A stretch of 64,000 nt of DNA from contig NZ_CP010976.1 in the NCBI RefSeq assembly GCF_000949425.1, positions 2,480,001-2,544,000 of the forward strand, written 5' to 3'. The position numbers were made by a program, and so were the translations under genes. The DNA comes from Paenibacillus sp. IHBB 10380 (GTDB lineage: Bacteria; Bacillota; Bacilli; Paenibacillales; Paenibacillaceae). The notes below the pieces were generated by a model, which saw nothing but the letters and a program-made list of their open reading frames with translations, ran no database searches and was not told the origin of the DNA. Positions 1 to 64,000 of this stretch are shown here, piece after piece. Numbering within the stretch: position 1 is the first letter of the stretch; each line of letters starts with the position of its first letter.

Positions 1-18
1 TAGTCGGTTTGCACAAGA

Positions 19-58
19 AGAAACGGTTACAGTCCTATAAGGGGCGGTAACCGTTTCT
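19..58. terminator. Strong stem-loop, bidirectional terminator-like, member of a repeated hairpin family
   Basis: A 12-bp perfect stem (AGAAACGGTTAC at 19-30, its complement at 47-58) with a GC-rich loop. It lies downstream of the minus-strand gene at 171-389. Read on the minus strand it closely resembles the hairpin at 38211-38252: both begin GAGAAACGG, share a CCTT-WAGGAC loop and end CCGTTTCTTCTTGT. It is therefore a repeated element as well as a plausible terminator. Confidence 0.7.
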
Positions 59-170
59 CGTATAAATGAAAGTATAGTGAAGACTTATATTTTTCTAATA
101 TTTCCAAAAAATCTGGAAGCTAATATGCCTTTCAGGTCAATAATAATTATTTTATCACTTTAGGTGACCT

Positions 171-389
171 TTATTGGTTTGAGAACTTGAGACCTTTCAT
201 CTCGAGAGCTGAGCGTAGTTGTTCAACTGCGTTAGGCCCTATACCATGCAAATTCATCAGTTCAGACTCACTGAGCTTTGAGATCTGTTCTAATGTCCTA
301 AGATCCGAATTAGCTAGCGCTCGTAACGCTGGCTTCGCCAAGCCAATTGGAAGATCATTTTCCTGCATATTGTGATTGTCCGTCTTCAC
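171..389 (-). CDS. Small helix-hairpin-helix protein similar to the RNA polymerase alpha C-terminal domain
   Basis: 72 residues. The segment LSESELMNLHGIGPNAVEQL carries the helix-hairpin-helix pattern (HGIGPNA turn) seen in the alpha-CTD of RNA polymerase and in many stand-alone small Bacillales proteins. Upstream is a second helical unit (PALRALANSDLRTLEQI) that completes the (HhH)-type fold. It probably binds DNA or a transcription factor in the cytoplasm, but no target can be read from the sequence. It is monocistronic and followed by the stem-loop at 19-58. Confidence 0.75.
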   Translation of the reverse strand: MKTDNHNMQENDLPIGLAKPALRALANSDLRTLEQISKLSESELMNLHGIGPNAVEQLRSALEMKGLKFSNQ

Positions 390-522
390 GATAATTCCTC
401 CATATCAATAATAGATAACTGATTATATCATTAGACTAATATGATAACAAAAATAGAGCCTGAAAATAATGAAAAAACTAAATTTACAATACCCCTTATT
501 CGTTTCAATTTGAATAGATAGC

Positions 523-562
523 AAAAAGACACAAGCAGATTTTTAGTCTACCTATGTCTTTT
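523..562 (-). terminator. Rho-independent terminator of the phospholipase C-like gene
   Basis: On the minus strand a stem AAAGACA / TGTCTTT with further pairing inside is followed by a run of five T. It begins about 13 bases after the stop codon of the gene at 575-1255. Confidence 0.65.
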
Positions 563-574
563 CACATTCATCAG

Positions 575-1255
575 TTAGCTGATGTTACTAGCCTCATCGA
601 TAAGCCCACATTCCCATTCTTCAAATTGTAATTTTAAACGACCAATGGTCTCTTCAACAAAATCAGCCACTATTTTATCTGTAATATATTCTGGTATAAT
701 CCCCGGTTCTTTGGAGGGGTCATTGAAAAATAAAAATGTCCTATCCCGCCACTGAATGACTTCCTCTGAGGTCAATAATTCTCCAAAAGAAAAACTTCTA
801 GATTCTGCTAATAGCTCCCATACTTCAGAACTCCACATTTTATGTTTATAGAGATTAAAGTCAATTTGGTCTGTCTCTTTGTAGTATAAAGTTCTAATCT
901 CTTCAGGTGTTCGGTTCAGTAATTCATTAGACTCAACAAATTTAGGGTGCAGTTCTTGAAACCAGTAATAATCAGTTAACAAATGCATAAAATATCCCCG
1001 TACAAACCATCTCCATTTCGTATCTGAACTTTGATTAATATAACTGGAATAGAGTGGTCCTAACCTCGCTAGATAATTCCCATCAACTCCCGGAGAAAAA
1101 TGGGTTTTGTTCTTATCCTCCCTAGTGGAACCATCTCTCATATGTATAGAATCTGGAGCAATATTCCCTAGGAAAAATGTATCCTTCTCAGTTTTTATTC
1201 CTAATTTTCCTATAAAACCAACAGCCACATTTAAATGAACCATAGGCAATGGCAT
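575..1255 (-). CDS. Zinc-dependent phospholipase C-like (Zn_dep_PLPC) protein
   Basis: 226 residues. The spaced metal-ligand candidates typical of the bacterial Zn_dep_PLPC superfamily are present: HLNVA near the N-terminus, APDSIH at about residue 32, KTHF at about 50 and HLLTDYYW at about 90. No signal peptide is visible, so the protein is probably cytoplasmic. Many such proteins are annotated only as hydrolases and the substrate is unknown. The start is supported by GAGGAGGAAAC about 9 bases upstream. The gene lies 24 bases downstream of a HIT gene in the same direction. Confidence 0.7.
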   Translation of the reverse strand: MPLPMVHLNVAVGFIGKLGIKTEKDTFFLGNIAPDSIHMRDGSTREDKNKTHFSPGVDGNYLARLGPLYSSYINQSSDTKWRWFVRGYFMHLLTDYYWFQELHPKFVESNELLNRTPEEIRTLYYKETDQIDFNLYKHKMWSSEVWELLAESRSFSFGELLTSEEVIQWRDRTFLFFNDPSKEPGIIPEYITDKIVADFVEETIGRLKLQFEEWECGLIDEASNIS

Positions 1256-1279
1256 GAATTCGTTTCCTCCTCAAAACTA

Positions 1280-1711
1280 CTAGAAATATCTTTGAGTTAG
1301 CTTAACAATCTCTCCGTTAAATTTACTTCTGGTTTCCTTTAATCTTGTTTCTGCTCTATGTTCAATCAGTGGTTCGGACCATGTAAAACCATCTCCCTTA
1401 TACCGAGGTATTACATGCATATGAAAATGGGTTAAGTCATTAAAAATACCACCATTCTGACAAATTGATATCCCATCTGGTTTATATATCTTTTTAATGA
1501 TATTGGTCATACGAATTGCACCACCCATTATTGCAGTAAGAGTATCCTGCTTCAACTCCTCTAAATCATGAAAATGTTCTTTTGGTAAAATCAATATGTG
1601 TCCCTCGTTGAATGGTGCAATATCAAGTACACAAGTAATATGATCATCTTCGAATACAACGTTCACTTCAGGTTCATTATGATTTGCAATTCTACATCCA
1701 AGACATTCCAT
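1280..1711 (-). CDS. HIT family nucleotide hydrolase/transferase
   Basis: 143 residues, the normal size for a histidine-triad protein. HFHMHVIPR at about residues 96-104 is the complete HxHxH motif, whose central histidine attacks the alpha-phosphate of the nucleotide substrate. Upstream, FNEGHILILPKEHF is the conserved HIT core, and the N-terminal CxxC pair (CLGC) is seen in many HIT proteins and may bind zinc. The RBS AAGGAG lies 6 bases before ATG. The exact substrate cannot be deduced. A second, divergent HIT gene lies at 11908-12414. Confidence 0.88.
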   Translation of the reverse strand: MECLGCRIANHNEPEVNVVFEDDHITCVLDIAPFNEGHILILPKEHFHDLEELKQDTLTAIMGGAIRMTNIIKKIYKPDGISICQNGGIFNDLTHFHMHVIPRYKGDGFTWSEPLIEHRAETRLKETRSKFNGEIVKLTQRYF

Positions 1712-1777
1712 AATGTACTCCTTAGTTTTTCAATTTTAATTATTGGATCCAGAATCTCCACTCTTTAAAGTTGCTAC

Positions 1778-2413
1778 TTATTTTTTGACAATGCCTATTA
1801 TTTCTCTTGGATCTTCTATTAAATAGTTTGGTTTTTCAGAGAATAGTATTTCTTTATTATAAAGACCCCATGAGACAGCAATGACTTCAACATTATTTCG
1901 CTTGCAGGCCTTTATATCCCTTACCTCATCTCCTATATAAATGAGTTCTTTATTAGATATTTTGTGCTCCCTCATATAGTTCTTAATCGCTTGGTCTTTG
2001 CCAAATAGCCCCTTTGATGATGTTATATGACTAAATAAGTTGATTTTTTGGTGGTTCAAGTACTCATTGATATTTAATTCTGAGTTTGAAGTAATAATGG
2101 ATAGAATGTAACCCTTATTCTTCAATTCACGTACAACATCTATTATTCCATCAAAAAAATTAACCGATTCCAGATAAAATTTGTATCTGTCTTTAAACTC
2201 GTGACCTATCTTTCCTATCACAAAGACCCTGAATATTGAAGCTTCAAGAGCCTTAAGTCTTTTTCTCAATGGGAGACTCATTATAACTTGGTACTCTTTC
2301 CGATCTAGCTTCTTAAGTTTGTATTTAGCAGCTAACTCGTTATATACCTTAACAATCACTTCAGCGGAATCTACAAGTGTTCCATCAAAGTCGAAAACGA
2401 TATGTTTCTTCAC
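1778..2413 (-). CDS. HAD superfamily hydrolase (phosphoglycolate phosphatase-like)
   Basis: 211 residues. Motif I DFDGTLVDS (residues 8-16) contains both catalytic aspartates, motif II is the Ser/Thr of SIITSNSE at about 105, a lysine (GKDQAIK) follows, and motif III/IV is IGDEVRDIKACK at about 160. The helical cap sits after motif I, as in the Gph/PGMB type. The start codon is GTG, chosen for GAGGT upstream. The physiological substrate, a small phosphorylated metabolite, is unknown. Confidence 0.85.
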   Translation of the reverse strand: MKKHIVFDFDGTLVDSAEVIVKVYNELAAKYKLKKLDRKEYQVIMSLPLRKRLKALEASIFRVFVIGKIGHEFKDRYKFYLESVNFFDGIIDVVRELKNKGYILSIITSNSELNINEYLNHQKINLFSHITSSKGLFGKDQAIKNYMREHKISNKELIYIGDEVRDIKACKRNNVEVIAVSWGLYNKEILFSEKPNYLIEDPREIIGIVKK

Positions 2414-2510
2414 TTGCTGACCTCATCTCTGAATTTCCTAAGCAAGATTCATCTAACCACCCCACCCATCTTAAGGTCTAGAGGACCGACCGATGCGGTA
2501 GATTCCTCCT

Positions 2511-2801
2511 CTATTTTATATTTATATAATGCTCCACTATCGGAAATGGCTCATAAAAATGATGTAATAATGCCTTCCATTCCTTATACTCATCCGATCC
2601 TCTAAATCCCTTTACATGGTCTTCGAGGGTTTCCCATCTTACCAGTACTATGTATTTATTATCCTCTTCTAAACACTTCTGCAATTCATGGTTTATATAG
2701 CCCTTCATGTTTGAAATAATCTTTGATGCTTCTTGAAATGTTGACTCAAAATGATGAGTTAATTCAGGTTTAATATGCAATATCGCTACTTCAAGTATCA
2801 T
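2511..2801 (-). CDS. Antibiotic biosynthesis monooxygenase (ABM)-fold protein
   Basis: 96 residues, the length of a single ferredoxin-like ABM domain. The pattern [13 protein letters not shown]...[12 protein letters not shown]...[13 protein letters not shown] matches the family, whose members are usually dimeric cofactor-free oxygenases or heme-degrading relatives. The chosen ATG has GGGAG about 10 bases upstream, and an in-frame upstream ATG at 2864 lacks a comparable site. Catalytic residues are not conserved enough in this fold to assign a reaction. Confidence 0.78.
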
Positions 2802-2886
2802 TATAATATGCTCCCATCTTGATTTCAGGTTATTTTTAACATTTATGATTAGCGGACCTATCACACTTCTTCAACTAAACTTACAA

Positions 2887-3627
2887 TTAGCCCTCAAAGT
2901 ACTTAACGAGCTTTCCAGGTTCAATCTTCTTATCAATAATATTTATTAAGTGTTTCCCAAGCTCTTCAGTTGATTGTAACTGTCCTGTTTGATGTGCCTG
3001 TTTAAACAATTTAGCCATTTCAAAATCTTGATCATCCTTTCCTCTCACGACTTGCTGCAATTCCGTTTCAACCATACCTGGATCTACAGCAATTATCTCT
3101 ATTGGATATTGTCGCTTCGATTGCTCAGCCCCGATACATTGAGTAAACATATTTATTCCAGCTTTAGCAGTACAATACACGCTCATCGCGGGTGCTGGAT
3201 ATGACCCAGAACCTGAAGATATATTTATAATCTTTTTCCTTATTGGAACGTCATCCATTTGATTTATAAAGTAAGAAGTCAAAACCATCGGAGCAATTAG
3301 ACTTATTTGTATGTTCTTATTAATTTCTTCGGCATTACAATTGTCTATGGTTTTTAAAGGTTCGATCATGGCAGCATTATTAATAAGGCAAATCATTTCC
3401 GAAGCATTTAAATTAATTTGACTGAAAATCTCTTTCAGTAATGGTTCGATTCCCAGTATATTACTCAAATCAAAATGATGATGGGTGTAATTTTTGTAAT
3501 TATCTAAAATATTTGAATCACCACGTGAAATACCATGTACACAATTTCCATTATCAAGGAGCATTCTGGCTAATTGTTCACCGATACCTCTTGATGTTCC
3601 AGTGATTATGAAGTGACCTTTATTCAT
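2887..3627 (-). CDS. Short-chain dehydrogenase, (S)-benzoin-forming benzil reductase-like (YueD type)
   Basis: 246 residues. The N-terminal dinucleotide site ITGTSRGIGEQLA (GxxxGxG, residues 8-20) points to NADP(H), and NNAA appears at about 87. The catalytic Ser-Tyr-Lys set is ISSGSG, then YCTAK at about 151-155. The C-terminal VDPGMVETELQ is typical of the YueD/sepiapterin-reductase-like branch. It probably reduces a dicarbonyl or carbonyl substrate in the cytosol; the substrate is inferred from family only. GGAGGT lies 5-6 bases before the ATG. Confidence 0.82.
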   Translation of the reverse strand: MNKGHFIITGTSRGIGEQLARMLLDNGNCVHGISRGDSNILDNYKNYTHHHFDLSNILGIEPLLKEIFSQINLNASEMICLINNAAMIEPLKTIDNCNAEEINKNIQISLIAPMVLTSYFINQMDDVPIRKKIINISSGSGSYPAPAMSVYCTAKAGINMFTQCIGAEQSKRQYPIEIIAVDPGMVETELQQVVRGKDDQDFEMAKLFKQAHQTGQLQSTEELGKHLINIIDKKIEPGKLVKYFEG

Positions 3628-3681
3628 TCAATGACCTCCGTTAGGGTATCGCATCTCTTCTAAATTAATTACGTGCATTCT

Positions 3682-4197
3682 TCATGAATCACTCTTATAA
3701 AAAAGATTGGTTAATATGTTTCTATTTCTTTGATTAATAAATTGCTTTTCTAGTATCATACCTAGTTTCTCAGCAACTCTCATAGAAGCAACATGATCAC
3801 TTGGCATATTTACACATATCCGTCTAAGTTTTAGATCATGTAGTCCGTATTGCAAGCATGCTTGAGCTGCTTCAAAGGCAAATCCTTGCTTCCAATATTC
3901 AGAGTAAATAATATACCCTAAGTCATATTCGGGTTGTCCATCTATTTCAGTTTTTACTATCCCTACATCACCAATCAAGTCACCGGTATCTTTTAATTCT
4001 AATCCCCATCTGCCATATCCATTATTATTGTAAGATTCGATATTTCGTTTTAACCATTGTTCCGTTTGATCAACCTTAAACGGAGAAGGCCAAAATGACA
4101 TTGTAATAGGATCAGATAAAATAGAATTTAATGGCTCAAAGTCGTTCATTGTATACTGCTTAACTAAGAGTCTTGTGGTTTCTAAGATGTTTAACAC
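3682..4197 (-). CDS. GNAT acetyltransferase, RimJ/RimL type
   Basis: About 171 residues from the GTG at 4197. LETTRLLVKQYTMNDF opens the domain as in RimJ/RimL proteins, and YSEYWKQGFAFEAAQACLQY carries the acetyl-CoA pyrophosphate loop (canonical Q/RxxGxG/A, here KQGFAFEA). LRRICVNMPSDHVASMRVAEKLGM is the conserved C-terminal half. AAAGGG lies 8 bases before this GTG, whereas the upstream in-frame GTG (4206) directly abuts that site. It may acetylate a protein N-terminus or a small amine; the target is unknown. Confidence 0.82.
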   Translation of the reverse strand: MLNILETTRLLVKQYTMNDFEPLNSILSDPITMSFWPSPFKVDQTEQWLKRNIESYNNNGYGRWGLELKDTGDLIGDVGIVKTEIDGQPEYDLGYIIYSEYWKQGFAFEAAQACLQYGLHDLKLRRICVNMPSDHVASMRVAEKLGMILEKQFINQRNRNILTNLFYKSDS

Positions 4198-4257
4198 TAG
4201 CCTCACCCTTTCGCATAATCTTGTGAATTCACGAAATGATCCAGCTTTAGATAGCTC

Positions 4258-4377
4258 TTATCTTAGGCTAGGCCATTTGTTGTCTGATCTTCTTCCATGA
4301 TTATACATCTGATAACCAAGAGGAGAAAGCCCAAAAGCATGAATTTCGTATTGTCCTAATAACCTCGCTATTTCAGG
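4258..4377 (-). pseudogene. Unidentified coding remnant (C-terminal fragment)
   Basis: An open minus-strand frame without a start codon reads in part LLGQYEIHAFGLSPLGYQM and ends at a TAA at 4258-4260. Its composition looks protein-coding, and it abuts the end of the kinase gene at 4373-4915, overlapping its stop in another frame. I do not recognise the family. It is best read as the tail of a gene whose 5' part has been lost, like other remnants in this region. Confidence 0.4.
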
Positions 4378-4915
4378 GTATTATTGAATTCAAATAACCT
4401 ATTACAATTTCCACTCTTTCTTTGACAGAGTGATCTCCCTCAATTCTCAAAATCGGACATGATAACCCTGACATCCAATGTTCATGTAAAGATCGGCTTC
4501 TAACTTCCAAGCCAGCTTTATCATAAAGTAAGGCCCACTCTATAAATTCCTTCGATTTTTCGTACATCGTTCCACCAGGTAATATTTCATCTCCGTATCT
4601 TAGAAATTCCCTTTCCTTTAATCTTTTCTCTCTTATATCTTGAGGGACATATAGAAAAACAACTAAATCAAAGAAAGCCTTTAATTCATCTCCCCAACCA
4701 CAAACCGCTCCAGAAAGTATCCATTCTTTATAATTTACAAGGTCTTCTTTTAAAAGATGAACCCTTTCTTGTGGTTCTCTCTGTTTCTCAAATTTCTCTA
4801 TCCAAAAATAATCATCACCATCAAAAAGTACATGAGGGAGAGATAAAGATAATCCTCTTCCTAGTGTCGTTGTTCCTGAACCAGAGGCACCAAATATATG
4901 TATTCGATTATTCAT
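4373..4915 (-). CDS. Small P-loop kinase, adenylate-kinase-like
   Basis: 180 residues from the ATG at 4915, which is preceded by GGAGG with 5-base spacing (two upstream ATGs are therefore rejected). The Walker A loop is GASGSGTTTLG at residues 7-17, with threonine replacing the usual lysine (GSGTTT instead of GSGKST). The same substitution occurs in a known group of Bacilli P-loop kinases. LFDGDDYFW is the probable substrate-binding acidic segment, and RLKEREFLRYGDEI the lid arginines. Function is unknown; small-molecule phosphorylation is inferred. Confidence 0.65.
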   Translation of the reverse strand: MNNRIHIFGASGSGTTTLGRGLSLSLPHVLFDGDDYFWIEKFEKQREPQERVHLLKEDLVNYKEWILSGAVCGWGDELKAFFDLVVFLYVPQDIREKRLKEREFLRYGDEILPGGTMYEKSKEFIEWALLYDKAGLEVRSRSLHEHWMSGLSCPILRIEGDHSVKERVEIVIGYLNSIIP

Positions 4916-5013
4916 ACTAACCTCCGTTGATTTCATCAAAACTATAACCTCGGCGTGTTTTTTTTATGATTATTTTGGTGTAAATGATTATCTCGGAACC
5001 ATTCTGATATTCC

Positions 5014-5157
5014 CTAAATAAGTTTCTTAACAATATCCTCTAATTTCATTCCTCTTGAACCCTTAAACAAAATCACATCGTTTTCTTCAACTAAACTAAT
5101 GATGTTGTCGATCAATAGTTGTCTACTCGAAAAATGCCTTACTAAACCAATTTTCAT
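5014..5157 (-). pseudogene. MurF C-terminal fragment (47 codons)
   Basis: The minus-strand frame ends LFKGSRGMKLEDIVKKLI. This matches the extreme C-terminus of UDP-N-acetylmuramoyl-tripeptide:D-alanyl-D-alanine ligase (MurF), where VLVKGSRGMKMEE is highly conserved. Only about 47 of the usual 450 residues remain. An ATG at 5157 has AAAAGGAG five bases upstream, so a peptide could still be made, but it lacks the ATP and nucleotide sites. It lies directly next to the palindromic element at 5191-5308. Confidence 0.7.
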
Positions 5158-5190
5158 ATGACTCCTTTTAATATTGGTATGGTTTCACCA

Positions 5191-5308
5191 CATTTCATAT
5201 AACGTTTCTGCTTTCACGACATCATCCACTTTAGACTGAGCTGAACGAGCTGTGCAACTATCGCGGTCTTAATTTACAAGAAGTGCTAATGTGTTGTTAT
5301 ACGAATGA
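5191..5308. repeat. attC-like imperfect palindrome, copy A
   Basis: The left arm TTCATATAAC (5194-5203) is matched by the inverted right arm GTTATACGAA (5296-5305), 9 of 10 bases. The arm continues with CGTTT...TTTCACGACATC, which recurs in the copies at 6911, 7438 and 8201. The overall plan, short inverted core sites flanking a long imperfect stem between two minus-strand genes, resembles integron attC sites. The attC reading is inference. Confidence 0.55.
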
Positions 5309-5337
5309 TGGTCTTCCTCGAATCCACTTACAAATCT

Positions 5338-5868
5338 TCAGTTCTTGTATAATATATTCTCTAATCGTTTTATCCAATTGCCATTCTTATCAGCAATGAG
5401 AGTATTCCATAATAGATCTTTCGCAGGTTTCATATTCTTCTCTTGGTCATCTACAAAAATTACTTGTAAATCGGTTTTTAATCTTGATTTAACGATTTCA
5501 TAACTCTCAGGATCAGGTTTGCAATATCCAATCGAACTATCTATACGATGATTACTGAGTAAATGGATATCCGCTACTTGACTCCAGTTAGGAACATAGT
5601 TGAACGCAGGTAATCTCTTTAGGTGCTTAACCAGGATAGTTTGTGCATTATGTATTTCAATCAATGGGCATTGCTTACTGATCCATTCCCAAAAATCTTC
5701 TTCGCTTATCTTACCTGTCCAAAGCAATTTTCGTATTTCTTGTTTGAATTGAGTTTTCAAGTTCTCACTTGAAACGAATGCTGATTCTGCAAGCTCATTC
5801 CAAAATAAAGGAGAAATATTTGTTATTATTACGCCTGCAATATCTAAAATTAATTGATATTTAATCAT
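5338..5868 (-). CDS. HAD-like protein with a shortened core (YihX-type), probably inactive
   Basis: 176 residues from the ATG at 5868 (AGGAG about 7 bases upstream). LILDIAGVI is HAD motif I, with the second aspartate replaced as in the YihX/epoxide-hydrolase N-terminal group. GYCKPDPESYEIV and VIFVDDQEKNMKPAK are motifs III and IV. Between LLSNH (motif II) and GYCKPD only six residues (RIDSSI) remain, where relatives have roughly 25-30, so an in-frame internal deletion is likely. A phosphatase or dehalogenase role cannot be claimed. Confidence 0.65.
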   Translation of the reverse strand: MIKYQLILDIAGVIITNISPLFWNELAESAFVSSENLKTQFKQEIRKLLWTGKISEEDFWEWISKQCPLIEIHNAQTILVKHLKRLPAFNYVPNWSQVADIHLLSNHRIDSSIGYCKPDPESYEIVKSRLKTDLQVIFVDDQEKNMKPAKDLLWNTLIADKNGNWIKRLENILYKN

Positions 5869-5978
5869 ATTTTGATCTCCTAGGTCCTTATTCAAGCTCT
5901 TTGGTTCTTTCGTATTACGTATTTGCATTCATGAACACGAAAGGTTCAAGTGACCTAAGAGAAAACTGGCTCTGCCAG

Positions 5979-6223
5979 TTAGTCTCGCAGGGTTAAGTCT
6001 CTGATTACTCTTCCTCGAATGAAGCAATCTTCTATGTGGAGTGTTTCAAGAAGTAAAAGTGAGGTTTCAATAGGAACATCCATATAGTCGCTTAGTTCTG
6101 CCCATAAATCTTCACGATAAGAGTCATTGTAATATCAGGAATCTGATTAATGATATTTATTCGCTCTTCAAACGAAGGACTGGGAATCGGTTCAAAATGA
6201 CCCAAGGCATTAGCCCGTAGCAT
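5979..6223 (-). pseudogene. Frameshifted small ORF, family unknown
   Basis: From an ATG at 6223 the frame reads NALGHFEPIPSPSFEERI and on to QIPDIT, then continues only after a one-base shift near 6120 (SYREDLWAELSDYMDVPIET and on to LTLRD, stop at 5979). Together the two halves give about 80 plausible residues. A perfect six-base stem (ACTGGC/GCCAGT, 5965-5979) follows immediately. I do not recognise the family. Confidence 0.45.
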
Positions 6224-6251
6224 AAATCCTAGCTATCCGTGCCATACTCCA

Positions 6252-6812
6252 CTATAATTGAAACTTTTCCTTAATAATATTTGCGACTTCTATTGGACTC
6301 ACACCTGTATTATTGATTTTAATATAATTTTCTTTTTTGATTTCACCATCCATAGAGTTTAATCTGTATTTTTCCATCGTGCTTCTTAAATCCTCTTCTG
6401 ACCACTCAATATTTCGTTTTGTTGGTTTATGGTTTAATCTGTGGGGACTTTTGTTACGCTCAAGTCTTTCTTCTACAGCTGCTTCAAGTTCAACAAAATA
6501 AACAACTCCACCTTTTGATTCAAATAAATCACTAATTTTATTAATATAATCCCAGTCAGTTTGCAAATCAAACGCCCATACATAAGTAAAAATCAATCCG
6601 TATAGATCACTTTTTGATACTTCTTCAAATATTTCCTGACGAAATAAATTAACTAATCTTTTTCCCGCTTCAGTGCTATAGCTAAAAGAGGGAGAAACCA
6701 ATTCAATAGTCATATGATTATGAAAAAGCTTCAATTTCGTTATTTTTTCTAGTTCATGTCCAACTGTCATTTTACCAACGGCCTGTGGTCCAAATATTAT
6801 AATAAATTTCAT
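6252..6812 (-). CDS. P-loop NTPase, shikimate/AAA-type small kinase-like protein
   Basis: 186 residues starting at the ATG at 6812, which has AGGAGG five bases upstream. MKFIIIFGPQAVGKMTVG contains the Walker A loop GPQAVGKMT (residues 8-16). HNHMTIEL supplies conserved histidines found in this uncharacterised family, GGVVYFVELEA is the hydrophobic strand, and RNIEWSEEDLRSTMEKYR is a conserved C-terminal segment. The product is probably a cytosolic kinase of unknown substrate. Confidence 0.72.
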   Translation of the reverse strand: MKFIIIFGPQAVGKMTVGHELEKITKLKLFHNHMTIELVSPSFSYSTEAGKRLVNLFRQEIFEEVSKSDLYGLIFTYVWAFDLQTDWDYINKISDLFESKGGVVYFVELEAAVEERLERNKSPHRLNHKPTKRNIEWSEEDLRSTMEKYRLNSMDGEIKKENYIKINNTGVSPIEVANIIKEKFQL

Positions 6813-6910
6813 AAATCCTCCTATTTGGAGCTTAAACACTATTTACAGATACTAACTCAAATTACATTTATTAGATACAACCCAAGAATAGCGAAATTCA
6901 GGGTTTAGCG

Positions 6911-6945
6911 CATTTCATACAACGTTTAATGTATTCACGACGTCT
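6911..6945. repeat. attC-like element, copy C (left half only)
   Basis: CATTTCATACAACGTTT followed by GTATTCACGACGTC matches copies A, D and E in the same orientation. The right arm is absent, because the next minus-strand gene ends at 6980, which suggests truncation. Confidence 0.5.
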
Positions 6946-6979
6946 ATTATCCTTATCTTTAAATAGAGAGCTACTTCCA

Positions 6980-7403
6980 CTATATTTTTCTTCCCTGAGG
7001 CAGTCTTCCCATTAATCGTTCTGATTCTCTTTCAAACCCATATTGTTCATACAATCCATGAGCATCTAATGTCGCTAAAATACCTGTCATCCATTCATAT
7101 TCTTCAGAATTAATAATAACTTCAACTAATTTCTTTCCAATACCTTGCCCCTGATATTCTTTCAACACAAATACATCACATAAGTAAAACATGGTTACTC
7201 CATCTGTGACGATCCTTGCAAAAACCAATTTGGTTATTATTATAATAAACGCCATAACAATGAGAAGATTCGATAGATTTCAATATCCGTTCAGGTGGTC
7301 TCCTGTTTGCCCAATAGCTTTGAGCTAAGTAATCCAGTACACATTGTCTGTTGATTTTGTCTTTATCATCTGATATTAAGAAATCATTGTACAAAATTTC
7401 CAT
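6980..7403 (-). pseudogene. GNAT acetyltransferase with a one-base frameshift
   Basis: From the ATG at 7403 (AGGGGG upstream) the frame runs MEILYNDFLIS and on to YGVYYNNNQIGF, then leaves frame. The continuation in the next frame is ARIVTDGVTMFYLCDVFVL, then the acetyl-CoA loop EYQGQGIGKKL and DAHGLYEQYGF. The junction is a run of five A on the plus strand (7220-7224), and removing one restores one continuous protein of about 140 residues. Read in frame it is a complete GNAT of the single-domain type. A sequencing error or slippage is not excluded. Confidence 0.8.
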
Positions 7404-7437
7404 GAATATCCCCCTCACAATTGTCTTTATCACTACG

Positions 7438-7560
7438 CAAATTTCGTCTAACGTTTCCGTGTTCACGACGTCCATGCACCTTAAGCTGCACAGGTCGTGA
7501 GTCTAGCGCGATCATGACCGGCCCGATGCGCTTAAGTGAATGGATGTGTTACCTGAATTG
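7438..7560. repeat. attC-like imperfect palindrome, copy D (most complete)
   Basis: TTCGTCTAAC (7443-7452) opposes GTTACCTGAA (7548-7557). Inside, GACGTCCATGCACCTTAAGC pairs imperfectly with GCTTAAGTGAATGGATGT, and GGTCGTGA with TCATGACC around the loop. The left core GTCTAAC fits the integron R'' consensus RYYYAAC; the right core fits GTTRRRY less well. It sits about 35 bases upstream of one gene start and about 95 bases after the previous stop. Confidence 0.6.
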
Positions 7561-7653
7561 GCTTCTCAGAATTACCTCGGCAACCGAATGACGGCGTAGC
7601 GGGCGATGCATGAACACTTGTTATCAAATGGGAATGCCCTCATCGAATGACAC

Positions 7654-8170
7654 TCATGATTTTCTTGGTACAAGAAACGTCTGAGACAACACTTGATGAG
7701 ATCCGAGTAATCCGTCTATCTCAATGTTGTCTTTCTCCTCAATGTAATCAATATTTCGTTTTTTGTAAAATCTCTTCCAAAATTGAACTGCGACAATATT
7801 GTTTTCTAATTGTTCAATCTTATATCTACCTGGAAAAAGATTTAAAATCATAGCTACCGCTTCGAATGCCATACTCTTTCTTCTATACTTCTTCAACATA
7901 AACAACTCTTGTATGGCGTAATCTACCCCTTCTACTACAAAAGGTGGAGAGCACACCAGGATAAATCCTACTATCTTATTATTATATTTGATGAAATACG
8001 GATGTAACTCTTCTCGATCAAGATACAAGTAAGTATTGGTCGGATCAAATTTCCCATCATCCTTAGTATCTTCATCAGTGTATTCAGACAACTCCATACA
8101 GATAGAGATTGTAAAGATTGAAAAAAATCTCTTTTTGTTCTTTATTGATTTCAGTTATTATTACACTCAT
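7654..8170 (-). pseudogene. GNAT acetyltransferase with a one-base frameshift near the N-terminus
   Basis: The downstream frame (7654-8097) encodes ELSEYTDED, then KIVGFILVCSPP and the acetyl-CoA loop FMLKKYRRKSMAFEAV. It lacks the first 25 residues of its family. These are found upstream in another frame from an ATG at 8170 with GGAGAATGAAC: MSVIITEINKEQKEIFFNLY, continuing to NLYLY. One extra G at 8094-8095 separates them; without it the protein reads NLYLYELSEYTD. The final glycine pattern (KSMAFE for RxxGxG/A) is also weakened. Confidence 0.75.
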
Positions 8171-8200
8171 GTTCATTCTCCTTGTATTTATATTTTCATC

Positions 8201-8250
8201 CATTTCTGATAACGTTTGTGTATTCCCAAACCCTCATCGGCTTAAGCCTA
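8201..8250. repeat. attC-like element, copy E (left half)
   Basis: CATTTCTGATAACGTTT followed by GTGTATTCCCAAACCCTC and a short palindrome GGCTTAAGCC (8239-8248). It has the same orientation and left-arm sequence as copies A, C and D. The right arm is missing because the next minus-strand gene ends at 8252. Confidence 0.45.
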
Positions 8251-8251
8251 C

Positions 8252-8830
8252 TCATAAATCCTTATTTTCTTTAAGTGCTCTAGGTTTATTGGTTATTATA
8301 AATTCTTTAATCATATTTGCACATTCAGTTATTGAGTTATTATTCGTATTTATTTCGAGATCATATTTGCTATATTTATGTACGATTTCAAATTGTGCTT
8401 TGGCTAACCCTATTGGCCTGTCTCTTCTGTCTCGTTCTCTTCGTTCGAGTTCATCAAGTGGACAATGGACCCCAATATAGAATGTTTGTGTATTATTAAA
8501 TAATTTAATACATTCCTTTAGCCATCTTGGCTCAATCAGTACATGATCAACTATTATATTCTTTCCAATCATAGAAAAAGCCGCAATATAATGATGAAAA
8601 AGTGATATTACTGGTGTTTCTATCATTTCTTCATTTTCAATAGTTCGTATTTCTTCTCTAGATACGTGTTCGCCAAACATACCCATCAACATATCATTTA
8701 CGCCAGCAATTGCGTTATCGACAGATAGGTAAATGAAATCTTCATCGAGTATTTGCATTAGCTCATAAGAAATGCTTGTTTTCCCTGCACTTGAGGTGCC
8801 GTTCAGGAAAATTACTGTTCCGTTTTTCAA
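8252..8830 (-). CDS. Chloramphenicol phosphotransferase-like (CPT) P-loop kinase
   Basis: 192 residues. The Walker A loop NGTSSAGKTS (10-19) is the form typical of CPT proteins. HCPLDELERRERDRRDRPIG is the CPT lid segment and AQFEIVHKYSKYDLEINT the C-terminal signature, with VDH at about 95 in the substrate region. CPT of antibiotic producers phosphorylates chloramphenicol. Many bacterial homologues are uncharacterised, so resistance should not be assumed. The gene lies between palindromic elements. Confidence 0.8.
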   Translation of the reverse strand: MKNGTVIFLNGTSSAGKTSISYELMQILDEDFIYLSVDNAIAGVNDMLMGMFGEHVSREEIRTIENEEMIETPVISLFHHYIAAFSMIGKNIIVDHVLIEPRWLKECIKLFNNTQTFYIGVHCPLDELERRERDRRDRPIGLAKAQFEIVHKYSKYDLEINTNNNSITECANMIKEFIITNKPRALKENKDL

Positions 8831-8978
8831 GTTTATTTATCTCCCTTCATGATAGGCTTCTGTCGGTATTGCATAACGTCTGTATATTTGTATCTATGAC
8901 AACTGTTGGTTCCAATCTATCATTACTAAGACTTCTATGAGAATACATCTTAGATTTCCTCCTTTATTTGACTTTGTT

Positions 8979-9344
8979 CTACGATTGGGCGTACTTCCAA
9001 GCTGCATAAAATTTGGATAACGAAGAAAATCTATTGTTTCTGTTTGGGTCGATAGCTTTTGCTGCTACATTGTACAACTCATGTCCCGCCTCCCACTTTG
9101 TGAAAGATCTATCCATTTCTCCACCAACTAAAGCAAAAGCTGCGGCTCTCCCATATTGAATACATTAGTTTTACTATCAATTTCCGCACCATATTCAAAT
9201 TCCTCAGGAGACATAAACTTCGAAGATCCCCAGAGTCTCCCAAGACTGTAAAAACGGTTCCCAATTCTTCTAGCCAATCAAAAACCTATGTTCTTTTTGT
9301 AATTGAAAAGATATAGTTTCTAATTCAATTGATACTGGACTCAT
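8979..9344 (-). pseudogene. Decayed protein-kinase-like gene
   Basis: It begins at an ATG (9344, GGAGG upstream) overlapping the end of the phosphotransferase gene and reads SIELETISFQLQKEHRFLIG, then a stop. Coding text continues in other frames: DWLEELGTVFTVLGD, then RLWGSSKFMSPEEFEYGAEI and KTNVFNMG, then AAAFALVGGEMDRSFTKWEA and finally SLSKFYAAWKYAQS. This is the start and the C-lobe of a Ser/Thr-kinase-like protein. The catalytic middle (about 100 residues) is deleted and there are at least two frameshifts. Confidence 0.7.
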
Positions 9345-10209
9345 TCAAATCCTCCCTACTTTTTTCAGCAGTCAGATTTCTTCTAATCTCTTGAATTAAT
9401 AAATTCTTCTCATCTTCAGATATTGCATCAGCTGATAATTTCCTTGCTGCAACAGGTATAAACCATGGATAAACTTCATTATAAGAAATACCTGTTAGTT
9501 CGGTGTATTCATCCATAAAAATGTTGATAATTGATTCTCTTATTGAATCAAAGAATTCCGTGACTCTACTTGGGAAATGAGATGGCAATATCGCATATCT
9601 TATCATAATTATATATTCAGCTAAGTCTGCTTCAGGATTACCAATTGAAGCATTCATCCAATCTATTGCTACAGCCTTGCCGTCGCTACTTTTCATGAAA
9701 TTCCCTGGATTGGGATCTCCATGGCATAGCACTTGTTTGGAAGGTAGAGATTCAAGTATGGAGATAATTGACTCTTTCTCAAGCAATGTTAAATATCCAA
9801 CACTATGTATCGAGTATGTTATATTTTCTCTTTGAGATGATGATAGTCTGGCATCTGATACATTGTGTATTTCACTTAGAATACGAGCAGTTAAACGGAT
9901 ATCTTCCCCATTAATATCTGAAGTACTAGTCATTTGATTCAGTGCTTGTGTCAGAAATCTTTCCATTAGTGTTTCTCCATGAATCCGTTCAAAAACTATT
10001 CCCGGTCGACCATCAATTTCCAATAACTCATATGGCCTGGCTACTGAAAGCCCCTTTTCCCATGCAATAACATTATTTTGGTACTCTCTACTCATAGCAT
10101 CATAGTCTGTATTAGCTTTTGCTAGTTTGATAAGCTTGCTGCTATCCTCAAGCTCAAAAACTTCTGAGCAGCCACCTTCACCAATTTTTAATCCAAGCTT
10201 TATGCCCAT
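9325..10209 (-). CDS. APH-family phosphotransferase (aminoglycoside/choline kinase fold)
   Basis: 294 residues, full length. LKIGEGGCSEVFEL is the nucleotide-binding loop, KLIKLAK holds the ATP lysine, and VLCHGDPNPGNFM (about 159-171) is the Brenner-type catalytic loop with D and N. AIDWMNASIGNPEADLAEY contains the metal-binding aspartate (IDW). The substrate is unknown, since the fold covers aminoglycosides, choline, homoserine and others. Its stop overlaps the start of the decayed kinase gene downstream, suggesting former co-expression. Confidence 0.82.
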   Translation of the reverse strand: MGIKLGLKIGEGGCSEVFELEDSSKLIKLAKANTDYDAMSREYQNNVIAWEKGLSVARPYELLEIDGRPGIVFERIHGETLMERFLTQALNQMTSTSDINGEDIRLTARILSEIHNVSDARLSSSQRENITYSIHSVGYLTLLEKESIISILESLPSKQVLCHGDPNPGNFMKSSDGKAVAIDWMNASIGNPEADLAEYIIMIRYAILPSHFPSRVTEFFDSIRESIINIFMDEYTELTGISYNEVYPWFIPVAARKLSADAISEDEKNLLIQEIRRNLTAEKSREDLNESSIN

Positions 10210-10309
10210 GCTAATTTCTCCTTTATTTACCTCGAATCAACTACCAAACCAGCTTCCTCTACGACAATTATCCAAATAGAAATTTCTTCAATATCATATC
10301 ATCACGCAT

Positions 10310-11215
10310 TTAGAGGTGCTCATTACACAAGAATTCATTAATTTTCATGTTTACATATTGTGGATCTTCTAGATTAAGTAGATGACCTGTTCCAGGAATA
10401 ATCTCTGCATGTATATTCTTGCATAATTGAGTTGCGCGATAAGATGCCAAATTGGCGTCACTAATGACTTCCTGATCCCCGAGGAGGAGGAGGACAGGCA
10501 TAGTGAGTCTCTTAAGCTCATCGTCACTGTAAACATCTGGTGGAACTTTCAATGAAAGAGAACCATATCTAAATGCAGCATGAAATTGGTCTACCAACGC
10601 TTTGTTTAGTTGATGTTTGGATAGCCACTTTATAAAGTGGCACACGTTCCATTTCATTGGAATTGCAGACATCGCAATAATTCGATAAATGAATTGTTTA
10701 TACAATGGCACAAATGAAGAGGCAGGACTAAGTAAAAACAATTTTTTAACTTTATGAGTCGCATAAATAGCGTAATTTATACCCAGAAACCCTCCATAAG
10801 AAATTCCACCGATACAACACGCATCAATTTCCAATCTATTCAACACTTCGTCTAACCATTCCCCGCATTCTACCCTATTCACGGGTAATATGCTCGGTAT
10901 ACTCTTATTCAAATCACCAATAAAATCAATTGCCTAGACTTTGTATTTTTTTGCTAGGTGTTGGATATTGGGGAACCAGATCGTTGAACTAAATCCCATG
11001 GCATGCAAAAGAATAAGTGGTTCACCATCATCTGGACCACAAGAAATGACATGAGTTTTTCCAAATCGTGTAGGAACATAGAATGTCGTATAAGGGACAT
11101 TCCATAAAGAAAGACTTTTTTCGTATTTAATATTGTATTTCAATTCCTTCTGCAAGGTTTTAAAGTGTATCGGATTGCTTGAAGCTACCTGAGTCTTGAT
11201 CCCCTTTCTTTCCAT
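10310..11215 (-). pseudogene. Alpha/beta hydrolase interrupted by an in-frame TAG
   Basis: The first 93 codons (MERKGIKTQVASSNPIHFKT through ILLHAMGFSSTIWFPNIQ and KKYKV) are followed by TAG at 10934-10936. The same frame then continues AIDFIGDLNKSIPSILP, the nucleophile elbow GGISYGGF, LLLGDQEVISD with the acid, and GTGHLLNLEDP with the histidine. A single change of a sense codon (probably TAT or TAC, as in related sequences reading YAIDFIGD) explains the interruption. All catalytic residues lie after the stop. A restart at ATG 10860 is conceivable but has no evident ribosome site. Confidence 0.82.
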
Positions 11216-11269
11216 AGTTCTCCTCCTGATTTTAAAAAATTCAGATGATATGATGAGTCCATTTCATAA

Positions 11270-11367
11270 TAACTCTTTCCGATAACGTTGCGAATTCCTG
11301 ACGTCCAATCGGCTTTAAGGCATGTAGTACCGGGTCGTCTATCTTAGCCGATTGAATGTCAAACAAT
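11270..11367. repeat. attC-like palindrome, copy G
   Basis: TTCCGATAACGTTGCGAATTCCTGACGTC matches the left arm of the other copies. GACGTCCAATCGGCTTTAAG is matched by the inverted CTTAGCCGATTGAATGTC about 35 bases downstream, giving a long imperfect stem. The outer right core is degenerate. Confidence 0.5.
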
Positions 11368-11396
11368 CATTACCTATAGTTTATACTTTTGCTCGC

Positions 11397-11873
11397 TTAG
11401 AGTGAATAATAGACAGCTTTGCCCTGAATAAAATCCCTACATAAGGTATCGCAAATTTCATCTGCATTGGTTTTAATCCAACCATTTCTATTAGAGTCAC
11501 GAATAAAAAAAACGTAACTAACAAATATGTCCATAAATATTAATCCTTCAATGTATCTTAAATCATCGAGAGTAATAGAACTTTTTGACGAATAACCATT
11601 TAAAAATGTTCTTCTCAACTCACTTGGAAGAATGGAAGAAGCACTACCTAAATCGAATAAATAATAACCATAACCAGATAAACTAAAATCGATTAAACTT
11701 GGGCGACCATTACTGATAATCACATTTCCTAATTGTAAATCGGCATGGATAAGACCCCAAGCGCATTCTCGCATATCCGTTATACTCTTCGTTAAAAGAA
11801 AGACTTCTAGGTAAATGGATGTATCTACCTGAATCACTTCCTCAAAAAACTCCTCTGGCAGATCAAGGGCCAT
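11397..11873 (-). pseudogene. APH-family phosphotransferase, C-lobe only
   Basis: 158 codons encode the C-terminal lobe of an APH-type kinase: GLIHADLQLGNVII is the catalytic loop (HxDxxxxN) and SLIDFSLSGYG the metal-binding aspartate. The N-lobe with the P-loop and ATP lysine is absent, and a stop lies just upstream. No ribosome binding site precedes the ATG at 11873. It is best taken as the remnant of a gene of about 300 codons truncated next to the HIT gene at 11908. Confidence 0.7.
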
Positions 11874-11907
11874 ATGGCCCGCAGCACGAGTATTGTGTTA
11901 GATGAAG

Positions 11908-12414
11908 TTACCTTGATTTACTTGAAAAATCCCTTAAACCATTTCTTAATATTTCAATTCCTTCAATCACTCTTTTCATATTCTCTTCGTCATTCATGTT
12001 ATTTCTTGCATGTAACAAAACAGGTCTTAATGATTCAACTGAATTACCAAACTGATACATCCATTCATATCTTGGAACCATCCATAAATGAAAATGATGT
12101 GTCGTGTCTTCATTATAAAAGTAATACACCTTGTCAATTCCCAATAATTTTCTTTGTTCTTTCCTTATCTTATGTATTAATGAAATATATTCAATTTGTT
12201 CTTCATTCGTTAACTCATCCATGCTGTAAAAATGTCTTTTCGAAGCTAGAATCACTAAACCTTTAATAGGGTAAGCAACATCTTGATGAGCATGAAAATT
12301 AGTGCTTTCATAAATCGTTCCGCCCGTTGGTGTGATTAATCCACTTGTTAAAGCGCAACTTAAGCATTCAACTTCTATTGATCTTCCGTCAGCCAATAAA
12401 ATATGTCTTGGCAT
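11908..12414 (-). CDS. HIT-like protein with an altered third triad position
   Basis: 168 residues. THHFHLWMVPRYEW (about 108-121) carries H-F-H-L-W, so the first two histidines of the HxHxH triad are kept and the third is tryptophan, a form seen in a branch of Bacilli HIT proteins. N-terminal CLSC and FHAHQDVAYPIKGLVILASKRHF are otherwise typical of nucleotide hydrolases of this superfamily. AGGAGGTG precedes the ATG. Substrate unknown. Confidence 0.75.
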   Translation of the reverse strand: MPRHILLADGRSIEVECLSCALTSGLITPTGGTIYESTNFHAHQDVAYPIKGLVILASKRHFYSMDELTNEEQIEYISLIHKIRKEQRKLLGIDKVYYFYNEDTTHHFHLWMVPRYEWMYQFGNSVESLRPVLLHARNNMNDEENMKRVIEGIEILRNGLRDFSSKSR

Positions 12415-12540
12415 ACTTCACCTCCTGGTTTTTTATAAACTCACTTCGTAATATCATCTAACATAAAATTCAATATCGATCCTATAAATCCTGCTATTTC
12501 CACATTTACCGATTTAATGTGTGAGATTAAAGGTTCAAAT

Positions 12541-12729
12541 TCATAATCAGCGCTTGCTGAAAATAGAATTTTATGCTGATCCTAGCGGAGAGGATGGAAT
12601 TGTCGTGGAGAAGCGTAGCGTTCGCCTTTGTCCCTGAATTTTTACCGCAAAGAGCGGTAAATTCAAAAAATTTGGGGGCAACAGCGATCGGAAGGACAAT
12701 CCATCCGCGTAGCGATCACTTATCAACTC
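12541..12729 (+). repeat. 189-bp dispersed intergenic repeat, copy 1
   Basis: It shares about 85% identity over its whole length with the inverted copy at 37976-38164. The element begins TCATAATCAG, contains GGATGGAATTGTC near one end and the complementary GACAATCCATCC near the other, a central ACCGC...GCGGT hairpin, and GGGGGCAACAGCGATCGGAA. It has no open reading frame of note. It can fold into one long hairpin, which suggests a miniature mobile or structural RNA-type element. Confidence 0.8.
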
Positions 12730-12776
12730 GATACGGTGTTGAGCCAGATTAAATAGAAATATTATTGTGAAATAGT

Positions 12777-12803
12777 AAAAAACCTCGAGAATAGTTCTCG
12801 AAG
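12777..12803 (-). terminator. Terminator of the YolD-like gene
   Basis: On the minus strand TCGAGAA pairs with TTCTCGA around a three-base loop and is followed by six T, about 18 bases after the stop codon. Confidence 0.75.
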
Positions 12804-12820
12804 TTTCTTACAGATCATAT

Positions 12821-13072
12821 TTAATCTCTAGGATAATCAACTCTCATGATATCCATAAATGGGACTTTATTGAGTACTTCAGCATCTTGAACATGGACCA
12901 ATCTTGTACGAGAATCCATATTCACAATCACTCCTCGCACTTGTTCAGAACGTCCCCAGACCGTTAACAGTATCTCACTATCCTCATTTTTTGCATCTAC
13001 TAGTTGATTTCCTAATTCTTCAAGTTCAAACTCGTCACGCGTGGGCCTTTTTGCTACCTTAGCCTTAGCCAT
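12821..13072 (-). CDS. YolD-like protein
   Basis: 83 residues from the ATG at 13072 (AAGGGGTG upstream; an in-frame GTG at 13081 overlaps that site). RPTRDEFELEELGNQLVDA, LLTVWGRSEQVRGVIV and KVPFMDIMRVDYP match the YolD family of Bacilli. YolD genes are often neighbours of Y-family DNA polymerase genes of the UvrX/YqjW type and may be UV-response antitoxin-like or accessory factors. No such polymerase is adjacent here. It has its own terminator. Confidence 0.82.
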   Translation of the reverse strand: MAKAKVAKRPTRDEFELEELGNQLVDAKNEDSEILLTVWGRSEQVRGVIVNMDSRTRLVHVQDAEVLNKVPFMDIMRVDYPRD

Positions 13073-13168
13073 ATATATCACCCCTTGCCAAGCACAATCC
13101 TATATCAATTATACCTCAAATCTAGCAACTCGACATTTGATTTCCTACATCGTTCTGAATCTATTCAT

Positions 13169-13843
13169 TTAATTCCTTTTTATCCCTGTCAGTAGTAGCA
13201 TTACGAACGATATTAGAATTATGGTAATCGTCCATACCCATGCTAGAGTCGTATTTCCTGAATCTACAGCAACATATATGGCAGTTGGGATCGTTTGTGT
13301 TTTCCCTGGGATATTTCCAGCTATCATCAATGTCGCACCGAATTCTCCAAGTCCACGGGCAAATCCAAGAATATAAGCAGATATTAAAGATCTAGAAACT
13401 AAGGGAAGTGTGATATATCGAAAAACTTGCCAATCCGTAGCTCCTATGGAACGACCTGCATCTTCTAATTCCTTATCCACAGAAGTAAAGCCAACCTTCA
13501 TTGTCTGATATACAAGTGGGAAGGCAACAACAATTGAAGCGATCACTGCAGCCCACCATGTAAAAATGACAGGAGCTGAGAAGAGCCATTCTATGGCCTG
13601 TCCCACCCAACTGCTACGTCCTAATAGAACCAATAATAAAAACCCAACAACCGTTGGAGGTAATACAAGAGGGAGTATAAATAGCGTTTCGATTAACGTT
13701 TTTCCTTTGAACTCATTTCTAGACATCCACCAGGCAATGCTTACTCCCAATATCACAGTCACAATGCTTGATAATAGAGCAACTTGTAATGATAATCGGA
13801 TCGGCGACCAATACATCTGCCAATCGATGTTCCCATCTATCAT
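13169..13843 (-). CDS. modB: Molybdate ABC transporter permease ModB
   Basis: 224 residues with about five membrane segments. The EAA loop that contacts the ATPase is DAGRSIGATDWQVFRYITLP. LPPTVVGFLLL and GLGEFGATLMIAGNIPGKT are typical of ModB/CysT-type permeases. The start overlaps the modA stop by four bases (ATGA), so translation is coupled. No modC ATPase follows; the next gene is the unrelated YolD-like gene. Confidence 0.9.
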   Translation of the reverse strand: MIDGNIDWQMYWSPIRLSLQVALLSSIVTVILGVSIAWWMSRNEFKGKTLIETLFILPLVLPPTVVGFLLLVLLGRSSWVGQAIEWLFSAPVIFTWWAAVIASIVVAFPLVYQTMKVGFTSVDKELEDAGRSIGATDWQVFRYITLPLVSRSLISAYILGFARGLGEFGATLMIAGNIPGKTQTIPTAIYVAVDSGNTTLAWVWTITIILISFVMLLLTGIKRN

Positions 13844-14625
13844 TTAGAAATCGAAAAGCCATATTTCACGAATATATCTAACGCTGGACTAGACTGGAGA
13901 AAGGTATAGAACTCTTCCGCCTCCTTACTATGATTTGTCGCTTTAACGATCCCTACAGGATATTCTATCTTGGCGTATGTAACCGGATCAACCGCAAATG
14001 CAATCTTTACCTTATCTGAAGTCAACGCATCTGTTTTATATACGAAACCAGCATCCACATTCGTTGTCTCCACATACTGCAATACTTGCCTAACATCTTT
14101 AGATTGTACGATTTTAGATTGTAATTGTTCCCATAATCCCATATGACTCAATGCTTCCTTCGCATAATTACCGGCTGGAACAGTTTCCGGAATACCTATA
14201 GCTACCTTTTGAAAATGTTCATCTATGAGGTCCTTTTCACTTGAAATAGGTACCTTTGATTCTTTAGGTATAACGACAACTAATTCATTAGTCAGCAAAT
14301 TTTGTTGTTCCTGTGCATCAACTAACTTTTTGTCTATAAGTGCGTTCATATTCTTAGTCGCCGCTGATAGAAATACATCCACTGGAGCCCCTTGCTCTAT
14401 TTGTTGCTGCAAAGCACCAGAAGCACCAAAGTTAAAATGAAGCTTTACATGCAAATGATCTGTTTCATATAAAGTTCGTATTTCCTGAAGTGCATCTGTT
14501 AAACTTGCAGCCGCCGAGATGGTTAGCTCCACCTTCTCATGAGAAGATTGACCACATGCCCCCAGTATAACTGCCATGAGTAACATAAGAGTCATAAGGC
14601 GACTAATTTTAACGATATTAACCAT
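13840..14625 (-). CDS. modA: Molybdate-binding lipoprotein ModA
   Basis: 261 residues. A lipoprotein signal peptide ends in the lipobox ILGAC (Cys24). ISAAASLTDALQEI, FNFGASGALQQQIEQGAPVD and VETTNVDAGFVYKTDA are the oxyanion-binding signatures of ModA. Anchored on the outer face of the membrane, it delivers molybdate (or tungstate) to ModB for molybdenum-cofactor synthesis. It is first in a two-gene operon transcribed away from the germination operon. Confidence 0.92.
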   Translation of the reverse strand: MVNIVKISRLMTLMLLMAVILGACGQSSHEKVELTISAAASLTDALQEIRTLYETDHLHVKLHFNFGASGALQQQIEQGAPVDVFLSAATKNMNALIDKKLVDAQEQQNLLTNELVVVIPKESKVPISSEKDLIDEHFQKVAIGIPETVPAGNYAKEALSHMGLWEQLQSKIVQSKDVRQVLQYVETTNVDAGFVYKTDALTSDKVKIAFAVDPVTYAKIEYPVGIVKATNHSKEAEEFYTFLQSSPALDIFVKYGFSISK

Positions 14626-14834
14626 TTGAGCCCTCCATCCATATCATCTATGATGTTTAGATTTAAACAAAATTCCTTATATAGCGATCGAACTTGATAA
14701 TTACAATATTATCACATCATTCACATCTATTATTACACTATCTTTCATTCATCACGGCTAAGTAATTAAGAATAACTATGCCACTCTTTGGTAATAGCTA
14801 TATACTAGCAGCTTGCGGAAGAGGGATAACAACG

Positions 14835-16427
14835 ATGAATTTTTGGAACGAGACGATAACCAAAATATTTAAGCCATCGTCACCAGAACCAACCACTAAT
14901 ATAGAATCACACAAAGAGCCTTTAAAAACAGAACTTCAAGAAAACATACAACACATCAAAGAAGCGCTTGGAAACAGTAGCGACCTTGTGATCAGAGAAA
15001 TTCTAATTGGCTCAGAACGCCAGATTAAGGCAGCTATTATATATACAGATGGATTAACAGATATCAAATCCGTTCAGAACTTCATTATGGAATCGCTTCT
15101 CGTAGATATCCCAAGCCTAGGTACGATGAACTCTTCTGAGCATAATGCCACTCATGTATTGAAAAATCATCTTACCGTTGGAGAGATCAAGGATGTTACG
15201 GAATTTAGCTCTTTATTTACTTCCCTATTGTCAGGTGATGTAATTCTCTTATTGGACGAATACGACCAAGGCTTCACCATTGGTATGCGAGGCTGGAAAG
15301 ACCGTGGTGTAACAGAGACGACTACAGAAACTGTTATCCGGGGACCAAAAGAAGGTTTCACAGAAAGCCTACGTACCAATACTGCCTTAATACGTCGAAA
15401 AATAAAGGACCCTAATCTCTGGCTAGAAACAAAGGAAATTGGACGAGTAACCAAAACCAATGTTGCGATCATGTATATCAAAGGAATTGTGAGTGACGAC
15501 ATTGTAAAAGAAGTTCATGCACGTTTAGATCGAATCAATATTGATGGGATCTTGGAAAGTGGATATATCGAGGAATTGATTCACGATGAAACATATACTC
15601 CTTTTCCTACGATCTATCATACGGAACGTCCTGATATTATTGCCGCCGATCTTCTAGAAGGGAAAGTTGCCATATTAGTGGATGGAACACCGATGGTTCT
15701 GGTCGTCCCTATTGTGCTTATCTCTTTCTTTCAAGCTGCAGAGGATTATTATCAGCGCGCGGATATTAGTACGCTCATTCGTATACTTCGTTTTATAAGT
15801 GTCTTCATTTCTCTATTGGGTCCCGCTCTGTACATAGCCATCACGACTTTTCATCAGGAAATGTTGCCCACTCAACTGCTGATTAATTTGGCAGCTCAAC
15901 GGGAAGGAGTTCCCTTCCCTGCATTTATTGAAGCTCTCATGATGGAAGTATCATTTGAAATTCTGAGGGAAGCCAGTTTAAGATTGCCTAAGGCCATAGC
16001 ACAATCGATATCCATCGTAGGAACATTGGTCATTGGATCAGCCGCAGTTGAGGCCGGATTCATATCCGCAGCCATGGTTATCGTCGTTGCTATTACGGCA
16101 ATTTCCAGCTTTGTACTGCCTGCTTATAACATGGCCATGACCATCCGAATGCTACGTTTCCTAATGATGGGATTGGCCGCTTCGTTCGGTTTGTTTGGAA
16201 TTATCATCGGTGTCATTGCGATTGTTCTTCACTTGTGTAGCTTGCGTTCTTTCGGGGTTCCTTATATGAGTCCATTGGCTCCGTTTATCCTTGAGGATCA
16301 GAAAGATACCCTTTTCCGAATGCCCCGGTGGGCAATGTTTTCCCGTCCCCGAATGATCAGTAAGAATAATATCATTCGCGAACAAAGTACTCCTCCGGAA
16401 AAACCGCAGGACAACACAGGAGGTTGA
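14835..16427 (+). CDS. Spore germinant receptor A subunit (GerA family)
   Basis: About 530 residues from the ATG at 14835 (GGAAGAGGG upstream; the earlier ATG at 14778 has no ribosome site). The N-terminal cytosolic half carries TETVIRGPKEGFTESLRTN, the family hallmark, and a second soluble unit ends in VAILVDGTPMVLVVP. Five or so membrane segments follow, with PTQLLINLAAQREGVPFPA near the first. It sits in the spore inner membrane, where with B and C subunits it responds to nutrients. It heads an operon A-C-B. Confidence 0.93.
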   Translation: MNFWNETITKIFKPSSPEPTTNIESHKEPLKTELQENIQHIKEALGNSSDLVIREILIGSERQIKAAIIYTDGLTDIKSVQNFIMESLLVDIPSLGTMNSSEHNATHVLKNHLTVGEIKDVTEFSSLFTSLLSGDVILLLDEYDQGFTIGMRGWKDRGVTETTTETVIRGPKEGFTESLRTNTALIRRKIKDPNLWLETKEIGRVTKTNVAIMYIKGIVSDDIVKEVHARLDRINIDGILESGYIEELIHDETYTPFPTIYHTERPDIIAADLLEGKVAILVDGTPMVLVVPIVLISFFQAAEDYYQRADISTLIRILRFISVFISLLGPALYIAITTFHQEMLPTQLLINLAAQREGVPFPAFIEALMMEVSFEILREASLRLPKAIAQSISIVGTLVIGSAAVEAGFISAAMVIVVAITAISSFVLPAYNMAMTIRMLRFLMMGLAASFGLFGIIIGVIAIVLHLCSLRSFGVPYMSPLAPFILEDQKDTLFRMPRWAMFSRPRMISKNNIIREQSTPPEKPQDNTGG

Positions 16428-16430
16428 GCA

Positions 16431-17627
16431 ATGAAACGGAAAGGATTGTTACTTTGTATTTTCATAATCTTGCTCATATTCGTCACGGGTTGTTGGAACC
16501 GCCGGGAATTGAACGACTTAGCTATTGCCGTAGGCATAGCGATCGATAAATCTGGGAATCAATACAAGGTTTCTGCTCAAGTTGTAGAACCAGGAGAAGT
16601 CAGTGGAAAAAGAGGGGGTTCCGTGGCGCCGGTCACTTTGTATCAAGCGACAGGTGACACCATATTAGAAGCCCTTCGACAAATGACCACGATTAGTCCC
16701 CGTAAAATATATTTAGCCCATATTCGAATTTTAGTCCTTAGCGAATCATTGGCCAGAGAAGGAATCAGAGATTCTCTCGATCTCATGTCGAGAGAACCTG
16801 AAACACGAAATGACTATTTCATTGTTGTAGCAAAGCAAGCTATGGCTGAGGATATGTTAAAAATATTAACCAACTTAGAAAAAGTACCTTCTATTAGATT
16901 GTTTTCTACTTTGGAGACATCGGCGAAACAATGGGCACCTACAACAACGGTTAATTTGGATAAACTGATCTCTGAACTTGTGAGTGAAGGAAGGCACCCA
17001 GTATTAACAGGGCTTAATGTCATAGGAGATAAAAAAATAGGTGAATCCAAAAGAAATGTTGAAACCGTGCCGTCTCCTGCCGATATGCAATACTCAGGAT
17101 TAGCAGTGTTTAGAAAGGATAAACTGATTGGTTGGTTAAGTGACGAAGAAGGCAAAGCATACAACTATATTGACAATAATATTAAAAGTACAGTTGGACA
17201 TGTAAACTGTCCCGATGGAGGAAAACTGTCATTAAAAGTCATTCGCTCAAACACGAAGGTTAAAGGTAGCCTCCGCGATGAACACCCGCGTATCCATATC
17301 GAAGTACAATCGGAGGCCAATGTAGGAGAGGTACAATGCCATCTTGATCTAACAAAGACGGAAACCATTGCTGAAGTGGAGAAATTGGCGGACCAGAAAA
17401 CGGAAGAGTTCATTGAAAAGACTATAAAAAAAATGCAACAAGAATACAAAATCGATATTTTTGGATTTGGCGAAGTCATTCGTCGCTCGTATCCAAAGGC
17501 CTGGAAAAAGTTAAAAAAAAATTGGGATCAAACTTTTGTGAATATTCCAGTGAATGTGAAGGTTACTCATAAGATTCCGTATTTAGGAAAGATATCTAAC
17601 TCGTTCCTCGAAGATATGAAAGAATAA
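16431..17627 (+). CDS. Spore germinant receptor C subunit lipoprotein (GerC family)
   Basis: 398 residues. The lipoprotein signal ends in FVTGC (Cys21), followed by WNRRELNDLAIAVGIAIDK, the invariant start of GerC proteins. KIDIFGFGEVIRRSYPKAWK is the conserved C-terminal domain. It anchors by diacylglycerol to the outer face of the spore inner membrane. It starts three bases after the A subunit stop with AGGAGG overlapping that gene's end. Confidence 0.93.
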   Translation: MKRKGLLLCIFIILLIFVTGCWNRRELNDLAIAVGIAIDKSGNQYKVSAQVVEPGEVSGKRGGSVAPVTLYQATGDTILEALRQMTTISPRKIYLAHIRILVLSESLAREGIRDSLDLMSREPETRNDYFIVVAKQAMAEDMLKILTNLEKVPSIRLFSTLETSAKQWAPTTTVNLDKLISELVSEGRHPVLTGLNVIGDKKIGESKRNVETVPSPADMQYSGLAVFRKDKLIGWLSDEEGKAYNYIDNNIKSTVGHVNCPDGGKLSLKVIRSNTKVKGSLRDEHPRIHIEVQSEANVGEVQCHLDLTKTETIAEVEKLADQKTEEFIEKTIKKMQQEYKIDIFGFGEVIRRSYPKAWKKLKKNWDQTFVNIPVNVKVTHKIPYLGKISNSFLEDMKE

Positions 17628-17647
17628 AATGGAGTGAAATAAAACAT

Positions 17648-18751
17648 ATGCCTGAGAACGTTAAAATAAGTATTCGTCAATTCACCGTCTTAGTGATGCT
17701 CATTACCATTGGGGATTCGATTCTGGTATTACCTTCCATCGCTGCATTCGAAGCGAAACAAGATGCATGGATATCCAGTTTGATTGGGCTAGCGGTAGGC
17801 TTGTTGGTCGTTTACATTTTCAGCATGGTGGGAAAGCTCTATCCCCATTTGACTTTGGTTCAATCCATTCAAGAAATTTTCGGAAAATGGTTCGGGACAT
17901 TCGTATCGCTTATGTTCCTATTTTACACCTTTCTATCCGTTGTGGCACATACGAGAGAGACAGGGGATTTTGTGACCTCAGTAATGATGCAGGAAACTCC
18001 AACTCAAGCGATTCAAATCTTATTTGTATGTATTGTTATCATGGCAGTACGCTTGGGTCTTGAGGTTATTGGACGTACCGGGGAAATATTCTTACCCTGG
18101 ATCATCTTTTTTTTCCTCATCCTAGTCATCTTACTTTCTCCTCAAGCAGAATTCGAGAAATTACAACCCATTCTAGAAAATGGAATCAAGCCTGTATTTC
18201 ATGGCTCTCTCTCATGTATAGCTTTTCCCTTTATGGAGCTAGTTGTTTTTTTAATGATATTTCCTTATGTGAATCAACCACAACAAATAAGAAAAGGTTT
18301 TTTACAAGGTGCACTGTTAGGAGGCATCGTATTAATCATCATTATCACTGTTTCTATTCTTGTTCTCGGTGCCGATCATACTGCGAGAAGTATGTATCCC
18401 ACTTATTCCTTGGCAAGAAGGGTAACTGTCGGTCGCTTTTTTGAAAGGGTTGAAGCCATATTAGCCCTCATGTGGACGTTAACCATTTTTATGAAAGTTT
18501 CTTTGTTTTTTTATACTTTCAATTTGGGTTTAGCACAATTGTTAAAATTAAAGGAATATCGGATGTTAACCTTACCTGTAGGCTTGCTCCTGATTGTACT
18601 TACGCCAGTCATTTCCCCTAGTATAACTTATTATAATAAAGTACTTTCCAAATACTGGCCGTATTTCGATTTGACTTTTGCCTTACTCTTACCGTTGTTA
18701 TTGTTGGTTGTTTATTTTATTCGAGCAAAGTTCAAGAGATCAACGACCTGA
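17648..18751 (+). CDS. Spore germinant receptor B subunit (GerB permease-like)
   Basis: 367 residues, about ten hydrophobic segments, of the APC-superfamily germination permease group. ISIRQFTVLVMLITIGDSIL opens the first helix as usual, and FLPWIIFFFLILVILLSPQA and the final LTFALLLPLLLL helix fit the family. B subunits hold the ligand-binding pocket of the receptor. The gene lies 20 bases downstream of the C subunit, with GGAGTG before its start. Confidence 0.92.
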   Translation: MPENVKISIRQFTVLVMLITIGDSILVLPSIAAFEAKQDAWISSLIGLAVGLLVVYIFSMVGKLYPHLTLVQSIQEIFGKWFGTFVSLMFLFYTFLSVVAHTRETGDFVTSVMMQETPTQAIQILFVCIVIMAVRLGLEVIGRTGEIFLPWIIFFFLILVILLSPQAEFEKLQPILENGIKPVFHGSLSCIAFPFMELVVFLMIFPYVNQPQQIRKGFLQGALLGGIVLIIIITVSILVLGADHTARSMYPTYSLARRVTVGRFFERVEAILALMWTLTIFMKVSLFFYTFNLGLAQLLKLKEYRMLTLPVGLLLIVLTPVISPSITYYNKVLSKYWPYFDLTFALLLPLLLLVVYFIRAKFKRSTT

Positions 18752-18777
18752 AAGTTGAAGAAAAAGGAGCCATTGGC

Positions 18778-19011
18778 ATGCTGTCTATCACAGGGATTCT
18801 TTTCATTGTCGCTGTAATCATTGCCATCGATGTCCCTCATCTTTGGAGAAAAAAATTAATAAAGGAACTCTGGGTATCTTCCATTCTCCTATTGATAGCA
18901 ACTGTATTAGGTATTGCTCAAGCACTGCAGATCAAGGTTCTTAATCCTTTGGATTTGATGATTACTGTTTATAAACCGGTTGCTGATATGGTTGACATAT
19001 GGTCAAAGTGA
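18778..19011 (+). CDS. Small membrane protein of the germination operon (D-subunit-like)
   Basis: 77 residues with two hydrophobic segments (ITGILFIVAVIIAIDVP and VSSILLLIATVLGIAQAL) split by a basic loop RKKLIKE. Small two-helix proteins at this place in ger operons have been called D subunits and can modulate receptor function. AAGGAG lies 8 bases before the ATG. A 51-residue protein of similar plan is encoded at 20550-20705. Confidence 0.7.
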   Translation: MLSITGILFIVAVIIAIDVPHLWRKKLIKELWVSSILLLIATVLGIAQALQIKVLNPLDLMITVYKPVADMVDIWSK

Positions 19012-19036
19012 AAATAAAGGTACAGGGAATAAAAAA

Positions 19037-19070
19037 ATAAAAAAACCGCCTGTAGCTGGCGATTTTTTTA
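19037..19070. terminator. Bidirectional terminator between ger operon and rpoD
   Basis: A-rich tract, CGCC, loop, GGCG, T-rich tract. The A and T runs can pair, giving a terminator usable from both sides between the convergent ger operon and the sigma factor gene. Confidence 0.75.
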
Positions 19071-19149
19071 TTTTTCACATATTTTTCAATCATTCAAACT
19101 ATAATAACAGATTGTTTTGACTACCCATAACTAGATAGCTCTCGCACTA

Positions 19150-20265
19150 TCATTCCATGAAGTCCTTCAATTGTTTGCTTCGACTTGGATGTCTAAGTTT
19201 ACGAAGCGCCTTAGCTTCAATCTGACGAATCCGCTCACGAGTAACACCGAACACTTTACCAACTTCCTCTAGTGTTCTTGAACGACCATCGTCTAATCCA
19301 AATCTTAGACGAAGTACATTCTCCTCACGCTCCGTTAAAGTATCCAATACATCTTTCAATTGCTCCTTCAATAGCTCATACGCAGCAGAATCGGCTGGAG
19401 CGATGGCATCTTGATCCTCTATAAAGTCTCCTAGATTGGAATCGTTCTCTTCACCAATAGGTGTTTCCAGTGACACGGGTTCTTGCGAGATCTTCATAAT
19501 TTCTCGAACCTTTTCTGTACTTAGCTCCATCTCCACCGCTATTTCCTCAGGTGTTGGTTCACGTCCCAGTTCTTGAAGCAATGATCTAGAGACTCTTATT
19601 AGCTTATTTATCGTCTCTACCATATGAACCGGAATACGAATCGTTCTAGCCTGATCGGCTATCGAACGGGTGATTGCTTGACGAATCCACCATGTTGCAT
19701 AGGTACTAAATTTATAACCTTTTGTATAATCGAATTTTTCAACAGCTTTTATTAAGCCCATATTACCTTCTTGAATTAGATCTAAGAACATCATACCACG
19801 GCCAACATAACGTCTTGCGATACTGACAACTAGACGTAAATTTGCTTCTGCTAACATTCGTTTGGCAGCTTCGTCGCCCTGTTCAATTTTCTTAGCTAAC
19901 TCTACTTCTCTTGCTGCGGAAAGGAGCTGAACTCGTCCAATTTCCTTTAAATACATTCTCACAGGATCATCAATTTTAATCCCTGGAGGTAGACTGAGAT
20001 TGTCATAGTAGCTAGGCTCTTCTGACTCTTGTTCTTCTGATCCTGAAGCCTCGTCTCCAGCCTCATCATCAATATCAATCCCTTGCTCTGAGAGCTGTTC
20101 GACAAATTCGCGAATCTGCTCCGGATCAAGATCGAACGAGACAAGCTTGTCCACAACTTCCTTATAAGTAAGAACAGCATGTTGCTTACTTTGTTCAATG
20201 AGCTGTTCTCTCACGTGGTCCAATGTTAATTCTGTTTCTACTTTTGTAAGTTGATCGTCTTCCAT
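19150..20265 (-). CDS. rpoD: Primary-type RNA polymerase sigma factor RpoD/SigA
   Basis: 371 residues, the length of Bacilli SigA. A short region 1.1 and an acidic linker precede region 1.2 ([15 protein letters not shown]). Region 2 contains [12 protein letters not shown] and [19 protein letters not shown] (-10 recognition and melting), and region 4.2 [20 protein letters not shown] (-35 recognition). It recruits core polymerase to housekeeping promoters. RBS GGGAGGGG precedes ATG. It is not next to dnaG, the usual neighbour, so it may be a second copy or a relocated rpoD. Confidence 0.95.
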
Positions 20266-20405
20266 ATACGGACCCCTCCCTTAGGAAAAACCTTGCCGAA
20301 ATATCCAGCAGCACTAAGACCATTCTCATATATTGACATAAACTAATGAATATGCTATCATAGATAAGATTAAATGAATTAAAAAGTTCACAGTCACTAT
20401 TCGTC

Positions 20406-20434
20406 ATAATATCACATTTTTCGTTGGTATTCAA
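20406..20434 (-). promoter_or_regulatory. SigA-type promoter of rpoD
   Basis: On the minus strand TTGAAT (20429-20434), a 17-base spacer and TATTAT (20406-20411) give a good -35/-10 pair about 140 bases upstream of the rpoD start. Confidence 0.55.
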
Positions 20435-20549
20435 TACCTAATTTTATACATACAACACTTCACTGTCCCTGAGTTACATGGTGGCAGTTTTTTGACTGTA
20501 CTTATAATCAGAAATTGAAACTCACATTTCGTCATCTATATCATCTATG

Positions 20550-20705
20550 TTATAAAATATGCGCTACCACAGAATAGCATGTGAAGGAGCATGCTATTAC
20601 AAAAATCACCAAATTCGAACGGATTTTTATACCCAATAACCTTGGAAGTTCAATAATTAAAATAATGGTTAAAACAATAACAGTAACTACTACACTCCAT
20701 CTCAT
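20550..20705 (-). CDS. 51-residue membrane protein
   Basis: Too short for routine ORF calling. The frame runs from ATG 20705 to TAA 20550, beginning MRWSVVVTVIVLTIILIIEL, then PRLLGIKIRSN and a second hydrophobic stretch LVIFVIACSFTCY. AGGTGGG lies about 7 bases before the ATG. Two helices around a proline and a basic turn recall the small protein at 18778-19011 (helix, DVPHLWRKK, helix), so the two may be related. Function unknown. Confidence 0.55.
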   Translation of the reverse strand: MRWSVVVTVIVLTIILIIELPRLLGIKIRSNLVIFVIACSFTCYSVVAHIL

Positions 20706-20992
20706 CTATTGCCCACCTCTTGTTTAATGAGCGTAGTATACTCTTCCTTAACTTAGGTTATTCAGTCAGTAACCTAATAAATGAATTCTTCTATTTAAGA
20801 AGACATTCTTTATGCCAAACAAATGCCCCTAAGGTAAAACATTAGTTCCACATTGGGAACATCATCATGTTTTATTACTAAATAGCCTTAATATATCCGA
20901 ATTTATCACCAATATCATACCTACTACCTTCCAGCTCCAAGCCTAATAATCCTTCCATTGATTACAAAAATAGTTTCGTTGGGGAGTATGTT

Positions 20993-21247
20993 ATGGAAAA
21001 CTTAAAGAAAGAACTTCTCTTGAATGTTCTTATCGTATCTCCGATCTTGACCTTCATATGGGCTGGAATTGCGACAACGATTGATGAACCTTCAGAATTA
21101 ATACAACATGGGCCCTTTTTGCCGTTCGCGTTAGCGTTCCTTATGATGTATCCATTCAATATGCTCGTTAGTTTTGTAAATTACTTCATAGGTATATGGG
21201 TAAATCTTGTTATCTCTCTCATATCCTTTGGAATAAAAGAACGTTAA
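20993..21247 (+). CDS. Small two-helix membrane protein, unknown function
   Basis: 84 residues with three hydrophobic stretches (NVLIVSPILTFIWAGIATTI, LPFALAFLMMYPFNMLVSF and GIWVNLVISLISF). GGGGAG lies 6 bases before the ATG and a long stem-loop follows the stop, both supporting a real gene. I do not recognise the family. It is an isolated transcription unit between divergent and convergent genes. Confidence 0.6.
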   Translation: MENLKKELLLNVLIVSPILTFIWAGIATTIDEPSELIQHGPFLPFALAFLMMYPFNMLVSFVNYFIGIWVNLVISLISFGIKER

Positions 21248-21250
21248 AGA

Positions 21251-21293
21251 ACCCAAAAGATGACACCCTTTTCAAGGTGTCTATCTTTCGGGT
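21251..21293 (+). terminator. Stem-loop after the small membrane protein gene
   Basis: ACCCAAAAGAT..ACACC pairs with GGTGT..ATCTTTCGGGT around TTTTCA. A long imperfect stem starts 3 bases after the stop; the T run that follows is weak and displaced. Confidence 0.5.
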
Positions 21294-21331
21294 CACAGTT
21301 TTAAGCGTAGTTAAGTTAGGTCATTTATAAC

Positions 21332-21493
21332 TTATCTTGTCCTTCTTGCCTGTTTTTGTTGTTCTTTCGTAACTTTCCTTGCTTTTTTCATGCCGCCTAC
21401 TCCCGCAAATATAGTATTGAATTTTTCGGTTTCAATCTGCCTAGAGCTCAAGCCAACATACTTTGCTTCTTTCTTCAGCTTGATAAAAGCCTT
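21332..21493 (-). pseudogene. Lysine/arginine-rich coding remnant without a start
   Basis: A minus-strand open frame between stops reads KKEAKYVGLSSRQIETEKFN, then TIFAGVGGMKKARKVTKEQQ and KQARRTR. There is no suitable start codon or ribosome site, so it looks like the C-terminal end of a lost gene. The basic tail suggests a nucleic-acid-binding protein. Family not recognised. Confidence 0.35.
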
Positions 21494-21501
21494 CTAGCTA
21501 G

Positions 21502-22968
21502 TTATACAGAGGGTACTTCTGGTAACCAAACTGTAAACACGCTACCTTTTCCTTCTACACTACTCACGTTCATAGAACCCCCATGAATATCAACAATCGT
21601 TTTCGTGATGGAAAGGCCTAGCCCTGCTCCACCATACTTACGGGTTCTAGAAGTATCGCTACGATAGAACCGGTCAAATACATGAGGAAGATGACTCTGA
21701 GATATGCCGGAGCCGTTATCTTGTATTTCCAACATCACACAACCACTTCGATCATACTTCAAAGATAACTCAATGTCCCCTTGTTCTGCATCAGTATGTT
21801 GCACTGCATTTTGGAACAAATTCAGAATAACCTGCTTCATCTTATCTTCATTAAAAAGGCATCTACAATTCGGTGTAAGTTGTAAATGAACCTTGCGATC
21901 ACCCGCAAGCATCACCAGTTGATCTTCCATCTCCATCATGACAACGTCAAGCGCCCCTTCGGACAAAAGAATATGTGGTGACCGATCAAGCTTCGCTAGG
22001 AGTAGAAGATCCTGCACCAGCTTATTCATCCGTTCAGATTCGGTATGCATACTTTTTAAAGATTTCTGTAGTTGTTCTGGCTGATTCATGGCACCTCTAA
22101 GCAGCACTTCTAAGAACCCATGAATCGAAGTGAGTGGGGTCCGTAGCTCATGAGACGCATCTGCGACAAACCGACGCATTTGCTCTTTCGCTTCTTTCTC
22201 TGCTTCAAAAGAGGATTCTAATCTGACAAGCATACCATTAAAGGATGCTGCAAGTAGGTCGATCTCAAGTTGCCCTTGTACGGAGGGTAATCGTGTATCC
22301 AGCTTGCCTGCATCAATCTGTTCTACAGCCTCCACAATATTAGATAGAGGGACAAGTGTTTTACGTAACACTGGGATAAAGAGCAATACACCGCAGATCA
22401 ACGCCAACAGGGAAAGTGTTAGAAATATGATCAATTGCCGAAGTAGCAAATCTTTTAAAGGCTTCGTATCTACACTAACTTGGACTAAACCGGAGATCCC
22501 CCCTCTCCCTTCTACCCGTTGCAATACTAATAAATGCTCATTTCCAGTAGAATCCGTAAATATTCGATAATCGAGCGTATGTTTTCTGTTCATCGATTGT
22601 TCATATTCTTCCTTCGTAAGCTTGGGTGGTTGAGTAGAATCCGTTCGGGTTAAGTTCGTATAATGTCCCATTGTATCAATGAAAGCAAGCGTCGAGTCCT
22701 GCAAGAATAAAAACGGAAACCGAAACTGTCCTTCAGATGAGGTAGGGGAGTTTCTCTTGATCTGTTCCCATATGTTAGGTGGTGTCGACATAATCTGAGT
22801 TTGAATACTCGATGCTTTGTTCTTATAAATAAAATCCTTCATAAGTAGAAATTGCGAAACTCCTATGAATAGCAATAAAATAGCTAAAAGGATGAGTGAG
22901 CGAGATAGCAAATGGAATCGAAGTGACTTTGGAACGAAAATGCGACGCAGATAACTTGTTCGCTTCAT
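21502..22968 (-). CDS. Membrane sensor histidine kinase (OmpR-type partner)
   Basis: 488 residues. TM helices at about 23-45 and 178-201 enclose an extracytoplasmic sensor of about 130 residues. A HAMP domain follows, then HisKA with FVADASHELRTPLTSIHGF (phospho-accepting His), and HATPase_c with NLFQNAVQH (N box), IQDNGSGI and GGAGLGLSI (G boxes). Its start overlaps the response-regulator stop by 4 bases (ATGA). The signal is unknown; the layout resembles ArlS/ResE-type kinases. Confidence 0.93.
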   Translation of the reverse strand: MKRTSYLRRIFVPKSLRFHLLSRSLILLAILLLFIGVSQFLLMKDFIYKNKASSIQTQIMSTPPNIWEQIKRNSPTSSEGQFRFPFLFLQDSTLAFIDTMGHYTNLTRTDSTQPPKLTKEEYEQSMNRKHTLDYRIFTDSTGNEHLLVLQRVEGRGGISGLVQVSVDTKPLKDLLLRQLIIFLTLSLLALICGVLLFIPVLRKTLVPLSNIVEAVEQIDAGKLDTRLPSVQGQLEIDLLAASFNGMLVRLESSFEAEKEAKEQMRRFVADASHELRTPLTSIHGFLEVLLRGAMNQPEQLQKSLKSMHTESERMNKLVQDLLLLAKLDRSPHILLSEGALDVVMMEMEDQLVMLAGDRKVHLQLTPNCRCLFNEDKMKQVILNLFQNAVQHTDAEQGDIELSLKYDRSGCVMLEIQDNGSGISQSHLPHVFDRFYRSDTSRTRKYGGAGLGLSITKTIVDIHGGSMNVSSVEGKGSVFTVWLPEVPSV

Positions 22969-23648
22969 ATTAGATCAACTCGATACCCAGCTCCACGTAA
23001 CGTGCGGATGAGACGATGTTCCTTATCCTGCAATTTATCACGCAAAGAACGAATATAGACTTCAACAATATTCTCTTCCCCGCCGAAATCATATCCCCAT
23101 ACTTTATCTAGAATAAGAGACTTACTTAGTACGATCCCTTGATTGATTACCATAAACTTTAATAGCTCATACTCGGTCGGAGATAATTCCAGAACCTTCT
23201 CGTTATAGAGTATTTCATTACGCGTATCGTCAATTCGAAATGGTCCGATATTAATTTCGCTCAACAGATATGGAAATTGATTACGGATTCTAGCATGAAT
23301 TCGTGCCAACAACTCTTCAAAGCTAAAGGGCTTAACCATATAATCATCTGCACCGAGCGTAAGTCCTCTGACTCGATCGTCGACCTCATCCTTCGCTGTT
23401 AGCATAATCACCGCTACATCTTCTGTATCCTTAAGCATGCTGCATACTTCAAACCCATCCATACCCGGCATCATGACATCCAGAATCACAATATGAGGTT
23501 GAAAATCCTTTGCAACCCTTATAGCTGTCATTCCATCATTCGTTGTCATCACTTCATAGCCCTCATTGAGTAGGCCTATTTCTAGAAACTCCAATATGTT
23601 AGGTTCGTCATCTACCAGTAATATTTTGACTCTTTTTATTTTGTTCAT
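22965..23648 (-). CDS. OmpR/PhoB-family response regulator
   Basis: 227 residues. The receiver domain has the acidic pair (VDDE), the phospho-acceptor aspartate in VILDVMMPGMDG, a threonine in MLTAKDE and lysine in DDYMVKPF. The C-terminal winged helix includes LSPTEYELLKFMV and VEVYIRSLRDKL with RTLRGAGYRVD. It binds direct DNA repeats as a dimer when phosphorylated by the kinase encoded downstream. Operon: regulator then kinase. Confidence 0.93.
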   Translation of the reverse strand: MNKIKRVKILLVDDEPNILEFLEIGLLNEGYEVMTTNDGMTAIRVAKDFQPHIVILDVMMPGMDGFEVCSMLKDTEDVAVIMLTAKDEVDDRVRGLTLGADDYMVKPFSFEELLARIHARIRNQFPYLLSEINIGPFRIDDTRNEILYNEKVLELSPTEYELLKFMVINQGIVLSKSLILDKVWGYDFGGEENIVEVYIRSLRDKLQDKEHRLIRTLRGAGYRVDLI

Positions 23649-23936
23649 GAAATTAGCTCCTTTATATCCTCGTCACACCATTATATCTTTATTATGTATC
23701 TAACTACTGAAGATTAACTGAAAATAAGCTGAACGTTCGCTTAATGCTCTCTCACAAGTGATTCCGATGCAAAGGGAGTAGATCAGTGGTGCCCATTTGG
23801 ACTGAGGCTTATCTATTCCATCACAAAACTCCTTTGCTCTCCCCATCCTTTGAAATGTTAACGAGTAATATGTACAATAGTATGGGTACATACAATCATA
23901 TATTTCAATTCTAAATAGATAGCGAGAGGATCAATC

Positions 23937-24596
23937 ATGAATCCTAATAAACAGTCACGAATTCTCATCATGACCGCAGTAGAAGCCGAAAGAAATTCAG
24001 TCCTACGCGGGCTCAAAGGCTCGCCTCAATTTGACGTTCTATTAGCAGGCGTTGGACCAGCTTCTGCGGCCGCTTATACTGCTAAGGCACTAGCAGCAAC
24101 TGAATATGATCTAGTCATTTCTGCTGGCATTGGCGGAGGATTTGTAGGAATAGCTGAAATAGGGTCCATCGTTATTGCAGATCATATCATTGCCGCTGAT
24201 CTAGGTGCTCAGACCGCAGAAGGCTTTAGCACCGTAGATGATTTAGGTTTTGGGTCGTCACATGTCCAACCTTTTACTCCCCTTGTAACACGGCTGGGCG
24301 AATCATTACATTCAGCGGGACTTTCCGTGCATACAGGCCCTATTATTACAGTATCGACGGCTACAGGGACCGCCGCTACTGCAACAGAACGTGCGAGCCG
24401 AGTACCTGGCGTAAGTGCTGAGGCCATGGAAGGTTATGGCGTGGCCACAGCAGCTACAATATACAACATTCCGGTTCTAGAAATCCGAACCATATCGAAT
24501 GCAGTAGGTCCAAGAGATCGAGCTGCATGGCGGATGAAAGAAGCTTTCGACGCATTAGAAGCTATGAGTTCAATATTACTGGAGGTACTAACATGA
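23937..24596 (+). CDS. mqnB: Futalosine hydrolase MqnB
   Basis: 219 residues of the nucleoside phosphorylase fold. RILIMTAVEAERNSVLRG, DLVISAGIGGGF, VSTATGTAATATERA and AEAMEGYGVATAATIYNIPV hold the purine and ribose sites, and the terminal IRTISNAVGPRDRAAW is characteristic of futalosine hydrolase. It removes the base from futalosine-type intermediates in the alternative menaquinone pathway. Start preceded by GAGAGG. It overlaps mqnD by four bases. Confidence 0.88.
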   Translation: MNPNKQSRILIMTAVEAERNSVLRGLKGSPQFDVLLAGVGPASAAAYTAKALAATEYDLVISAGIGGGFVGIAEIGSIVIADHIIAADLGAQTAEGFSTVDDLGFGSSHVQPFTPLVTRLGESLHSAGLSVHTGPIITVSTATGTAATATERASRVPGVSAEAMEGYGVATAATIYNIPVLEIRTISNAVGPRDRAAWRMKEAFDALEAMSSILLEVLT

Positions 24597-25438
24597 AGAT
24601 TGCTTTCTCACCTTGTCCCAATGATACCTTTGTATTTCATGCTTGGGCGCATGGCTTACTACCTGATGCTCCCAAGCTCGATATCACTTATGCAGATATA
24701 GACATCACCAATAATCTTGCAACGACATCCGAGGGACCGGATATACTCAAAATTTCTTACGCAGCCCTACCTTGGGTTCTTGATGAATATGCTTTACTCC
24801 CTTGTGGTGGCGCACTGGGTCGAGGCTGCGGACCACTCATACTCACATCTGGAGGCGACAAAGGTTCTAATCCACAATCATTATCCGATAAAATGGTTGC
24901 CGTTCCGAGCGAACGCTCTACTGCCTATTTACTATTCCGATTATGGGCAGCTCAACACGTACCTGGTGGTGTAGGTAACATTGTGGTAATGCCATTTGAC
25001 CAGATTATGCCTGCGGTTCGAGATGGATTGATCGACGCTGGACTCGTCATTCACGAAGCACGGTTCACTTATCCTTCCTATGGGCTTACACTGCTAACAG
25101 ACTTAGGTAGCTGGTGGGAATCCGATACGAACTTACCCATTCCACTAGGTGCGATTATTGCCCGTCGATCGCTCGATCTAGACAGTATTTCGAAATGGAT
25201 TCGCAGTTCTGTAGAATATGCTTGGGAACATCCAGAGAAATCACAATCCTATGTACTGAGCCATGCTCAAGAACTATCACCTGAAGTCGCACAGTCACAT
25301 ATTGATTTATATGTAAATGAATTCACAGCAAATTTAGGAGAAGCTGGGTATGGTGCGGTAACGGCTTTACTTACGCGTGCTGCACAAGAAGGAATTATTC
25401 CTTCCGTTGATCCTACCGCACTATTATGGAGACCCTAA
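24593..25438 (+). CDS. mqnD: 1,4-dihydroxy-6-naphthoate synthase MqnD
   Basis: 281 residues from the ATG at 24593, which overlaps the mqnB stop (ATGA) and has GGAGG upstream. MKIAFSPCPNDTFVFHAW is the defining N-terminus with the CPNDTF motif. DILKISYAALPWVLDEY and GRGCGPLIL continue the periplasmic-binding-protein-like fold, and GLVIHEARFTYPSYGL carries the conserved histidine. It converts cyclic de-hypoxanthine futalosine to dihydroxynaphthoate. The adjacent mqnB supports the pathway. Confidence 0.93.
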   Translation: MKIAFSPCPNDTFVFHAWAHGLLPDAPKLDITYADIDITNNLATTSEGPDILKISYAALPWVLDEYALLPCGGALGRGCGPLILTSGGDKGSNPQSLSDKMVAVPSERSTAYLLFRLWAAQHVPGGVGNIVVMPFDQIMPAVRDGLIDAGLVIHEARFTYPSYGLTLLTDLGSWWESDTNLPIPLGAIIARRSLDLDSISKWIRSSVEYAWEHPEKSQSYVLSHAQELSPEVAQSHIDLYVNEFTANLGEAGYGAVTALLTRAAQEGIIPSVDPTALLWRP

Positions 25439-25456
25439 ATTCTAGCAATAAAAGAC

Positions 25457-25496
25457 AGAGAGCTAGAACAAGGGCAACCCGTTCTGGCTCTCTTTT
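25457..25496 (+). terminator. Terminator of mqnBD
   Basis: AGAGAGC, one mismatch, AGAAC pairs with GTTCT, GCTCTCT, followed by TTTT, about 18 bases after the mqnD stop. Confidence 0.85.
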
Positions 25497-25550
25497 AGAT
25501 CATATATTAATGTCTTCCCAATCAGGGGTATCTCCATAGCGTAGGCTCAT

Positions 25551-25593
25551 AAAAAGAGAGTCCAGAACAAGCTAATCTCGTTCTAGACTCTCT
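25551..25593 (-). terminator. Terminator of the YcdB-like gene
   Basis: On the minus strand AGAGAGTCTAGAAC pairs with GTTCTGGACTCTCT and is followed by TTTTT. Its stem sequence resembles the neighbouring mqnD terminator. Confidence 0.85.
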
Positions 25594-25606
25594 CTTTATT
25601 GAACTA

Positions 25607-27133
25607 TTAATGCCTTCCCCAAATAAACTCGCCGGTAATGGCATCGATATATCGCAACTTCCGTTCGTTCCCTTGCTTGTGGGAGATCATGGTGGTCGGC
25701 TCATAAAGTAGCCGAAACACTGGTATCTCCTGATCTTGGTCATCGTTATGATCCTTGTACCAATTAAGACGAAGTTTCATCTGTTCAACATAGCAATCAA
25801 TTGCGGCTTCTGAAGTGAGACCCGACTGGAATTTACGTCCTGTCAATTCTCGAATCATTTCATAAGAAACACCCATATAGGTGCAGATGTCTCCAGTCGA
25901 TGTGCAGACACTGATCGTGATCCGCTCAAGATTCACAGAGATTCCATCCATATAGACTGGCAAATAGAAGAATTCACGCTCTCGCGGCTCTCCATCTGAT
26001 TTCTCTTGATCGTTTTCGAGTTGGAGATAATGCGCGTAATCTGGAAATGCGTTGTTCAGGAACTGTGCCGCCTTATTCCAACATTGCTCACGGCTTAGCT
26101 TTGGCGCTCCTTCCTTCCCACAATTCATCCTATGAAACCCGACGAGTCGTCCCGTCGTCTTCTCCAGCTGTACGATAATCGAGGAGTCCCTAATATTACT
26201 TAGCTGATTTCCCCATTTTCGTTGCATGTAAGCATCTAACGACAACGCATTCGTGTCTGGCTTCTCCTCCTCCTGCTCAGTGAGCTGATACCAATATTTA
26301 ATTCTTCCCCCGTCATCCGATGACTTCTTGAGCACGTAATGCTCTAGATTAATACCCAGCCAATGCTCCCATGACACCTTCTCATCCTTAGCAAGATTCG
26401 AAACCGTCTTCATCAGCGGCAAGGGACCGCTTGGCGGCATGACGTAATGTTCAGGACTAAACAAATCAAGGCCAGTAACGGCATCAATCAATTGATGTTC
26501 AGGAATTGGCATGTAAACTAGACGATATTCCTGTTCGTTTCTATTCATCTCGTACATAGAAGGATGTAAAGAAACAATGGTTAGCATCATCCGTAAATTG
26601 CTCCGAATATACCGCTTTACTGTCTCCTCGTCCACAATGGCAGCAGGCCATTCAGGATGGTCCCATCGCCCATTCAACCGATACCTTACGACGTTCAGTC
26701 CCGCATCAAGCATCAAATCGCAACCTGTACCGGGAAGCGGCAGCCCCCCAGCCTCCTGGCGAAACTTAAACGTGATACCGCTTCTTGTCTTCTCAATAAA
26801 TACAGACGTAAATTCAGTTGAATTCGGAGCATGCCTCGCTACGAAAGTATCTGCAACTGCCCTCGCCTCATCGTCTAAGCAAATCTGCTTAGCCTCATCC
26901 TCATTGACCTCTCCCATTTCTTCCCGCTCAATAACAAGTCCCGTGAGATGTCCGGTGAATAAATCAAACGTTACCTCGATATTGTTATCTTCGTTTCCAG
27001 GGTCCTCCCAGATGAAACAGTGTTCTTGCTCATCACCTTTTGGAATATTGTCATCCATTTCTAACCGATAATGGTCGGGTATCGCCACAATATTAATCGC
27101 TGTGGTCCGAAGCTTCTCTATGTCGATTAACAC
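25607..27133 (-). CDS. YcdB/YcdC-repeat-like protein, cytoplasmic
   Basis: 508 residues with no signal peptide or membrane segment. It shows repeating units of the pattern F.W.DP....I.V..D..TG.....E, helix with EAxxxAxxF, as in FIWEDPGNEDNNIEV then FDLFTGHLTGL, and again IIVQLEKTTGRLVGFHRM, and a last RYIDAITGEFIWG. This is the PepSY-like YcdB/YcdC repeat of Bacilli, which is usually secreted or sporulation-associated. The cytoplasmic form here is unusual. Function unknown. Confidence 0.6.
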   Translation of the reverse strand: MLIDIEKLRTTAINIVAIPDHYRLEMDDNIPKGDEQEHCFIWEDPGNEDNNIEVTFDLFTGHLTGLVIEREEMGEVNEDEAKQICLDDEARAVADTFVARHAPNSTEFTSVFIEKTRSGITFKFRQEAGGLPLPGTGCDLMLDAGLNVVRYRLNGRWDHPEWPAAIVDEETVKRYIRSNLRMMLTIVSLHPSMYEMNRNEQEYRLVYMPIPEHQLIDAVTGLDLFSPEHYVMPPSGPLPLMKTVSNLAKDEKVSWEHWLGINLEHYVLKKSSDDGGRIKYWYQLTEQEEEKPDTNALSLDAYMQRKWGNQLSNIRDSSIIVQLEKTTGRLVGFHRMNCGKEGAPKLSREQCWNKAAQFLNNAFPDYAHYLQLENDQEKSDGEPREREFFYLPVYMDGISVNLERITISVCTSTGDICTYMGVSYEMIRELTGRKFQSGLTSEAAIDCYVEQMKLRLNWYKDHNDDQDQEIPVFRLLYEPTTMISHKQGNERKLRYIDAITGEFIWGRH

Positions 27134-27433
27134 AATTTCCCTCCTGTGTAAAAGATATTGTCGGTATGACCGCTACGATCTACCTATACAAAGCCAAATA
27201 ATCATCAACCTAGGATTCATCTGATATGGTTATATATTGTACCAAATACATAGGGTCAAATCCAAGTTTGTAACAATATATAATGTTGCCATGTTCTTGA
27301 CTTCGTTCGCGAAAGAAATAGTAATTATATTTTTAAGTAATTCATTTTTCATATTAATAATGAGTATTTTATATATTTTTAAATTAAATAACACTTGTTA
27401 TAATCAGATTTATATTGAAGGGAGGAATTAAGA

Positions 27434-28423
27434 ATGAAATATCGGAAACTTGGTAAAAGCGGCTTATTGGTAAGCGAAATAGCATTGGGTAACTGGATAA
27501 CCCACGGTGCACAAGTGGATGAAGCTACAGCGCAAGCTTGTGTAAATGCTGCACTAGACTCCGGGATTACAACATTCGATACAGCTGATGCTTATTCGGA
27601 GACGAGGGCGGAATCTGTTCTAGGTGAGTCTTTAAAGGGAATACGTCGTGAAAGTATTGAATTGTGCACGAAGGTCTTCCATCCAACGGGTCCTGGACAT
27701 AACGATAGAGGGCTGTCCCGTAAACATATCATGGAAGCCTGCAATGCTTCGCTTCGAAGATTGCAAACGGATTATATTGATGTTTATTATGCACACCGAT
27801 TTGATTCGACCGTATCACTTGAAGAAACCTTCTTGGCATTTTCCGATTTGGTTCGGCAGGGAAAAGTTCTGTATATAGGGGTAAGCGAGTGGACAGCAGA
27901 GCAGATAAAGCTTGGAGCAACTTTGGCAAGGGAAATGAGAGTTCCCTTTGTGGCAAGTCAACCCCAATATTCCATGCTGTGGCGTGTTATTGAAGCCGAA
28001 GTTATTCCCGCTTGTGAGCGTGAAGGAATGGGGCAGGTTGTCTGGTCACCACTGGCGCAGGGTATTCTTTCCGGTAAATATGCACCAGACAAGCCGATAC
28101 CAGAGGGCTCCCGAGCTTCTACGACAGCAGGTTCGGGATTCTTCAAACGTTTGGCAGGACAGTGGTTACATCAGGAAGTCCTTCAGGCAGTAGAACGAAT
28201 CCAGCCGATCGCGAAGGAATGCGGTTTGACGCTGCCACAGCTTGCGGTAGCGTGGGTTCTGCAAAACCCACAAGTGTCCTCAGCTATTATTGGCGCCTCC
28301 AAGCCCGAGCAGGTAAAGGAAAACGTAAAAGCTGCAGGTGTCTGCCTAGATCCTGAGGTCATGACGCAAATAAATAGCATCTTAAATGGCGTTGTTGAGT
28401 TTGATCCAAGTAAAACCGGTTAA
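27434..28423 (+). CDS. Aldo/keto reductase (Kv-beta/YghZ type)
   Basis: 329 residues. The TIM-barrel AKR tetrad is visible: Asp and Tyr in FDTADAYSE (about 49-57), Lys in LCTKVF and His in YYAHRFD. The NADP site is in the C-terminal half: WSPLAQGILSGKY and IIGASKPEQVKENVKA. GGGAGG precedes the ATG. It probably reduces aldehydes such as methylglyoxal or glyceraldehyde. A LysR regulator gene converges on it 10 bases downstream, so a regulatory link is only possible. Confidence 0.88.
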   Translation: MKYRKLGKSGLLVSEIALGNWITHGAQVDEATAQACVNAALDSGITTFDTADAYSETRAESVLGESLKGIRRESIELCTKVFHPTGPGHNDRGLSRKHIMEACNASLRRLQTDYIDVYYAHRFDSTVSLEETFLAFSDLVRQGKVLYIGVSEWTAEQIKLGATLAREMRVPFVASQPQYSMLWRVIEAEVIPACEREGMGQVVWSPLAQGILSGKYAPDKPIPEGSRASTTAGSGFFKRLAGQWLHQEVLQAVERIQPIAKECGLTLPQLAVAWVLQNPQVSSAIIGASKPEQVKENVKAAGVCLDPEVMTQINSILNGVVEFDPSKTG

Positions 28424-28433
28424 GATTATAGGG

Positions 28434-29342
28434 TTACACAAGGTTGCTTGTCTGACTATTGGCTGTTTCCTCCATCACTTCTAGGAAATTAGTCAGAATG
28501 GTCTCACTCATATCTGTTTTCCAGGACGCATACAGAGGGACTCGCGGTGTATCTTCGATAAATGGCCGGAATACGACATCACTACGCTGAAAAACAGAAA
28601 CCGAAGAGGGAACAATTGAAATTCCTATACCCGCAGCTACCAGATTAACAATGGTATACATTTGAACAGCTTCCTGCACGATGTGGGGCTGAAATCCATG
28701 CTGCCTGCAACAGTCTATAATGAGGTCATGAAAAGAAGCCCCCATATGATGCGGAGACAAGATAAAAGGTTCGTCCGCCAAAGAATGTAGAGACACAGTT
28801 GGATGTAAGGCTAACGGATGTATTTCGGGTAATACGGCAACGAGTGTTTCGTTGGTGTAGAGTCGAGAGGTGATATGTTTGGACGGATCTAGCACACGAA
28901 GGAAACCAACATGGATTTTTCCATCGTGTAAAGCTTTCAGTTGTTGAACAGATGTCATTTCAGATAGGGTAAGCTGCACATCGGGAAAACGCTCCCGAAA
29001 TCGCTTTAAAACGTTGACCATCATACCACCAACGGCCGAATCAACAAATGCGATGGACAAATGTCCAATTTTTCCCTGACTTGCCAGTTGTGTCACCTTA
29101 ATAGATCGTTCCAGTTGAGAAACGATGTTTCTGGATTCCTCCAAAAATATCGTTCCTGCTGACGTAAGTCGAACCTGTCTCTTGGTTCGCTCCAAAAGCT
29201 TAACGCCGAGTTCTCCCTCAAGATTTTGGATTTGTTGGCTCAAGGGAGGTTGGGTTATATTCAGCTTTTTCGCAGCACGGTTGAAATGCAATTCTTCCGC
29301 CACTGCGATAAAGTAACGTAGTTTTTTCAAATCCATAGACAC
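28434..29342 (-). CDS. LysR-family transcriptional regulator
   Basis: 302 residues. The N-terminal winged helix-turn-helix is ELHFNRAAKKLNITQPPLSQ with QIQNLEGELGVKLLERTKRQ, and the remainder is the effector-binding domain (GHLSIAFVDSAVGGMMVNVL, AAGIGISIVPSSV). It resembles the CatR/BenM-type group. A GTG start at 29342 fits AGGAGGGG six bases upstream better than the ATG two codons later. It is convergent with the aldo/keto reductase gene; the target promoter is not evident. Confidence 0.9.
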   Translation of the reverse strand: MSMDLKKLRYFIAVAEELHFNRAAKKLNITQPPLSQQIQNLEGELGVKLLERTKRQVRLTSAGTIFLEESRNIVSQLERSIKVTQLASQGKIGHLSIAFVDSAVGGMMVNVLKRFRERFPDVQLTLSEMTSVQQLKALHDGKIHVGFLRVLDPSKHITSRLYTNETLVAVLPEIHPLALHPTVSLHSLADEPFILSPHHMGASFHDLIIDCCRQHGFQPHIVQEAVQMYTIVNLVAAGIGISIVPSSVSVFQRSDVVFRPFIEDTPRVPLYASWKTDMSETILTNFLEVMEETANSQTSNLV

Positions 29343-29460
29343 GATTTCCCCTCCTGTTTTGTAGTACTCTCATCGATGTATTCGACCATTTCACAATCAA
29401 TAAACTGTATTATGTAGAACACCTATCCCCCTAAAAATTAGGATGATAGGTGTTTTTATT

Positions 29461-30339
29461 CTATACATTAAACCGTTTACGATACCCACACTTTCTGCAT
29501 AACTCTTCTACGACTTCTCGTCTCGAGAACCCATCATACATGTTATTCGCTCTCTCACTCTCCACAATTTCAGAGAACGGTGTATCATTGATGTTACCTA
29601 GATTAATAACCCCTTCTCCATCCAGACAACACGGGATCACGGTTCCGTCCACTAATATACCGGCTTGGTTGCGGAGACCATGACAGAACCCTTTCCCCTC
29701 ATCCTCCTCTTCTTTAAGATCTGGCCATTTGAACTCATGATCCTGATTTAGATAAATTTGTTTAGCTATTTTGACGCCACTCCCCGGCATGACTTTTTCT
29801 TCAATCTTAAAATCCAAGTTGAACTCTGTCTCAATCATTTCAAGAATTTGGCGGTTTCGATTCCGTTCAAGATTCGTCATATTGTCCTCAGTCAGATTCC
29901 ACAATCTTAATGAAATAATAACATCGGTATGCTGGACAGCCTCTTTAGCAAAAGACAAAACCGTCGATACGTATTGCTCTTTATTCGTAGATCCTTCATG
30001 CCCATCGAAGCTGTGTAGTGAGAAATTCATCTGCCGTAATGCCGGCTTCATCATAATTTTATCTTTAACTTTAGGGAGAAGCGTCCCATTCGAAGTAATA
30101 TTCACTTTGAACCCTCGCTCGTGACTCAAGTCCAACAATTGATCAATTTTGGGATGAAGAAGCGGTTCTCCTTTGACATGAAAATAAATATAATCAGTAT
30201 GAGGCTTAATCTCGTCTAATATCTTGGTAAATGCATCGACTTTAATAAAATTAGCTTGTCGTTTCGTTTGTGGACAAAAGGTACAAGCCAGATTACATAC
30301 ACTCGTTATCTCGATATAAAACTTCTTAAATTTTTTCAT
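29461..30339 (-). CDS. Radical SAM/SPASM domain protein
   Basis: 292 residues. CNLACTFC (Cys15, 19, 22) is the radical SAM [4Fe-4S] triad, HVKGEPLLHPKI the GGE-like SAM-binding segment, and NITSNGTLL a conserved strand. The C-terminal cysteines (GFCHGLRNQAG, VIPCCLDGEG, ELCRKCGYRKRF) form a SPASM auxiliary cluster domain. Such proteins modify peptides or act in cofactor synthesis. No precursor peptide gene is evident beside it, so the substrate is unknown. Confidence 0.88.
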   Translation of the reverse strand: MKKFKKFYIEITSVCNLACTFCPQTKRQANFIKVDAFTKILDEIKPHTDYIYFHVKGEPLLHPKIDQLLDLSHERGFKVNITSNGTLLPKVKDKIMMKPALRQMNFSLHSFDGHEGSTNKEQYVSTVLSFAKEAVQHTDVIISLRLWNLTEDNMTNLERNRNRQILEMIETEFNLDFKIEEKVMPGSGVKIAKQIYLNQDHEFKWPDLKEEEDEGKGFCHGLRNQAGILVDGTVIPCCLDGEGVINLGNINDTPFSEIVESERANNMYDGFSRREVVEELCRKCGYRKRFNV

Positions 30340-30447
30340 TTAATGAAAACTCCGCCTTTGTCTGTTTAGAAATATTACCCTTTATGGTAGCATAATTGAT
30401 TAGTCATTGCTAAGCTTAATTCACCCTCTTACGGGAGAAGATAATGC

Positions 30448-30474
30448 AAAAAGACCCACCAATGGCGAGTCTTT
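30448..30474 (-). terminator. Terminator of the dihydrofolate-reductase-like gene
   Basis: On the minus strand AAAGACTCGCC pairs with GGTGGGTCTTT, followed by TTT, about 65 bases after the stop. Confidence 0.6.
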
Positions 30475-30537
30475 AAAAGAAAATTATTCATATTCATTAT
30501 TTAATACATTATCTTCATCCCTGCCAAGAACGGATCT

Positions 30538-31068
30538 TTAGACAATTACCTTGTAACTCAAGGCAACGATTTGCCCCAGTTGTTCCATCTTCAGTAATTT
30601 AAATGAATTCGGAATGGTTCCTTTAGGGAACAGCCGAATGCCTTCTCCCAGCACCTTTGGAATGATTGCAAGATAAATCTCATCAAGCAACTTCATCTCT
30701 AGAAAAGTTTGGACAAGCTGACCACCGCCAACTAGCCAAATATCTCCCTTGGACGTATCCTTCAATCTCGGAATGAAGCTCTCTAATGGTTCATCCGTGA
30801 ACACAACGTGAGGCGCTTCCACTTGCTTGGACCTTGAATACACATAACAGGGTTTATCAGCATACGGGAAATCATCTGTCAAGCTAAGTACTTCATCATA
30901 GGTGAGTCTGCCCATAACCACCGTTCCAATTGAATCATAGAACTTTCCATACCCGTTATCTACCTCGTCACCCTCAACATCATCTAGCCAATCCACTGAA
31001 CCGTCCTTCCTTGCAATATATCCATCTAAGCTCATAGCAATGTATAATACCACTTTGTGCTTACCCAT
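30538..31068 (-). CDS. Dihydrofolate reductase-like/RibD C-terminal domain protein
   Basis: 176 residues. VVLYIAMSLDGYIARKDGSV, TVVMGRLTYDEVL, KGDIWLVGGGQLVQTFLE and LLDEIYLAIIPKVLGEGIRLF are hallmarks of the YyaP/YwjB group of the RibD_C/DHFR fold. These bind NADPH and probably reduce a pterin or pyrimidine-like compound; true DHFR activity is unproven for the group. Single gene with its own terminator. Confidence 0.87.
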   Translation of the reverse strand: MGKHKVVLYIAMSLDGYIARKDGSVDWLDDVEGDEVDNGYGKFYDSIGTVVMGRLTYDEVLSLTDDFPYADKPCYVYSRSKQVEAPHVVFTDEPLESFIPRLKDTSKGDIWLVGGGQLVQTFLEMKLLDEIYLAIIPKVLGEGIRLFPKGTIPNSFKLLKMEQLGQIVALSYKVIV

Positions 31069-31229
31069 CCTTCATCGCCCCCTTCTGTATGAGCAAAACT
31101 AATTACTCTCTATTGACACTTATTTAAATTTTCAGGTTGTTCAACATATCATTTTGTAATCCACATTGAGAACATACAAGTGGAGTTATAGGTATACATT
31201 CGCCTTAGCTATTTGAAATTCCTTCCAAA

Positions 31230-32033
31230 TTATAGAAATATAGACATCCACACTTTAATGGCAGTCCCTGAAATTAAAACGACTAGAGCGTAACGTAAAT
31301 ATTTCACATTCATCCTTGCACTAATCCGTGATCCGAATGGCGCACCTAATAGACTTCCTATAACCGTAAAAAGAGTTGGGATGATAGGAATAGGTCCCCC
31401 CGTTATTTTCCCAATCACACCACCTACGGCAGAAATAAATACGATAGCAAGGGAAGAAGCAATGGTAGTTCTAGTCGGTATTTTTAAAATGGTTAACATA
31501 ATAGGAATAAGAATGAAAGCTCCGCCTGCGCCAACAATTCCTGATACGATACCGGTCAAAAAGGCCGCTATAGTCGCAATGATTCTATTATATGATATTT
31601 GATCCGAATCTTCTTGTTGTGTCCCTTTATTCGGAATGACCATAAGCACAACAGCAACAATGGCTAATACACCATAAATAATGTTAATAGAATCTTCAGC
31701 TAGAAATTTAGATACGTATCCTCCTATAAGACTTCCAAGCAGAATACTAATCCCCATGTTTAATACAAGTCCCTTGTGGATCAGTGAAGTTTCGGTTTTA
31801 CTCTTCTTAGCCTTCTTTCTGAAGGCAAGAACACCCGCTAATGACGCAAAGAAAACTTGAAACATACTTATGCCGGATACCTCTTGTGCCGTAAAGTTAG
31901 CTACACCAAAACTTGAAGGAACAAAAAGTAAAAGTGGATAATTAATGATGCCTCCACCTATACCCAATAATCCTGAAAAGAAGGAACCGATAAAACCAAT
32001 GATAATCATAATAATGGATAGAAAAATGTCCAT
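31230..32033 (-). CDS. TauE/SafE family membrane transporter
   Basis: About 267 residues from the ATG at 32033 (AGAGGTGG upstream; two in-frame GTGs precede it). There are about eight membrane helices. The two inverted family repeats start IGFIGSFFSGLLGIGGGIIN and FLTGIVSGIVGAGGAFIL (GxGGG/GAGGA). The family exports or imports sulfite, sulfoacetate and other organosulfur anions. No sulfur-metabolism gene is adjacent. Confidence 0.87.
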   Translation of the reverse strand: MDIFLSIIMIIIGFIGSFFSGLLGIGGGIINYPLLLFVPSSFGVANFTAQEVSGISMFQVFFASLAGVLAFRKKAKKSKTETSLIHKGLVLNMGISILLGSLIGGYVSKFLAEDSINIIYGVLAIVAVVLMVIPNKGTQQEDSDQISYNRIIATIAAFLTGIVSGIVGAGGAFILIPIMLTILKIPTRTTIASSLAIVFISAVGGVIGKITGGPIPIIPTLFTVIGSLLGAPFGSRISARMNVKYLRYALVVLISGTAIKVWMSIFL

Positions 32034-32174
32034 AGGCACCACCTCTATATCGCTAACTCAATAGACTAAGCCCACTGAGATTCGCAAAAATAATCTCATA
32101 ACCCCTATACATCAGGGAACTCTGAAGTTATAATTAAAACCAAGTAAATTCATAAGAATTAGGTGGTTATTAAG

Positions 32175-32351
32175 TTGAATAAATGGAAAAGTCTTTTTGA
32201 AAACAGATGCCCTAAGTGTAATGAATTACTATCCGTCGAGAAAACTAACTTCTCCTTGGTTAAGTCTTGTTCGCAAGGCCACTATAAGGAAGAAACCTAT
32301 GCTCCCCTTGGAGTAAGAGTTGTGTATGACTCGTCAGAAAGCCAGGAATAG
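32175..32351 (+). CDS. Small zinc-ribbon-like protein
   Basis: About 58 residues from a TTG start at 32175, with AGGTGG 8 bases upstream; the earlier in-frame GTG lies inside that site. NRCPKCNELLSVEK followed by SCSQGHYKEE gives two pairs of candidate zinc ligands (CxxC, then C and H). Its function is unknown. It is divergent from the TauE gene. Confidence 0.55.
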   Translation: MNKWKSLFENRCPKCNELLSVEKTNFSLVKSCSQGHYKEETYAPLGVRVVYDSSESQE

Positions 32352-32691
32352 TACTGTTTATCAGTCGTGGATCGCACAACGATTCGGACCGATCTCCATA
32401 CCACGTTGTTCGTCATCACTCAACTGAATCTTACCCACTACCCACTATACATATACCCGTATGTGTAACATGGGAAGTATAATGTGGTCTTCTTCATACG
32501 TCAACAGGCAGTAACTGCTGAAGGTGTCACTATTCATATAAATGAATGGATAAACATGTATTTCATGAACATATCCAATCCATCGGATCTTCTATCTGTA
32601 TACACAAACCTCCCATCCCACAGCATGTAGGACAGGAGGTTCGTTGTTAGTTTCTCAATAGTAGAGGTCAATCGCAACACCTAATAATTAG
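32352..32691. other. 340-bp intergenic stretch with one stem-loop
   Basis: No coding frame or clear promoter was seen. Near 32607-32643 AACCTCC pairs with GGAGGTT with further inner pairing (TCC/GGA); this may be a terminator for the symporter gene, although the T run is poor. Confidence 0.4.
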
Positions 32692-34077
32692 TTACTTATA
32701 TTTCGCATCGATGCTTGTGTTAAGTGCCTTCTGAGACTTTTTCTTTCCATGAACAGCCGCCATATACACGCGTGTCTCTTGCACAACGACACCGGATAAC
32801 CCAAGTAATGCAATCAAGTTCGGAAACGCCATCAGCGCATTGAAAATATCAGCCAACAACCAAACCGCCTCTAACTTAATAAATGCTCCACCTGCCACAA
32901 GAGCTATAAACAGATAACGATAAGGTTTAATCCCTTTGACCCCAACTAAATACTCCACACAACGTTCCCCATAATAGTTCCATCCGAGAATCGTTGTAAA
33001 AGCAAATAGAATCAAACAGATCGTCACTAACCCTGCCCCAAAAGCAGGAAAAGCAGTAGCAAAAGCCTCTTGTGTCATGAGTGCGCCCTCGCTGTCACCA
33101 TTCCACACCCCCGTTACCAATAGCATGAGTCCCGTCAGATTACATATAATAATCGTATCAATGAAAGTACCTGTCATCGAGACTAATCCCTGCTCAGCGG
33201 ACCATTTGGTTTTGGCTGCAGCTGCAGCAATCGGTGCGCTCCCCAAGCCGGATTCATTCGAGAAGATCCCTCTGGCAACACCGCTGCGCATAGCAAGCAT
33301 GATCGTAGCCCCGAGGAAGCCACCCGTAGCTGCGGTAGTTGAAAACGCAGATGTGAATACGAGAGAAATCGCATGGGGAAGCTCTTCAGCATAGATAATG
33401 AGAACTCCTAGACAAGCAATAACATACAAACCTGACATGAAAGGCACCACTTTTGTAGACACCTGCGCAATGCTCTTAATTCCCCCAATGGTCACGATCG
33501 CTGTCAACACCGTTAGAATAAGAGCTGTTACGACGACTGGTACTCCAAAGCTCGATTCTGTAGCAGATACAATCGCATTCACCTGCGGAAACGTCCCAAT
33601 TCCGAACAAAGCAACCAGAATACCACTAGCTGCGAACATGATCGCTAGCGGCCGAAAGCGTGGACCAAGACCTTTCTCAATGTAATACATCGGTCCACCA
33701 GAATATTGTCCATTCTTGTCTAGTGTCCGATATTTAACAGCCAGTAATCCCTCTGAGTACTTAGTCGCCATTCCCAGAAAGGCTGCCGCCAGCATCCAGA
33801 ACAAGGCTCCGGGTCCACCCAGCTTTATGGCTGTAGCTACACCTACGATATTCCCTGTTCCTACGGTTGCTGCAAGAGCTGTGCTTAACGCCCCGAAGCT
33901 ACTAACATCTCCGCTACCATCATTAGGCGACTTTCCAATCAACTTGAGCGCCAGCGGCAGGCGAAGAACCTGTAGCAGATTCAGACGAATCGTCAGCCAC
34001 AACCCTGTTCCCATGACTAGAATAAGTAATGGAGGTCCCCATACCCAACTATCAATCTTGTCTAATATTCCTATCAT
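32692..34077 (-). CDS. Sodium:alanine/glycine symporter (AGCS family)
   Basis: 461 residues with about ten membrane helices. VGTGNIVGVATAIKLGGPGALFW carries the family signature region near the Na+/substrate site, GLLAVKYR, SNESGLGSAPIAAAAAKT and GWNYYGERCVEYLVG follow. It imports alanine or glycine with sodium. AGGGGGAG precedes the ATG. The leader contains a tandem glycine riboswitch, which makes glycine the likely substrate. Confidence 0.93.
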   Translation of the reverse strand: MIGILDKIDSWVWGPPLLILVMGTGLWLTIRLNLLQVLRLPLALKLIGKSPNDGSGDVSSFGALSTALAATVGTGNIVGVATAIKLGGPGALFWMLAAAFLGMATKYSEGLLAVKYRTLDKNGQYSGGPMYYIEKGLGPRFRPLAIMFAASGILVALFGIGTFPQVNAIVSATESSFGVPVVVTALILTVLTAIVTIGGIKSIAQVSTKVVPFMSGLYVIACLGVLIIYAEELPHAISLVFTSAFSTTAATGGFLGATIMLAMRSGVARGIFSNESGLGSAPIAAAAAKTKWSAEQGLVSMTGTFIDTIIICNLTGLMLLVTGVWNGDSEGALMTQEAFATAFPAFGAGLVTICLILFAFTTILGWNYYGERCVEYLVGVKGIKPYRYLFIALVAGGAFIKLEAVWLLADIFNALMAFPNLIALLGLSGVVVQETRVYMAAVHGKKKSQKALNTSIDAKYK

Positions 34078-34108
34078 CTTAACTACTCCCCCTTAAAAAA
34101 TGAAAACA

Positions 34109-34140
34109 AAAAGAGCCAAATCGACTGATTTTGACTCTTG
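34109..34140 (-). terminator. Riboswitch expression-platform terminator
   Basis: On the minus strand AAGAGTCAAAATC pairs with GATTTGGCTCTT and is followed by TTTTT. It lies between the aptamers and the symporter start, so it is the probable regulatory terminator. Confidence 0.75.
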
Positions 34141-34219
34141 GAGAGATTCAGGATATGAGAAAAACACACCCACTGCCTTTATCGTGAATATAATCACAAG
34201 GCGTAGGCTTTCTGCTTAC

Positions 34220-34405
34220 ATCATTCCCATCTCTGTCCTTTTGCCTGAGAGTTTAAGCAGATATATTCATCTGCCGTGCACCTTCGGCGCCCTATGACAA
34301 GGGTCTCTCCAGAGTTCTGTCCGTTTACGGTCTTCACTTGTCATTTCCACAAGCACCTGAGAGTTTTGCCCCTTCGGTTGGAACACTTCGTTCCATCTCC
34401 CATAA
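34220..34405 (-). promoter_or_regulatory. Tandem glycine riboswitch (gcvT type)
   Basis: Read on the minus strand, the first aptamer contains CCGAAGGGGCAA and ACTCTCAGGT, then AACTCTGGAGAG. The second contains GCGCCGAAGGTGCA and AAACTCTCAGGCAAAAGGAC. These are the conserved cores of the two glycine aptamers. For a glycine importer an OFF response would be expected, whereas gcvT leaders respond ON. The sense cannot be decided by eye. Confidence 0.92.
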
Positions 34406-34557
34406 ACATCATCCAGCCATATGAAATTTTTCTAAGTATACAGACTAATACCACTGCTTCACAAGTGAACATTCTGTGAATCAGTTTATAAATGCTAGCC
34501 AATCCTACTATTGTACAATACTTTTAATATAACAATAAGATAAGGAGTTCATGACTA

Positions 34558-35751
34558 ATGCGGAACAAATATGAGATTACAACCTATCTGTATAACCAAT
34601 TAAAAGTACATAACCATTTAATTGGTGTTGCTGCAGGTTCAGGTATGACTGCTAAATATGCAGAACAAGGCGGTGCTGATTTTATTTTAGCTTTAAGTTC
34701 AGGTCGCTTCAGGCAAATGGGTGTCAGTTCGTTAGCGGGGTTTCTACCCTATGCCAATAGTAATGAAGTGGTGATGGACTTTGCCTCGAAGGAACTCATT
34801 CCAAGAATTAAGAATATCCCTATTTGTTTCGGTATATGCGCAACGGATCCAACCATCCTATTAGATCAGTACATCGATTTAATTAAAGACAAAGGTTTTG
34901 CTGGTATTAATAATTTTCCTAGTATCGGACTCATAGATGGTATTTTTAGAGAAGCATTAGAAGAACAAGGGATGACTTATGACAAAGAAGTAGAGGCTAT
35001 TCGTCTTGCTAACGAAAAAGGTTTGTTTACCGTAGCTTTTGTCTTCAATGAAGATCAAGCAGTGAGCATGTTAGAGGCGGGTGCTGATGTCATTTGTGTT
35101 CATTTAGGCCTAACCGAAGGTGGCTCATTAGGTGCTAAAAAGATTGTATCGTTGCAATCTGCTAAAAAAATGGCGATAACGATTTTTGATAGATGTAATC
35201 AAATCAATCCAAACATCATTAAAATGATCTATGGTGGTCCTGTTACTAAACCGATAGATGTTCAATTCATGTATGATGACACGGATATTATGGGTTATAT
35301 TGGCGGTTCCGTTTTTGAAAGAATACCTTCCGAACAGGCTTTAACACAAATTACGAAATCATTCAAACAATCCAATGATTTTCATTACGACGAATTGATA
35401 GCGAAAATAATTGAAGGTATAGGAAGTAAAGTAGATTATATAGAATTCATAAAAAGGTATATAAGTTTACACTATATGGACGACATCACGTTAAATGAAG
35501 TATCAGCTATATTAAGCTTATCTCGCTCCTATTTAAGCACATTGTTTAAGAAAGAAGTAGGTATCTCATTTACACAGTATCTGATTCATTTCCGACTTCA
35601 CCGTGCGATTGAAATATTACAGAAAGAAGATTTGCCTTTGAATAATGTTGCAGAAATGGTTGGTTACCCTAACTATGCTCAATTTAGTAAAATATTTAAG
35701 AATCATAAAGGCATCTCACCCACAGCGTATTTTAAAAACTTAAAAAAGTAA
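34558..35751 (+). CDS. AraC-type regulator with an N-terminal PEP-hydrolase-like TIM barrel
   Basis: 397 residues. Residues 1 to about 275 (GVAAGSGMTAKYAEQGGADF, NNFPSIGLIDG, ICVHLGLTEGGSLGAKKI, IYGGPV) are a TIM barrel of the so-called phosphoenolpyruvate hydrolase family, closely parallel to the gene at 37102. Residues about 295-397 are an AraC double helix-turn-helix (LNEVSAILSLSRSYLSTLFK, NNVAEMVGYPNYAQFSKIFK). A duplicated enzyme domain probably senses the ligand. It precedes and probably controls the two genes downstream. Confidence 0.88.
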   Translation: MRNKYEITTYLYNQLKVHNHLIGVAAGSGMTAKYAEQGGADFILALSSGRFRQMGVSSLAGFLPYANSNEVVMDFASKELIPRIKNIPICFGICATDPTILLDQYIDLIKDKGFAGINNFPSIGLIDGIFREALEEQGMTYDKEVEAIRLANEKGLFTVAFVFNEDQAVSMLEAGADVICVHLGLTEGGSLGAKKIVSLQSAKKMAITIFDRCNQINPNIIKMIYGGPVTKPIDVQFMYDDTDIMGYIGGSVFERIPSEQALTQITKSFKQSNDFHYDELIAKIIEGIGSKVDYIEFIKRYISLHYMDDITLNEVSAILSLSRSYLSTLFKKEVGISFTQYLIHFRLHRAIEILQKEDLPLNNVAEMVGYPNYAQFSKIFKNHKGISPTAYFKNLKK

Positions 35752-35796
35752 CATAAAGACAAATATATAGAACATAAACACATTAACTTTACGGAA

Positions 35797-35810
35797 GGAA
35801 AGCGTTATCA
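35797..35810 (+). promoter_or_regulatory. Candidate CcpA cre site
   Basis: GGAAAGCGTTATCA differs at one position from TGAAAGCGTTATCA, which fits the cre consensus TGWNANCGNTNWCA. It lies about 70 bases before the UPF0261 gene and after the AraC gene, suggesting carbon catabolite control. Confidence 0.5.
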
Positions 35811-35876
35811 TGTAATTAGATTCATGGTCCTGTTTTCTTTCGTGTTTATTATTACAATAAACGAGGAGTGATTAAT

Positions 35877-37088
35877 GTGAAGACGATTGCCTTAGCTGGA
35901 ACATTAGATTCAAAAGGTGAAGAATATCTATTTGTGAAAGAACTGATTGAATCATTAGGTCTACAGACTTTTACGATTCACACAGGTGTATTTGACCCCA
36001 TATTTGAGCCTGATGTTTCCAATGCACAAGTCGTAGCTGCGGCCGGAGAAGATATTAGAGAAATTGCCGCAAAGAAAGATCGAGCGAATGCTACAGCAGT
36101 TCTGTCTAAAGGTATGGAAATTTTATTACCTAAATTATATGCAGAAGGTAAGTTTGACGGAATACTATCATTTGGGGGTACAGGCGGTACATCGATCGTG
36201 ACACCAGGAATGAGAGCTTTACCCATTGGTGTACCTAAAGTGATGGTATCTACCGTTGCATCTGGAAATACTGAACCTTATATCGGTACAAGCGATATTA
36301 TTATGATGCCATCGGTTGTAGACGTTGCTGGTTTAAATGTCATTTCCACTAAAATATTCACAAATGCAGTGTTTGCGATTGTTGGAATGGTTAAATTTGA
36401 ACATACAACGGTATTAGAGAACAAACCTTTAATTGCAGCAACCATGTTTGGTTTAACCACACCATGCGTGAATTATGCTAAAAAATATCTAGAAGATAGA
36501 GGATATGAGCTGCTCATTTTCCATGCTACTGGTGTAGGCGGCCGTACTATGGAACATCTCATTTCAACTGGATTTTTTGACGGTGTCCTTGATTTAACGA
36601 CAACAGAGTGGGCTGATGAGACCGTCGGCGGTATTCTGGCAGCGGGTCCACATCGATTAGAAGCAGCAGCTAAGAAATCAATCCCACAAGTTGTATCCTT
36701 AGGAGCTTTAGATATGGTGAACTTTGGTCCATTTGCGTCTGTTCCTACACAATTTGAAGGCCGTAATTTCTATAAGCATAATCCCACGATTACCTTGATG
36801 CGCACAACGATTGAAGAAAATAAACAAATCGGTAAAATCATTGCCGATAAATTAAATATGTCACAAGGACCTACAACGTTAATACTTCCGTTAAAAGGAT
36901 TATCTGGCATTGATCTCGAAGGGCAGCCCTTCCACGGTCCAGAAGAAGATAAGATGTTATTCGATACATTGAGAGAACATATAGATCCAAGCAAAGTGGA
37001 AATCATAGAAATGGATACAGATATTAATAATCAGGAATTTGCTGAAGCCGCAGCTGAAAGATTAATTCAGATGTTAAGAAACAAATAA
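35877..37088 (+). CDS. Tm-1-like ATP-binding domain protein (UPF0261)
   Basis: 403 residues from the GTG at 35877 (GAGGAG 8 bases upstream; an earlier in-frame GTG is inside that region). [58 protein letters not shown] and [20 protein letters not shown] define the Tm-1/UPF0261 fold, which binds ATP. Plants and fungi join this domain to the TIM-barrel domain that is encoded here by the next gene, 13 bases downstream. The reaction is unknown. Confidence 0.9.
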
Positions 37089-37101
37089 GGGGCGAATGAT
37101 C

Positions 37102-37929
37102 ATGTTATCAAGACAAGAAATTATAAATCGTTTCAAAGAAGAGATTGCTAAAGGAAATATATTGTTAGGTGTCGGCGCGGGTACAGGTATTACAGCGAAA
37201 AGTAGTGAAGCGGGTGGTGCAGACATGTTAATCGTCTACAATTCCGGCCGTTACAGAATGGCTGGTCGTGGTTCTCTAGCTGGTTTACTGCCCTATGGAG
37301 ATGCTAACCAAATCGTCGTTGAAATGGGCAGTGAGGTACTCCCCATTGTGAAGAACACCCCTGTACTAGCCGGTGTATGTGGAACAGATCCTTTTAGACT
37401 TATGCATGTTTTCTTAAAACAATTAAAAGATCAAGGTTTCAGTGGGGTACAAAACTTCCCAACGGTTGGGTTAATTGATGGTGTTTTCCGTGCAAACCTA
37501 GAAGAAACAGGTATGGGCTATGATTTAGAAGTGGATATGATTAGACAAGCTCATGAATTAGATATGTTAACAACACCCTATGTATTCGATGAAGAACAAG
37601 CGAAAAAAATGGCTGAAGCGGGTGCAGATATATTAGTGGCTCATATGGGACTGACTACAAAAGGTACCATTGGTGCTCACACAGCTCTAACTTTAGATGA
37701 TTGTGTTGAACGTATTCAAGGTATTATTGACGCTGGTAAATCTGTTAATCCTGATATTATGGTCATTTGTCATGGAGGTCCCATTGCAGAACCTGACGAT
37801 GCCGCTTATGTCATTGAAAAAGTAGAGGGCATTGTTGGATTCTTTGGGGCATCTAGTATTGAAAGATTTGCTGCTGAAAAAGGAATTAAAGAGACATCTG
37901 CCTCTTTCAAAAATATTAGAAGCAAATAA
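37102..37929 (+). CDS. TIM-barrel 'phosphoenolpyruvate hydrolase' family protein
   Basis: 275 residues from the ATG at 37102 (AAGGGG 9 bases upstream). [53 protein letters not shown] and [13 protein letters not shown] define the family (PEP_hydrolase domain), which shares ancestry with PEP mutase-type barrels. The activity name is historical and unproven. It forms an operon with the UPF0261 gene; its paralogue is the sensor half of the AraC regulator upstream. Confidence 0.88.
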
Positions 37930-37975
37930 AGTCAAATATTAGTCGCTCAACACCAAAATCGGTGCTTGAAAAAAT

Positions 37976-38164
37976 GAGTTGATAAATGACCGCTACGCGG
38001 ATGGATTGTCTTTCCGATCGCTGTTGCCCCCAAATTTTTTTATTACACCGCTAATAGCGGTTAAAATTCAGGGGCAAAGGCGAACGCTACGCTTCTCCAT
38101 GACAATTCCATCCTCTCCACTATAGTCAGCATAAAATTCTAGTTTCAGCAAGCACTGATTATGA
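37976..38164 (-). repeat. 189-bp dispersed intergenic repeat, copy 2 (inverted)
   Basis: Same length as, and about 85% identical to, copy 1 at 12541-12729, but in opposite orientation. The central hairpin differs in sequence (ACCGCTATTAGCGGT here, ACCGCAAAGAGCGGT there) yet keeps its pairing. It occupies most of the gap between two convergent genes. Confidence 0.8.
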
Positions 38165-38210
38165 ATTAGAGCCATATTAGTTTTCACTATTCATTGCTTA
38201 TATTTCTATG

Positions 38211-38252
38211 AGAAACGGCTTCGCCTTCCTTTAAGGACGCGAAGCCGTTTCT
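38211..38252. terminator. Strong stem-loop terminator, repeated hairpin family
   Basis: AGAAACGGCTTCGC (38211-38224) pairs perfectly with 38239-38252, followed by TCTTG. It lies between convergent genes and probably ends both transcripts. It is related in stem and loop to the hairpin at 19-58. Confidence 0.8.
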
Positions 38253-38272
38253 TCTTGTTTTATTTGATGAAC

Positions 38273-39883
38273 TTATATCGATTCACTAGAACTAGAATCA
38301 TCCTTTAATCGTTCGTCAGCATGAAGCTTTATTCGATACTCATGAGGAGATATCCCCTCTAGTTCTTTAAAAACACGAGAGAATTGCTTGCTATTCTCGA
38401 ACCCGACGGATTCCCCAATCCCTGCAAGTTTAAGCGGACTATTCAACAACAATTCCTTGGCTTGTCGAATCCGTACCTTTTTTAAGTATAGAACGAAATT
38501 GTCACCCGTATGAGCCTTAAATGCCTCACTAAAATAAGAGTAACTCAAGGACACATGATTGCTCACCATCGCCATATTCAACGGACGGGCATAGTACTCA
38601 TCTATAAAAGCAACTGCTTCTTTCATATCACCATGCTCTGTATATGCTGATCGAACCTGTGTAACATAATCATTCACGCTAATAAGTAAGTGTTCTAACT
38701 TGCGATAGTAATCATGAAAGCACCTGAAGTTGGACATATTCCCTACCTTCTTGTATAGCTTAAGTACTTCCACTGAAGATTCTCCGTATACAAGAAATAC
38801 CTCATCTAGTACCTGCTCATTCACGAGTCTACTAACTCGCTCCAAATACGCAATGTCGATCTGATGCAAATGTTCAATCTGAAATATTGAACCCAACAGC
38901 GCCATCATTTCTTTCTCACGGTCTGTACCGAGCATGTTAGCCAATTTACGGATATCCTCGTGGGGTAGTGAAAAGCTCCGACGTTCCTCTTTTACCGCTG
39001 CATAATCAATATAATTAGCTTGTGGATACACAAAGGTATATTGCAGTGCTCTAAGAGCCTCCTCATATTGCATTCTAATATCTAATAGGCTATGAGCCTC
39101 AGTGTTGCTAATACCCATTCGCAACCCATGCCAACCTTTTACTTCAGCCTGTATAGATAACTCTTGAAACCAATTCTTTGGACTCCCAACCAGCACTATT
39201 TTTCCTTCAAAGTCAGAGGTCATCGCTTCAAGGTTCCCGTCAAATGAACCAGACAGTCGTTCCACTAAACTTTGTGTCTCATTTGGAGACATCCTAGACC
39301 CATCTTCATATTGAAAATTCACAACGGCTACTCTATAGGGCTTCTTAAATTGATGAAACCCAATCTCGACAATATAACGCTCCAACTCCTCGTCCGACAA
39401 ATCCTTAGGTTGAAGCAACAATTGCTGTATACAACTGGAACGAAGCCCCTTGTAGAAAACTTCACTTTGCTCTTCTCGTTGCCGATTGATCGCTTCCTGT
39501 TCTGTTAATTCCTTCTCAATACGTATGAGTAGATCGAACAGTTCTTCACGGCGAATAGGCTTTAGCAAGTAGTCCTTCACCTTATATTTGATCGCTGTCT
39601 TTGCATATTCGAAATCATCATATCCACTTAAAATGACAACGACCGGTCCTTTATCGCCAGTCTCGATGGCTAAATCACCTATAAGTCGGATGCCGTCCAT
39701 TACAGGCATTCGTATATCCGTAATCACGATATCGGCACGTGTCTCTCTGTATTGATCCAATGCATTTTGTCCATTGCTCGCCATATGAATACCATATAAA
39801 TCTGGGAACTCTCGCTCAATCATCGTCTTTAATCCATATCGAATATTTTTCTCATCATCTACGATCAGTAGCGTTCGCTTCAT
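38273..39883 (-). CDS. YesN-type response regulator with AraC DNA-binding domain
   Basis: 536 residues. Receiver domain at 1-125: VDDEKN, the phospho-acceptor aspartate in VITDIRMPVMDG, VILSGYDDFEYAK, DYLLKPI. A long linker follows, and residues about 430-525 are the AraC helix-turn-helix pair (NMAMVSNHVSLSYSYFSEAF and GIGESVGFENSKQFSRVFKE). It is paired with the YesM-type kinase upstream, with which it overlaps by 29 bases. It probably activates the sugar transporter operon. Confidence 0.93.
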   Translation of the reverse strand: MKRTLLIVDDEKNIRYGLKTMIEREFPDLYGIHMASNGQNALDQYRETRADIVITDIRMPVMDGIRLIGDLAIETGDKGPVVVILSGYDDFEYAKTAIKYKVKDYLLKPIRREELFDLLIRIEKELTEQEAINRQREEQSEVFYKGLRSSCIQQLLLQPKDLSDEELERYIVEIGFHQFKKPYRVAVVNFQYEDGSRMSPNETQSLVERLSGSFDGNLEAMTSDFEGKIVLVGSPKNWFQELSIQAEVKGWHGLRMGISNTEAHSLLDIRMQYEEALRALQYTFVYPQANYIDYAAVKEERRSFSLPHEDIRKLANMLGTDREKEMMALLGSIFQIEHLHQIDIAYLERVSRLVNEQVLDEVFLVYGESSVEVLKLYKKVGNMSNFRCFHDYYRKLEHLLISVNDYVTQVRSAYTEHGDMKEAVAFIDEYYARPLNMAMVSNHVSLSYSYFSEAFKAHTGDNFVLYLKKVRIRQAKELLLNSPLKLAGIGESVGFENSKQFSRVFKELEGISPHEYRIKLHADERLKDDSSSSESI

Positions 39884-41780
39884 CCGTACTTCCTCCTGTC
39901 AATAGCACTTTAGGTAAAGTTATAAGTACTTTCGTATAAACGCCTTCTACACTAGAAATCTCCAACCCATAACTCTCGCCATAAAAGAGTTGAATCCGCT
40001 GATGTACATTATGTAATCCAATTCCTTCACTAGTCCTTACGTGGCCTTGTTTATCTTGATCTGACGCGTTCTGAATATTGAATCCATCCTCTTGTATCCC
40101 TTTATTTAGTTCTATAAGCTGATCGCTTCCCATGCCATCTCCATTATCCATAATCGAGATACAAATATCTTCTTTCACTGTCTCGATCAAGATATGAATT
40201 CTCTTGTCAGCCTCTTCTGTACTGGATTCTGACCACCCATGCTTCACACTGTTCTCTACGATGGGTTGGAGTGACATCTTCAGTACCTCTAGCTCCATAT
40301 ATTGAGGTGAAATATCCATGACCAACAAAATTGGCTCTTCAAACCGAATATTCATCACATCAATATAGTTTTGGATATGTCTGATTTCATCCTTTAATTT
40401 GACATATTCACCCGACCATTTGAAATTATAACGCATCATTCCACCAAGCGAAGTCAGAGCATCGGATACGGTGCGATTGTTGTCTATTTCCGCCAGCATT
40501 TTAATATTTTCTAACGTATTATAGAGGAAATGTGAATCAATTTGATTATGTAGCGTTCGTAATTCTGCTTCTTTGGTCAGTGCCTGCTTACGAACAGCTA
40601 CGGCAACAAGTTCATTGATTTTGTACATCAGCTTATTGAAATGATGAGCCAGCTCACTAATCTCTCCGCCACCACGAATCGTAATCCCTGAGTAGAGCTC
40701 CCCTCGACGAACCTTCTTCACCGCTTCGGTAAGTCTTACTAAATTTTTCAGAATAAAAGCATTTAATACATAGGCGATCACCGTGAATAATACGATAAAT
40801 AAAACATTGACTCCAATTGTCTTGTTACGGATAACCGAAATATCCTTCAAAACATCCTCCATAGAGACTACATTCAGCAAGTAAGCGTCCATACGCTCAA
40901 TTGGAGTCTGGATAAATAAGAACGATTTACCCTTCTCATTGTACTGAGTGTCCCATACTCCGCCTTGTCGAAGAGAGGTAAAACGATCGAGAATCACTTT
41001 ATTCATTTCTTTATTGTCTTGAAGGAAGGAATCATTCTCTTTTGTAAACATTTGTAAATCTCCATCTAATAAAAACAATTGCGACTGAGCATCCTGCATA
41101 TTCGAGAATGTCCTAGGTGAGAATTGAGACAGTAACATATCCACTTGAATAATGCCCGAATGCACACCGGTAGGGATACTGATCTCTCGAAGCAAAGAGA
41201 GTTTAGGTTTTTTCTCTGTTATTGAATTAGAATTTCTCTTCGTAAAGTCATGATCATCGTCTTGGAAATACCACATCTGTTGATCCCCTAGACCCAATGT
41301 CTGGTTATACCATGGTTCTTGCTGAATCCTATCCTCTCGGAAAATAATAGGCCAAATTTCATGTACATACTCGCTAGCCGAGAACAATCGCAAATGCTCA
41401 ATATTAGGATTGTTGAACTGTATCCGTGTTAAATTAACAAATGCATTCATATTAAAATCAACAAGTTCTCCTAACTGTGGTTCAGTCTCACTCGTCAAGT
41501 AATTCTCAACATCTGTATCAGATACAGCAAGCTGAGCCGAACGCTCCATCGACTCGATTTGATTCAGAATATGAAGTTTTTCCATTTCCAGTAAATTCCC
41601 ATTCTTACTCATCGTATCTTTAATATAGGTTTCATTAATTGCATTGAAAGAATAGACAGAAACTATTAAACTAGGCACCAAAATAATAAAAATATATGCG
41701 AATATTAGGCGACTCTGTAACGATCTACGATCCCACCAATACAACAATGATTGTACATATTTGGGTGTCCATTTCATCAT
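39855..41780 (-). CDS. YesM-type sensor histidine kinase
   Basis: 641 residues. Two membrane helices (about 22-44 and 310-330) enclose a large extracellular sensor. A HAMP domain precedes the LytS/YesM-type kinase core LRTLHNQIDSHFLYNTLENI, where histidine accepts phosphate. The ATPase domain contains LQPIVENSVKHG and GIGLHNVHQRIQ. The usual NPHFLYN is DSHFLYN here. It probably senses an extracellular saccharide, possibly through the binding protein encoded next to it. Confidence 0.92.
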   Translation of the reverse strand: MMKWTPKYVQSLLYWWDRRSLQSRLIFAYIFIILVPSLIVSVYSFNAINETYIKDTMSKNGNLLEMEKLHILNQIESMERSAQLAVSDTDVENYLTSETEPQLGELVDFNMNAFVNLTRIQFNNPNIEHLRLFSASEYVHEIWPIIFREDRIQQEPWYNQTLGLGDQQMWYFQDDDHDFTKRNSNSITEKKPKLSLLREISIPTGVHSGIIQVDMLLSQFSPRTFSNMQDAQSQLFLLDGDLQMFTKENDSFLQDNKEMNKVILDRFTSLRQGGVWDTQYNEKGKSFLFIQTPIERMDAYLLNVVSMEDVLKDISVIRNKTIGVNVLFIVLFTVIAYVLNAFILKNLVRLTEAVKKVRRGELYSGITIRGGGEISELAHHFNKLMYKINELVAVAVRKQALTKEAELRTLHNQIDSHFLYNTLENIKMLAEIDNNRTVSDALTSLGGMMRYNFKWSGEYVKLKDEIRHIQNYIDVMNIRFEEPILLVMDISPQYMELEVLKMSLQPIVENSVKHGWSESSTEEADKRIHILIETVKEDICISIMDNGDGMGSDQLIELNKGIQEDGFNIQNASDQDKQGHVRTSEGIGLHNVHQRIQLFYGESYGLEISSVEGVYTKVLITLPKVLLTGGSTDEANATDRR

Positions 41781-41806
41781 CTAGCACTCTCCATTCTCGT
41801 TGAAAC

Positions 41807-41840
41807 AGCCCCGAACTCGTTCAATTACGGGTTCGGGGCT
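41807..41840. terminator. Stem-loop between solute-binding-protein and kinase genes
   Basis: AGCCCCGAAC pairs perfectly with GTTCGGGGCT. With only a short T-rich tail on the minus strand, it may act as a partial terminator or mRNA stabiliser. This would explain high transporter but low kinase expression from one transcript. Confidence 0.65.
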
Positions 41841-41855
41841 CTATTACCTATATCA

Positions 41856-43523
41856 TTATTTGAGGAATTCCTCTAGCTTCTTCACGTTCTGCTCATATTT
41901 CGCTTGTTGGAATGCAGTCACTTTATCCAATCCGTCTTTCTTACGTTTATCTTGATACTCATCCCAAAGGGTGTCGAACTCGGCATCCGATTGTGCCATA
42001 AGAAGCTTAGGTAACGTCTTACCTAACAGCTGTCCAAGCTTCGTATTAATGATACCTTCTGGGGAATTACCTGTCGGATTCAATAACTCGAACTCAGATG
42101 CACTCACCGTCTTCCCTCTCGTCCAATCTTCAATGGATTTGTACGGTTCTACCCTTTTTGGTGCCCATTGATCTGTCATGTTCGTATTCATCAGCATCCA
42201 GAAGGTGTGCGATGCCCCATACTCTTTATCAAAGGCAGATCTGTCTGAATTTAGTAGTGCTAAAGCTTCTGGTTTAAACTGATCTTTTCCATCAATTGTA
42301 TCATAGGTGAAGCCTTTTTCTCCTAAGAACAAGTCCTTATTTCCCTCTTCACTATTCAAATAACTTAGGAAACGAATAGCACGAGCTTTGTCTTTCACAT
42401 TCTTGGAAATCAAGGTTACTGTCCAGCCAGAGATACCAGGACCATCCAGTGTAGGTGTATCTAGATTGCTGTTGGTTGGTCCATCAACAGCGATATATAC
42501 TGAATTCGGATCATTTGTAAAGAGCGTATTTAATTGTGCTTCCATATCTTTACCTTGATAGATCAATGCAAAATAACGGCCTTGTGCAAGCTTCTCTTCC
42601 ATTTGAGGACGCTTATCAATGAAAATGTCTTTGGAAAGTAGCCCATCTTGATTCGCTTGACGTAATGTTTTGAGCCATGTCACATATTCTGGATCCGTCG
42701 AGCGATCATATAGTTGGCCATCCTTCGCTTTTGGGATTGCTAATAGATTCTGTATATAACCTTCTAGGGAATAGTTCCCGTTCTCTGTAAACTCATGTAA
42801 TCCAAGTGGAATTAAAGGTTGACCGTTTACAGTACCGAATTTCTCCTTAGCGGATTGTAGCGCTTTCAAGAAACCATCTGGTGTACGCATATCCGGTTTA
42901 CCAAGGGCTTCGTACATGTCTTTACGTACGAGAAACACTTGGTTAGAGACATAAGTATCTCCATATTGAGCATAATCTTTCGGAGAAGACGACGCATTGG
43001 GATAAGCATAGACATTACCATCAGGCTGTGTATACCATGACAGCTTAGCTGCATCAGAGGATGTAAAGAAGTATGGATCATATTCATCAGCTAGTTCATT
43101 CAGCGGGAGTACCAACTCACCGTCAATCATCTTCTGTATGGAAGCTTCTCCTTTATCTAACGTTATGAAGTCTGGGAGATTACCAGACGCGATTAATGTA
43201 TTTAGCTTCTCATTTTCATTACCTGCAGGAACGATAAAATTAATATCTACGCCCGTCTTTTTCGTAATAAATTTCGACGTCGGATCCACGCCCCATTTAT
43301 TTGCAAACCAAGAGAAATTCAAATACCAATCAAATGTAATCGGAGTAATATCTTCTTTCCAACCCGGTTGATCTGCGGTCAGCTTGACGATGGGAGTGTC
43401 TTCCCCTTTATTACTATTAGCAGCTTTCTCTTTCTCACTATTCCCTGAGGAACAGGCAGCTGTAGAAACTACCATTACCAACGCTATCAGCAGGAACAAG
43501 CTACGCTTCAAATGATGATTCAT
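41856..43523 (-). CDS. Sugar ABC transporter solute-binding lipoprotein (LplA/LipO type)
   Basis: 555 residues. A lipoprotein signal ends in STAAC (Cys24). ITFDWYLNFSWFANKWGVDP and FITKKTGVDINFIVPAGNEN begin the type 1 binding fold, and RAIRFLSYLNSEEGNKDLFL is typical of the large Paenibacillus oligosaccharide-binding proteins. It captures a glycan oligomer at the cell surface for the permeases encoded at 43617 and 44528. The substrate is inferred from the GH30 and GH94-type neighbours. Confidence 0.9.
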   Translation of the reverse strand: MNHHLKRSLFLLIALVMVVSTAACSSGNSEKEKAANSNKGEDTPIVKLTADQPGWKEDITPITFDWYLNFSWFANKWGVDPTSKFITKKTGVDINFIVPAGNENEKLNTLIASGNLPDFITLDKGEASIQKMIDGELVLPLNELADEYDPYFFTSSDAAKLSWYTQPDGNVYAYPNASSSPKDYAQYGDTYVSNQVFLVRKDMYEALGKPDMRTPDGFLKALQSAKEKFGTVNGQPLIPLGLHEFTENGNYSLEGYIQNLLAIPKAKDGQLYDRSTDPEYVTWLKTLRQANQDGLLSKDIFIDKRPQMEEKLAQGRYFALIYQGKDMEAQLNTLFTNDPNSVYIAVDGPTNSNLDTPTLDGPGISGWTVTLISKNVKDKARAIRFLSYLNSEEGNKDLFLGEKGFTYDTIDGKDQFKPEALALLNSDRSAFDKEYGASHTFWMLMNTNMTDQWAPKRVEPYKSIEDWTRGKTVSASEFELLNPTGNSPEGIINTKLGQLLGKTLPKLLMAQSDAEFDTLWDEYQDKRKKDGLDKVTAFQQAKYEQNVKKLEEFLK

Positions 43524-43616
43524 GTTTTTTTCTTACCCCTTTTCATTGGTATCATTATTTATATTGCAACTCTCACCATCCGTAGATAGTAAGAGGAACT
43601 ACCTTGAAATAATAGA

Positions 43617-44506
43617 CTATCCTTTGATTGAACCAATCATCATACCCTTCACAAAGTACTTTTGTAAGAAAGGATAGACGAACACAATAGGAAGTGTCGT
43701 AACGACCATGGTCGCCAATTTAATCGATTGGGATGTCACTGTCTTTGTTCCAGCACTTCCTTGCACCGCAGTCATCATTTGACTTGAACTCGATTGCGCA
43801 ACAACTCGGTATAAATAAGTCTGTATAGGCTGTAGATCCGTATTGTTGATATAGATCATTCCCGTGAAATAATCATTCCATTGAAATACACCATGGAATA
43901 AGGCAATGGTCGCAATAACAGGCATGGATACGGGAAGAATCACTCTCAGAAAGATAGACCAATCGTTCGCACCGTCAATTCTAGCAGCTTCCTCCAACCC
44001 TTCTGGAATTTCTCGAAAGAACGTCATGAAGATGATAAGGTCGAAGAAACTGAACATGAAAGGAATGATATATACTAGGAAATTATCAAGTAAATGAAGA
44101 TCTTTAATCAGTAAGAATGACGGGATCAGTCCGCCTGCAAAGAATAGCGTAACCGTACCCATGATAATATAAATTTTACCTCCTATGAGTCCTTTTCGTG
44201 AGAAGGCGTAGGCCACCATCGCCGTAAAGAATACATGCGCTACAGTACCGCTGAGCGTCTTAGCAACCGTAATTCCCATGGCAGTCATAATACCTGGGCT
44301 TTCGAATACCGCCTCAAAATTCTTAAGACTGAACATTCTCGGCCACCAGTAGATCCCCCCCGCATAGCATCTGTGCCATTATTAAAGGCGTTGACCAAGA
44401 CGTACCATATCGGGTAAAGGGTAAGGAAACAGATAAGGAGCATACCGATCGTGTTGAGTAGATCGAAAAGGGCCTCACCTTTGGTTTTGCGTTGCAGAGT
44501 AAACAT
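43617..44506 (-). pseudogene. Sugar ABC permease (YtcP/AraQ-like) with an apparent one-base frameshift
   Basis: The 5' frame from 44506 gives KTKGEALFDLLNTIGMLLIC, then VNAFNNGTDAMRGG and goes out of frame. The rest, from MFSLKNFEAVFESPGI to the end, includes the EAA loop EEAARIDGANDWSIFLRVIL and the terminal YFVKGMMIGSIKG. The break is a run of seven C on the plus strand (44355-44361); eight would restore RGGIYWWPRMFSL, the family sequence. Either the gene is broken, the run slips, or the base count is a sequencing error. Confidence 0.85.
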
Positions 44507-44527
44507 GTGTGTATGAACCTCCTTGTT

Positions 44528-45490
44528 CTAAAACAGCGACGTATCATTGATTTTTTTAGATATTTTATTTGCGACAAGTAGTAGAATTAGTGCAATCACT
44601 GACTTAATCAATCCGACAGCAGCTGAATACGAATACCTACCCGAGAGTAAGCCCGTTTGATATACATAGTAATCAATAACATTACTAGCACTGTCATTCA
44701 ATGCGTTACGCAAGACTAGAATCTGATCAAAATTGGAGTTAAGCACGCCGCTAACGGCCAGAATGAATAGAATACTTATCGTAGATTTAATCGAAGGTAA
44801 TGTAATATACCACATTTTCTGAAAACGTCCTGCACCATCGATGGTCGCTGCTTCATACATTTCAGGAGATACACTCGAGATCGCAGCAAGATAGATAATC
44901 GCTGACCATCCCAACTCTTTCCACAAATCCGAGGTGATAATGATCGTCCAGAAATAGTTAGGTTCAGCCAAATATGTGATCGGTTGATCGATAATATGTA
45001 ATGCAAGTAATATGTTGTTAATAATCCCTACATCAGCTAACCATGTTGCTAGAATTCCACCCAGTACAACCCATGAGAGAAAGTGAGGCAGATAGGAGAT
45101 CGTCTGTACAAATTTCTTGAATCGAATAGATCGTACTTCATTAAGAAAGAGAGCAAATATGATAGGCAATGGGAACCCAACAATTAACTTAATAAAACTA
45201 ATTCCTAACGTATTTTTGATCACATTCACTAAATTATCATCATCTAGAAAATCTCTGAAATGCATCAACCCTACCCAAGGTGCCTCGGATATTGAACGTA
45301 TGATGTCGAATTCTTTGAACGCAATGATTACACCGTACATTGGAATATAGTTGAATATAATCATCCACGCGACTCCGAGTAGAGCCATCGTCTGAATATG
45401 CCTCTGGGCATACCATTTCCTCCACCACTTGCGTGTAGATGGAATCTGTTTGGTCGATAGCTCTTTATTTATTGTGGGTTCCAAATCCAT
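44528..45490 (-). CDS. Sugar ABC permease (LplB/UgpA-like)
   Basis: 320 residues, six membrane helices. MALLGVAWMIIFNYIPMYGV opens helix 1 as in LplB, and the EAA loop MYEAATIDGAGRFQKMWYIT contacts the ATPase. It forms the importer with the permease encoded 21 bases downstream and the binding protein. No ATPase is encoded in the locus, as is usual for this class, which shares MsmX-type ATPases. Confidence 0.92.
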   Translation of the reverse strand: MDLEPTINKELSTKQIPSTRKWWRKWYAQRHIQTMALLGVAWMIIFNYIPMYGVIIAFKEFDIIRSISEAPWVGLMHFRDFLDDDNLVNVIKNTLGISFIKLIVGFPLPIIFALFLNEVRSIRFKKFVQTISYLPHFLSWVVLGGILATWLADVGIINNILLALHIIDQPITYLAEPNYFWTIIITSDLWKELGWSAIIYLAAISSVSPEMYEAATIDGAGRFQKMWYITLPSIKSTISILFILAVSGVLNSNFDQILVLRNALNDSASNVIDYYVYQTGLLSGRYSYSAAVGLIKSVIALILLLVANKISKKINDTSLF

Positions 45491-45623
45491 GATTTCTTAC
45501 CTCCATGCTGTCTATGTTGTAAACACTTACATTACTCTTTTATAGTACTTACTTTCTCCCATAGACATAAGGCTTCATATTTCATATTTAGGGTCTCATA
45601 TTTCGGATATACCTCCTCACAAG

Positions 45624-45653
45624 AAAAGCCTGACGGAAAATTAACCGTCAGGC
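45624..45653 (-). terminator. Terminator of the GH30-GH94 operon
   Basis: On the minus strand GCCTGACGG pairs perfectly with CCGTCAGGC around an AT loop, followed by TTTTC. It separates the phosphorylase from the transporter genes. Confidence 0.85.
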
Positions 45654-45681
45654 CCTTCTGTGCTATCTCTTCTCTTCTTTT

Positions 45682-48600
45682 CTATTCCATGAAGATTTCT
45701 ATCGCTGCTACTTCACCATTACGTATGGCTACGGACTCTATTCCTTGTATGACAGCTCCATCGCATTCAACTATCGTACCGTCACGTTTAACCAGCTTCA
45801 AGAACCTTATGACTGCAGCATTGGCTCCGAATGTATCTACTCGGCGGGGATTGTGGTACGTCACTTGTATGCTTCCAAGGAAAGTAAAGGATACCTTACC
45901 TGACTCATCGAATAACCAGCTTGGTAATGCTGGAGTAAGAGTAAGTGTTAACTCTCCATCGCTAACTGTAAATACGTTCTTCCCAGCCATCATCCTTCTC
46001 CACATACTGAGGAACTCCGCTGTCGATCCACTCAATCTGGCAACGAAACCTCTTCCATGAACTTCAGGATCTGGATTTCCACCCGTTGCAATAAATGAGG
46101 AATTCTCTAACGTGCTACGTCCATATACTGCCGGATCTAAGAAAGGAACGAGCGCTGTCTTCAGTTCTCCAAAGTACTGCTCATAAAGACCTGCATTCAA
46201 TAGCTCGAATAAGTATTTATAAGACATATGAAGAAAATTGGATTCTCGTTCTAACCACCCTGGTGTAAAGGCACGCATCCGTCCAATTTCATGTGATTCT
46301 GAATCTAGATTAACAGATGTTTGATACATTTGGGTCGTCTGATCGTACATCTCGGTCTTCTTAATCCGGTCGTAAATATCCTTGACCTGGTGTGGATCGT
46401 TCAACGTCTTCATCCAACGTGTAGGCCCTTCTAGGAAATGTGGTAATGCGTAAACTTGGAAGCTCTTCACTCTTGCTCTCTGAAGCCCACTACTACTCAA
46501 ATCCGGTTTTCCGTTCACATCTACTAAACTTTCAAACTCCGTAGCTTCAAAACGGAAATAGGTAGGAACGATTCCGTCACCTAGCTCAATGGCTCTCGTA
46601 ATTCCCTCGTCTAGTTTCACTAAGAAATCGGAGAATTCTTCCTCAATGACTGTTAAAGAAATTTCACGCTCTACTCCCGTAATTCCGTATCGAATACGCT
46701 CCCGATAAGCTTCACGGGCAGAGGCGACCACATCCCAGTAATGGAATGAATCTAGCTGTTCTTCTTGATAGCGTACAACGGCTTGATGGACATCATCGAG
46801 CAGCTCAGCCATTTCTTCGGGTAAGCGAATAAACTTATCGTCGTATTTCTTCACACTTTCTAACAAGAAAATAATCATACGCTTCAATTCAAAAGTCTCA
46901 CTCATACCTGAGCCAAACAACGCAGGAAGTCCATTCATCGCGTCATTCCACCCCGGCTTGTTCGCTTCCATTTCAAGACCCATGCCATAGGGATCTAAGG
47001 AAGTGAATTTATTCAAGGCTAAAGATACAATTTTGGTGAATAGATTCGTCTGATATATTTCTCCTATGCCACCGTCTGTTTGTAGCCAGTTCGTATCCTT
47101 CATTGTACGTCCAAGACGTTTTAACTTCTCCTCGTCCTCGATCAGCGCATCATACTGCCGAACTTGGTTATGAACAACGACATATTTCTTAGACCGTGGC
47201 TGAACATAAGCAGCACTATCGTAAAAAGCATAGGTATCATCTGCAAACAGAAGCTCTTCTTTCTTGTCCGGGAATATGTCCAGATAGCTGTCCACTAAGT
47301 CCATATTATAAGTCCAATGATCAGACCAGAACCCTTCACCGAAACCGGCTTCGATATTTTGCTGAGAAAGAGCCAGCACACCGCTTAGTAAACGTTCCTC
47401 GCTTACATGAAGCTGAACGGCATGATCTGCAATGAAGTTAATTATTTGCCCTGGTGTATATTTTCTGCTACACAGTGCAATTAGTTTCTCATGTTGATCT
47501 GCAGCAGCACTTCTAAGCCATTCCTCAAGTTTACTTTCATTCTCTGACCTAACCTTAAAGCTACACCCTTGCACGCTAAGTGGATTATACCCATCTGCCT
47601 GCATCAGACTAAAGAACATTTTAATATTAAACGTGCCTACCTTAGGGTTGAAGAACACATCATTACGACGGTTCTGATTCATGTCCCGGAAATTGCCGTT
47701 ACCTTGGGAGTAATATTCTGGAGCCAGTGAGAAGAAATTGTAATCTCGCTCCAAGTCTCCATGCTTACGGGAATACAGATGTACAACAAACCCTTCACCC
47801 TCATTGTCAAAAATAAACGGATACCCTCCACGGAGGAAATTATCCATATAGGACTGCCGTGCGTAAGCATCAAATAATTCAGAAGACGTGTGCGTTGCAA
47901 TGTCTGACGTCAAACCTTCAACTAAGCTACTCGCCTCTTCTCGCTTACGAGAAATATAGTCTACAGAGCATAAGCGATCTGCTTTGGCATTGATTCTCTC
48001 AATATCATTCACATGACCGATGATCGTGTTCACGGTTAGATGCTCTCCCGGAGCAAGATTCTGTTCTACACCGCTGAAGCCACAAGGCACTTTATTAACC
48101 GGATATTGTGGCTGTTGAACAAGTTCAGCAAGCGTAGCAGATGCAAAGTTATCCGGATACATCAGTGAGGTATTGCCTCCAAACACGACCTCGAAATCAA
48201 CAATCGGAGCAATCCGTTGTCCTTCACCTGTGAAGGATAAATAGAAATGTCCACTCGTCACTTCGCTGACACGTGCCTCATCCCCAGTACTCGAACGCAC
48301 GTGGAAGAACGGGATTCCATTGTCTAGATTATAGACCTCCATCCAACTACGTAACAGATTGCCGATCTCCTTAAACCCACCATTCTCTACTCCGTATGGG
48401 AGAATTTCCGGCATCCCATCTAGCAGTTCTAATTGAATAGGTTCCTTCCCGATATTCACGATTTCAACCTGACGGACCAAAGCAGCGTAATCGTCATTCG
48501 GTAGATTGAAATAATTCACCACCGTCTTCAATCCGTGTTCTGTATGTGTCTCTTCGATCGTGAGTCCATTCGGAGAAATCCTCATCACGCGAGAAGCCTG

Positions 48601-48903
48601 TGCATCAGGGCGGGCCGATTGAAACGGCTCATAGATAACATCTTGGCCTAGCACCTTAATAAACGTCCGAAATCCATTAGCTGCAACGTTCTTATAAGTA
48701 ATACTGGCGGGTGAAAATTCCATGATGGCTGAATTCTTATCTCGAATCCCGAAGCTACATACCCCTTGTCCCCGATTGACGTAGAATGTCCACATAGGAA
48801 TTCCCTTTAATCCTGCCATTCCCGGCAGGAAACTGGAGAACGGTTTAGCTTGATCAAATTGCTCAATAACAAACGTGTTTTTCTCATAATAATACTTAGA
48901 CAT
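45682..48903 (-). CDS. GH94-type glycoside phosphorylase (beta-glucan oligosaccharide phosphorylase-like)
   Basis: 1073 residues, much longer than cellobiose phosphorylase (about 800) and in the range of 1,2-beta-oligoglucan (GH94) and GH161 phosphorylases. An N-terminal beta-sandwich (MWTFYVNRGQGVCSFGIRDK) precedes the alpha/alpha barrel. NKPGWNDAMNGLPALFGSG (about residues 650-670) carries the catalytic aspartate of the WND motif, and ATGGNPDPEVHGRGFVARLS lies in the C-terminal part. No signal peptide: cytosolic phosphorolysis releasing glucose 1-phosphate. Linkage specificity cannot be fixed by eye. It starts 12 bases after GH30. Confidence 0.85.
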   Translation of the reverse strand: MSKYYYEKNTFVIEQFDQAKPFSSFLPGMAGLKGIPMWTFYVNRGQGVCSFGIRDKNSAIMEFSPASITYKNVAANGFRTFIKVLGQDVIYEPFQSARPDAQASRVMRISPNGLTIEETHTEHGLKTVVNYFNLPNDDYAALVRQVEIVNIGKEPIQLELLDGMPEILPYGVENGGFKEIGNLLRSWMEVYNLDNGIPFFHVRSSTGDEARVSEVTSGHFYLSFTGEGQRIAPIVDFEVVFGGNTSLMYPDNFASATLAELVQQPQYPVNKVPCGFSGVEQNLAPGEHLTVNTIIGHVNDIERINAKADRLCSVDYISRKREEASSLVEGLTSDIATHTSSELFDAYARQSYMDNFLRGGYPFIFDNEGEGFVVHLYSRKHGDLERDYNFFSLAPEYYSQGNGNFRDMNQNRRNDVFFNPKVGTFNIKMFFSLMQADGYNPLSVQGCSFKVRSENESKLEEWLRSAAADQHEKLIALCSRKYTPGQIINFIADHAVQLHVSEERLLSGVLALSQQNIEAGFGEGFWSDHWTYNMDLVDSYLDIFPDKKEELLFADDTYAFYDSAAYVQPRSKKYVVVHNQVRQYDALIEDEEKLKRLGRTMKDTNWLQTDGGIGEIYQTNLFTKIVSLALNKFTSLDPYGMGLEMEANKPGWNDAMNGLPALFGSGMSETFELKRMIIFLLESVKKYDDKFIRLPEEMAELLDDVHQAVVRYQEEQLDSFHYWDVVASAREAYRERIRYGITGVEREISLTVIEEEFSDFLVKLDEGITRAIELGDGIVPTYFRFEATEFESLVDVNGKPDLSSSGLQRARVKSFQVYALPHFLEGPTRWMKTLNDPHQVKDIYDRIKKTEMYDQTTQMYQTSVNLDSESHEIGRMRAFTPGWLERESNFLHMSYKYLFELLNAGLYEQYFGELKTALVPFLDPAVYGRSTLENSSFIATGGNPDPEVHGRGFVARLSGSTAEFLSMWRRMMAGKNVFTVSDGELTLTLTPALPSWLFDESGKVSFTFLGSIQVTYHNPRRVDTFGANAAVIRFLKLVKRDGTIVECDGAVIQGIESVAIRNGEVAAIEIFME

Positions 48904-48915
48904 GGTGATTCACTC

Positions 48916-50256
48916 CTATTTAGAAATGATATAAGTGATAATGGAATGCGGTTGTAGCTTTGCTTCCAACAACCCTTCTCCTAGGCCGATCGTCGCCTTT
49001 TGTATCTCATCCGTCTCATTCATGACAACTAGCGCTATGCTACCGTCTGGATTCAAGAACGCTGTCGAGAGCAGACTGTCGACTTTGGATATCTGTCCAA
49101 TACGTACAGCACCTGGAGCGATATATTTACTGAAATGTCCAATGTAATAATAAGAGCTATTATAGTGAATGGTATCTGTCTTTGTATCTGCTATGATCGG
49201 GGCATCGCAATAGTTACCAACATGGTTAGGTCCACCCATCTGATCTAGAACGATGTTCCAATCTAAGTACCCTTCGGTCCAGTTATTCAAATCCCCAATC
49301 ATGTTTCTACCGTATCTTTCGCCTGTGAACCATTCACCAAGCTTGACGCCACCTTCTTGACATCCTTCTGTAAACAACAGATGTTTGTCCGGGAACAAGT
49401 CATGCACCTTACCTACATTCTCAAATTCCTCACTTACGTACCAGTGTAATCCTGTACCCCACACATATTTCGCCGCTTCTGGATCAGACAGTACAACCGA
49501 TGCTCTCTCTACGATAATGTCGCGGTTATGATCCCAGATCAGAATTTTAACATCTTCGTAGCCCTCTTGGTGCATGATCGGACCCAAGTGATTTTTAATA
49601 AAATCACGCTCTTCTTCAGCACTGTAAATACACGAATCCCATGTTTGTACAGCAGCTGGTTCATTCTGTACGGTTATCCCCCAGATTGGAACGCCTTCCT
49701 TCCCATAAGCTTCAATAAACTTGGTATAATAGCGTGCCCAGACTTGCGTGTATTCCTCTTTCAATTGGCCACCGTTATTCATTTCCCCATTAGTTTTCAT
49801 CCAAGCTGGTGGACTCCAAGGAGAAGCAAGCATGATAAATGCGTCACCTTTTACCTTCATCGCATCCTTAATCAGCGGTAGCACCCATTGATGATCATGC
49901 GATATATCGAAAGTCGACAGCTCTGTATCGTTATCTTCCACATACGTATAGTTACCTAGGGCAAAATCACAACTGTGAATATGTACTCTCCCTATGGAAT
50001 AACCCAATCCTTCAATCGGATCGAAATAGCTACGGATAACCTCCGCTCGCTTCTGTTCACTGACACGAGACAAGGTATACGCCGAAGCCTCCGTAAATGC
50101 ACCTCCAAAACCAACGATATTTTGATACGTTATGCTTGGGTCAAGCTCCACATCTGCCACTTCTCCAGAACCTCGATGCAGTAAAGAAATGCTCCCCGTC
50201 TCACTTAAACGTTCTCCCGAATCCTTTGCAGTTACGACCATTTTGACATTCTTCAT
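48916..50256 (-). CDS. GH30 family glycoside hydrolase
   Basis: 446 residues from the ATG at 50256, with AAGGAG 10 bases upstream. NIVGFGGAFTEASAYTL, ASPWSPPAWMKTNGEMNNGG, acid/base Glu199 in TVQNEP and nucleophile Glu297 in LLFTEGC define GH30 (glucosylceramidase/beta-1,6-glucanase side). A small beta-domain closes the protein. An upstream in-frame extension looks like a signal peptide but spans the operator, so the enzyme is probably cytosolic and acts on imported oligosaccharides, together with the phosphorylase. Confidence 0.9.
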   Translation of the reverse strand: MKNVKMVVTAKDSGERLSETGSISLLHRGSGEVADVELDPSITYQNIVGFGGAFTEASAYTLSRVSEQKRAEVIRSYFDPIEGLGYSIGRVHIHSCDFALGNYTYVEDNDTELSTFDISHDHQWVLPLIKDAMKVKGDAFIMLASPWSPPAWMKTNGEMNNGGQLKEEYTQVWARYYTKFIEAYGKEGVPIWGITVQNEPAAVQTWDSCIYSAEEERDFIKNHLGPIMHQEGYEDVKILIWDHNRDIIVERASVVLSDPEAAKYVWGTGLHWYVSEEFENVGKVHDLFPDKHLLFTEGCQEGGVKLGEWFTGERYGRNMIGDLNNWTEGYLDWNIVLDQMGGPNHVGNYCDAPIIADTKTDTIHYNSSYYYIGHFSKYIAPGAVRIGQISKVDSLLSTAFLNPDGSIALVVMNETDEIQKATIGLGEGLLEAKLQPHSIITYIISK

Positions 50257-50285
50257 TTTTGAAAAACTCCTTATTCCATAAGATA

Positions 50286-50299
50286 CGAAACCGGTTTCG
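50286..50299. promoter_or_regulatory. LacI-family operator palindrome
   Basis: CGAAACCGGTTTCG is a perfect 14-base palindrome with the central CG typical of LacI/GalR operators. It lies 30 bases upstream of the GH30 start and just after the lacI-type gene. A near copy occurs at 52995-53008. Confidence 0.85.
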
Positions 50300-50342
50300 A
50301 AAAATATTAAAAAAAAGAATTCCATAGGTTTTTTAATACATC

Positions 50343-51362
50343 TTACATTTCGGTAATAACCAAGCTACATGAATCCCTAACGACCAATTTTACAGGTACC
50401 AACAATGATTCTAGATCGAGCGTTGGGTCATCTATAGAGCGAATCAGCATGTCTGCGGCCTCACTTCCCATAAGCACCGTATCTTGTGCAATGGTTGTTA
50501 AAGCAGGCGTAATATATTGAGATAGCTCAATATTATCAAATCCCACGATAGACAGGTCGTTAGGAATATTAAGCCCTCGCTCCTTAGCAGCCCTTATGGC
50601 CCCCAGTGCTAAATGATCCCCTGCTACAAAAACAGCAGTAGGACGATCTTGCAAATCCAAGAGCTCCATCATCGCAGCGTATCCGCTCTCAATGGAATAA
50701 TAACCACTGTGGACGATATAACACTCTTTCTTCTCAAGATTTAGACTTGTCATTGCCAATTCATATCCCTGCACGCGATTAGAGCCGGCGAATGTATTCA
50801 TCCCACCTGAAATATGAGCAATTCTGCGATGTCCGAGTGAATGCAAATACTTCACTGCCAGAAGGCTACCTTCAATATTATCTGAATACACAGTATGAGC
50901 TTGCGAGGTATCATAATCCAGAATGACGCAGGGAATGTCACTATCCAGAAGTTCTTTGAAATAAGGATCTTCATAATCAGATAAAATAACAACGACTCCA
51001 TCCACACCCCGAATTTTGCAATTCTCTAAATACCCGCTCTGCTTTCCACCTACATCCTTAGAAATAAACATCAGCGCATATCCTTTAGATACCGCAACTT
51101 GCTTAAAACTCTCGATGACTGCACTAAAAAAAGGATGTTGCATACCCATGCCAGAGGATTCAACAAATAATACTCCAATGGTCCAAGATTTCTTGGTAGT
51201 CAATGTACGTGCATGAGCATTAGGCAGATAACCAAGCTCTTTGGCTGCCTGCAAAATAGCCTGGCGAGTCCGTTCTCTTACATCTGTGTAGTTATTGAAT
51301 ACTTTCGAGACTGTGGTGGGCGAATACCCCGTCTTCTTGGCAATATCATAAATCGTGGTCAT
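50343..51362 (-). CDS. LacI/GalR-family transcriptional repressor
   Basis: 339 residues. The N-terminal helix-turn-helix and hinge are TIYDIAKKTGYSPTTVSKVF and REAILQAAKELGYLPN-like (RQAILQAAKELGYLPNAHAR). The periplasmic-binding-like effector domain includes RIAHISGG and SIVGFDNIELSQYITPALTT. It lies directly upstream of GH30 in the same direction, with the operator between them, so it probably represses GH30 and the phosphorylase until a sugar is bound. Start preceded by CAGGAG. Confidence 0.95.
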   Translation of the reverse strand: MTTIYDIAKKTGYSPTTVSKVFNNYTDVRERTRQAILQAAKELGYLPNAHARTLTTKKSWTIGVLFVESSGMGMQHPFFSAVIESFKQVAVSKGYALMFISKDVGGKQSGYLENCKIRGVDGVVVILSDYEDPYFKELLDSDIPCVILDYDTSQAHTVYSDNIEGSLLAVKYLHSLGHRRIAHISGGMNTFAGSNRVQGYELAMTSLNLEKKECYIVHSGYYSIESGYAAMMELLDLQDRPTAVFVAGDHLALGAIRAAKERGLNIPNDLSIVGFDNIELSQYITPALTTIAQDTVLMGSEAADMLIRSIDDPTLDLESLLVPVKLVVRDSCSLVITEM

Positions 51363-51413
51363 TCTTGAAATTCACTCCTGTTGCAAATAGCCTATGGCAC
51401 ATTCTTTAATTGC

Positions 51414-51442
51414 ATTCTAATCGTTTATATTGTGGACGTCAA
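51414..51442 (-). promoter_or_regulatory. SigA-type promoter of the lacI-type gene
   Basis: On the minus strand TTGACG (51437-51442), 17 bases, TAGAAT (51414-51419). The whole segment is duplicated at 53072-53100. Confidence 0.65.
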
Positions 51443-51449
51443 ACAAAAA

Positions 51450-51463
51450 AATAAACGCTTTCA
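51450..51463 (-). promoter_or_regulatory. Weak candidate cre site
   Basis: TGAAAGCGTTTATT on the minus strand keeps the TGAAAGCGTT half of a cre box but lacks the final CA. It lies just upstream of the lacI promoter and is absent from the duplicated segment. Confidence 0.3.
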
Positions 51464-51636
51464 TTACTGATCTATTAGATCCTGATTCGCAGTTCGATTA
51501 TAAATCTAAGCAATTAAGATAACGTAAGATTTAAGAGAGCCTGTGTCTAGACTTAGGGGGTAATCCGGAAGGATCACTTGACAGGGAGGGAAATGAGTAC
51601 TCAATTCCGTAATTCCGTGTTTGGAGAATTATTGAA

Positions 51637-52827
51637 TCAAATGCTACTGTGATATATCGGTAAATCAACTGTAAACACCGTACCCACACCAACTTCACTT
51701 ACTACTGTGATATGACCATGATGATCTTCGATAATCTTTTGGCATAACGACAATCCTAGACCCGTTCCATCTTCCTTGGTTGTATAAAATGGATCAAATA
51801 TTTTGTTGATTTCACTTGTTGGTATTCCTTTTCCATTATCACAGATCTGGATTAAGGCCCTATCTCCTTCTCTGCTGAGTACAAAGTGTACATAACCTGC
51901 TTGTTTCATAGCCTGAATAGCGTTACGAACCAGATTGATTAATACCTGTATGATCTTATCGCGATCCATCAATACCATAATATTCTGATCTGATATGTCC
52001 ATTTCAATGATGTGTCCATACGATGTAGCCTCGGATTCACACAGAGAATACACCCTAGCCATACAGATTGCCAATATGTCATTCTTTATATTCGTCTCAT
52101 GTGGTTTCGAGAATTGCAGGAACTCTACGGTCAGTTCACTTACTCTTGCGATTTCTTCCATAATTACATCATACCAGGGTTGAATATTATATCCTGTTTT
52201 TTTCGATAACTGGATAAATCCTTGGATCGATGTTAACGGATTACGAATTTCGTGTGCCATGCCCGCCGCTAATTCCCCTAGTGTCTTCATCTTATCTGAA
52301 CGCAATAGTTCTTCCTGTCGTTTGAGCCGATACTCTCGTCTTACATTATAGATTCGATCTTCCGCTGTTAGCAGCAGTTTCTGGAAGGTGGTGCCTTCCT
52401 CTGGGAAGTGAGTGGTGCTACACGTGACCTGAATACCTATTTTCTCGAATATCTGTAGTTCATCCATTCTCTCTGTGCCCGGCAGAATGAGAGCAAAGCG
52501 GCCTCCTGCATATCGAGAAGCTGCTAGATGATTTGGGAAATGTTCCTGCAGGATAAGTGAGCATTTGACTAAGATCTCTTCGAAATCCACGGACCTAAAA
52601 TTATTAATATCAATTAAAACAAGCCGAAATCCCCTGTTCATTCCGATAATCTGCTGAACTTTTGTGATAAACCCATAGTAATTATATAACCCTGTCAGTG
52701 GATCATAGTTGATGAGATACTCATTGTGCTTCGCCAATTGTTTACTCTTGAATATAACCCTTACGAAGCCGCAAAATAATAGAAGGATGACTATTGGAAT
52801 AAACATATAGATAATGAAAACTACCAT
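51637..52827 (-). CDS. Histidine kinase with an N-terminal degenerate GGDEF domain
   Basis: 396 residues. One membrane helix (about 3-25) is followed by a GGDEF-like domain (NYDPLTGLYNYYGFITKV, LVLIDINNF) in which the GGDEF signature has become AGGRF, so diguanylate cyclase activity is unlikely. Then come HisKA (GELAAGMAHEIRNPLTSIQG) and HATPase_c (NLVRNAIQAMKQ, DNGKGIP, GTGLGLS), as in sporulation-type kinases. No response regulator is adjacent. No ribosome site precedes the ATG, but the preceding GH30 fragment overlaps it by 7 bases, suggesting translational coupling. Confidence 0.85.
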   Translation of the reverse strand: MVVFIIYMFIPIVILLLFCGFVRVIFKSKQLAKHNEYLINYDPLTGLYNYYGFITKVQQIIGMNRGFRLVLIDINNFRSVDFEEILVKCSLILQEHFPNHLAASRYAGGRFALILPGTERMDELQIFEKIGIQVTCSTTHFPEEGTTFQKLLLTAEDRIYNVRREYRLKRQEELLRSDKMKTLGELAAGMAHEIRNPLTSIQGFIQLSKKTGYNIQPWYDVIMEEIARVSELTVEFLQFSKPHETNIKNDILAICMARVYSLCESEATSYGHIIEMDISDQNIMVLMDRDKIIQVLINLVRNAIQAMKQAGYVHFVLSREGDRALIQICDNGKGIPTSEINKIFDPFYTTKEDGTGLGLSLCQKIIEDHHGHITVVSEVGVGTVFTVDLPIYHSSI

Positions 52828-52970
52828 AATGTAGTCCGAAATGTCTTATGTGGATCTAGCTCAACATCCACCATTTCTCCTAAACCCCGATGCAGAAAAG
52901 AAATGCTTCCCTTATCACTTGAGCATTCTCCCAAATCCTTATCCATTACAATCATTTGGACTTGTATCAT
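52821..52970 (-). pseudogene. Truncated duplicate of the GH30 5' end (49 codons)
   Basis: It reads MIVMDKDLGECSSDKGSISF, then LHRGLGEMVDVELDP, clearly parallel to residues 6-40 of the GH30 enzyme (MVVTAKDSGERLSETGSISL, LHRGSGEVADVELDP). It diverges after VELDP and ends in a TAG at 52821-52823, seven bases inside the kinase gene. It keeps the ribosome site AAGGAG at the same 10-base spacing as the intact gene. It is a remnant that may now act as a leader peptide for the kinase. Confidence 0.85.
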
Positions 52971-52994
52971 TTACGAACCACTCCTTATTATATA

Positions 52995-53008
52995 CGACAC
53001 CGGTTTCG
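52995..53008. promoter_or_regulatory. Second LacI-type operator (duplicate)
   Basis: CGACACCGGTTTCG matches the palindrome at 50286-50299 in 13 of 14 bases and sits at a similar distance upstream of the GH30 remnant. Confidence 0.7.
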
Positions 53009-53071
53009 AAGAAAGATTGTTATTCTATCCTTGAGAATTAGGCTAATTACCGAGCTCTTGAGCTTAATTAA

Positions 53072-53100
53072 ATTCTAATCTTTTATATTGTGGACGTCAA
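53072..53100 (-). promoter_or_regulatory. Duplicated lacI promoter, now upstream of the histidine kinase
   Basis: TTGACG (53095-53100), 17 bases, TAGAAT (53072-53077) on the minus strand, within a stretch nearly identical to 51413-51446. With the lacI gene missing from this copy, the operator lies about 65 bases downstream of the -10. Confidence 0.6.
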
Positions 53101-53136
53101 ACAAAATAAGCCGTGTCAAATCTATAGTTTCCAATG

Positions 53137-53172
53137 GTAAAAAAACTGCCGAGAACATCATCTCGGCAGTTT
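53137..53172 (-). terminator. Terminator of the siderophore operon
   Basis: On the minus strand AAACTGCCGAGA pairs perfectly with TCTCGGCAGTTT, followed by a T run. It begins about 18 bases after the yclQ stop. Confidence 0.9.
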
Positions 53173-53190
53173 AAGAGAAGTAGCAGATTC

Positions 53191-54177
53191 TTATTGAATC
53201 GCTTTACCAATTTCGTTGATCATTTCTACCATCGATACAAGACCACCACCGGATAGATACCAGTAGTTAGGATCAAGGTAGACAATATGTCCTTCTTTGT
53301 ATGCATTCGTATTCTTCACTAATTCGTTCTCAACAGTATCCTTAGCAGAGGTAGATTCTGCACCTTCAGTAGCTACAACACTTCCCCGATCTACTACAAA
53401 CAAATAATCTGGATTCTTCTCTACAATAAACTCTGAAGTGACAGTATCTCCATGCGTAGATACTTTAATCTTAGCATCTGCTGGTTTAAATCCTAATACA
53501 TCATGAATGATTCCAAATCTTGAACTTGGTCCATATGCACTTAGTTTACCTTCATTAGCAAGTACGATAAGTCCATTCTTACCACTTGCTGCTGCTTTAT
53601 CATGAATTTCTTTAATCGATGCATCAATCTTAGCTAACTCTTCGTCAATCTGTGATTGTTTATCAAAGATTTGACCTAGCGTATTCATATTCTCTTTGAA
53701 AGACTCTACTAATTTCGTGTTGTCTACGCCTAAGAAAATCGTTGGAGCGATCTTATTCAACTCTTCGTAAGCATCACTTTGTCTTCCTGAAATGATGATA
53801 AGATCAGGATCAAGTGCATTAATTTTTTCGAAATCAGGCTCTTTCAAACTACCTACGTTAGCATATTTTGCATCTTCAAATTTCGCAAGGTACGGTGGAA
53901 TGTTGGCTTGCGGTACGCCAGTTACTTCAACACCCAACTTATCTAGTGAATCCAGTACTCCGAAGTCAAACACAACCACTTTCTTAGGGTTTGTCTGCAC
54001 TTTAGTATCACCTAATTGATGCTTGATCGTCAATTCTTTACTCTCCACTGAAGGAGTTGCTCCATTTGTACTTGCTGCTGGTTCTGTCTTTGCTTCTTTG
54101 TTATTATTCGAACCGCATGCAGCCACTACTACAGCCACCATTACAGTCATTATGATCATGAGTACACTTTTTTTCAA
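53191..54177 (-). CDS. yclQ: Siderophore-binding lipoprotein (YclQ/FatB type)
   Basis: 328 residues from a TTG start at 54177 (AGGAG 8 bases upstream; the earlier ATG has no such site). The lipobox ends at Cys21 (VVAAC). KKVVVFDFGVLDSLDKLGVE, DLIIISGRQSDAYEELNKIA and NPDYLFVVDRG are characteristic of the YclQ group, which binds petrobactin and catecholate siderophores in Bacillus. It is the last gene of yclN-O-P-Q. Confidence 0.9.
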   Translation of the reverse strand: MKKSVLMIIMTVMVAVVVAACGSNNNKEAKTEPAASTNGATPSVESKELTIKHQLGDTKVQTNPKKVVVFDFGVLDSLDKLGVEVTGVPQANIPPYLAKFEDAKYANVGSLKEPDFEKINALDPDLIIISGRQSDAYEELNKIAPTIFLGVDNTKLVESFKENMNTLGQIFDKQSQIDEELAKIDASIKEIHDKAAASGKNGLIVLANEGKLSAYGPSSRFGIIHDVLGFKPADAKIKVSTHGDTVTSEFIVEKNPDYLFVVDRGSVVATEGAESTSAKDTVENELVKNTNAYKEGHIVYLDPNYWYLSGGGLVSMVEMINEIGKAIQ

Positions 54178-54295
54178 TTCAATCACTCCTAGCTTTTTTT
54201 GTAATACTATTAAAATCATTGATGCTGTTTATACCACACTGGCGCCTTTACATATGGCATACGCACATCATAATTTCCCAAATTAGAGTCAACCC

Positions 54296-55054
54296 TTAAG
54301 CAAAATAAACACATATTTTATTTTCTTTTATTTTCTCAATATGAATATCCATTCCATACACATCCTGGAGAACTGTGGGATCGATGATGTCATTTGTAGC
54401 ACCCTCTTTAACGATTCGCCCATCTTTGAGGGCAACAATATAATCAGAATAGACAGAAGCAAAATTAATATCATGAATAACAATAATGACCGTTTTACCC
54501 AGTTCATCAACCATGCGTCTTAGTACCTTCATAATCTGAACGGAGTGCTTCATATCTAGATTATTAAGTGGTTCATCTAACAAAATATAATCTGTGTCCT
54601 GTGCGATGACCATGGCGATATAAGCTCGTTGGTTCTGTCCCCCACTTAATTGATCTAAGTATTTATCCTGAATATCTTCAAGATTCATGTATTGAATGGC
54701 ATCATTCACATACTTCCAATCTTCTGTGGTCAGCTTACCTTGCGAATATGGAAACCTCCCAAAGCACACTAGTTCCTTTATGGTCAATCGGATATTAATA
54801 TGGTTCGACTGTTTCAGAATGGAAATTTGCTTAGCCAGATCATTACTCTTAACCTTGCTGATTTCCTGCCCCTCAATATATATCTCCCCTTGATCCTTGC
54901 TTATGAGGCGACTGATCATCGATAAAAGCGTACTTTTCCCTGCACCGTTAGGTCCGATAAAAGAAGTAATGGTCCCCTTGTTAATTTGGAGGGAAACTTC
55001 ATCGACGACCCGTTTATCTGCATACTTTTTAGAAACATTTCTTACCTCTATCAC
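54296..55054 (-). CDS. yclP: Siderophore ABC transporter ATPase (YclP type)
   Basis: 252 residues. Walker A GPNGAGKST (about 34-42), ABC signature LSGGQNQRAY, Walker B YILLDEPLNNLD and the switch histidine in VIIVIHD are all intact. It powers the YclN/YclO permease pair. It overlaps the yclO end by four bases. Confidence 0.93.
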   Translation of the reverse strand: MIEVRNVSKKYADKRVVDEVSLQINKGTITSFIGPNGAGKSTLLSMISRLISKDQGEIYIEGQEISKVKSNDLAKQISILKQSNHINIRLTIKELVCFGRFPYSQGKLTTEDWKYVNDAIQYMNLEDIQDKYLDQLSGGQNQRAYIAMVIAQDTDYILLDEPLNNLDMKHSVQIMKVLRRMVDELGKTVIIVIHDINFASVYSDYIVALKDGRIVKEGATNDIIDPTVLQDVYGMDIHIEKIKENKICVYFA

Positions 55055-55995
55055 GACTTATTCTCCTTTAACAGAAGATATATAAAGTATGCTCCCCCAA
55101 TAAAGTTGATAATGACACTTAACGTGGTGGAGAATGTAAATACCTTCTCAACAATGAACTGTCCTCCGATTAGTGCGATGATGCTAATTAATATAGAACC
55201 AAAGATCAAGTACTTATGTTGATATGTTTTGAGAAATTGATGAGCCACATTGACTACCAGAAGTCCTAAGAAAGTAATCGGACCGACTAATGCCGTTGCG
55301 ATAGACATCAGTATGGCTACGACAACAAGCAATCTTTTGACAACATAATCGTAATTCACACCTAGATTGACAGCCTGATCTCGTCCTAACGAAATGACAT
55401 CTAGATACTTAATGAATTGCAAGAAATACACAGTAACGCCAATGACCGCAATGATCGATATGATTAACAAATCTGAATTGATGTTGTTGAAGCTAGCGAA
55501 CATTTTGTCCTGCAGCATCATAAATTCATTAGGATCAATGAGCACCTCCATAAAGGAAGAGACACTTCCAAAGAATGTCCCGAGTATCATACCAATCAAT
55601 AACAGAAAGTAAATATTTCTGTGACCTTCTTTGCGGAATAGAATCTTGTAGAACACACCTGAGAACCCCACCATTAACAATACTGAGATCATAAAATTAA
55701 TATTCCGGTCCGCTGATGTTAGATGGGAGGATCCAAAAGCATAAATGACAAAGGTCTGAAACAACATATATAACGAATCCAAACCTAGAATGCTAGGTGT
55801 CAATATACGATTGTTCGTAATCGTCTGAAACACAATAGTAGAGAAGGCAATTGCGCCACCTGTAAGAACCATAGCTAGAATCTTCTTCCCTCTCCTTGGA
55901 AGAACATAATCCCAGTGACCACCCACGTCATACAAAAGGAATAACGCAATAAGTGCTATCACAATAACGAATAAAAAACTAAGCTTAACCTTCAT
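55051..55995 (-). CDS. yclO: Siderophore ABC permease (YclO type)
   Basis: 314 residues of the FecCD/BtuC permease family with eight to nine helices. TGGAIAFSTIVFQTITNNRI, LGRDQAVNLGVNYDYVVKRL (the ATPase-coupling region) and GPITFLGLLVVNVAHQFLKT are family signatures. The start overlaps the yclN stop by one base (TAATG), so translation is coupled. Confidence 0.92.
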   Translation of the reverse strand: MKVKLSFLFVIVIALIALFLLYDVGGHWDYVLPRRGKKILAMVLTGGAIAFSTIVFQTITNNRILTPSILGLDSLYMLFQTFVIYAFGSSHLTSADRNINFMISVLLMVGFSGVFYKILFRKEGHRNIYFLLLIGMILGTFFGSVSSFMEVLIDPNEFMMLQDKMFASFNNINSDLLIISIIAVIGVTVYFLQFIKYLDVISLGRDQAVNLGVNYDYVVKRLLVVVAILMSIATALVGPITFLGLLVVNVAHQFLKTYQHKYLIFGSILISIIALIGGQFIVEKVFTFSTTLSVIINFIGGAYFIYLLLKENKS

Positions 55996-56945
55996 TATGC
56001 ATATGCCTTTCTTCTCATAAGTAAGTAAATAAAGATCCCGCTTCCTATAACGCCAACAGTCAGACCAATGGATATTTCATAGGGATATATAATAAGTCGA
56101 CCTAGGATGTCACAGAATAGAAGGAATACCGCACCTAATAACGCGGTATGTGAGAGACTCTTTTTCAGATTGTCTCCTTGATAGATCGTTACAATATTCG
56201 GAACAATCAGCCCCAAGAAGGGAATCATGCCGACCGTTAGTATAACGATTGAGGACACAGCCGCTACAATGACAAGCCCTATATTTACGACTTGCTTATA
56301 ATTTAAACCTAAATTCTTAGCGAAATCCTCACCCATACCGGCAATAGTGAACCGATTAGCAAATATGTAAGCAATAATGACGAGCGGAATACTGATATAT
56401 AACATTTCATATCGGCCCTTCAAGATCACTGAGAAATCCCCCTGCAACCATGAAGCCATATTCTGAATGAGATCATTCTTATAGGCAAAAAATGTCGTGA
56501 TCGAGCCCACTACATTCCCGAACATAATACCTACCAGCGGGATAAAAATAGCATCTTTATATTTCACCTTGTCAAGAATCTTCATAAAGATAAATGTACC
56601 TAGAAGTGCAAATACAAATGCGACTAACATTTTTTGGATCGATGTAGCATTAGAGAACACCATCATGGCGACTAGAATTCCGAACCTTGCGGAATCCATC
56701 GTTCCTGCTGTGGTTGGCGAAACAAACTTATTACGGGTCAATTGTTGCATAATTAATCCGACAATACTCATACTCATTCCAGCTATGATAATACTGATTA
56801 GACGAGGAACTCGACTAATGACCAACGTTTGAATCTGGTCTTCTGTTAAATGGAAGATTTCCATTGGAGAAATGTCTTTGACCCCAATGAAGATCGAAAT
56901 AAATGAAAAAACAACAAGTGTAATAAGCAAATATCTCTTTTTCAT
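55995..56945 (-). CDS. yclN: Siderophore ABC permease (YclN type)
   Basis: 316 residues of the FecCD family. VISRVPRLISIIIAGMSMSI, GLIMQQLTRNKFVSPTTAGT, MGEDFAKNLGLNYKQVVNIG and GMIPFLGLIVPNIV are hallmark segments. It is first in the operon and probably regulated by Fur through the box at 56998-57012. With YclO it forms a heterodimeric channel for iron-siderophore import. Confidence 0.92.
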   Translation of the reverse strand: MKKRYLLITLVVFSFISIFIGVKDISPMEIFHLTEDQIQTLVISRVPRLISIIIAGMSMSIVGLIMQQLTRNKFVSPTTAGTMDSARFGILVAMMVFSNATSIQKMLVAFVFALLGTFIFMKILDKVKYKDAIFIPLVGIMFGNVVGSITTFFAYKNDLIQNMASWLQGDFSVILKGRYEMLYISIPLVIIAYIFANRFTIAGMGEDFAKNLGLNYKQVVNIGLVIVAAVSSIVILTVGMIPFLGLIVPNIVTIYQGDNLKKSLSHTALLGAVFLLFCDILGRLIIYPYEISIGLTVGVIGSGIFIYLLMRRKAYA

Positions 56946-56997
56946 AGTTCTTCCTTACTCTTCCTGAAGTGTAGTGTTAGTGAGTCTCAATCAATAA

Positions 56998-57012
56998 CGA
57001 TATTCATTATCA
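56998..57012. promoter_or_regulatory. Fur box of the yclNOPQ operon
   Basis: CGATATTCATTATCA matches the 7-1-7 Fur consensus TGATAATNATTATCA at 13 of the 15 positions, 53 bases upstream of the yclN start, in an AT-rich promoter region. Confidence 0.75.
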
Positions 57013-57240
57013 ATAAAACAACAAATTTAATTATACTATTATACTCAGTATTGTCAATTGTAAACCCTTAGAGTATTGAATATTTGTAGAGCAATCACAC
57101 TTTTTTATCTGATTTAGTAATAAAAATCTGCATGATTAGACACATTAACTTAAAAGCTCCCTCAATTTGATGAGTGAATGGAGTAGCTCTTCATTCTATA
57201 ATCGAGGTTGCACTATAATAGTAATGGAGTGTTCGTAAAC

Positions 57241-58134
57241 ATGCTGAAGCCAACCCAATACCTAAAGAAACGCCCCCTAATAGTAGTTACTTGTATCATT
57301 CTGCTACTATGTATCTCTTGTAGTAAGACTACTAAGAAACAAGACACCACCCCTTCTGCAAATGCCGCAGGAACGTTTACCGATCAAGTCCTATACACTG
57401 ATTATTCAGGAAAAACTTGGATACCGTTACAGCATGCCGCTCAATCACTCGGTCTTCGTATCAAGGATTCTGGGAACGCTGTACAAATGGGTTATACCGA
57501 TCCCATGTATCAGGCCACCCTTGGACAAAAAAAGGCCTCCTCATTAGGGACAAGCATCCAATTGAAAGAAGTACCTATCCGTTGGAAAGGACATTTATAT
57601 GTTACACCCGAGTCCCTCTCGCAATTGCTTCATACGGATGTTAAATGGAACCAAAGATATCACCAGATAGAAATTTCACCTCTTCATGATGTGGCCTCAC
57701 CGAGTAAAATCCAACAGAAATCCTTAACGATTGCTAGCACATCAGGGGATATGAGTGAACTTATTGCATATGCCAAAACATTCTTGGGAGTCCCCTATGA
57801 ATTTGGAGCGGAACCGTATGAACAATCCAAGACCTTTGATTGCTCCTCATTCACTCGACATGTATTCAAAAAATTCAATAAAGACTTGCCTAGACTGGCT
57901 AGAGACCAAGGAAAAGAAGGAACTTCAATCACACGGGACAACCTAAGCCCTGGGGATTTAATATTTTTCACCGTTCCTAACCGCTTCAAAAATAACAACA
58001 TTCCAGGTCATGTGGGAATTTATATGGGAGAAGGGAAGTTTATTCATACATGGGGAGAACCAGGGGTACAGATCAGTGAATTGGATTCCGGCCACTGGAA
58101 AGAAGTGATTCTTTTTATGCGGCGTGTCACATAA
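57241..58134 (+). CDS. NlpC/P60 (C40) peptidase lipoprotein
   Basis: 297 residues from the ATG at 57241 (GGAGTG 9 bases upstream). A lipoprotein-type signal ends near LLCISC (Cys27). Residues about 48-150 resemble the copper-amine-oxidase N-terminal stalk domain (GKTWIPLQHAAQSLGLRI). The C-terminal NlpC/P60 domain has catalytic Cys in TFDCSSFTRHVF and His in NIPGHVGIYMGEG, with HTW behind. It probably cleaves gamma-D-Glu-diaminopimelate bonds in peptidoglycan at the cell surface. Confidence 0.88.
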   Translation: MLKPTQYLKKRPLIVVTCIILLLCISCSKTTKKQDTTPSANAAGTFTDQVLYTDYSGKTWIPLQHAAQSLGLRIKDSGNAVQMGYTDPMYQATLGQKKASSLGTSIQLKEVPIRWKGHLYVTPESLSQLLHTDVKWNQRYHQIEISPLHDVASPSKIQQKSLTIASTSGDMSELIAYAKTFLGVPYEFGAEPYEQSKTFDCSSFTRHVFKKFNKDLPRLARDQGKEGTSITRDNLSPGDLIFFTVPNRFKNNNIPGHVGIYMGEGKFIHTWGEPGVQISELDSGHWKEVILFMRRVT

Positions 58135-58230
58135 TGGTCCTAATATTTATGGCTGATGACCATTCAAGACTCATGAATTAGGCCATTGATGGAGATAGTA
58201 TGAATAGTAAATATGAGGAGGCTAGAACCC

Positions 58231-58362
58231 ATGGATAGTACACATGAATTCGTAAAGAAGTTACATGATACGCAGGCTAAAGAGGAACGTAATAAGGAAC
58301 ATCAAGGCAAAGGAACCCCAAGTGACAAATTATCCAACAAGAAGCACAGTACCAATAAATAG
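58231..58362 (+). CDS. DUF4023-type small hydrophilic protein
   Basis: 43 residues: MDSTHEFVKKLHDTQAKEER, then NKEHQGKGTPSDKLSNKKHS and TNK. This HEFV-KLH and REHQGKG pattern is that of the DUF4023 family found in spore-forming Bacilli. GAGGAGG lies about 9 bases before the ATG. It is highly charged and has no hydrophobic segment; sporulation association is a guess from distribution. Confidence 0.75.
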   Translation: MDSTHEFVKKLHDTQAKEERNKEHQGKGTPSDKLSNKKHSTNK

Positions 58363-58372
58363 ATAAACCATG

Positions 58373-58412
58373 ACGGTATCGTTTCTTAATTATGGAGACG
58401 ATGCCGTTGTTT
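58373..58412. terminator. Stem-loop between convergent small genes
   Basis: ACGG, bulge, ATCGT pairs with ACGAT, bulge, CCGT, followed by TGTTT, between the DUF4023 gene and the Spo0E-like gene. Confidence 0.6.
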
Positions 58413-58422
58413 AGTTTATGGT

Positions 58423-58656
58423 TCATAACATCCCTATAAGCTCTTTAGTTCGACTTGAATTTGTCATTTTATCGTTTTGATTGTTTATATATTCAATCTT
58501 TTCCTTTTGGAATTTCTTCATGTATACGTTTATTATTCGATCAAGTTGTACCGACTTTACCAAGATTCGCTGATCTCTAACACCATATATACTTGCTAGA
58601 GTATTTAATTCACTTCGCTTACTCTCTATCAATTTGTATATTGTGATTGGATTCAA
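58423..58656 (-). CDS. Spo0E-like aspartyl-phosphate phosphatase
   Basis: 77 residues. Helix 1 has IESKRSELNTLASIYG and helix 2 the signature SVQLDRIINVYMKK (family SxxLDxxI). Such proteins dephosphorylate Spo0A~P and delay sporulation. The start is TTG at 58656, with AAGGAGGGG about 8 bases upstream. The tail after the two helices is longer than usual (KIEYINNQNDKMTNSSRT). Confidence 0.85.
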   Translation of the reverse strand: MNPITIYKLIESKRSELNTLASIYGVRDQRILVKSVQLDRIINVYMKKFQKEKIEYINNQNDKMTNSSRTKELIGML

Positions 58657-58780
58657 TAGTTTCCCCTCCTTTTTTCAACTAAATATTAATATAAGTTACC
58701 AAATTGTTACTTTTTCGTTTATAGATTTTTTTAATTATTGTACCACCCATACTATGCTGTTCTCCCTTCTATAACCGCAT

Positions 58781-58816
58781 AAAAAGAGCCGTCGAAAGAA
58801 TTCCGAACGGCTTTTT
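58781..58816 (-). terminator. Terminator of the regulator/peptide gene pair
   Basis: On the minus strand AGCCGTTCG pairs with CGACGGCT around GAATTCTTT, followed by CTTTTT, about 30 bases after the small peptide gene. Confidence 0.8.
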
Positions 58817-58846
58817 GGATATTTAATTATGTAACAGTAAGAAGTA

Positions 58847-58993
58847 TTATAATCCGTGTCCAGCACCATGATCTAATACTTCAAACGTATGAGAGCCACT
58901 AGGTTGTACAGTATGAGTTCCTCCAAATTGTCCAATCGAAATAACGCCACTTAAACTAATTACTAGAATTAACGAAGCCACCAAAGTTTTCAT
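58847..58993 (-). CDS. Small secreted signalling pro-peptide (AloP/Phr-like)
   Basis: 48 residues: a basic-free short N-region, hydrophobic core MKTLVASLILVISLSGVISI, then a hydrophilic tail ending SGSHTFEVLDHGAGHGL. GGAGG lies 8 bases before the ATG, inside the end of the regulator gene. The start overlaps that gene by 38 bases in another frame. Position, size and secretion signal match exported pro-peptides of RRNPP systems, especially AloP of Paenibacillus, where a short piece of the C-terminal tail becomes the signal. The mature peptide is not determinable here. Confidence 0.8.
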   Translation of the reverse strand: MKTLVASLILVISLSGVISIGQFGGTHTVQPSGSHTFEVLDHGAGHGL

Positions 58994-60371
58994 AATTACA
59001 TCCTCCTTTTATAATTCTGTTATACTCTTCTAGCTCTTCTTTAGAGGCTAACCTCCTGTAATTGTCAAACAATGACATAGAAGCTATTATTCCTCCTTTT
59101 TTATTTATATTAGCATAAATTGTAAAACTTTGTAAAGAACTTCTTATCCCTTCTCTGTATCTTTTATTACCAAATTGATATAGTGCAATTTGATAACAAA
59201 GATTTGCACATCGTATCCTATTAGATACATCAGTATAACCATTGCTTAAGTCTGAGAAAGGATCCTTCTCATACTCTTGAATAGCGTCGTTAAACTGCTC
59301 CAGAATATCGTCTACAGAGAAGCCATGTTGGTTCGCCGATTCCATAATGGTTAGAAGACCAGGCAGAACCTCTTGCGAATGATCCTGCAACAGTTGTGTA
59401 TATTCCGGAAGAATACTAACATTACCCATAAGAATCTTTAACGTGTACGTGTTGGCTATCGCCCACACACGGAATTTCTCCACTAATAGTTGTCCTTGTT
59501 GATCTGATACTTCTACCCAACTTAAGTCCGCATATGCAGCCACATACTTCATGGCTTCCTCGTAGCGTCCTAGATGTTCTAACGCTGATCCCTTCATCAA
59601 ATAACCGTAACCGTAATAACCCACCAACGGCTTTTCTGTATTTAACCTCTCATAGGGCCTCTTTCCTAAACGTCTACTTTTCTCACTCTGTAAAACGATG
59701 TTAGAGAGAACGATTAGTTCATCCGCATAATACTCGATTTTCTCCCATTTATTCATAGAGTAATAAATATTCAATATTTTATACAAAGCATCTAACTGGT
59801 AATTCTCGGGTAGTCTCTTACGATAAGCAATAAACTGAAGTGTGACCTCCATATTAAGCTCTGCATCAAGCCCAAGAGAAGCTCTAAATATGCGATATTG
59901 GCTAATCGCTAGCCTCTCAGAATGTTGATACTTCTCATGCTCCGAGACACATTTATAGAATATAATAGATTCTTGGGTCTTCCCACTAGTGTACAACTGC
60001 TCAGCGATAGAGAAAATTAACGTTACATAGGTAAGGTTCTCCATTAACCTAGATAATACATTAGCAATCGTGTCCTCTTTGCCAAGCTCCGCACAGCGAA
60101 TTAGAAAAGAGCTAATCCTTCTACCATTCGGTTTCTCATTGACGAAACATTCTCCAACATACAAGTCATACAGAGCTCCCTCGGCATAACCAAGAGCCTT
60201 CGTAATTAGATCTATCTGCCGCACGGAGATGGGCTTCGGTGGATTATTGTTAAGAATTGCACTGATCACACCCTTATTAATCCCTGAAGCTAGTCCAAAA
60301 CTACTGAATGTATGTCCAAAACTTGCTATATGATTTATAATTTCTGCTCGAATCGTGGTTGCAGGACTCAT
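58956..60371 (-). CDS. RRNPP-family HTH-TPR regulator (AloR-like)
   Basis: 471 residues from the ATG at 60371 (AGGGGTG upstream). Residues about 10-65 form a helix-turn-helix (FSSFGLASGINKGVISAILN, ISVRQIDLITKALG). The rest is a chain of TPR-type helical repeats (SIFYKC-like and GYLMKGSALEHLGRYEEAMK, ALYQFGNKRYREGIRSSLQS), expected to bind a re-imported oligopeptide. The gene ends inside the small peptide gene. Target genes are unknown; sporulation or competence control is typical for the class. Confidence 0.85.
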   Translation of the reverse strand: MSPATTIRAEIINHIASFGHTFSSFGLASGINKGVISAILNNNPPKPISVRQIDLITKALGYAEGALYDLYVGECFVNEKPNGRRISSFLIRCAELGKEDTIANVLSRLMENLTYVTLIFSIAEQLYTSGKTQESIIFYKCVSEHEKYQHSERLAISQYRIFRASLGLDAELNMEVTLQFIAYRKRLPENYQLDALYKILNIYYSMNKWEKIEYYADELIVLSNIVLQSEKSRRLGKRPYERLNTEKPLVGYYGYGYLMKGSALEHLGRYEEAMKYVAAYADLSWVEVSDQQGQLLVEKFRVWAIANTYTLKILMGNVSILPEYTQLLQDHSQEVLPGLLTIMESANQHGFSVDDILEQFNDAIQEYEKDPFSDLSNGYTDVSNRIRCANLCYQIALYQFGNKRYREGIRSSLQSFTIYANINKKGGIIASMSLFDNYRRLASKEELEEYNRIIKGGCNYENFGGFVNSSN

Positions 60372-60547
60372 TCCATCACCCCTATAACAGAAAATTGATC
60401 TCAATAAATTGAGCCTAATTTAGTATTTTATTCTATATAATTACAATTATACGAATAAATTGATATACGGTCAATTAATACTCTACAAACAAAATATTAT
60501 CGTATCAGTGTAGTCTATCATCTAAGATAGCCCTCTTTTTAAGTGTA

Positions 60548-60582
60548 CAAAAAAACCACCAGAGGATCTTTCCTTGATGGTT
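60548..60582 (-). terminator. Terminator of the AI-2E transporter gene
   Basis: On the minus strand AACCATCAAGGA pairs with TCCTCTGGTGGTT, followed by seven T, about 13 bases after the stop. Confidence 0.85.
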
Positions 60583-60594
60583 GATGCTATCTTC

Positions 60595-61791
60595 TCAAGA
60601 CTCTTTCATGACGATTTCTTCAGTCTTCACTTCGTCCACTATAACGTCAGGATCAGATTCATACAATTCCGACGATTCTTTGAACCATTGGAAGATGTTC
60701 ATGACAAGTACTTTAAGTATCGCATAGCCGGGAACCGCTAATATGATTCCAACCAATCCAAAAATTTTACCAGAAACTAAGATCACAAAAATAATGGTAA
60801 TCGGATGAATTTTCAATGTCTTCCCCATAATCTGCGGAGAGATAAACTTTCCTTCAATAAGCTGAACGATAGTCCACACAATAATCATCTTAACTAGCAT
60901 AAATGGTGAAGTTACTAGTGCAACAATAATCGCAGGTGCAATAGCAATCGTAGGTCCCAAGTAAGGAACCATGCTAGTACAAGCTGCAATGATTGCAAGA
61001 ACGACAGAATAATCAAGCCCAATTATAAGGTATCCAATATAGAGAAGTATTCCGATACAGAAGCTTACAATAATCTGTCCACGGATATATGAACTGATCT
61101 GATGGCTCATTTCGGTCATCACTTTATGGGTGCGCGAACGATATTTCACGGGAAGAAAGTGTAATATGAAATCAGGTAATTTCTTACCATCTTTCAGTAA
61201 ATATACTAGAATAAACGGTGCAATAATAAAAGCAAGTACAAATTCTGTTACTGCTCCTACTACGTTACCAATTCCCTTAAATGTACTATTAAAGAATGTG
61301 GCTACTTTAGCTGAAATATCTTTAGTAAAATCTAGGATGTTAAAGCCGACATTTTGCTGTATTTGTGAGAATAAATCACTCCCAAACCAACTCTCGAATA
61401 AATCTTGTGCCTCTTTACTATACGAGGGAAAGTTCTCGATCAAGCCCATAATTTGCTCACGCACGATCGGAACAATCTCAACAACTAGAATCGTGACCAG
61501 ACCCATGATAAGGACATAGACACATAGTATGGAATAACCTCTCTTCACCTTATAACGTTCCAATAAATCTACAATAGGATTCAGTAAATAATAGGCTACC
61601 GTAGCTATAATAATAGGCACGGATACCGTAGCTAATATAATTTTGAGTGGTTTAAATACAAATGAAACTTTGGTAAATACCAGAATAATTAAACCTATCA
61701 TCAATAGCACAAATAAGAACGTAATGTGTTTCTGTTGAAGTAGCAACCTTGATCGCTTCTTCATCCCGTTAGGTGATTGATTCATCGACAT
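60595..61791 (-). CDS. AI-2E family transporter (UPF0118)
   Basis: 398 residues with about eight membrane helices and a soluble insert. IGLDYSVVLAIIAACTSMVP, YLGPTIAIAPAIIVAL and IEGKFISPQIMGKTLKIHPI are diagnostic. Members include TqsA-like exporters, YdbI/YtvI of Bacillus and Na+/H+ antiporters, so the substrate is uncertain. The ATG at 61791 has AAGG 8 bases upstream; the ATG at 61797 abuts it. Confidence 0.9.
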   Translation of the reverse strand: MSMNQSPNGMKKRSRLLLQQKHITFLFVLLMIGLIILVFTKVSFVFKPLKIILATVSVPIIIATVAYYLLNPIVDLLERYKVKRGYSILCVYVLIMGLVTILVVEIVPIVREQIMGLIENFPSYSKEAQDLFESWFGSDLFSQIQQNVGFNILDFTKDISAKVATFFNSTFKGIGNVVGAVTEFVLAFIIAPFILVYLLKDGKKLPDFILHFLPVKYRSRTHKVMTEMSHQISSYIRGQIIVSFCIGILLYIGYLIIGLDYSVVLAIIAACTSMVPYLGPTIAIAPAIIVALVTSPFMLVKMIIVWTIVQLIEGKFISPQIMGKTLKIHPITIIFVILVSGKIFGLVGIILAVPGYAILKVLVMNIFQWFKESSELYESDPDVIVDEVKTEEIVMKES

Positions 61792-61861
61792 TATCATATC
61801 CTTCTCAAGTTTATAGAATCAATTATAACTTATATGTTCCAATAGATTCCACTCCTTGGGT

Positions 61862-62011
61862 GTCACCAACGCTTTGGATAATTACCACTATACATTCGAA
61901 AGACAACGCTATGCGTATGACATCGTACAGAATATTAACGATTTCACCTACACCGGAGATCCGCTGAATAATGAAGTTATCACAACACCATTTACACAAG
62001 GAGAAATCTGA
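61862..62011 (+). pseudogene. M23 peptidase remnant
   Basis: The plus-strand frame GVTNALDNYHYTFERQRYAY, followed by DIV and GDPLNNE, and a stop at 62009-62011, resembles the conserved stretch of Bacilli M23 peptidases (GGTN.FVNYHY..ERQRYAYDIV...). No start codon, no metal-ligand histidines and no downstream domain remain. It is the only content of the 330-base gap between the AI-2E gene and the second germination operon. Confidence 0.6.
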
Positions 62012-62127
62012 CCAGCTAAGCGATTGTTTCTTATCTTCTTTCTTTGTAGATTACATATAAATTGAATTTTGAGGTAATCCTATAGATCACAGAAAGATAA
62101 TGCTATAAGAATGAAGGTGATCCATGG

Positions 62128-63222
62128 ATGGGCATTTCAATAGGAAAAATCAGTATTGTACAGACCATTATGATTCTGATGTTAAGTAACGGACTGATGA
62201 CACACGTCATCATCAATCCTATGCTCCTCGATGCTTCAGGTAGAGATTCTTGGATTTCCATCGTGGTGTCCTTTATTATTTTCATACCTTGGTTCGTCTT
62301 ACTAGTAGTGTTTATGAGAAAGTCAGGACAACAGAAACTGTTCCCATGGCTTATTTCGCGAACCAATCCAATCATCGCCTGGATACTCATCATTCCGATC
62401 TGTATACAACTTTATTTAATTGGTGGAACAACCGTATTTCATACAACAACATGGACTTTTACCAACTATCTACCCTCTACGCCAAAGCTGGTATTAGTAG
62501 TGGTCTTAGTTATTGTGTGCTTGTACTGTGCTAAGTTAGGCATTACCTCCATTGCAATAGTTTCTGGGATACTCCTTCCTTTTGTCGTTCTACTTGGTAT
62601 TTTTGTGAGTATAGCGAATACGCCTCAGAAAGATTACGCACGATTGACACCCATGTTAGAACATGGATGGGGACCTGTATTTAACGGCTTAGTGTATATT
62701 GGGGGAGGTGTTACGGAGTTACTGCTTATTGTAGTCCTACAACACCATTTAAAATCCAAGATTCGCATGTGGCAACTCCTTTTAATTGGAACTATCTTAA
62801 CTTTTATTTCATTAGGACCGATTATTGGAGCCATCACTGAATTCGGTCCAATAGAGGCATCTAAACAGTATCAATCCCCCTATGAACAATGGCGTCTTGT
62901 GAGACTCGGAGAATATATTGAACATATCGACTTTTTATCTGTGTTTCAATGGTTAGCCGGGGCAACGATTCGAATAAGTCTTGTACAGTATCTACTTGCG
63001 GATTTACTACCCTTTAAGAATCAAGTTATGAGGACTCGATTTCTTCTGCTCATTGCGACAAGTTACATTCTTTTGTCTTTGTTACCTATTAGTCAAAATG
63101 ATTTCTATCTATGGGCGTACGAACTATATGTTCCTGCGACCTTATGTATAAGCGTGTTACTCACTTTATTTTTTCTGTATATTTCTATATTCACTAAACC
63201 GACAAAGGAGGGTTCCACTTGA
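62128..63222 (+). CDS. Spore germinant receptor B subunit (GerB permease), second operon
   Basis: 364 residues, about ten helices. KISIVQTIMILMLSNGLMTH starts helix 1, and YARLTPMLEHGWGPVFNGLV matches the conserved loop of GerB permeases (compare KLQPILENGIKPVFHGSLSC in the other operon). It lies upstream of, and overlaps by four bases, the A subunit gene, so the order is B then A, unlike the A-C-B order at 14835. Confidence 0.9.
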   Translation: MGISIGKISIVQTIMILMLSNGLMTHVIINPMLLDASGRDSWISIVVSFIIFIPWFVLLVVFMRKSGQQKLFPWLISRTNPIIAWILIIPICIQLYLIGGTTVFHTTTWTFTNYLPSTPKLVLVVVLVIVCLYCAKLGITSIAIVSGILLPFVVLLGIFVSIANTPQKDYARLTPMLEHGWGPVFNGLVYIGGGVTELLLIVVLQHHLKSKIRMWQLLLIGTILTFISLGPIIGAITEFGPIEASKQYQSPYEQWRLVRLGEYIEHIDFLSVFQWLAGATIRISLVQYLLADLLPFKNQVMRTRFLLLIATSYILLSLLPISQNDFYLWAYELYVPATLCISVLLTLFFLYISIFTKPTKEGST

Positions 63223-64000
63223 ACAATCATTCGGTCGAAGAAACGGAAGTACACTGGACTCCTCAAACACTAAAAGACATGTTCAAGCAATCAGACGATA
63301 TACACATTTTCGTTCATCAATACGATGAGTCTCCATCTTCAACAGTGGTCCTAATATATAGTGATGGAACGATAGACTCTAGCCTAATAAGCCGTACCGT
63401 ATTGCCTGAACTTCACGCATTGTATCGAGAGAATGAAGAATTCGTTCTTCATAATGGGTTAATGTTTGGATCTTTACAACTTGAACCTCTTCAGAATAAG
63501 GCTTCTGAAGAGACCCTCTATGAGGTCATATTTGAGGGTTCTCTTGTGCTTTTTTTTCCACAACTCAATACATTCTTAACCGTGAACATCAGTCAGATTC
63601 CCGGTAGAACGCCCGAAGAATCAAGCACGGAAATTTCTATTAAAGGTCCTAAGGATGGTTTTGTAGAGAGTATTGTTGTTAATGTTGCGCTCATTCGCAA
63701 ACGAATTCGCAGTAAATCACTTTGTTATGATAAATTAATTCTAGGCAAAAGAACCAAAACGAAGGTAGGTTTACTCTATTTTCAAGATATCATTTCTCCT
63801 AAGATTCTGGCGGAAATTAAGCGAAGATTAGATAAGATTGATGTGGATGGCATCGCGGGTGTCGGTCATCTAGAGGAGATCCTAACCGATTCAAAGTACT
63901 CTCTTTTTCCATTACTTGATTTCACGGGTCGTCCGGACTTCGCGGTTAATTGTTTACTGAATGGAAGATTTGTCATCATTATTGATGGGAGTCCGATGGT
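63219..64000 (+). CDS. Spore germinant receptor A subunit (GerA family), cut by the window end
   Basis: It starts at TTG 63219 (AAAGGAGGG about 8 bases upstream), overlapping the gerB stop. The 260 codons visible encode the soluble N-terminal half: SIKGPKDGFVESIVVNVALI, IRKRIRSKSL, KRTKTKVGLLYFQDIISPKI, and RFVIIIDGSPMV just before the first membrane segment. No stop is reached, so the C-terminal half lies beyond the window. EISIKGPKDGF differs slightly from the usual IRGPxEGF. Confidence 0.92.
   Translation, partial: MNNHSVEETEVHWTPQTLKDMFKQSDDIHIFVHQYDESPSSTVVLIYSDGTIDSSLISRTVLPELHALYRENEEFVLHNGLMFGSLQLEPLQNKASEETLYEVIFEGSLVLFFPQLNTFLTVNISQIPGRTPEESSTEISIKGPKDGFVESIVVNVALIRKRIRSKSLCYDKLILGKRTKTKVGLLYFQDIISPKILAEIKRRLDKIDVDGIAGVGHLEEILTDSKYSLFPLLDFTGRPDFAVNCLLNGRFVIIIDGSPM

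Follow-up and report, generated by a model that had tools for sequence, protein, structure and literature searches.

Putative integron-like gene-cassette arrays in Paenibacillus, adjoined by a recombinase without the IntI-specific insert

Palindromic elements that recur between genes of Paenibacillus sp. IHBB 10380 very probably serve an integron-like gene-cassette system as attC-like recombination sites; we assign this reading a probability of about 0.9 from sequence comparison. A cassette would typically consist of a single ORF with an imperfect palindrome behind it. A recombinase, encoded promoter-proximally and reading into the array, would insert a circular cassette at an attI-like site that lies some 80-160 nt past the recombinase coding sequence, and would join or excise cassettes at the palindromes, with the crossover at G^TTA of the R' core, so that each chromosomal site would be a hybrid whose last bases derive from the next cassette. 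The array-adjacent recombinase presumably does the joining, with the site probably acting as a folded single strand and integration predicted to occur at attI first. As far as sequence can tell, an attI beside the recombinase, attC palindromes with a GTT core and usually one same-oriented ORF are present, as in integrons, and a recombinase with an I2 domain is absent.

Sites in the window and their distribution

The window, which is the whole stretch analysed, comprises 64,000 nt of NZ_CP010976.1 (2,480,001-2,544,000), and the positions in Table 1 are counted within it. Sites were scored with a covariance model, R1, run with filters off; all window sites lie on the minus strand, as do all plausible genes, in agreement with the one-strand layout first proposed. 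The original prediction of an element recurring in one orientation holds between genes, with R1 support for the copies at 5191, 6911 and 7438 and a weak signal at 8201 and 11270. Of the two weaker copies once proposed, that at 8866 has no R1 match and that at 12452 gives only a plus-strand noise match of 6.4 bits. One of the outer-core pairings first proposed, of TTCGTCTAAC (7443) with GTTACCTGAA (7550), was misread: the true partner of TTCGTCTAAC is GTTATCAAATG at 7620, the actual end of the element. Allowing up to 3 mismatches, the strict core matches the window twice, where 0.04 matches are expected. Folding of the best window site is no better than that of shuffled sequences (z 0.28), which counts against the integron-like reading; L013, by contrast, reaches z scores of -3.3 and -4.7. 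The sole match of an Rfam search of window positions 1-20000 was sub-threshold and was taken as chance.

Table 1. Features of the window array, all on the minus strand
Feature	Position	Strand	Evidence
attC-like site, decayed	4209..4360	-	R1 40.8 bits; overlooked in the original prediction
Cassette gene, small AAA_18-type kinase	4373..4939	-	ORF; Pfam PF13238 2.3e-7
attC-like site, decayed	5193..5306	-	R1 33.1 bits; minus-strand 3' core CG^TTATATGAAA
Cassette gene, HAD-like by eye	5338..5928	-	ORF; no Pfam family at 1e-3
Weak site match	5908-6074	-	R1 16.3 bits, E 0.064
Cassette gene, small kinase-like by eye	6252..6839	-	ORF; no Pfam family at 1e-3
attC-like site, 3' arm alone well kept	6913..7071	-	R1 21.4 bits, E 0.007; exact core match
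Decayed cassette gene, GNAT-like by eye	6980..7475	-	Overlapping ORFs 6980-7255 and 7176-7475; no Pfam family at 1e-3 for 7176-7475
attC-like site, best preserved in the window	7442..7630	-	R1 121.8 bits, E 1e-21; exact core match
Whole cassette, crossover to crossover	7452..8212	-	Delimited by eye; R' triplet TCA and R'' triplet TGA at its ends remain complementary
GNAT acetyltransferase gene of cassette 7452..8212	7654..8097	-	Pfam PF00583 6.1e-8
attC-like site, 3' core arm only	8203..8271	-	R1 14.8 bits, E 0.12; direct repeat family D1; minus-strand 3' core CG^TTATCAGAAA
Cassette gene, chloramphenicol phosphotransferase-like family	8252..8830	-	Pfam PF07931 4.8e-42
APH phosphotransferase family gene	9325..10209	-	Pfam PF01636 3.6e-13
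Alpha/beta hydrolase gene, split into two ORFs	10310..11215	-	ORFs; Pfam PF00561 for 10313-10912
attC-like site, weak remnant	11276..11446	-	R1 11.8 bits, E 0.45
attC-like site, decayed	11767..11907	-	R1 47.0 bits, E 1e-7; overlooked in the original prediction

Across the IHBB 10380 genome, a covariance model built from full copies of the element finds 92 sites at E<=0.01, 89 on the minus and 3 on the plus strand (hand count; 150 of 792 candidates scored). Sixty of them form a main array of 57 kb in one orientation (C1:2610716-2668126), 17 lie at 2412461-2428197, and some copies are solitary. The window array is a decayed remnant and a minor side array; the cassette system as a whole is larger. 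Sites were detected with the covariance model in 45 of 61 Paenibacillus genomes, and sites of the same kind in 92 of 149 genomes sampled across the order. The core pattern has 26 matches in 40 genomes (IHBB 10380 included) against 1 for the pattern read backward, and a two-arm scan, which recovered only 2 of the window's sites, returned 303 elements in the fetched arrays against 0 in reversed sequence. The longest ORF of each cassette (n = 274) is in sense orientation in 247 cases and antisense in 17, and the other 10 cassettes have no ORF of 50 aa. By the covariance search that had been proposed as a check, the copies fall mainly in one-orientation arrays, and they lie between ORFs.

Pairing of cassette ends and shared cassettes

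Typically, the sites are imperfect palindromes, 80-210 nt long and arranged as R''-L''-(branched middle)-L'-R'. Integron attC cores have the consensus RYYYAAC/GTTRRRY. The attC plan first suggested is borne out in its R''/R' arrangement with a GTT core, but the consensus is NNNTAAC for R'' and GTTANNN for R' and does not strictly follow RYYYAAC/GTTRRRY. In 181 of 270 cassettes, the three variable bases of R' are complementary to those of R'' in the next site downstream, which belongs to the same cassette (shuffle mean 16.3, maximum 31 in 2000 shuffles); it was on these 270 cassettes that the pairing logic applied to the window cassette was tested. Pairing of the R' triplet is close to chance with R'' of its own site (31/303; chance 18.3), in the wrong direction (22/270; chance 16.5) and with site i+2 (20/251; chance 15.3). 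Full end pairing is missing from 89 of the 270 cassettes, a point against the integron-like reading that may reflect decay, missed sites or another process.

RNAalifold on a MAFFT alignment returned only 10 pairs, one of them with change on both sides, probably because site middles differ in type. The arms were therefore tested directly, by the two-arm scan, triplet pairing and the L stem. The L''/L' stem covaries within the site, as in A-T 183/C-G 77 and C-G 193/T-A 60 (n = 303).

We compared cassettes shared between loci and species, using one genome per species. Among 274 cassettes there are 17 shared pairs, and in 13 of these the two copies open with the base immediately following G^. Their identity is 0.87 over the first 30 nt inside the cassette and 0.43 over the 60 nt outside, equal to that of random sites (0.43). 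One pair, G000-G061, has a common gene and different attC sites; this case speaks against the integron-like reading, and the differing attC goes beyond what plain cassette exchange can account for. The comparisons as a whole suggest that cassettes behave as separate units for which G^TT is the exchange point.

The same data bear on the possibility that the elements are dispersed palindromic repeats (REP/MITE-like) inserted between genes. There are indeed many palindromic copies, some of them solitary. Nevertheless, an inserted repeat is hardly credible, and we rejected it on the triplet test, in which same-cassette pairing far exceeds own-site pairing; moreover, the shared units comprise gene plus site with exact borders, and arrays hold one orientation. 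The outcome that would have spoken for an ordinary repeat, genome-wide copies unrelated to genes with no precise exchange, is not what was found, as exact borders recur between loci and species.

Recombinase locus and attI-like site

At the 5′ end of arrays stands a tyrosine recombinase gene, co-oriented with the cassettes and followed by an attI-like site. In the main arrays it sits promoter-proximally, where the original prediction had suggested looking. In all 10 arrays read by eye, the first site is 464-1617 nt 3′ of the recombinase. By eye, the attI-like core at 14 loci is GTTA in 13 and GTTC in 1, and in 8 of 10 arrays its triplet matches R'' of the first cassette; the mismatches, in G012 and in array 2 of IHBB 10380, count against the integron-like reading. 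Recombinase and at least 10 sites co-occur in 13 of the 14 genomes with the recombinase, whereas 10 of the 47 genus genomes in which none was detected have at least 10 sites (P = 2e-6, Fisher's exact test); these 10 are a further point against. In IHBB 10380 both recombinase copies are broken: the part of the domain that carries the first catalytic arginine is missing, which makes the system look dead in this genome at present.

The broken copies, the 10 array-bearing genomes without a detected recombinase and the family members without visible arrays could also mean that the arrays are relics moved by another enzyme, with the adjoining recombinase a passenger. We consider this very unlikely, given that the attI-like junction core fits the first cassette at 8 of 10 loci and that a like arrangement occurs in other phyla. 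Clustered arrays, gene borders and exact cassette ends support the proposal of a cassette system in a Firmicute, possibly served by a recombinase located elsewhere.

Recombinase family and its relation to IntI

The best solved relative of the recombinase, by sequence and by fold, is the integron integrase IntI4 (2a3v). The fragments of the broken IHBB 10380 recombinase were searched individually: TIGR02249 (integron integrase) is the best NCBIfam match for 2 of 3 fragments and matches both pieces of the main-array recombinase, and the third fragment matches nothing. Among six intact proteins, TIGR02249 is the best match for two (L040, and L041 of P. crassostreae) and the XerA-type NF040815 for the other four, which counts against the integron-like reading. 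TIGR02249 scores are 188-223 against a cut-off of 265, below it in all six; NF040815 scores are 205.9-225.3 bits, and one of the six exceeds the curated cut-off of 220. No TIGR02249 match is found in the IHBB 10380 genome at 1e-45. The IntI-specific insert of about 40 residues (I2 domain) is absent from all 35 relatives measured, in which the corresponding spacing is 58-64 residues, compared with 100-101 in 5 of 5 IntI; one further relative row was broken, and four further IntI rows were not measured by the pattern. The Paenibacillus proteins also carry an extra N-terminal part of about 95 residues.

The plan of sites, attI and cassettes and the IntI4 and TIGR02249 matches would agree with a chromosomal integron of the canonical kind, whose ordinary IntI surveys had overlooked. 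The missing insert and the scores under the cut-off led us to reject this identity, and the extra N-terminal part and the lack of a TIGR02249 match in IHBB 10380 at 1e-45 also argue against it, so that an overlooked IntI appears improbable. To the extent that IntI is defined by the insert, the recombinase is not canonical IntI. Neither this nor the minor, decayed state of the window array was within view of the original prediction.

Relatives with such arrays behind them are present in Halanaerobiales and in Bacteroidota; for Clostridia and one Nitrospirae MAG the case is less sure. The tree, in which four other tyrosine recombinases sit on long branches, draws IntI inside the new family; since a single-clade family is not rejected (p-AU 0.479), we make no claim on the nesting of IntI.

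The lack of the insert, which parts of PMC4792948 describe as reading the extrahelical bases of folded attC in IntI, raises the possibility that the palindromes recombine as double-stranded sites (Xer/dif-like), their fold being incidental or otherwise used. A core like TTCGTGAA..ACG^TTA, shared by attI and the L'-R' arm by eye, would fit. We regard this as a serious but distinctly less likely alternative, because the palindrome is long and branched and its L stem covaries in 303 sites, an arm-to-arm constraint that would be needless for a short double-stranded site.

Significance and comparison with known systems

Passages of two sources describe Firmicutes as nearly empty of integrons (PMC9024848, PMC2426708), and a passage of a third lists them among the phyla with integrons (PMC8618304). 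None of the papers that literature searches of open-access PMC brought up deals with such arrays, judging by titles and abstract beginnings; preprints and most subscription journals lie outside this scope. It seems somewhat probable that attC-like sites and recombinase together represent a second integron class in Bacillota and Bacteroidota, perhaps also in Nitrospirota and further, whose recombinase never had I2 and clusters with IntI, separately from the other tyrosine recombinases in the comparison, either as a living intermediate or as a sister invention. According to PMC7790495, single-strand recombination came to integrons with the acquisition of the I2 helix. A second class, if true, would directly answer how attC sites could have been selected before their reading domain existed, and a cassette system without I2 makes the question of I2 in single-strand recombination testable at the bench. 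A recombinase without the domain thought to define integron integrases may open a view on integron origin. Paenibacillus-type arrays may in addition hold a large and unread store of genes open to exchange, and could explain the clustering of GNAT, NUDIX, APH and small kinase genes in such bacteria.

Archaeal integrons, as parts of PMC9668308 describe them, resemble the Paenibacillus system in their cassettes, attC folds and an attI directly 3′ of the recombinase gene; their IntIs, however, have the IntI-specific additional domain that the Paenibacillus recombinases lack. Limnochorda pilosa, named in PMC9024848 as carrying the sole complete integron that IntegronFinder 2.0 found in Firmicutes, likewise has a complete cassette system in a Firmicute, but one found by an IntI-based method. 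The "few CALIN" in Firmicutes mentioned there may include pieces of Paenibacillus-type arrays.

Sedentary chromosomal integrons such as the Vibrio IntI4 superintegron share the one-orientation cassette array with tens of sites, the attC plan, the G^TT exchange point and the attI beside the recombinase. The Paenibacillus system differs from them in its recombinase, which lacks the IntI insert, has the extra N-terminal part and is co-oriented with the cassettes, and in the branched middle of its sites. The VCR of Vibrio are the sites of the IntI4 superintegron, and LexA/SOS control is frequent, not defining, in integrons; a perfect GAAC-N4-GTTC LexA-type box occurs in 0 of 6 Paenibacillus-type recombinase upstream regions (400 nt), with 7 of 8 bases in the best (L040). 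XerC/XerD with dif and pdif modules combine a Xer-type fold with gene modules between sites that are short and double-stranded, and are not known to have an attI or a recombinase beside the array. The Paenibacillus system resembles them in its Xer-type fold and in carrying genes between sites, and differs in having both an attI-like site and a recombinase beside the array.

Distribution and structure of the attC-like sites

An integron-like cassette system, predicted here from sequence patterns, is well supported in Paenibacillus sp. IHBB 10380. We took 21 full copies of the element, from this genome and from related ones, to build a covariance model (R1), which gives five significant and three weak attC-like sites in the window, every one on the minus strand; one is nearly intact and the remaining ones are decayed. 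The original prediction had recovered the one-strand elements, but it missed two of the five significant sites, two places that it listed are unsupported by R1, and its proposed core pairing at 7442 differs from the true outer pairing of that site. The window's best copy folds no better than shuffled sequences (z 0.28). The small genes beyond the 3′ side of the array may be older cassettes with decayed sites.

The window corresponds to C1:2480001-2544000, and its array is a minor part of the sites in the genome, where R1 has 103 matches at E ≤ 10 and 92 at E ≤ 0.01 (hand-counted subsets; scoring covered 150 of the 792 candidates from a first look), 89 of the 92 being on a single strand. Matches at E ≤ 0.01 are present in 45 of the 61 genomes of the genus sample, this one included (with scoring limited to 46 candidates in any one genome). 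With the cut-off at E ≤ 1e-4, matches are found in 92 of 149 genomes in the order sample and in 15 of 121 in the class sample, nine of the 15 being outside Paenibacillaceae. In P. crassostreae the sites at the two contig ends are alike, and two copies (L009 and L024) differ at a single base; the assembly may be terminally redundant there, or a large duplication may have occurred.

Read in the gene direction, a site begins with R″ (CATC-NNN-TAAC) and a spacer, followed by L″ (TATTCACGC or TGTTCACGC, besides other forms), a branched middle of variable kind, L′ (GTCGTGAATAC or GTCGTGAACAC, besides other forms) and a longer spacer, and has R′ (AACG^TTA-NNN-GAAA) at its 3′ end. The 5′ and 3′ spacers differ in length, a feature shared with attC sites, whose two spacers are unequal. 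The L″/L′ stem covaries within a site. On both strands, one full copy forms a far better fold than its shuffled versions (z -3.3 and -4.7).

Features of the cassette arrays and pairing of adjacent sites at recombinase loci of relatives
Feature	Coordinates	Observation
Nearly intact site	window 7442-7630	R1 match
Cassette with GNAT gene	window 7452-8212	ends still matching (by eye)
Small minus-strand genes	window 575-4206	3′ of array; no site above noise
Main array, IHBB 10380	C1:2610716-2668126	60 of 92 sites (E ≤ 0.01)
Array 2, IHBB 10380	C1:2412461-2428197	17 of 92 sites (E ≤ 0.01)
704-bp cassette, two copies, IHBB 10380	2651698-2650994; 2661285-2660583	98.4% identical
Cassette shared with P. 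crassostreae, another species	2659951; G016:2154501	92% identical
Cassette gene common to two species	G000:C1:2665730; G061:C1:2834028	94%; attC type different
P. crassostreae contig ends	G016:C1, near 10-37 kb and 4598-4624 kb	sites alike in score and spacing
Tyrosine recombinases, IHBB 10380	G000:C1:355696-356232; G000:C2:9413-9949 (small second contig)	equal score
Bacillota integron integrase L154	G197:C122:3188-4054	TIGR02249 375 bits, above cut-off; in 1 of 199 genomes; K loop-HxxR spacing 100 residues, IntI-type
Halanaerobacter		pairing 4/4
Flavobacterium limicola		pairing 2/2
Chitinophaga MAG		pairing 3/3
Flavobacterium NRK F7		pairing 3/4
Flavobacterium UBA7665		pairing 1/2
Fusibacter		pairing 2/9, weak
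Nitrospirae MAG (L083)		pairing 1/2; wrong partners 2/4
Aequorivita MAG (L095)		pairing 1/2; wrong partners 3/4

Pairing of cassette ends and predicted exchange boundaries

Two models make different predictions here. Self-contained hairpins should have the variable bases of R″ paired with those of R′ in the same site, whereas circular cassettes cut at G^TT should have R′ matched to R″ one site further downstream, on the other side of the gene. Among 303 sites from this and related arrays (reversed control, 0 sites), the triplets match within the same site in 31 of 303 cases (18.3 expected by chance) and at the two ends of a cassette in 181 of 270 (16.3 expected; maximum 31 in 2000 shuffles). 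Matches are 22 of 270 in the wrong direction (chance 16.5) and 20 of 251 with site i+2 (chance 15.3). Pairing of R′ across the cassette together with covariation of the L stem within the site is the pattern expected of integron arrays.

We then compared 274 cassettes cut at G^TT and found 17 pairs whose likeness covers 60% or more of the longer member. Both copies begin at the first base past G^ in 13 of the 17 pairs; in three of the other four, this holds for one copy, and the second begins within a longer unit that perhaps contains an overlooked site. Identity in the 13 pairs is 0.43 over the 60 bases preceding the cut, no different from random sites (0.43, sd 0.11), and 0.87 over the first 30 bases of the cassette. 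The likeness extends to the far end in five of the 13 (0.85 over the last 40 bases, 0.38 beyond). The cassette gene found with different attC types in two species looks as if gene and site could have been re-paired.

GNAT, short-chain dehydrogenase, NUDIX and APH are the most frequent Pfam families among 65 cassette ORFs (70 aa or longer) drawn from the main array of IHBB 10380 and from P. crassostreae.

A recombinase family beside the arrays

Of the 23 PF00589 matches in the IHBB 10380 genome, one is placed directly on the upstream side of the main array, and array 2 has two adjoining pieces in the same position. Both recombinase copies are broken, their matches starting at profile positions 64 and 73, which we take to be beyond the first catalytic arginine. 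With a 112-residue C-terminal piece as the query (E ≤ 1e-25), the family was found in 14 of the 61 genus genomes, this one included, seven of which have open frames of 372-397 residues. At least 10 sites are present in 13 of the 14 genomes with the recombinase and in 10 of the 47 without it. Recombinase and cassettes are read in the same direction, and the first site starts 464-1617 nt past the recombinase in all 10 arrays examined (from 10 of 15 family places). In nine of the 10, the attI crossover was placed by eye at a GTTA core 79-159 nt past the coding sequence; a conserved sequence of the TTCGTGAA..ACG or GCAGATTAGGAG type precedes this core. The core triplet matches R″ of the first cassette in eight of the 10, also by eye, the exceptions being genome G012 and array 2 of IHBB 10380, where there are two downstream GTTA cores and neither fits R″ of the first cassette.

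Beyond Paenibacillus, named genomes gave 575 relatives or more, of which the 80 best were kept (L074-L153); at 51 of these loci the downstream DNA is 1.5 kb or longer. A search that used no model found clusters of at least three sites, on the same strand as the recombinase, at 14 of the 51 loci and at none of the other 37. The family is broader in distribution than the arrays, and some members may have another role or short arrays. Of the 14 loci, L135 (pairing 0/1) and L136 (1/2) were dropped. In the remaining 12 loci, four of them in Paenibacillaceae, adjacent sites pair in 32 of 55 cases versus 30 of 367 for other pairs. In L083 and L095 pairing with wrong partners is equally frequent, and these loci prove nothing by themselves, though L083 has a single R1 match (42.7 bits). 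No such repeats were found within 10 kb of the Algoriphagus and F. suncheonense loci among the repeat families listed. More distant relatives (<60% identity) occur on rhizobial and other plasmids, with 529 records at 1e-20.

Comparison with integrons

The six intact proteins score 188-223 bits with TIGR02249 (integron integrase; cut-off 265) and 206-225 bits with NF040815 (XerA; cut-off 220), the best NCBIfam match being TIGR02249 in two and NF040815 in four. By sequence, IntI4 is the closest solved protein (5e-39); the alignment falls into two parts, and IntI4 carries a long additional segment. IntI4 (2a3v) is also the top fold match of a confident model of the P. crassostreae protein (mean pLDDT 89.8, pTM 0.62), with E 3e-15 and TM-score 0.43 over the query, and XerA is close behind. 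The Paenibacillus proteins have an extra N-terminal part of ~95 residues, with weak, sub-threshold likeness to HARP in three of six (E 0.004-0.015). All presumed catalytic residues are conserved without exception in a 53-row alignment. In a 47-row tree, IntI form one clade (100/100), and the family and IntI are separated from four other tyrosine recombinases of the IHBB 10380 genome (100/99); IntI may sit either inside the family or beside it.

The catalytic K loop and the HxxR box are 58-64 residues apart in all 35 measurable family members versus 100-101 in all five measurable IntI (these counts leave aside a broken row of the family and four rows of IntI), and therefore the I2-bearing insert is absent from the family. 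Two papers discuss how I2 was acquired, together with the chicken-egg paradox (PMC4792948, PMC7790495), and one of them states that direct proof for I2 as the cause of single-strand recombination is lacking (PMC7790495).

No paper on such arrays came up in open-access PMC, judged by titles and abstract openings. According to the IntegronFinder 2.0 paper, Limnochorda pilosa is the sole Firmicute with a complete integron, with a few CALIN besides (PMC9024848). One published table of intI carriers is without Firmicutes despite 103 complete Firmicute genomes (PMC2426708), and a passage elsewhere includes Firmicutes among the phyla with integrons (PMC8618304). A paper on archaeal integrons describes the additional domain as the defining trait of IntI, present in archaeal IntIs too (PMC9668308). 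Because this domain, the sole testable defining trait of the integrase, is absent, we do not class the system as an integron; the Paenibacillus cassette system appears to work like one.
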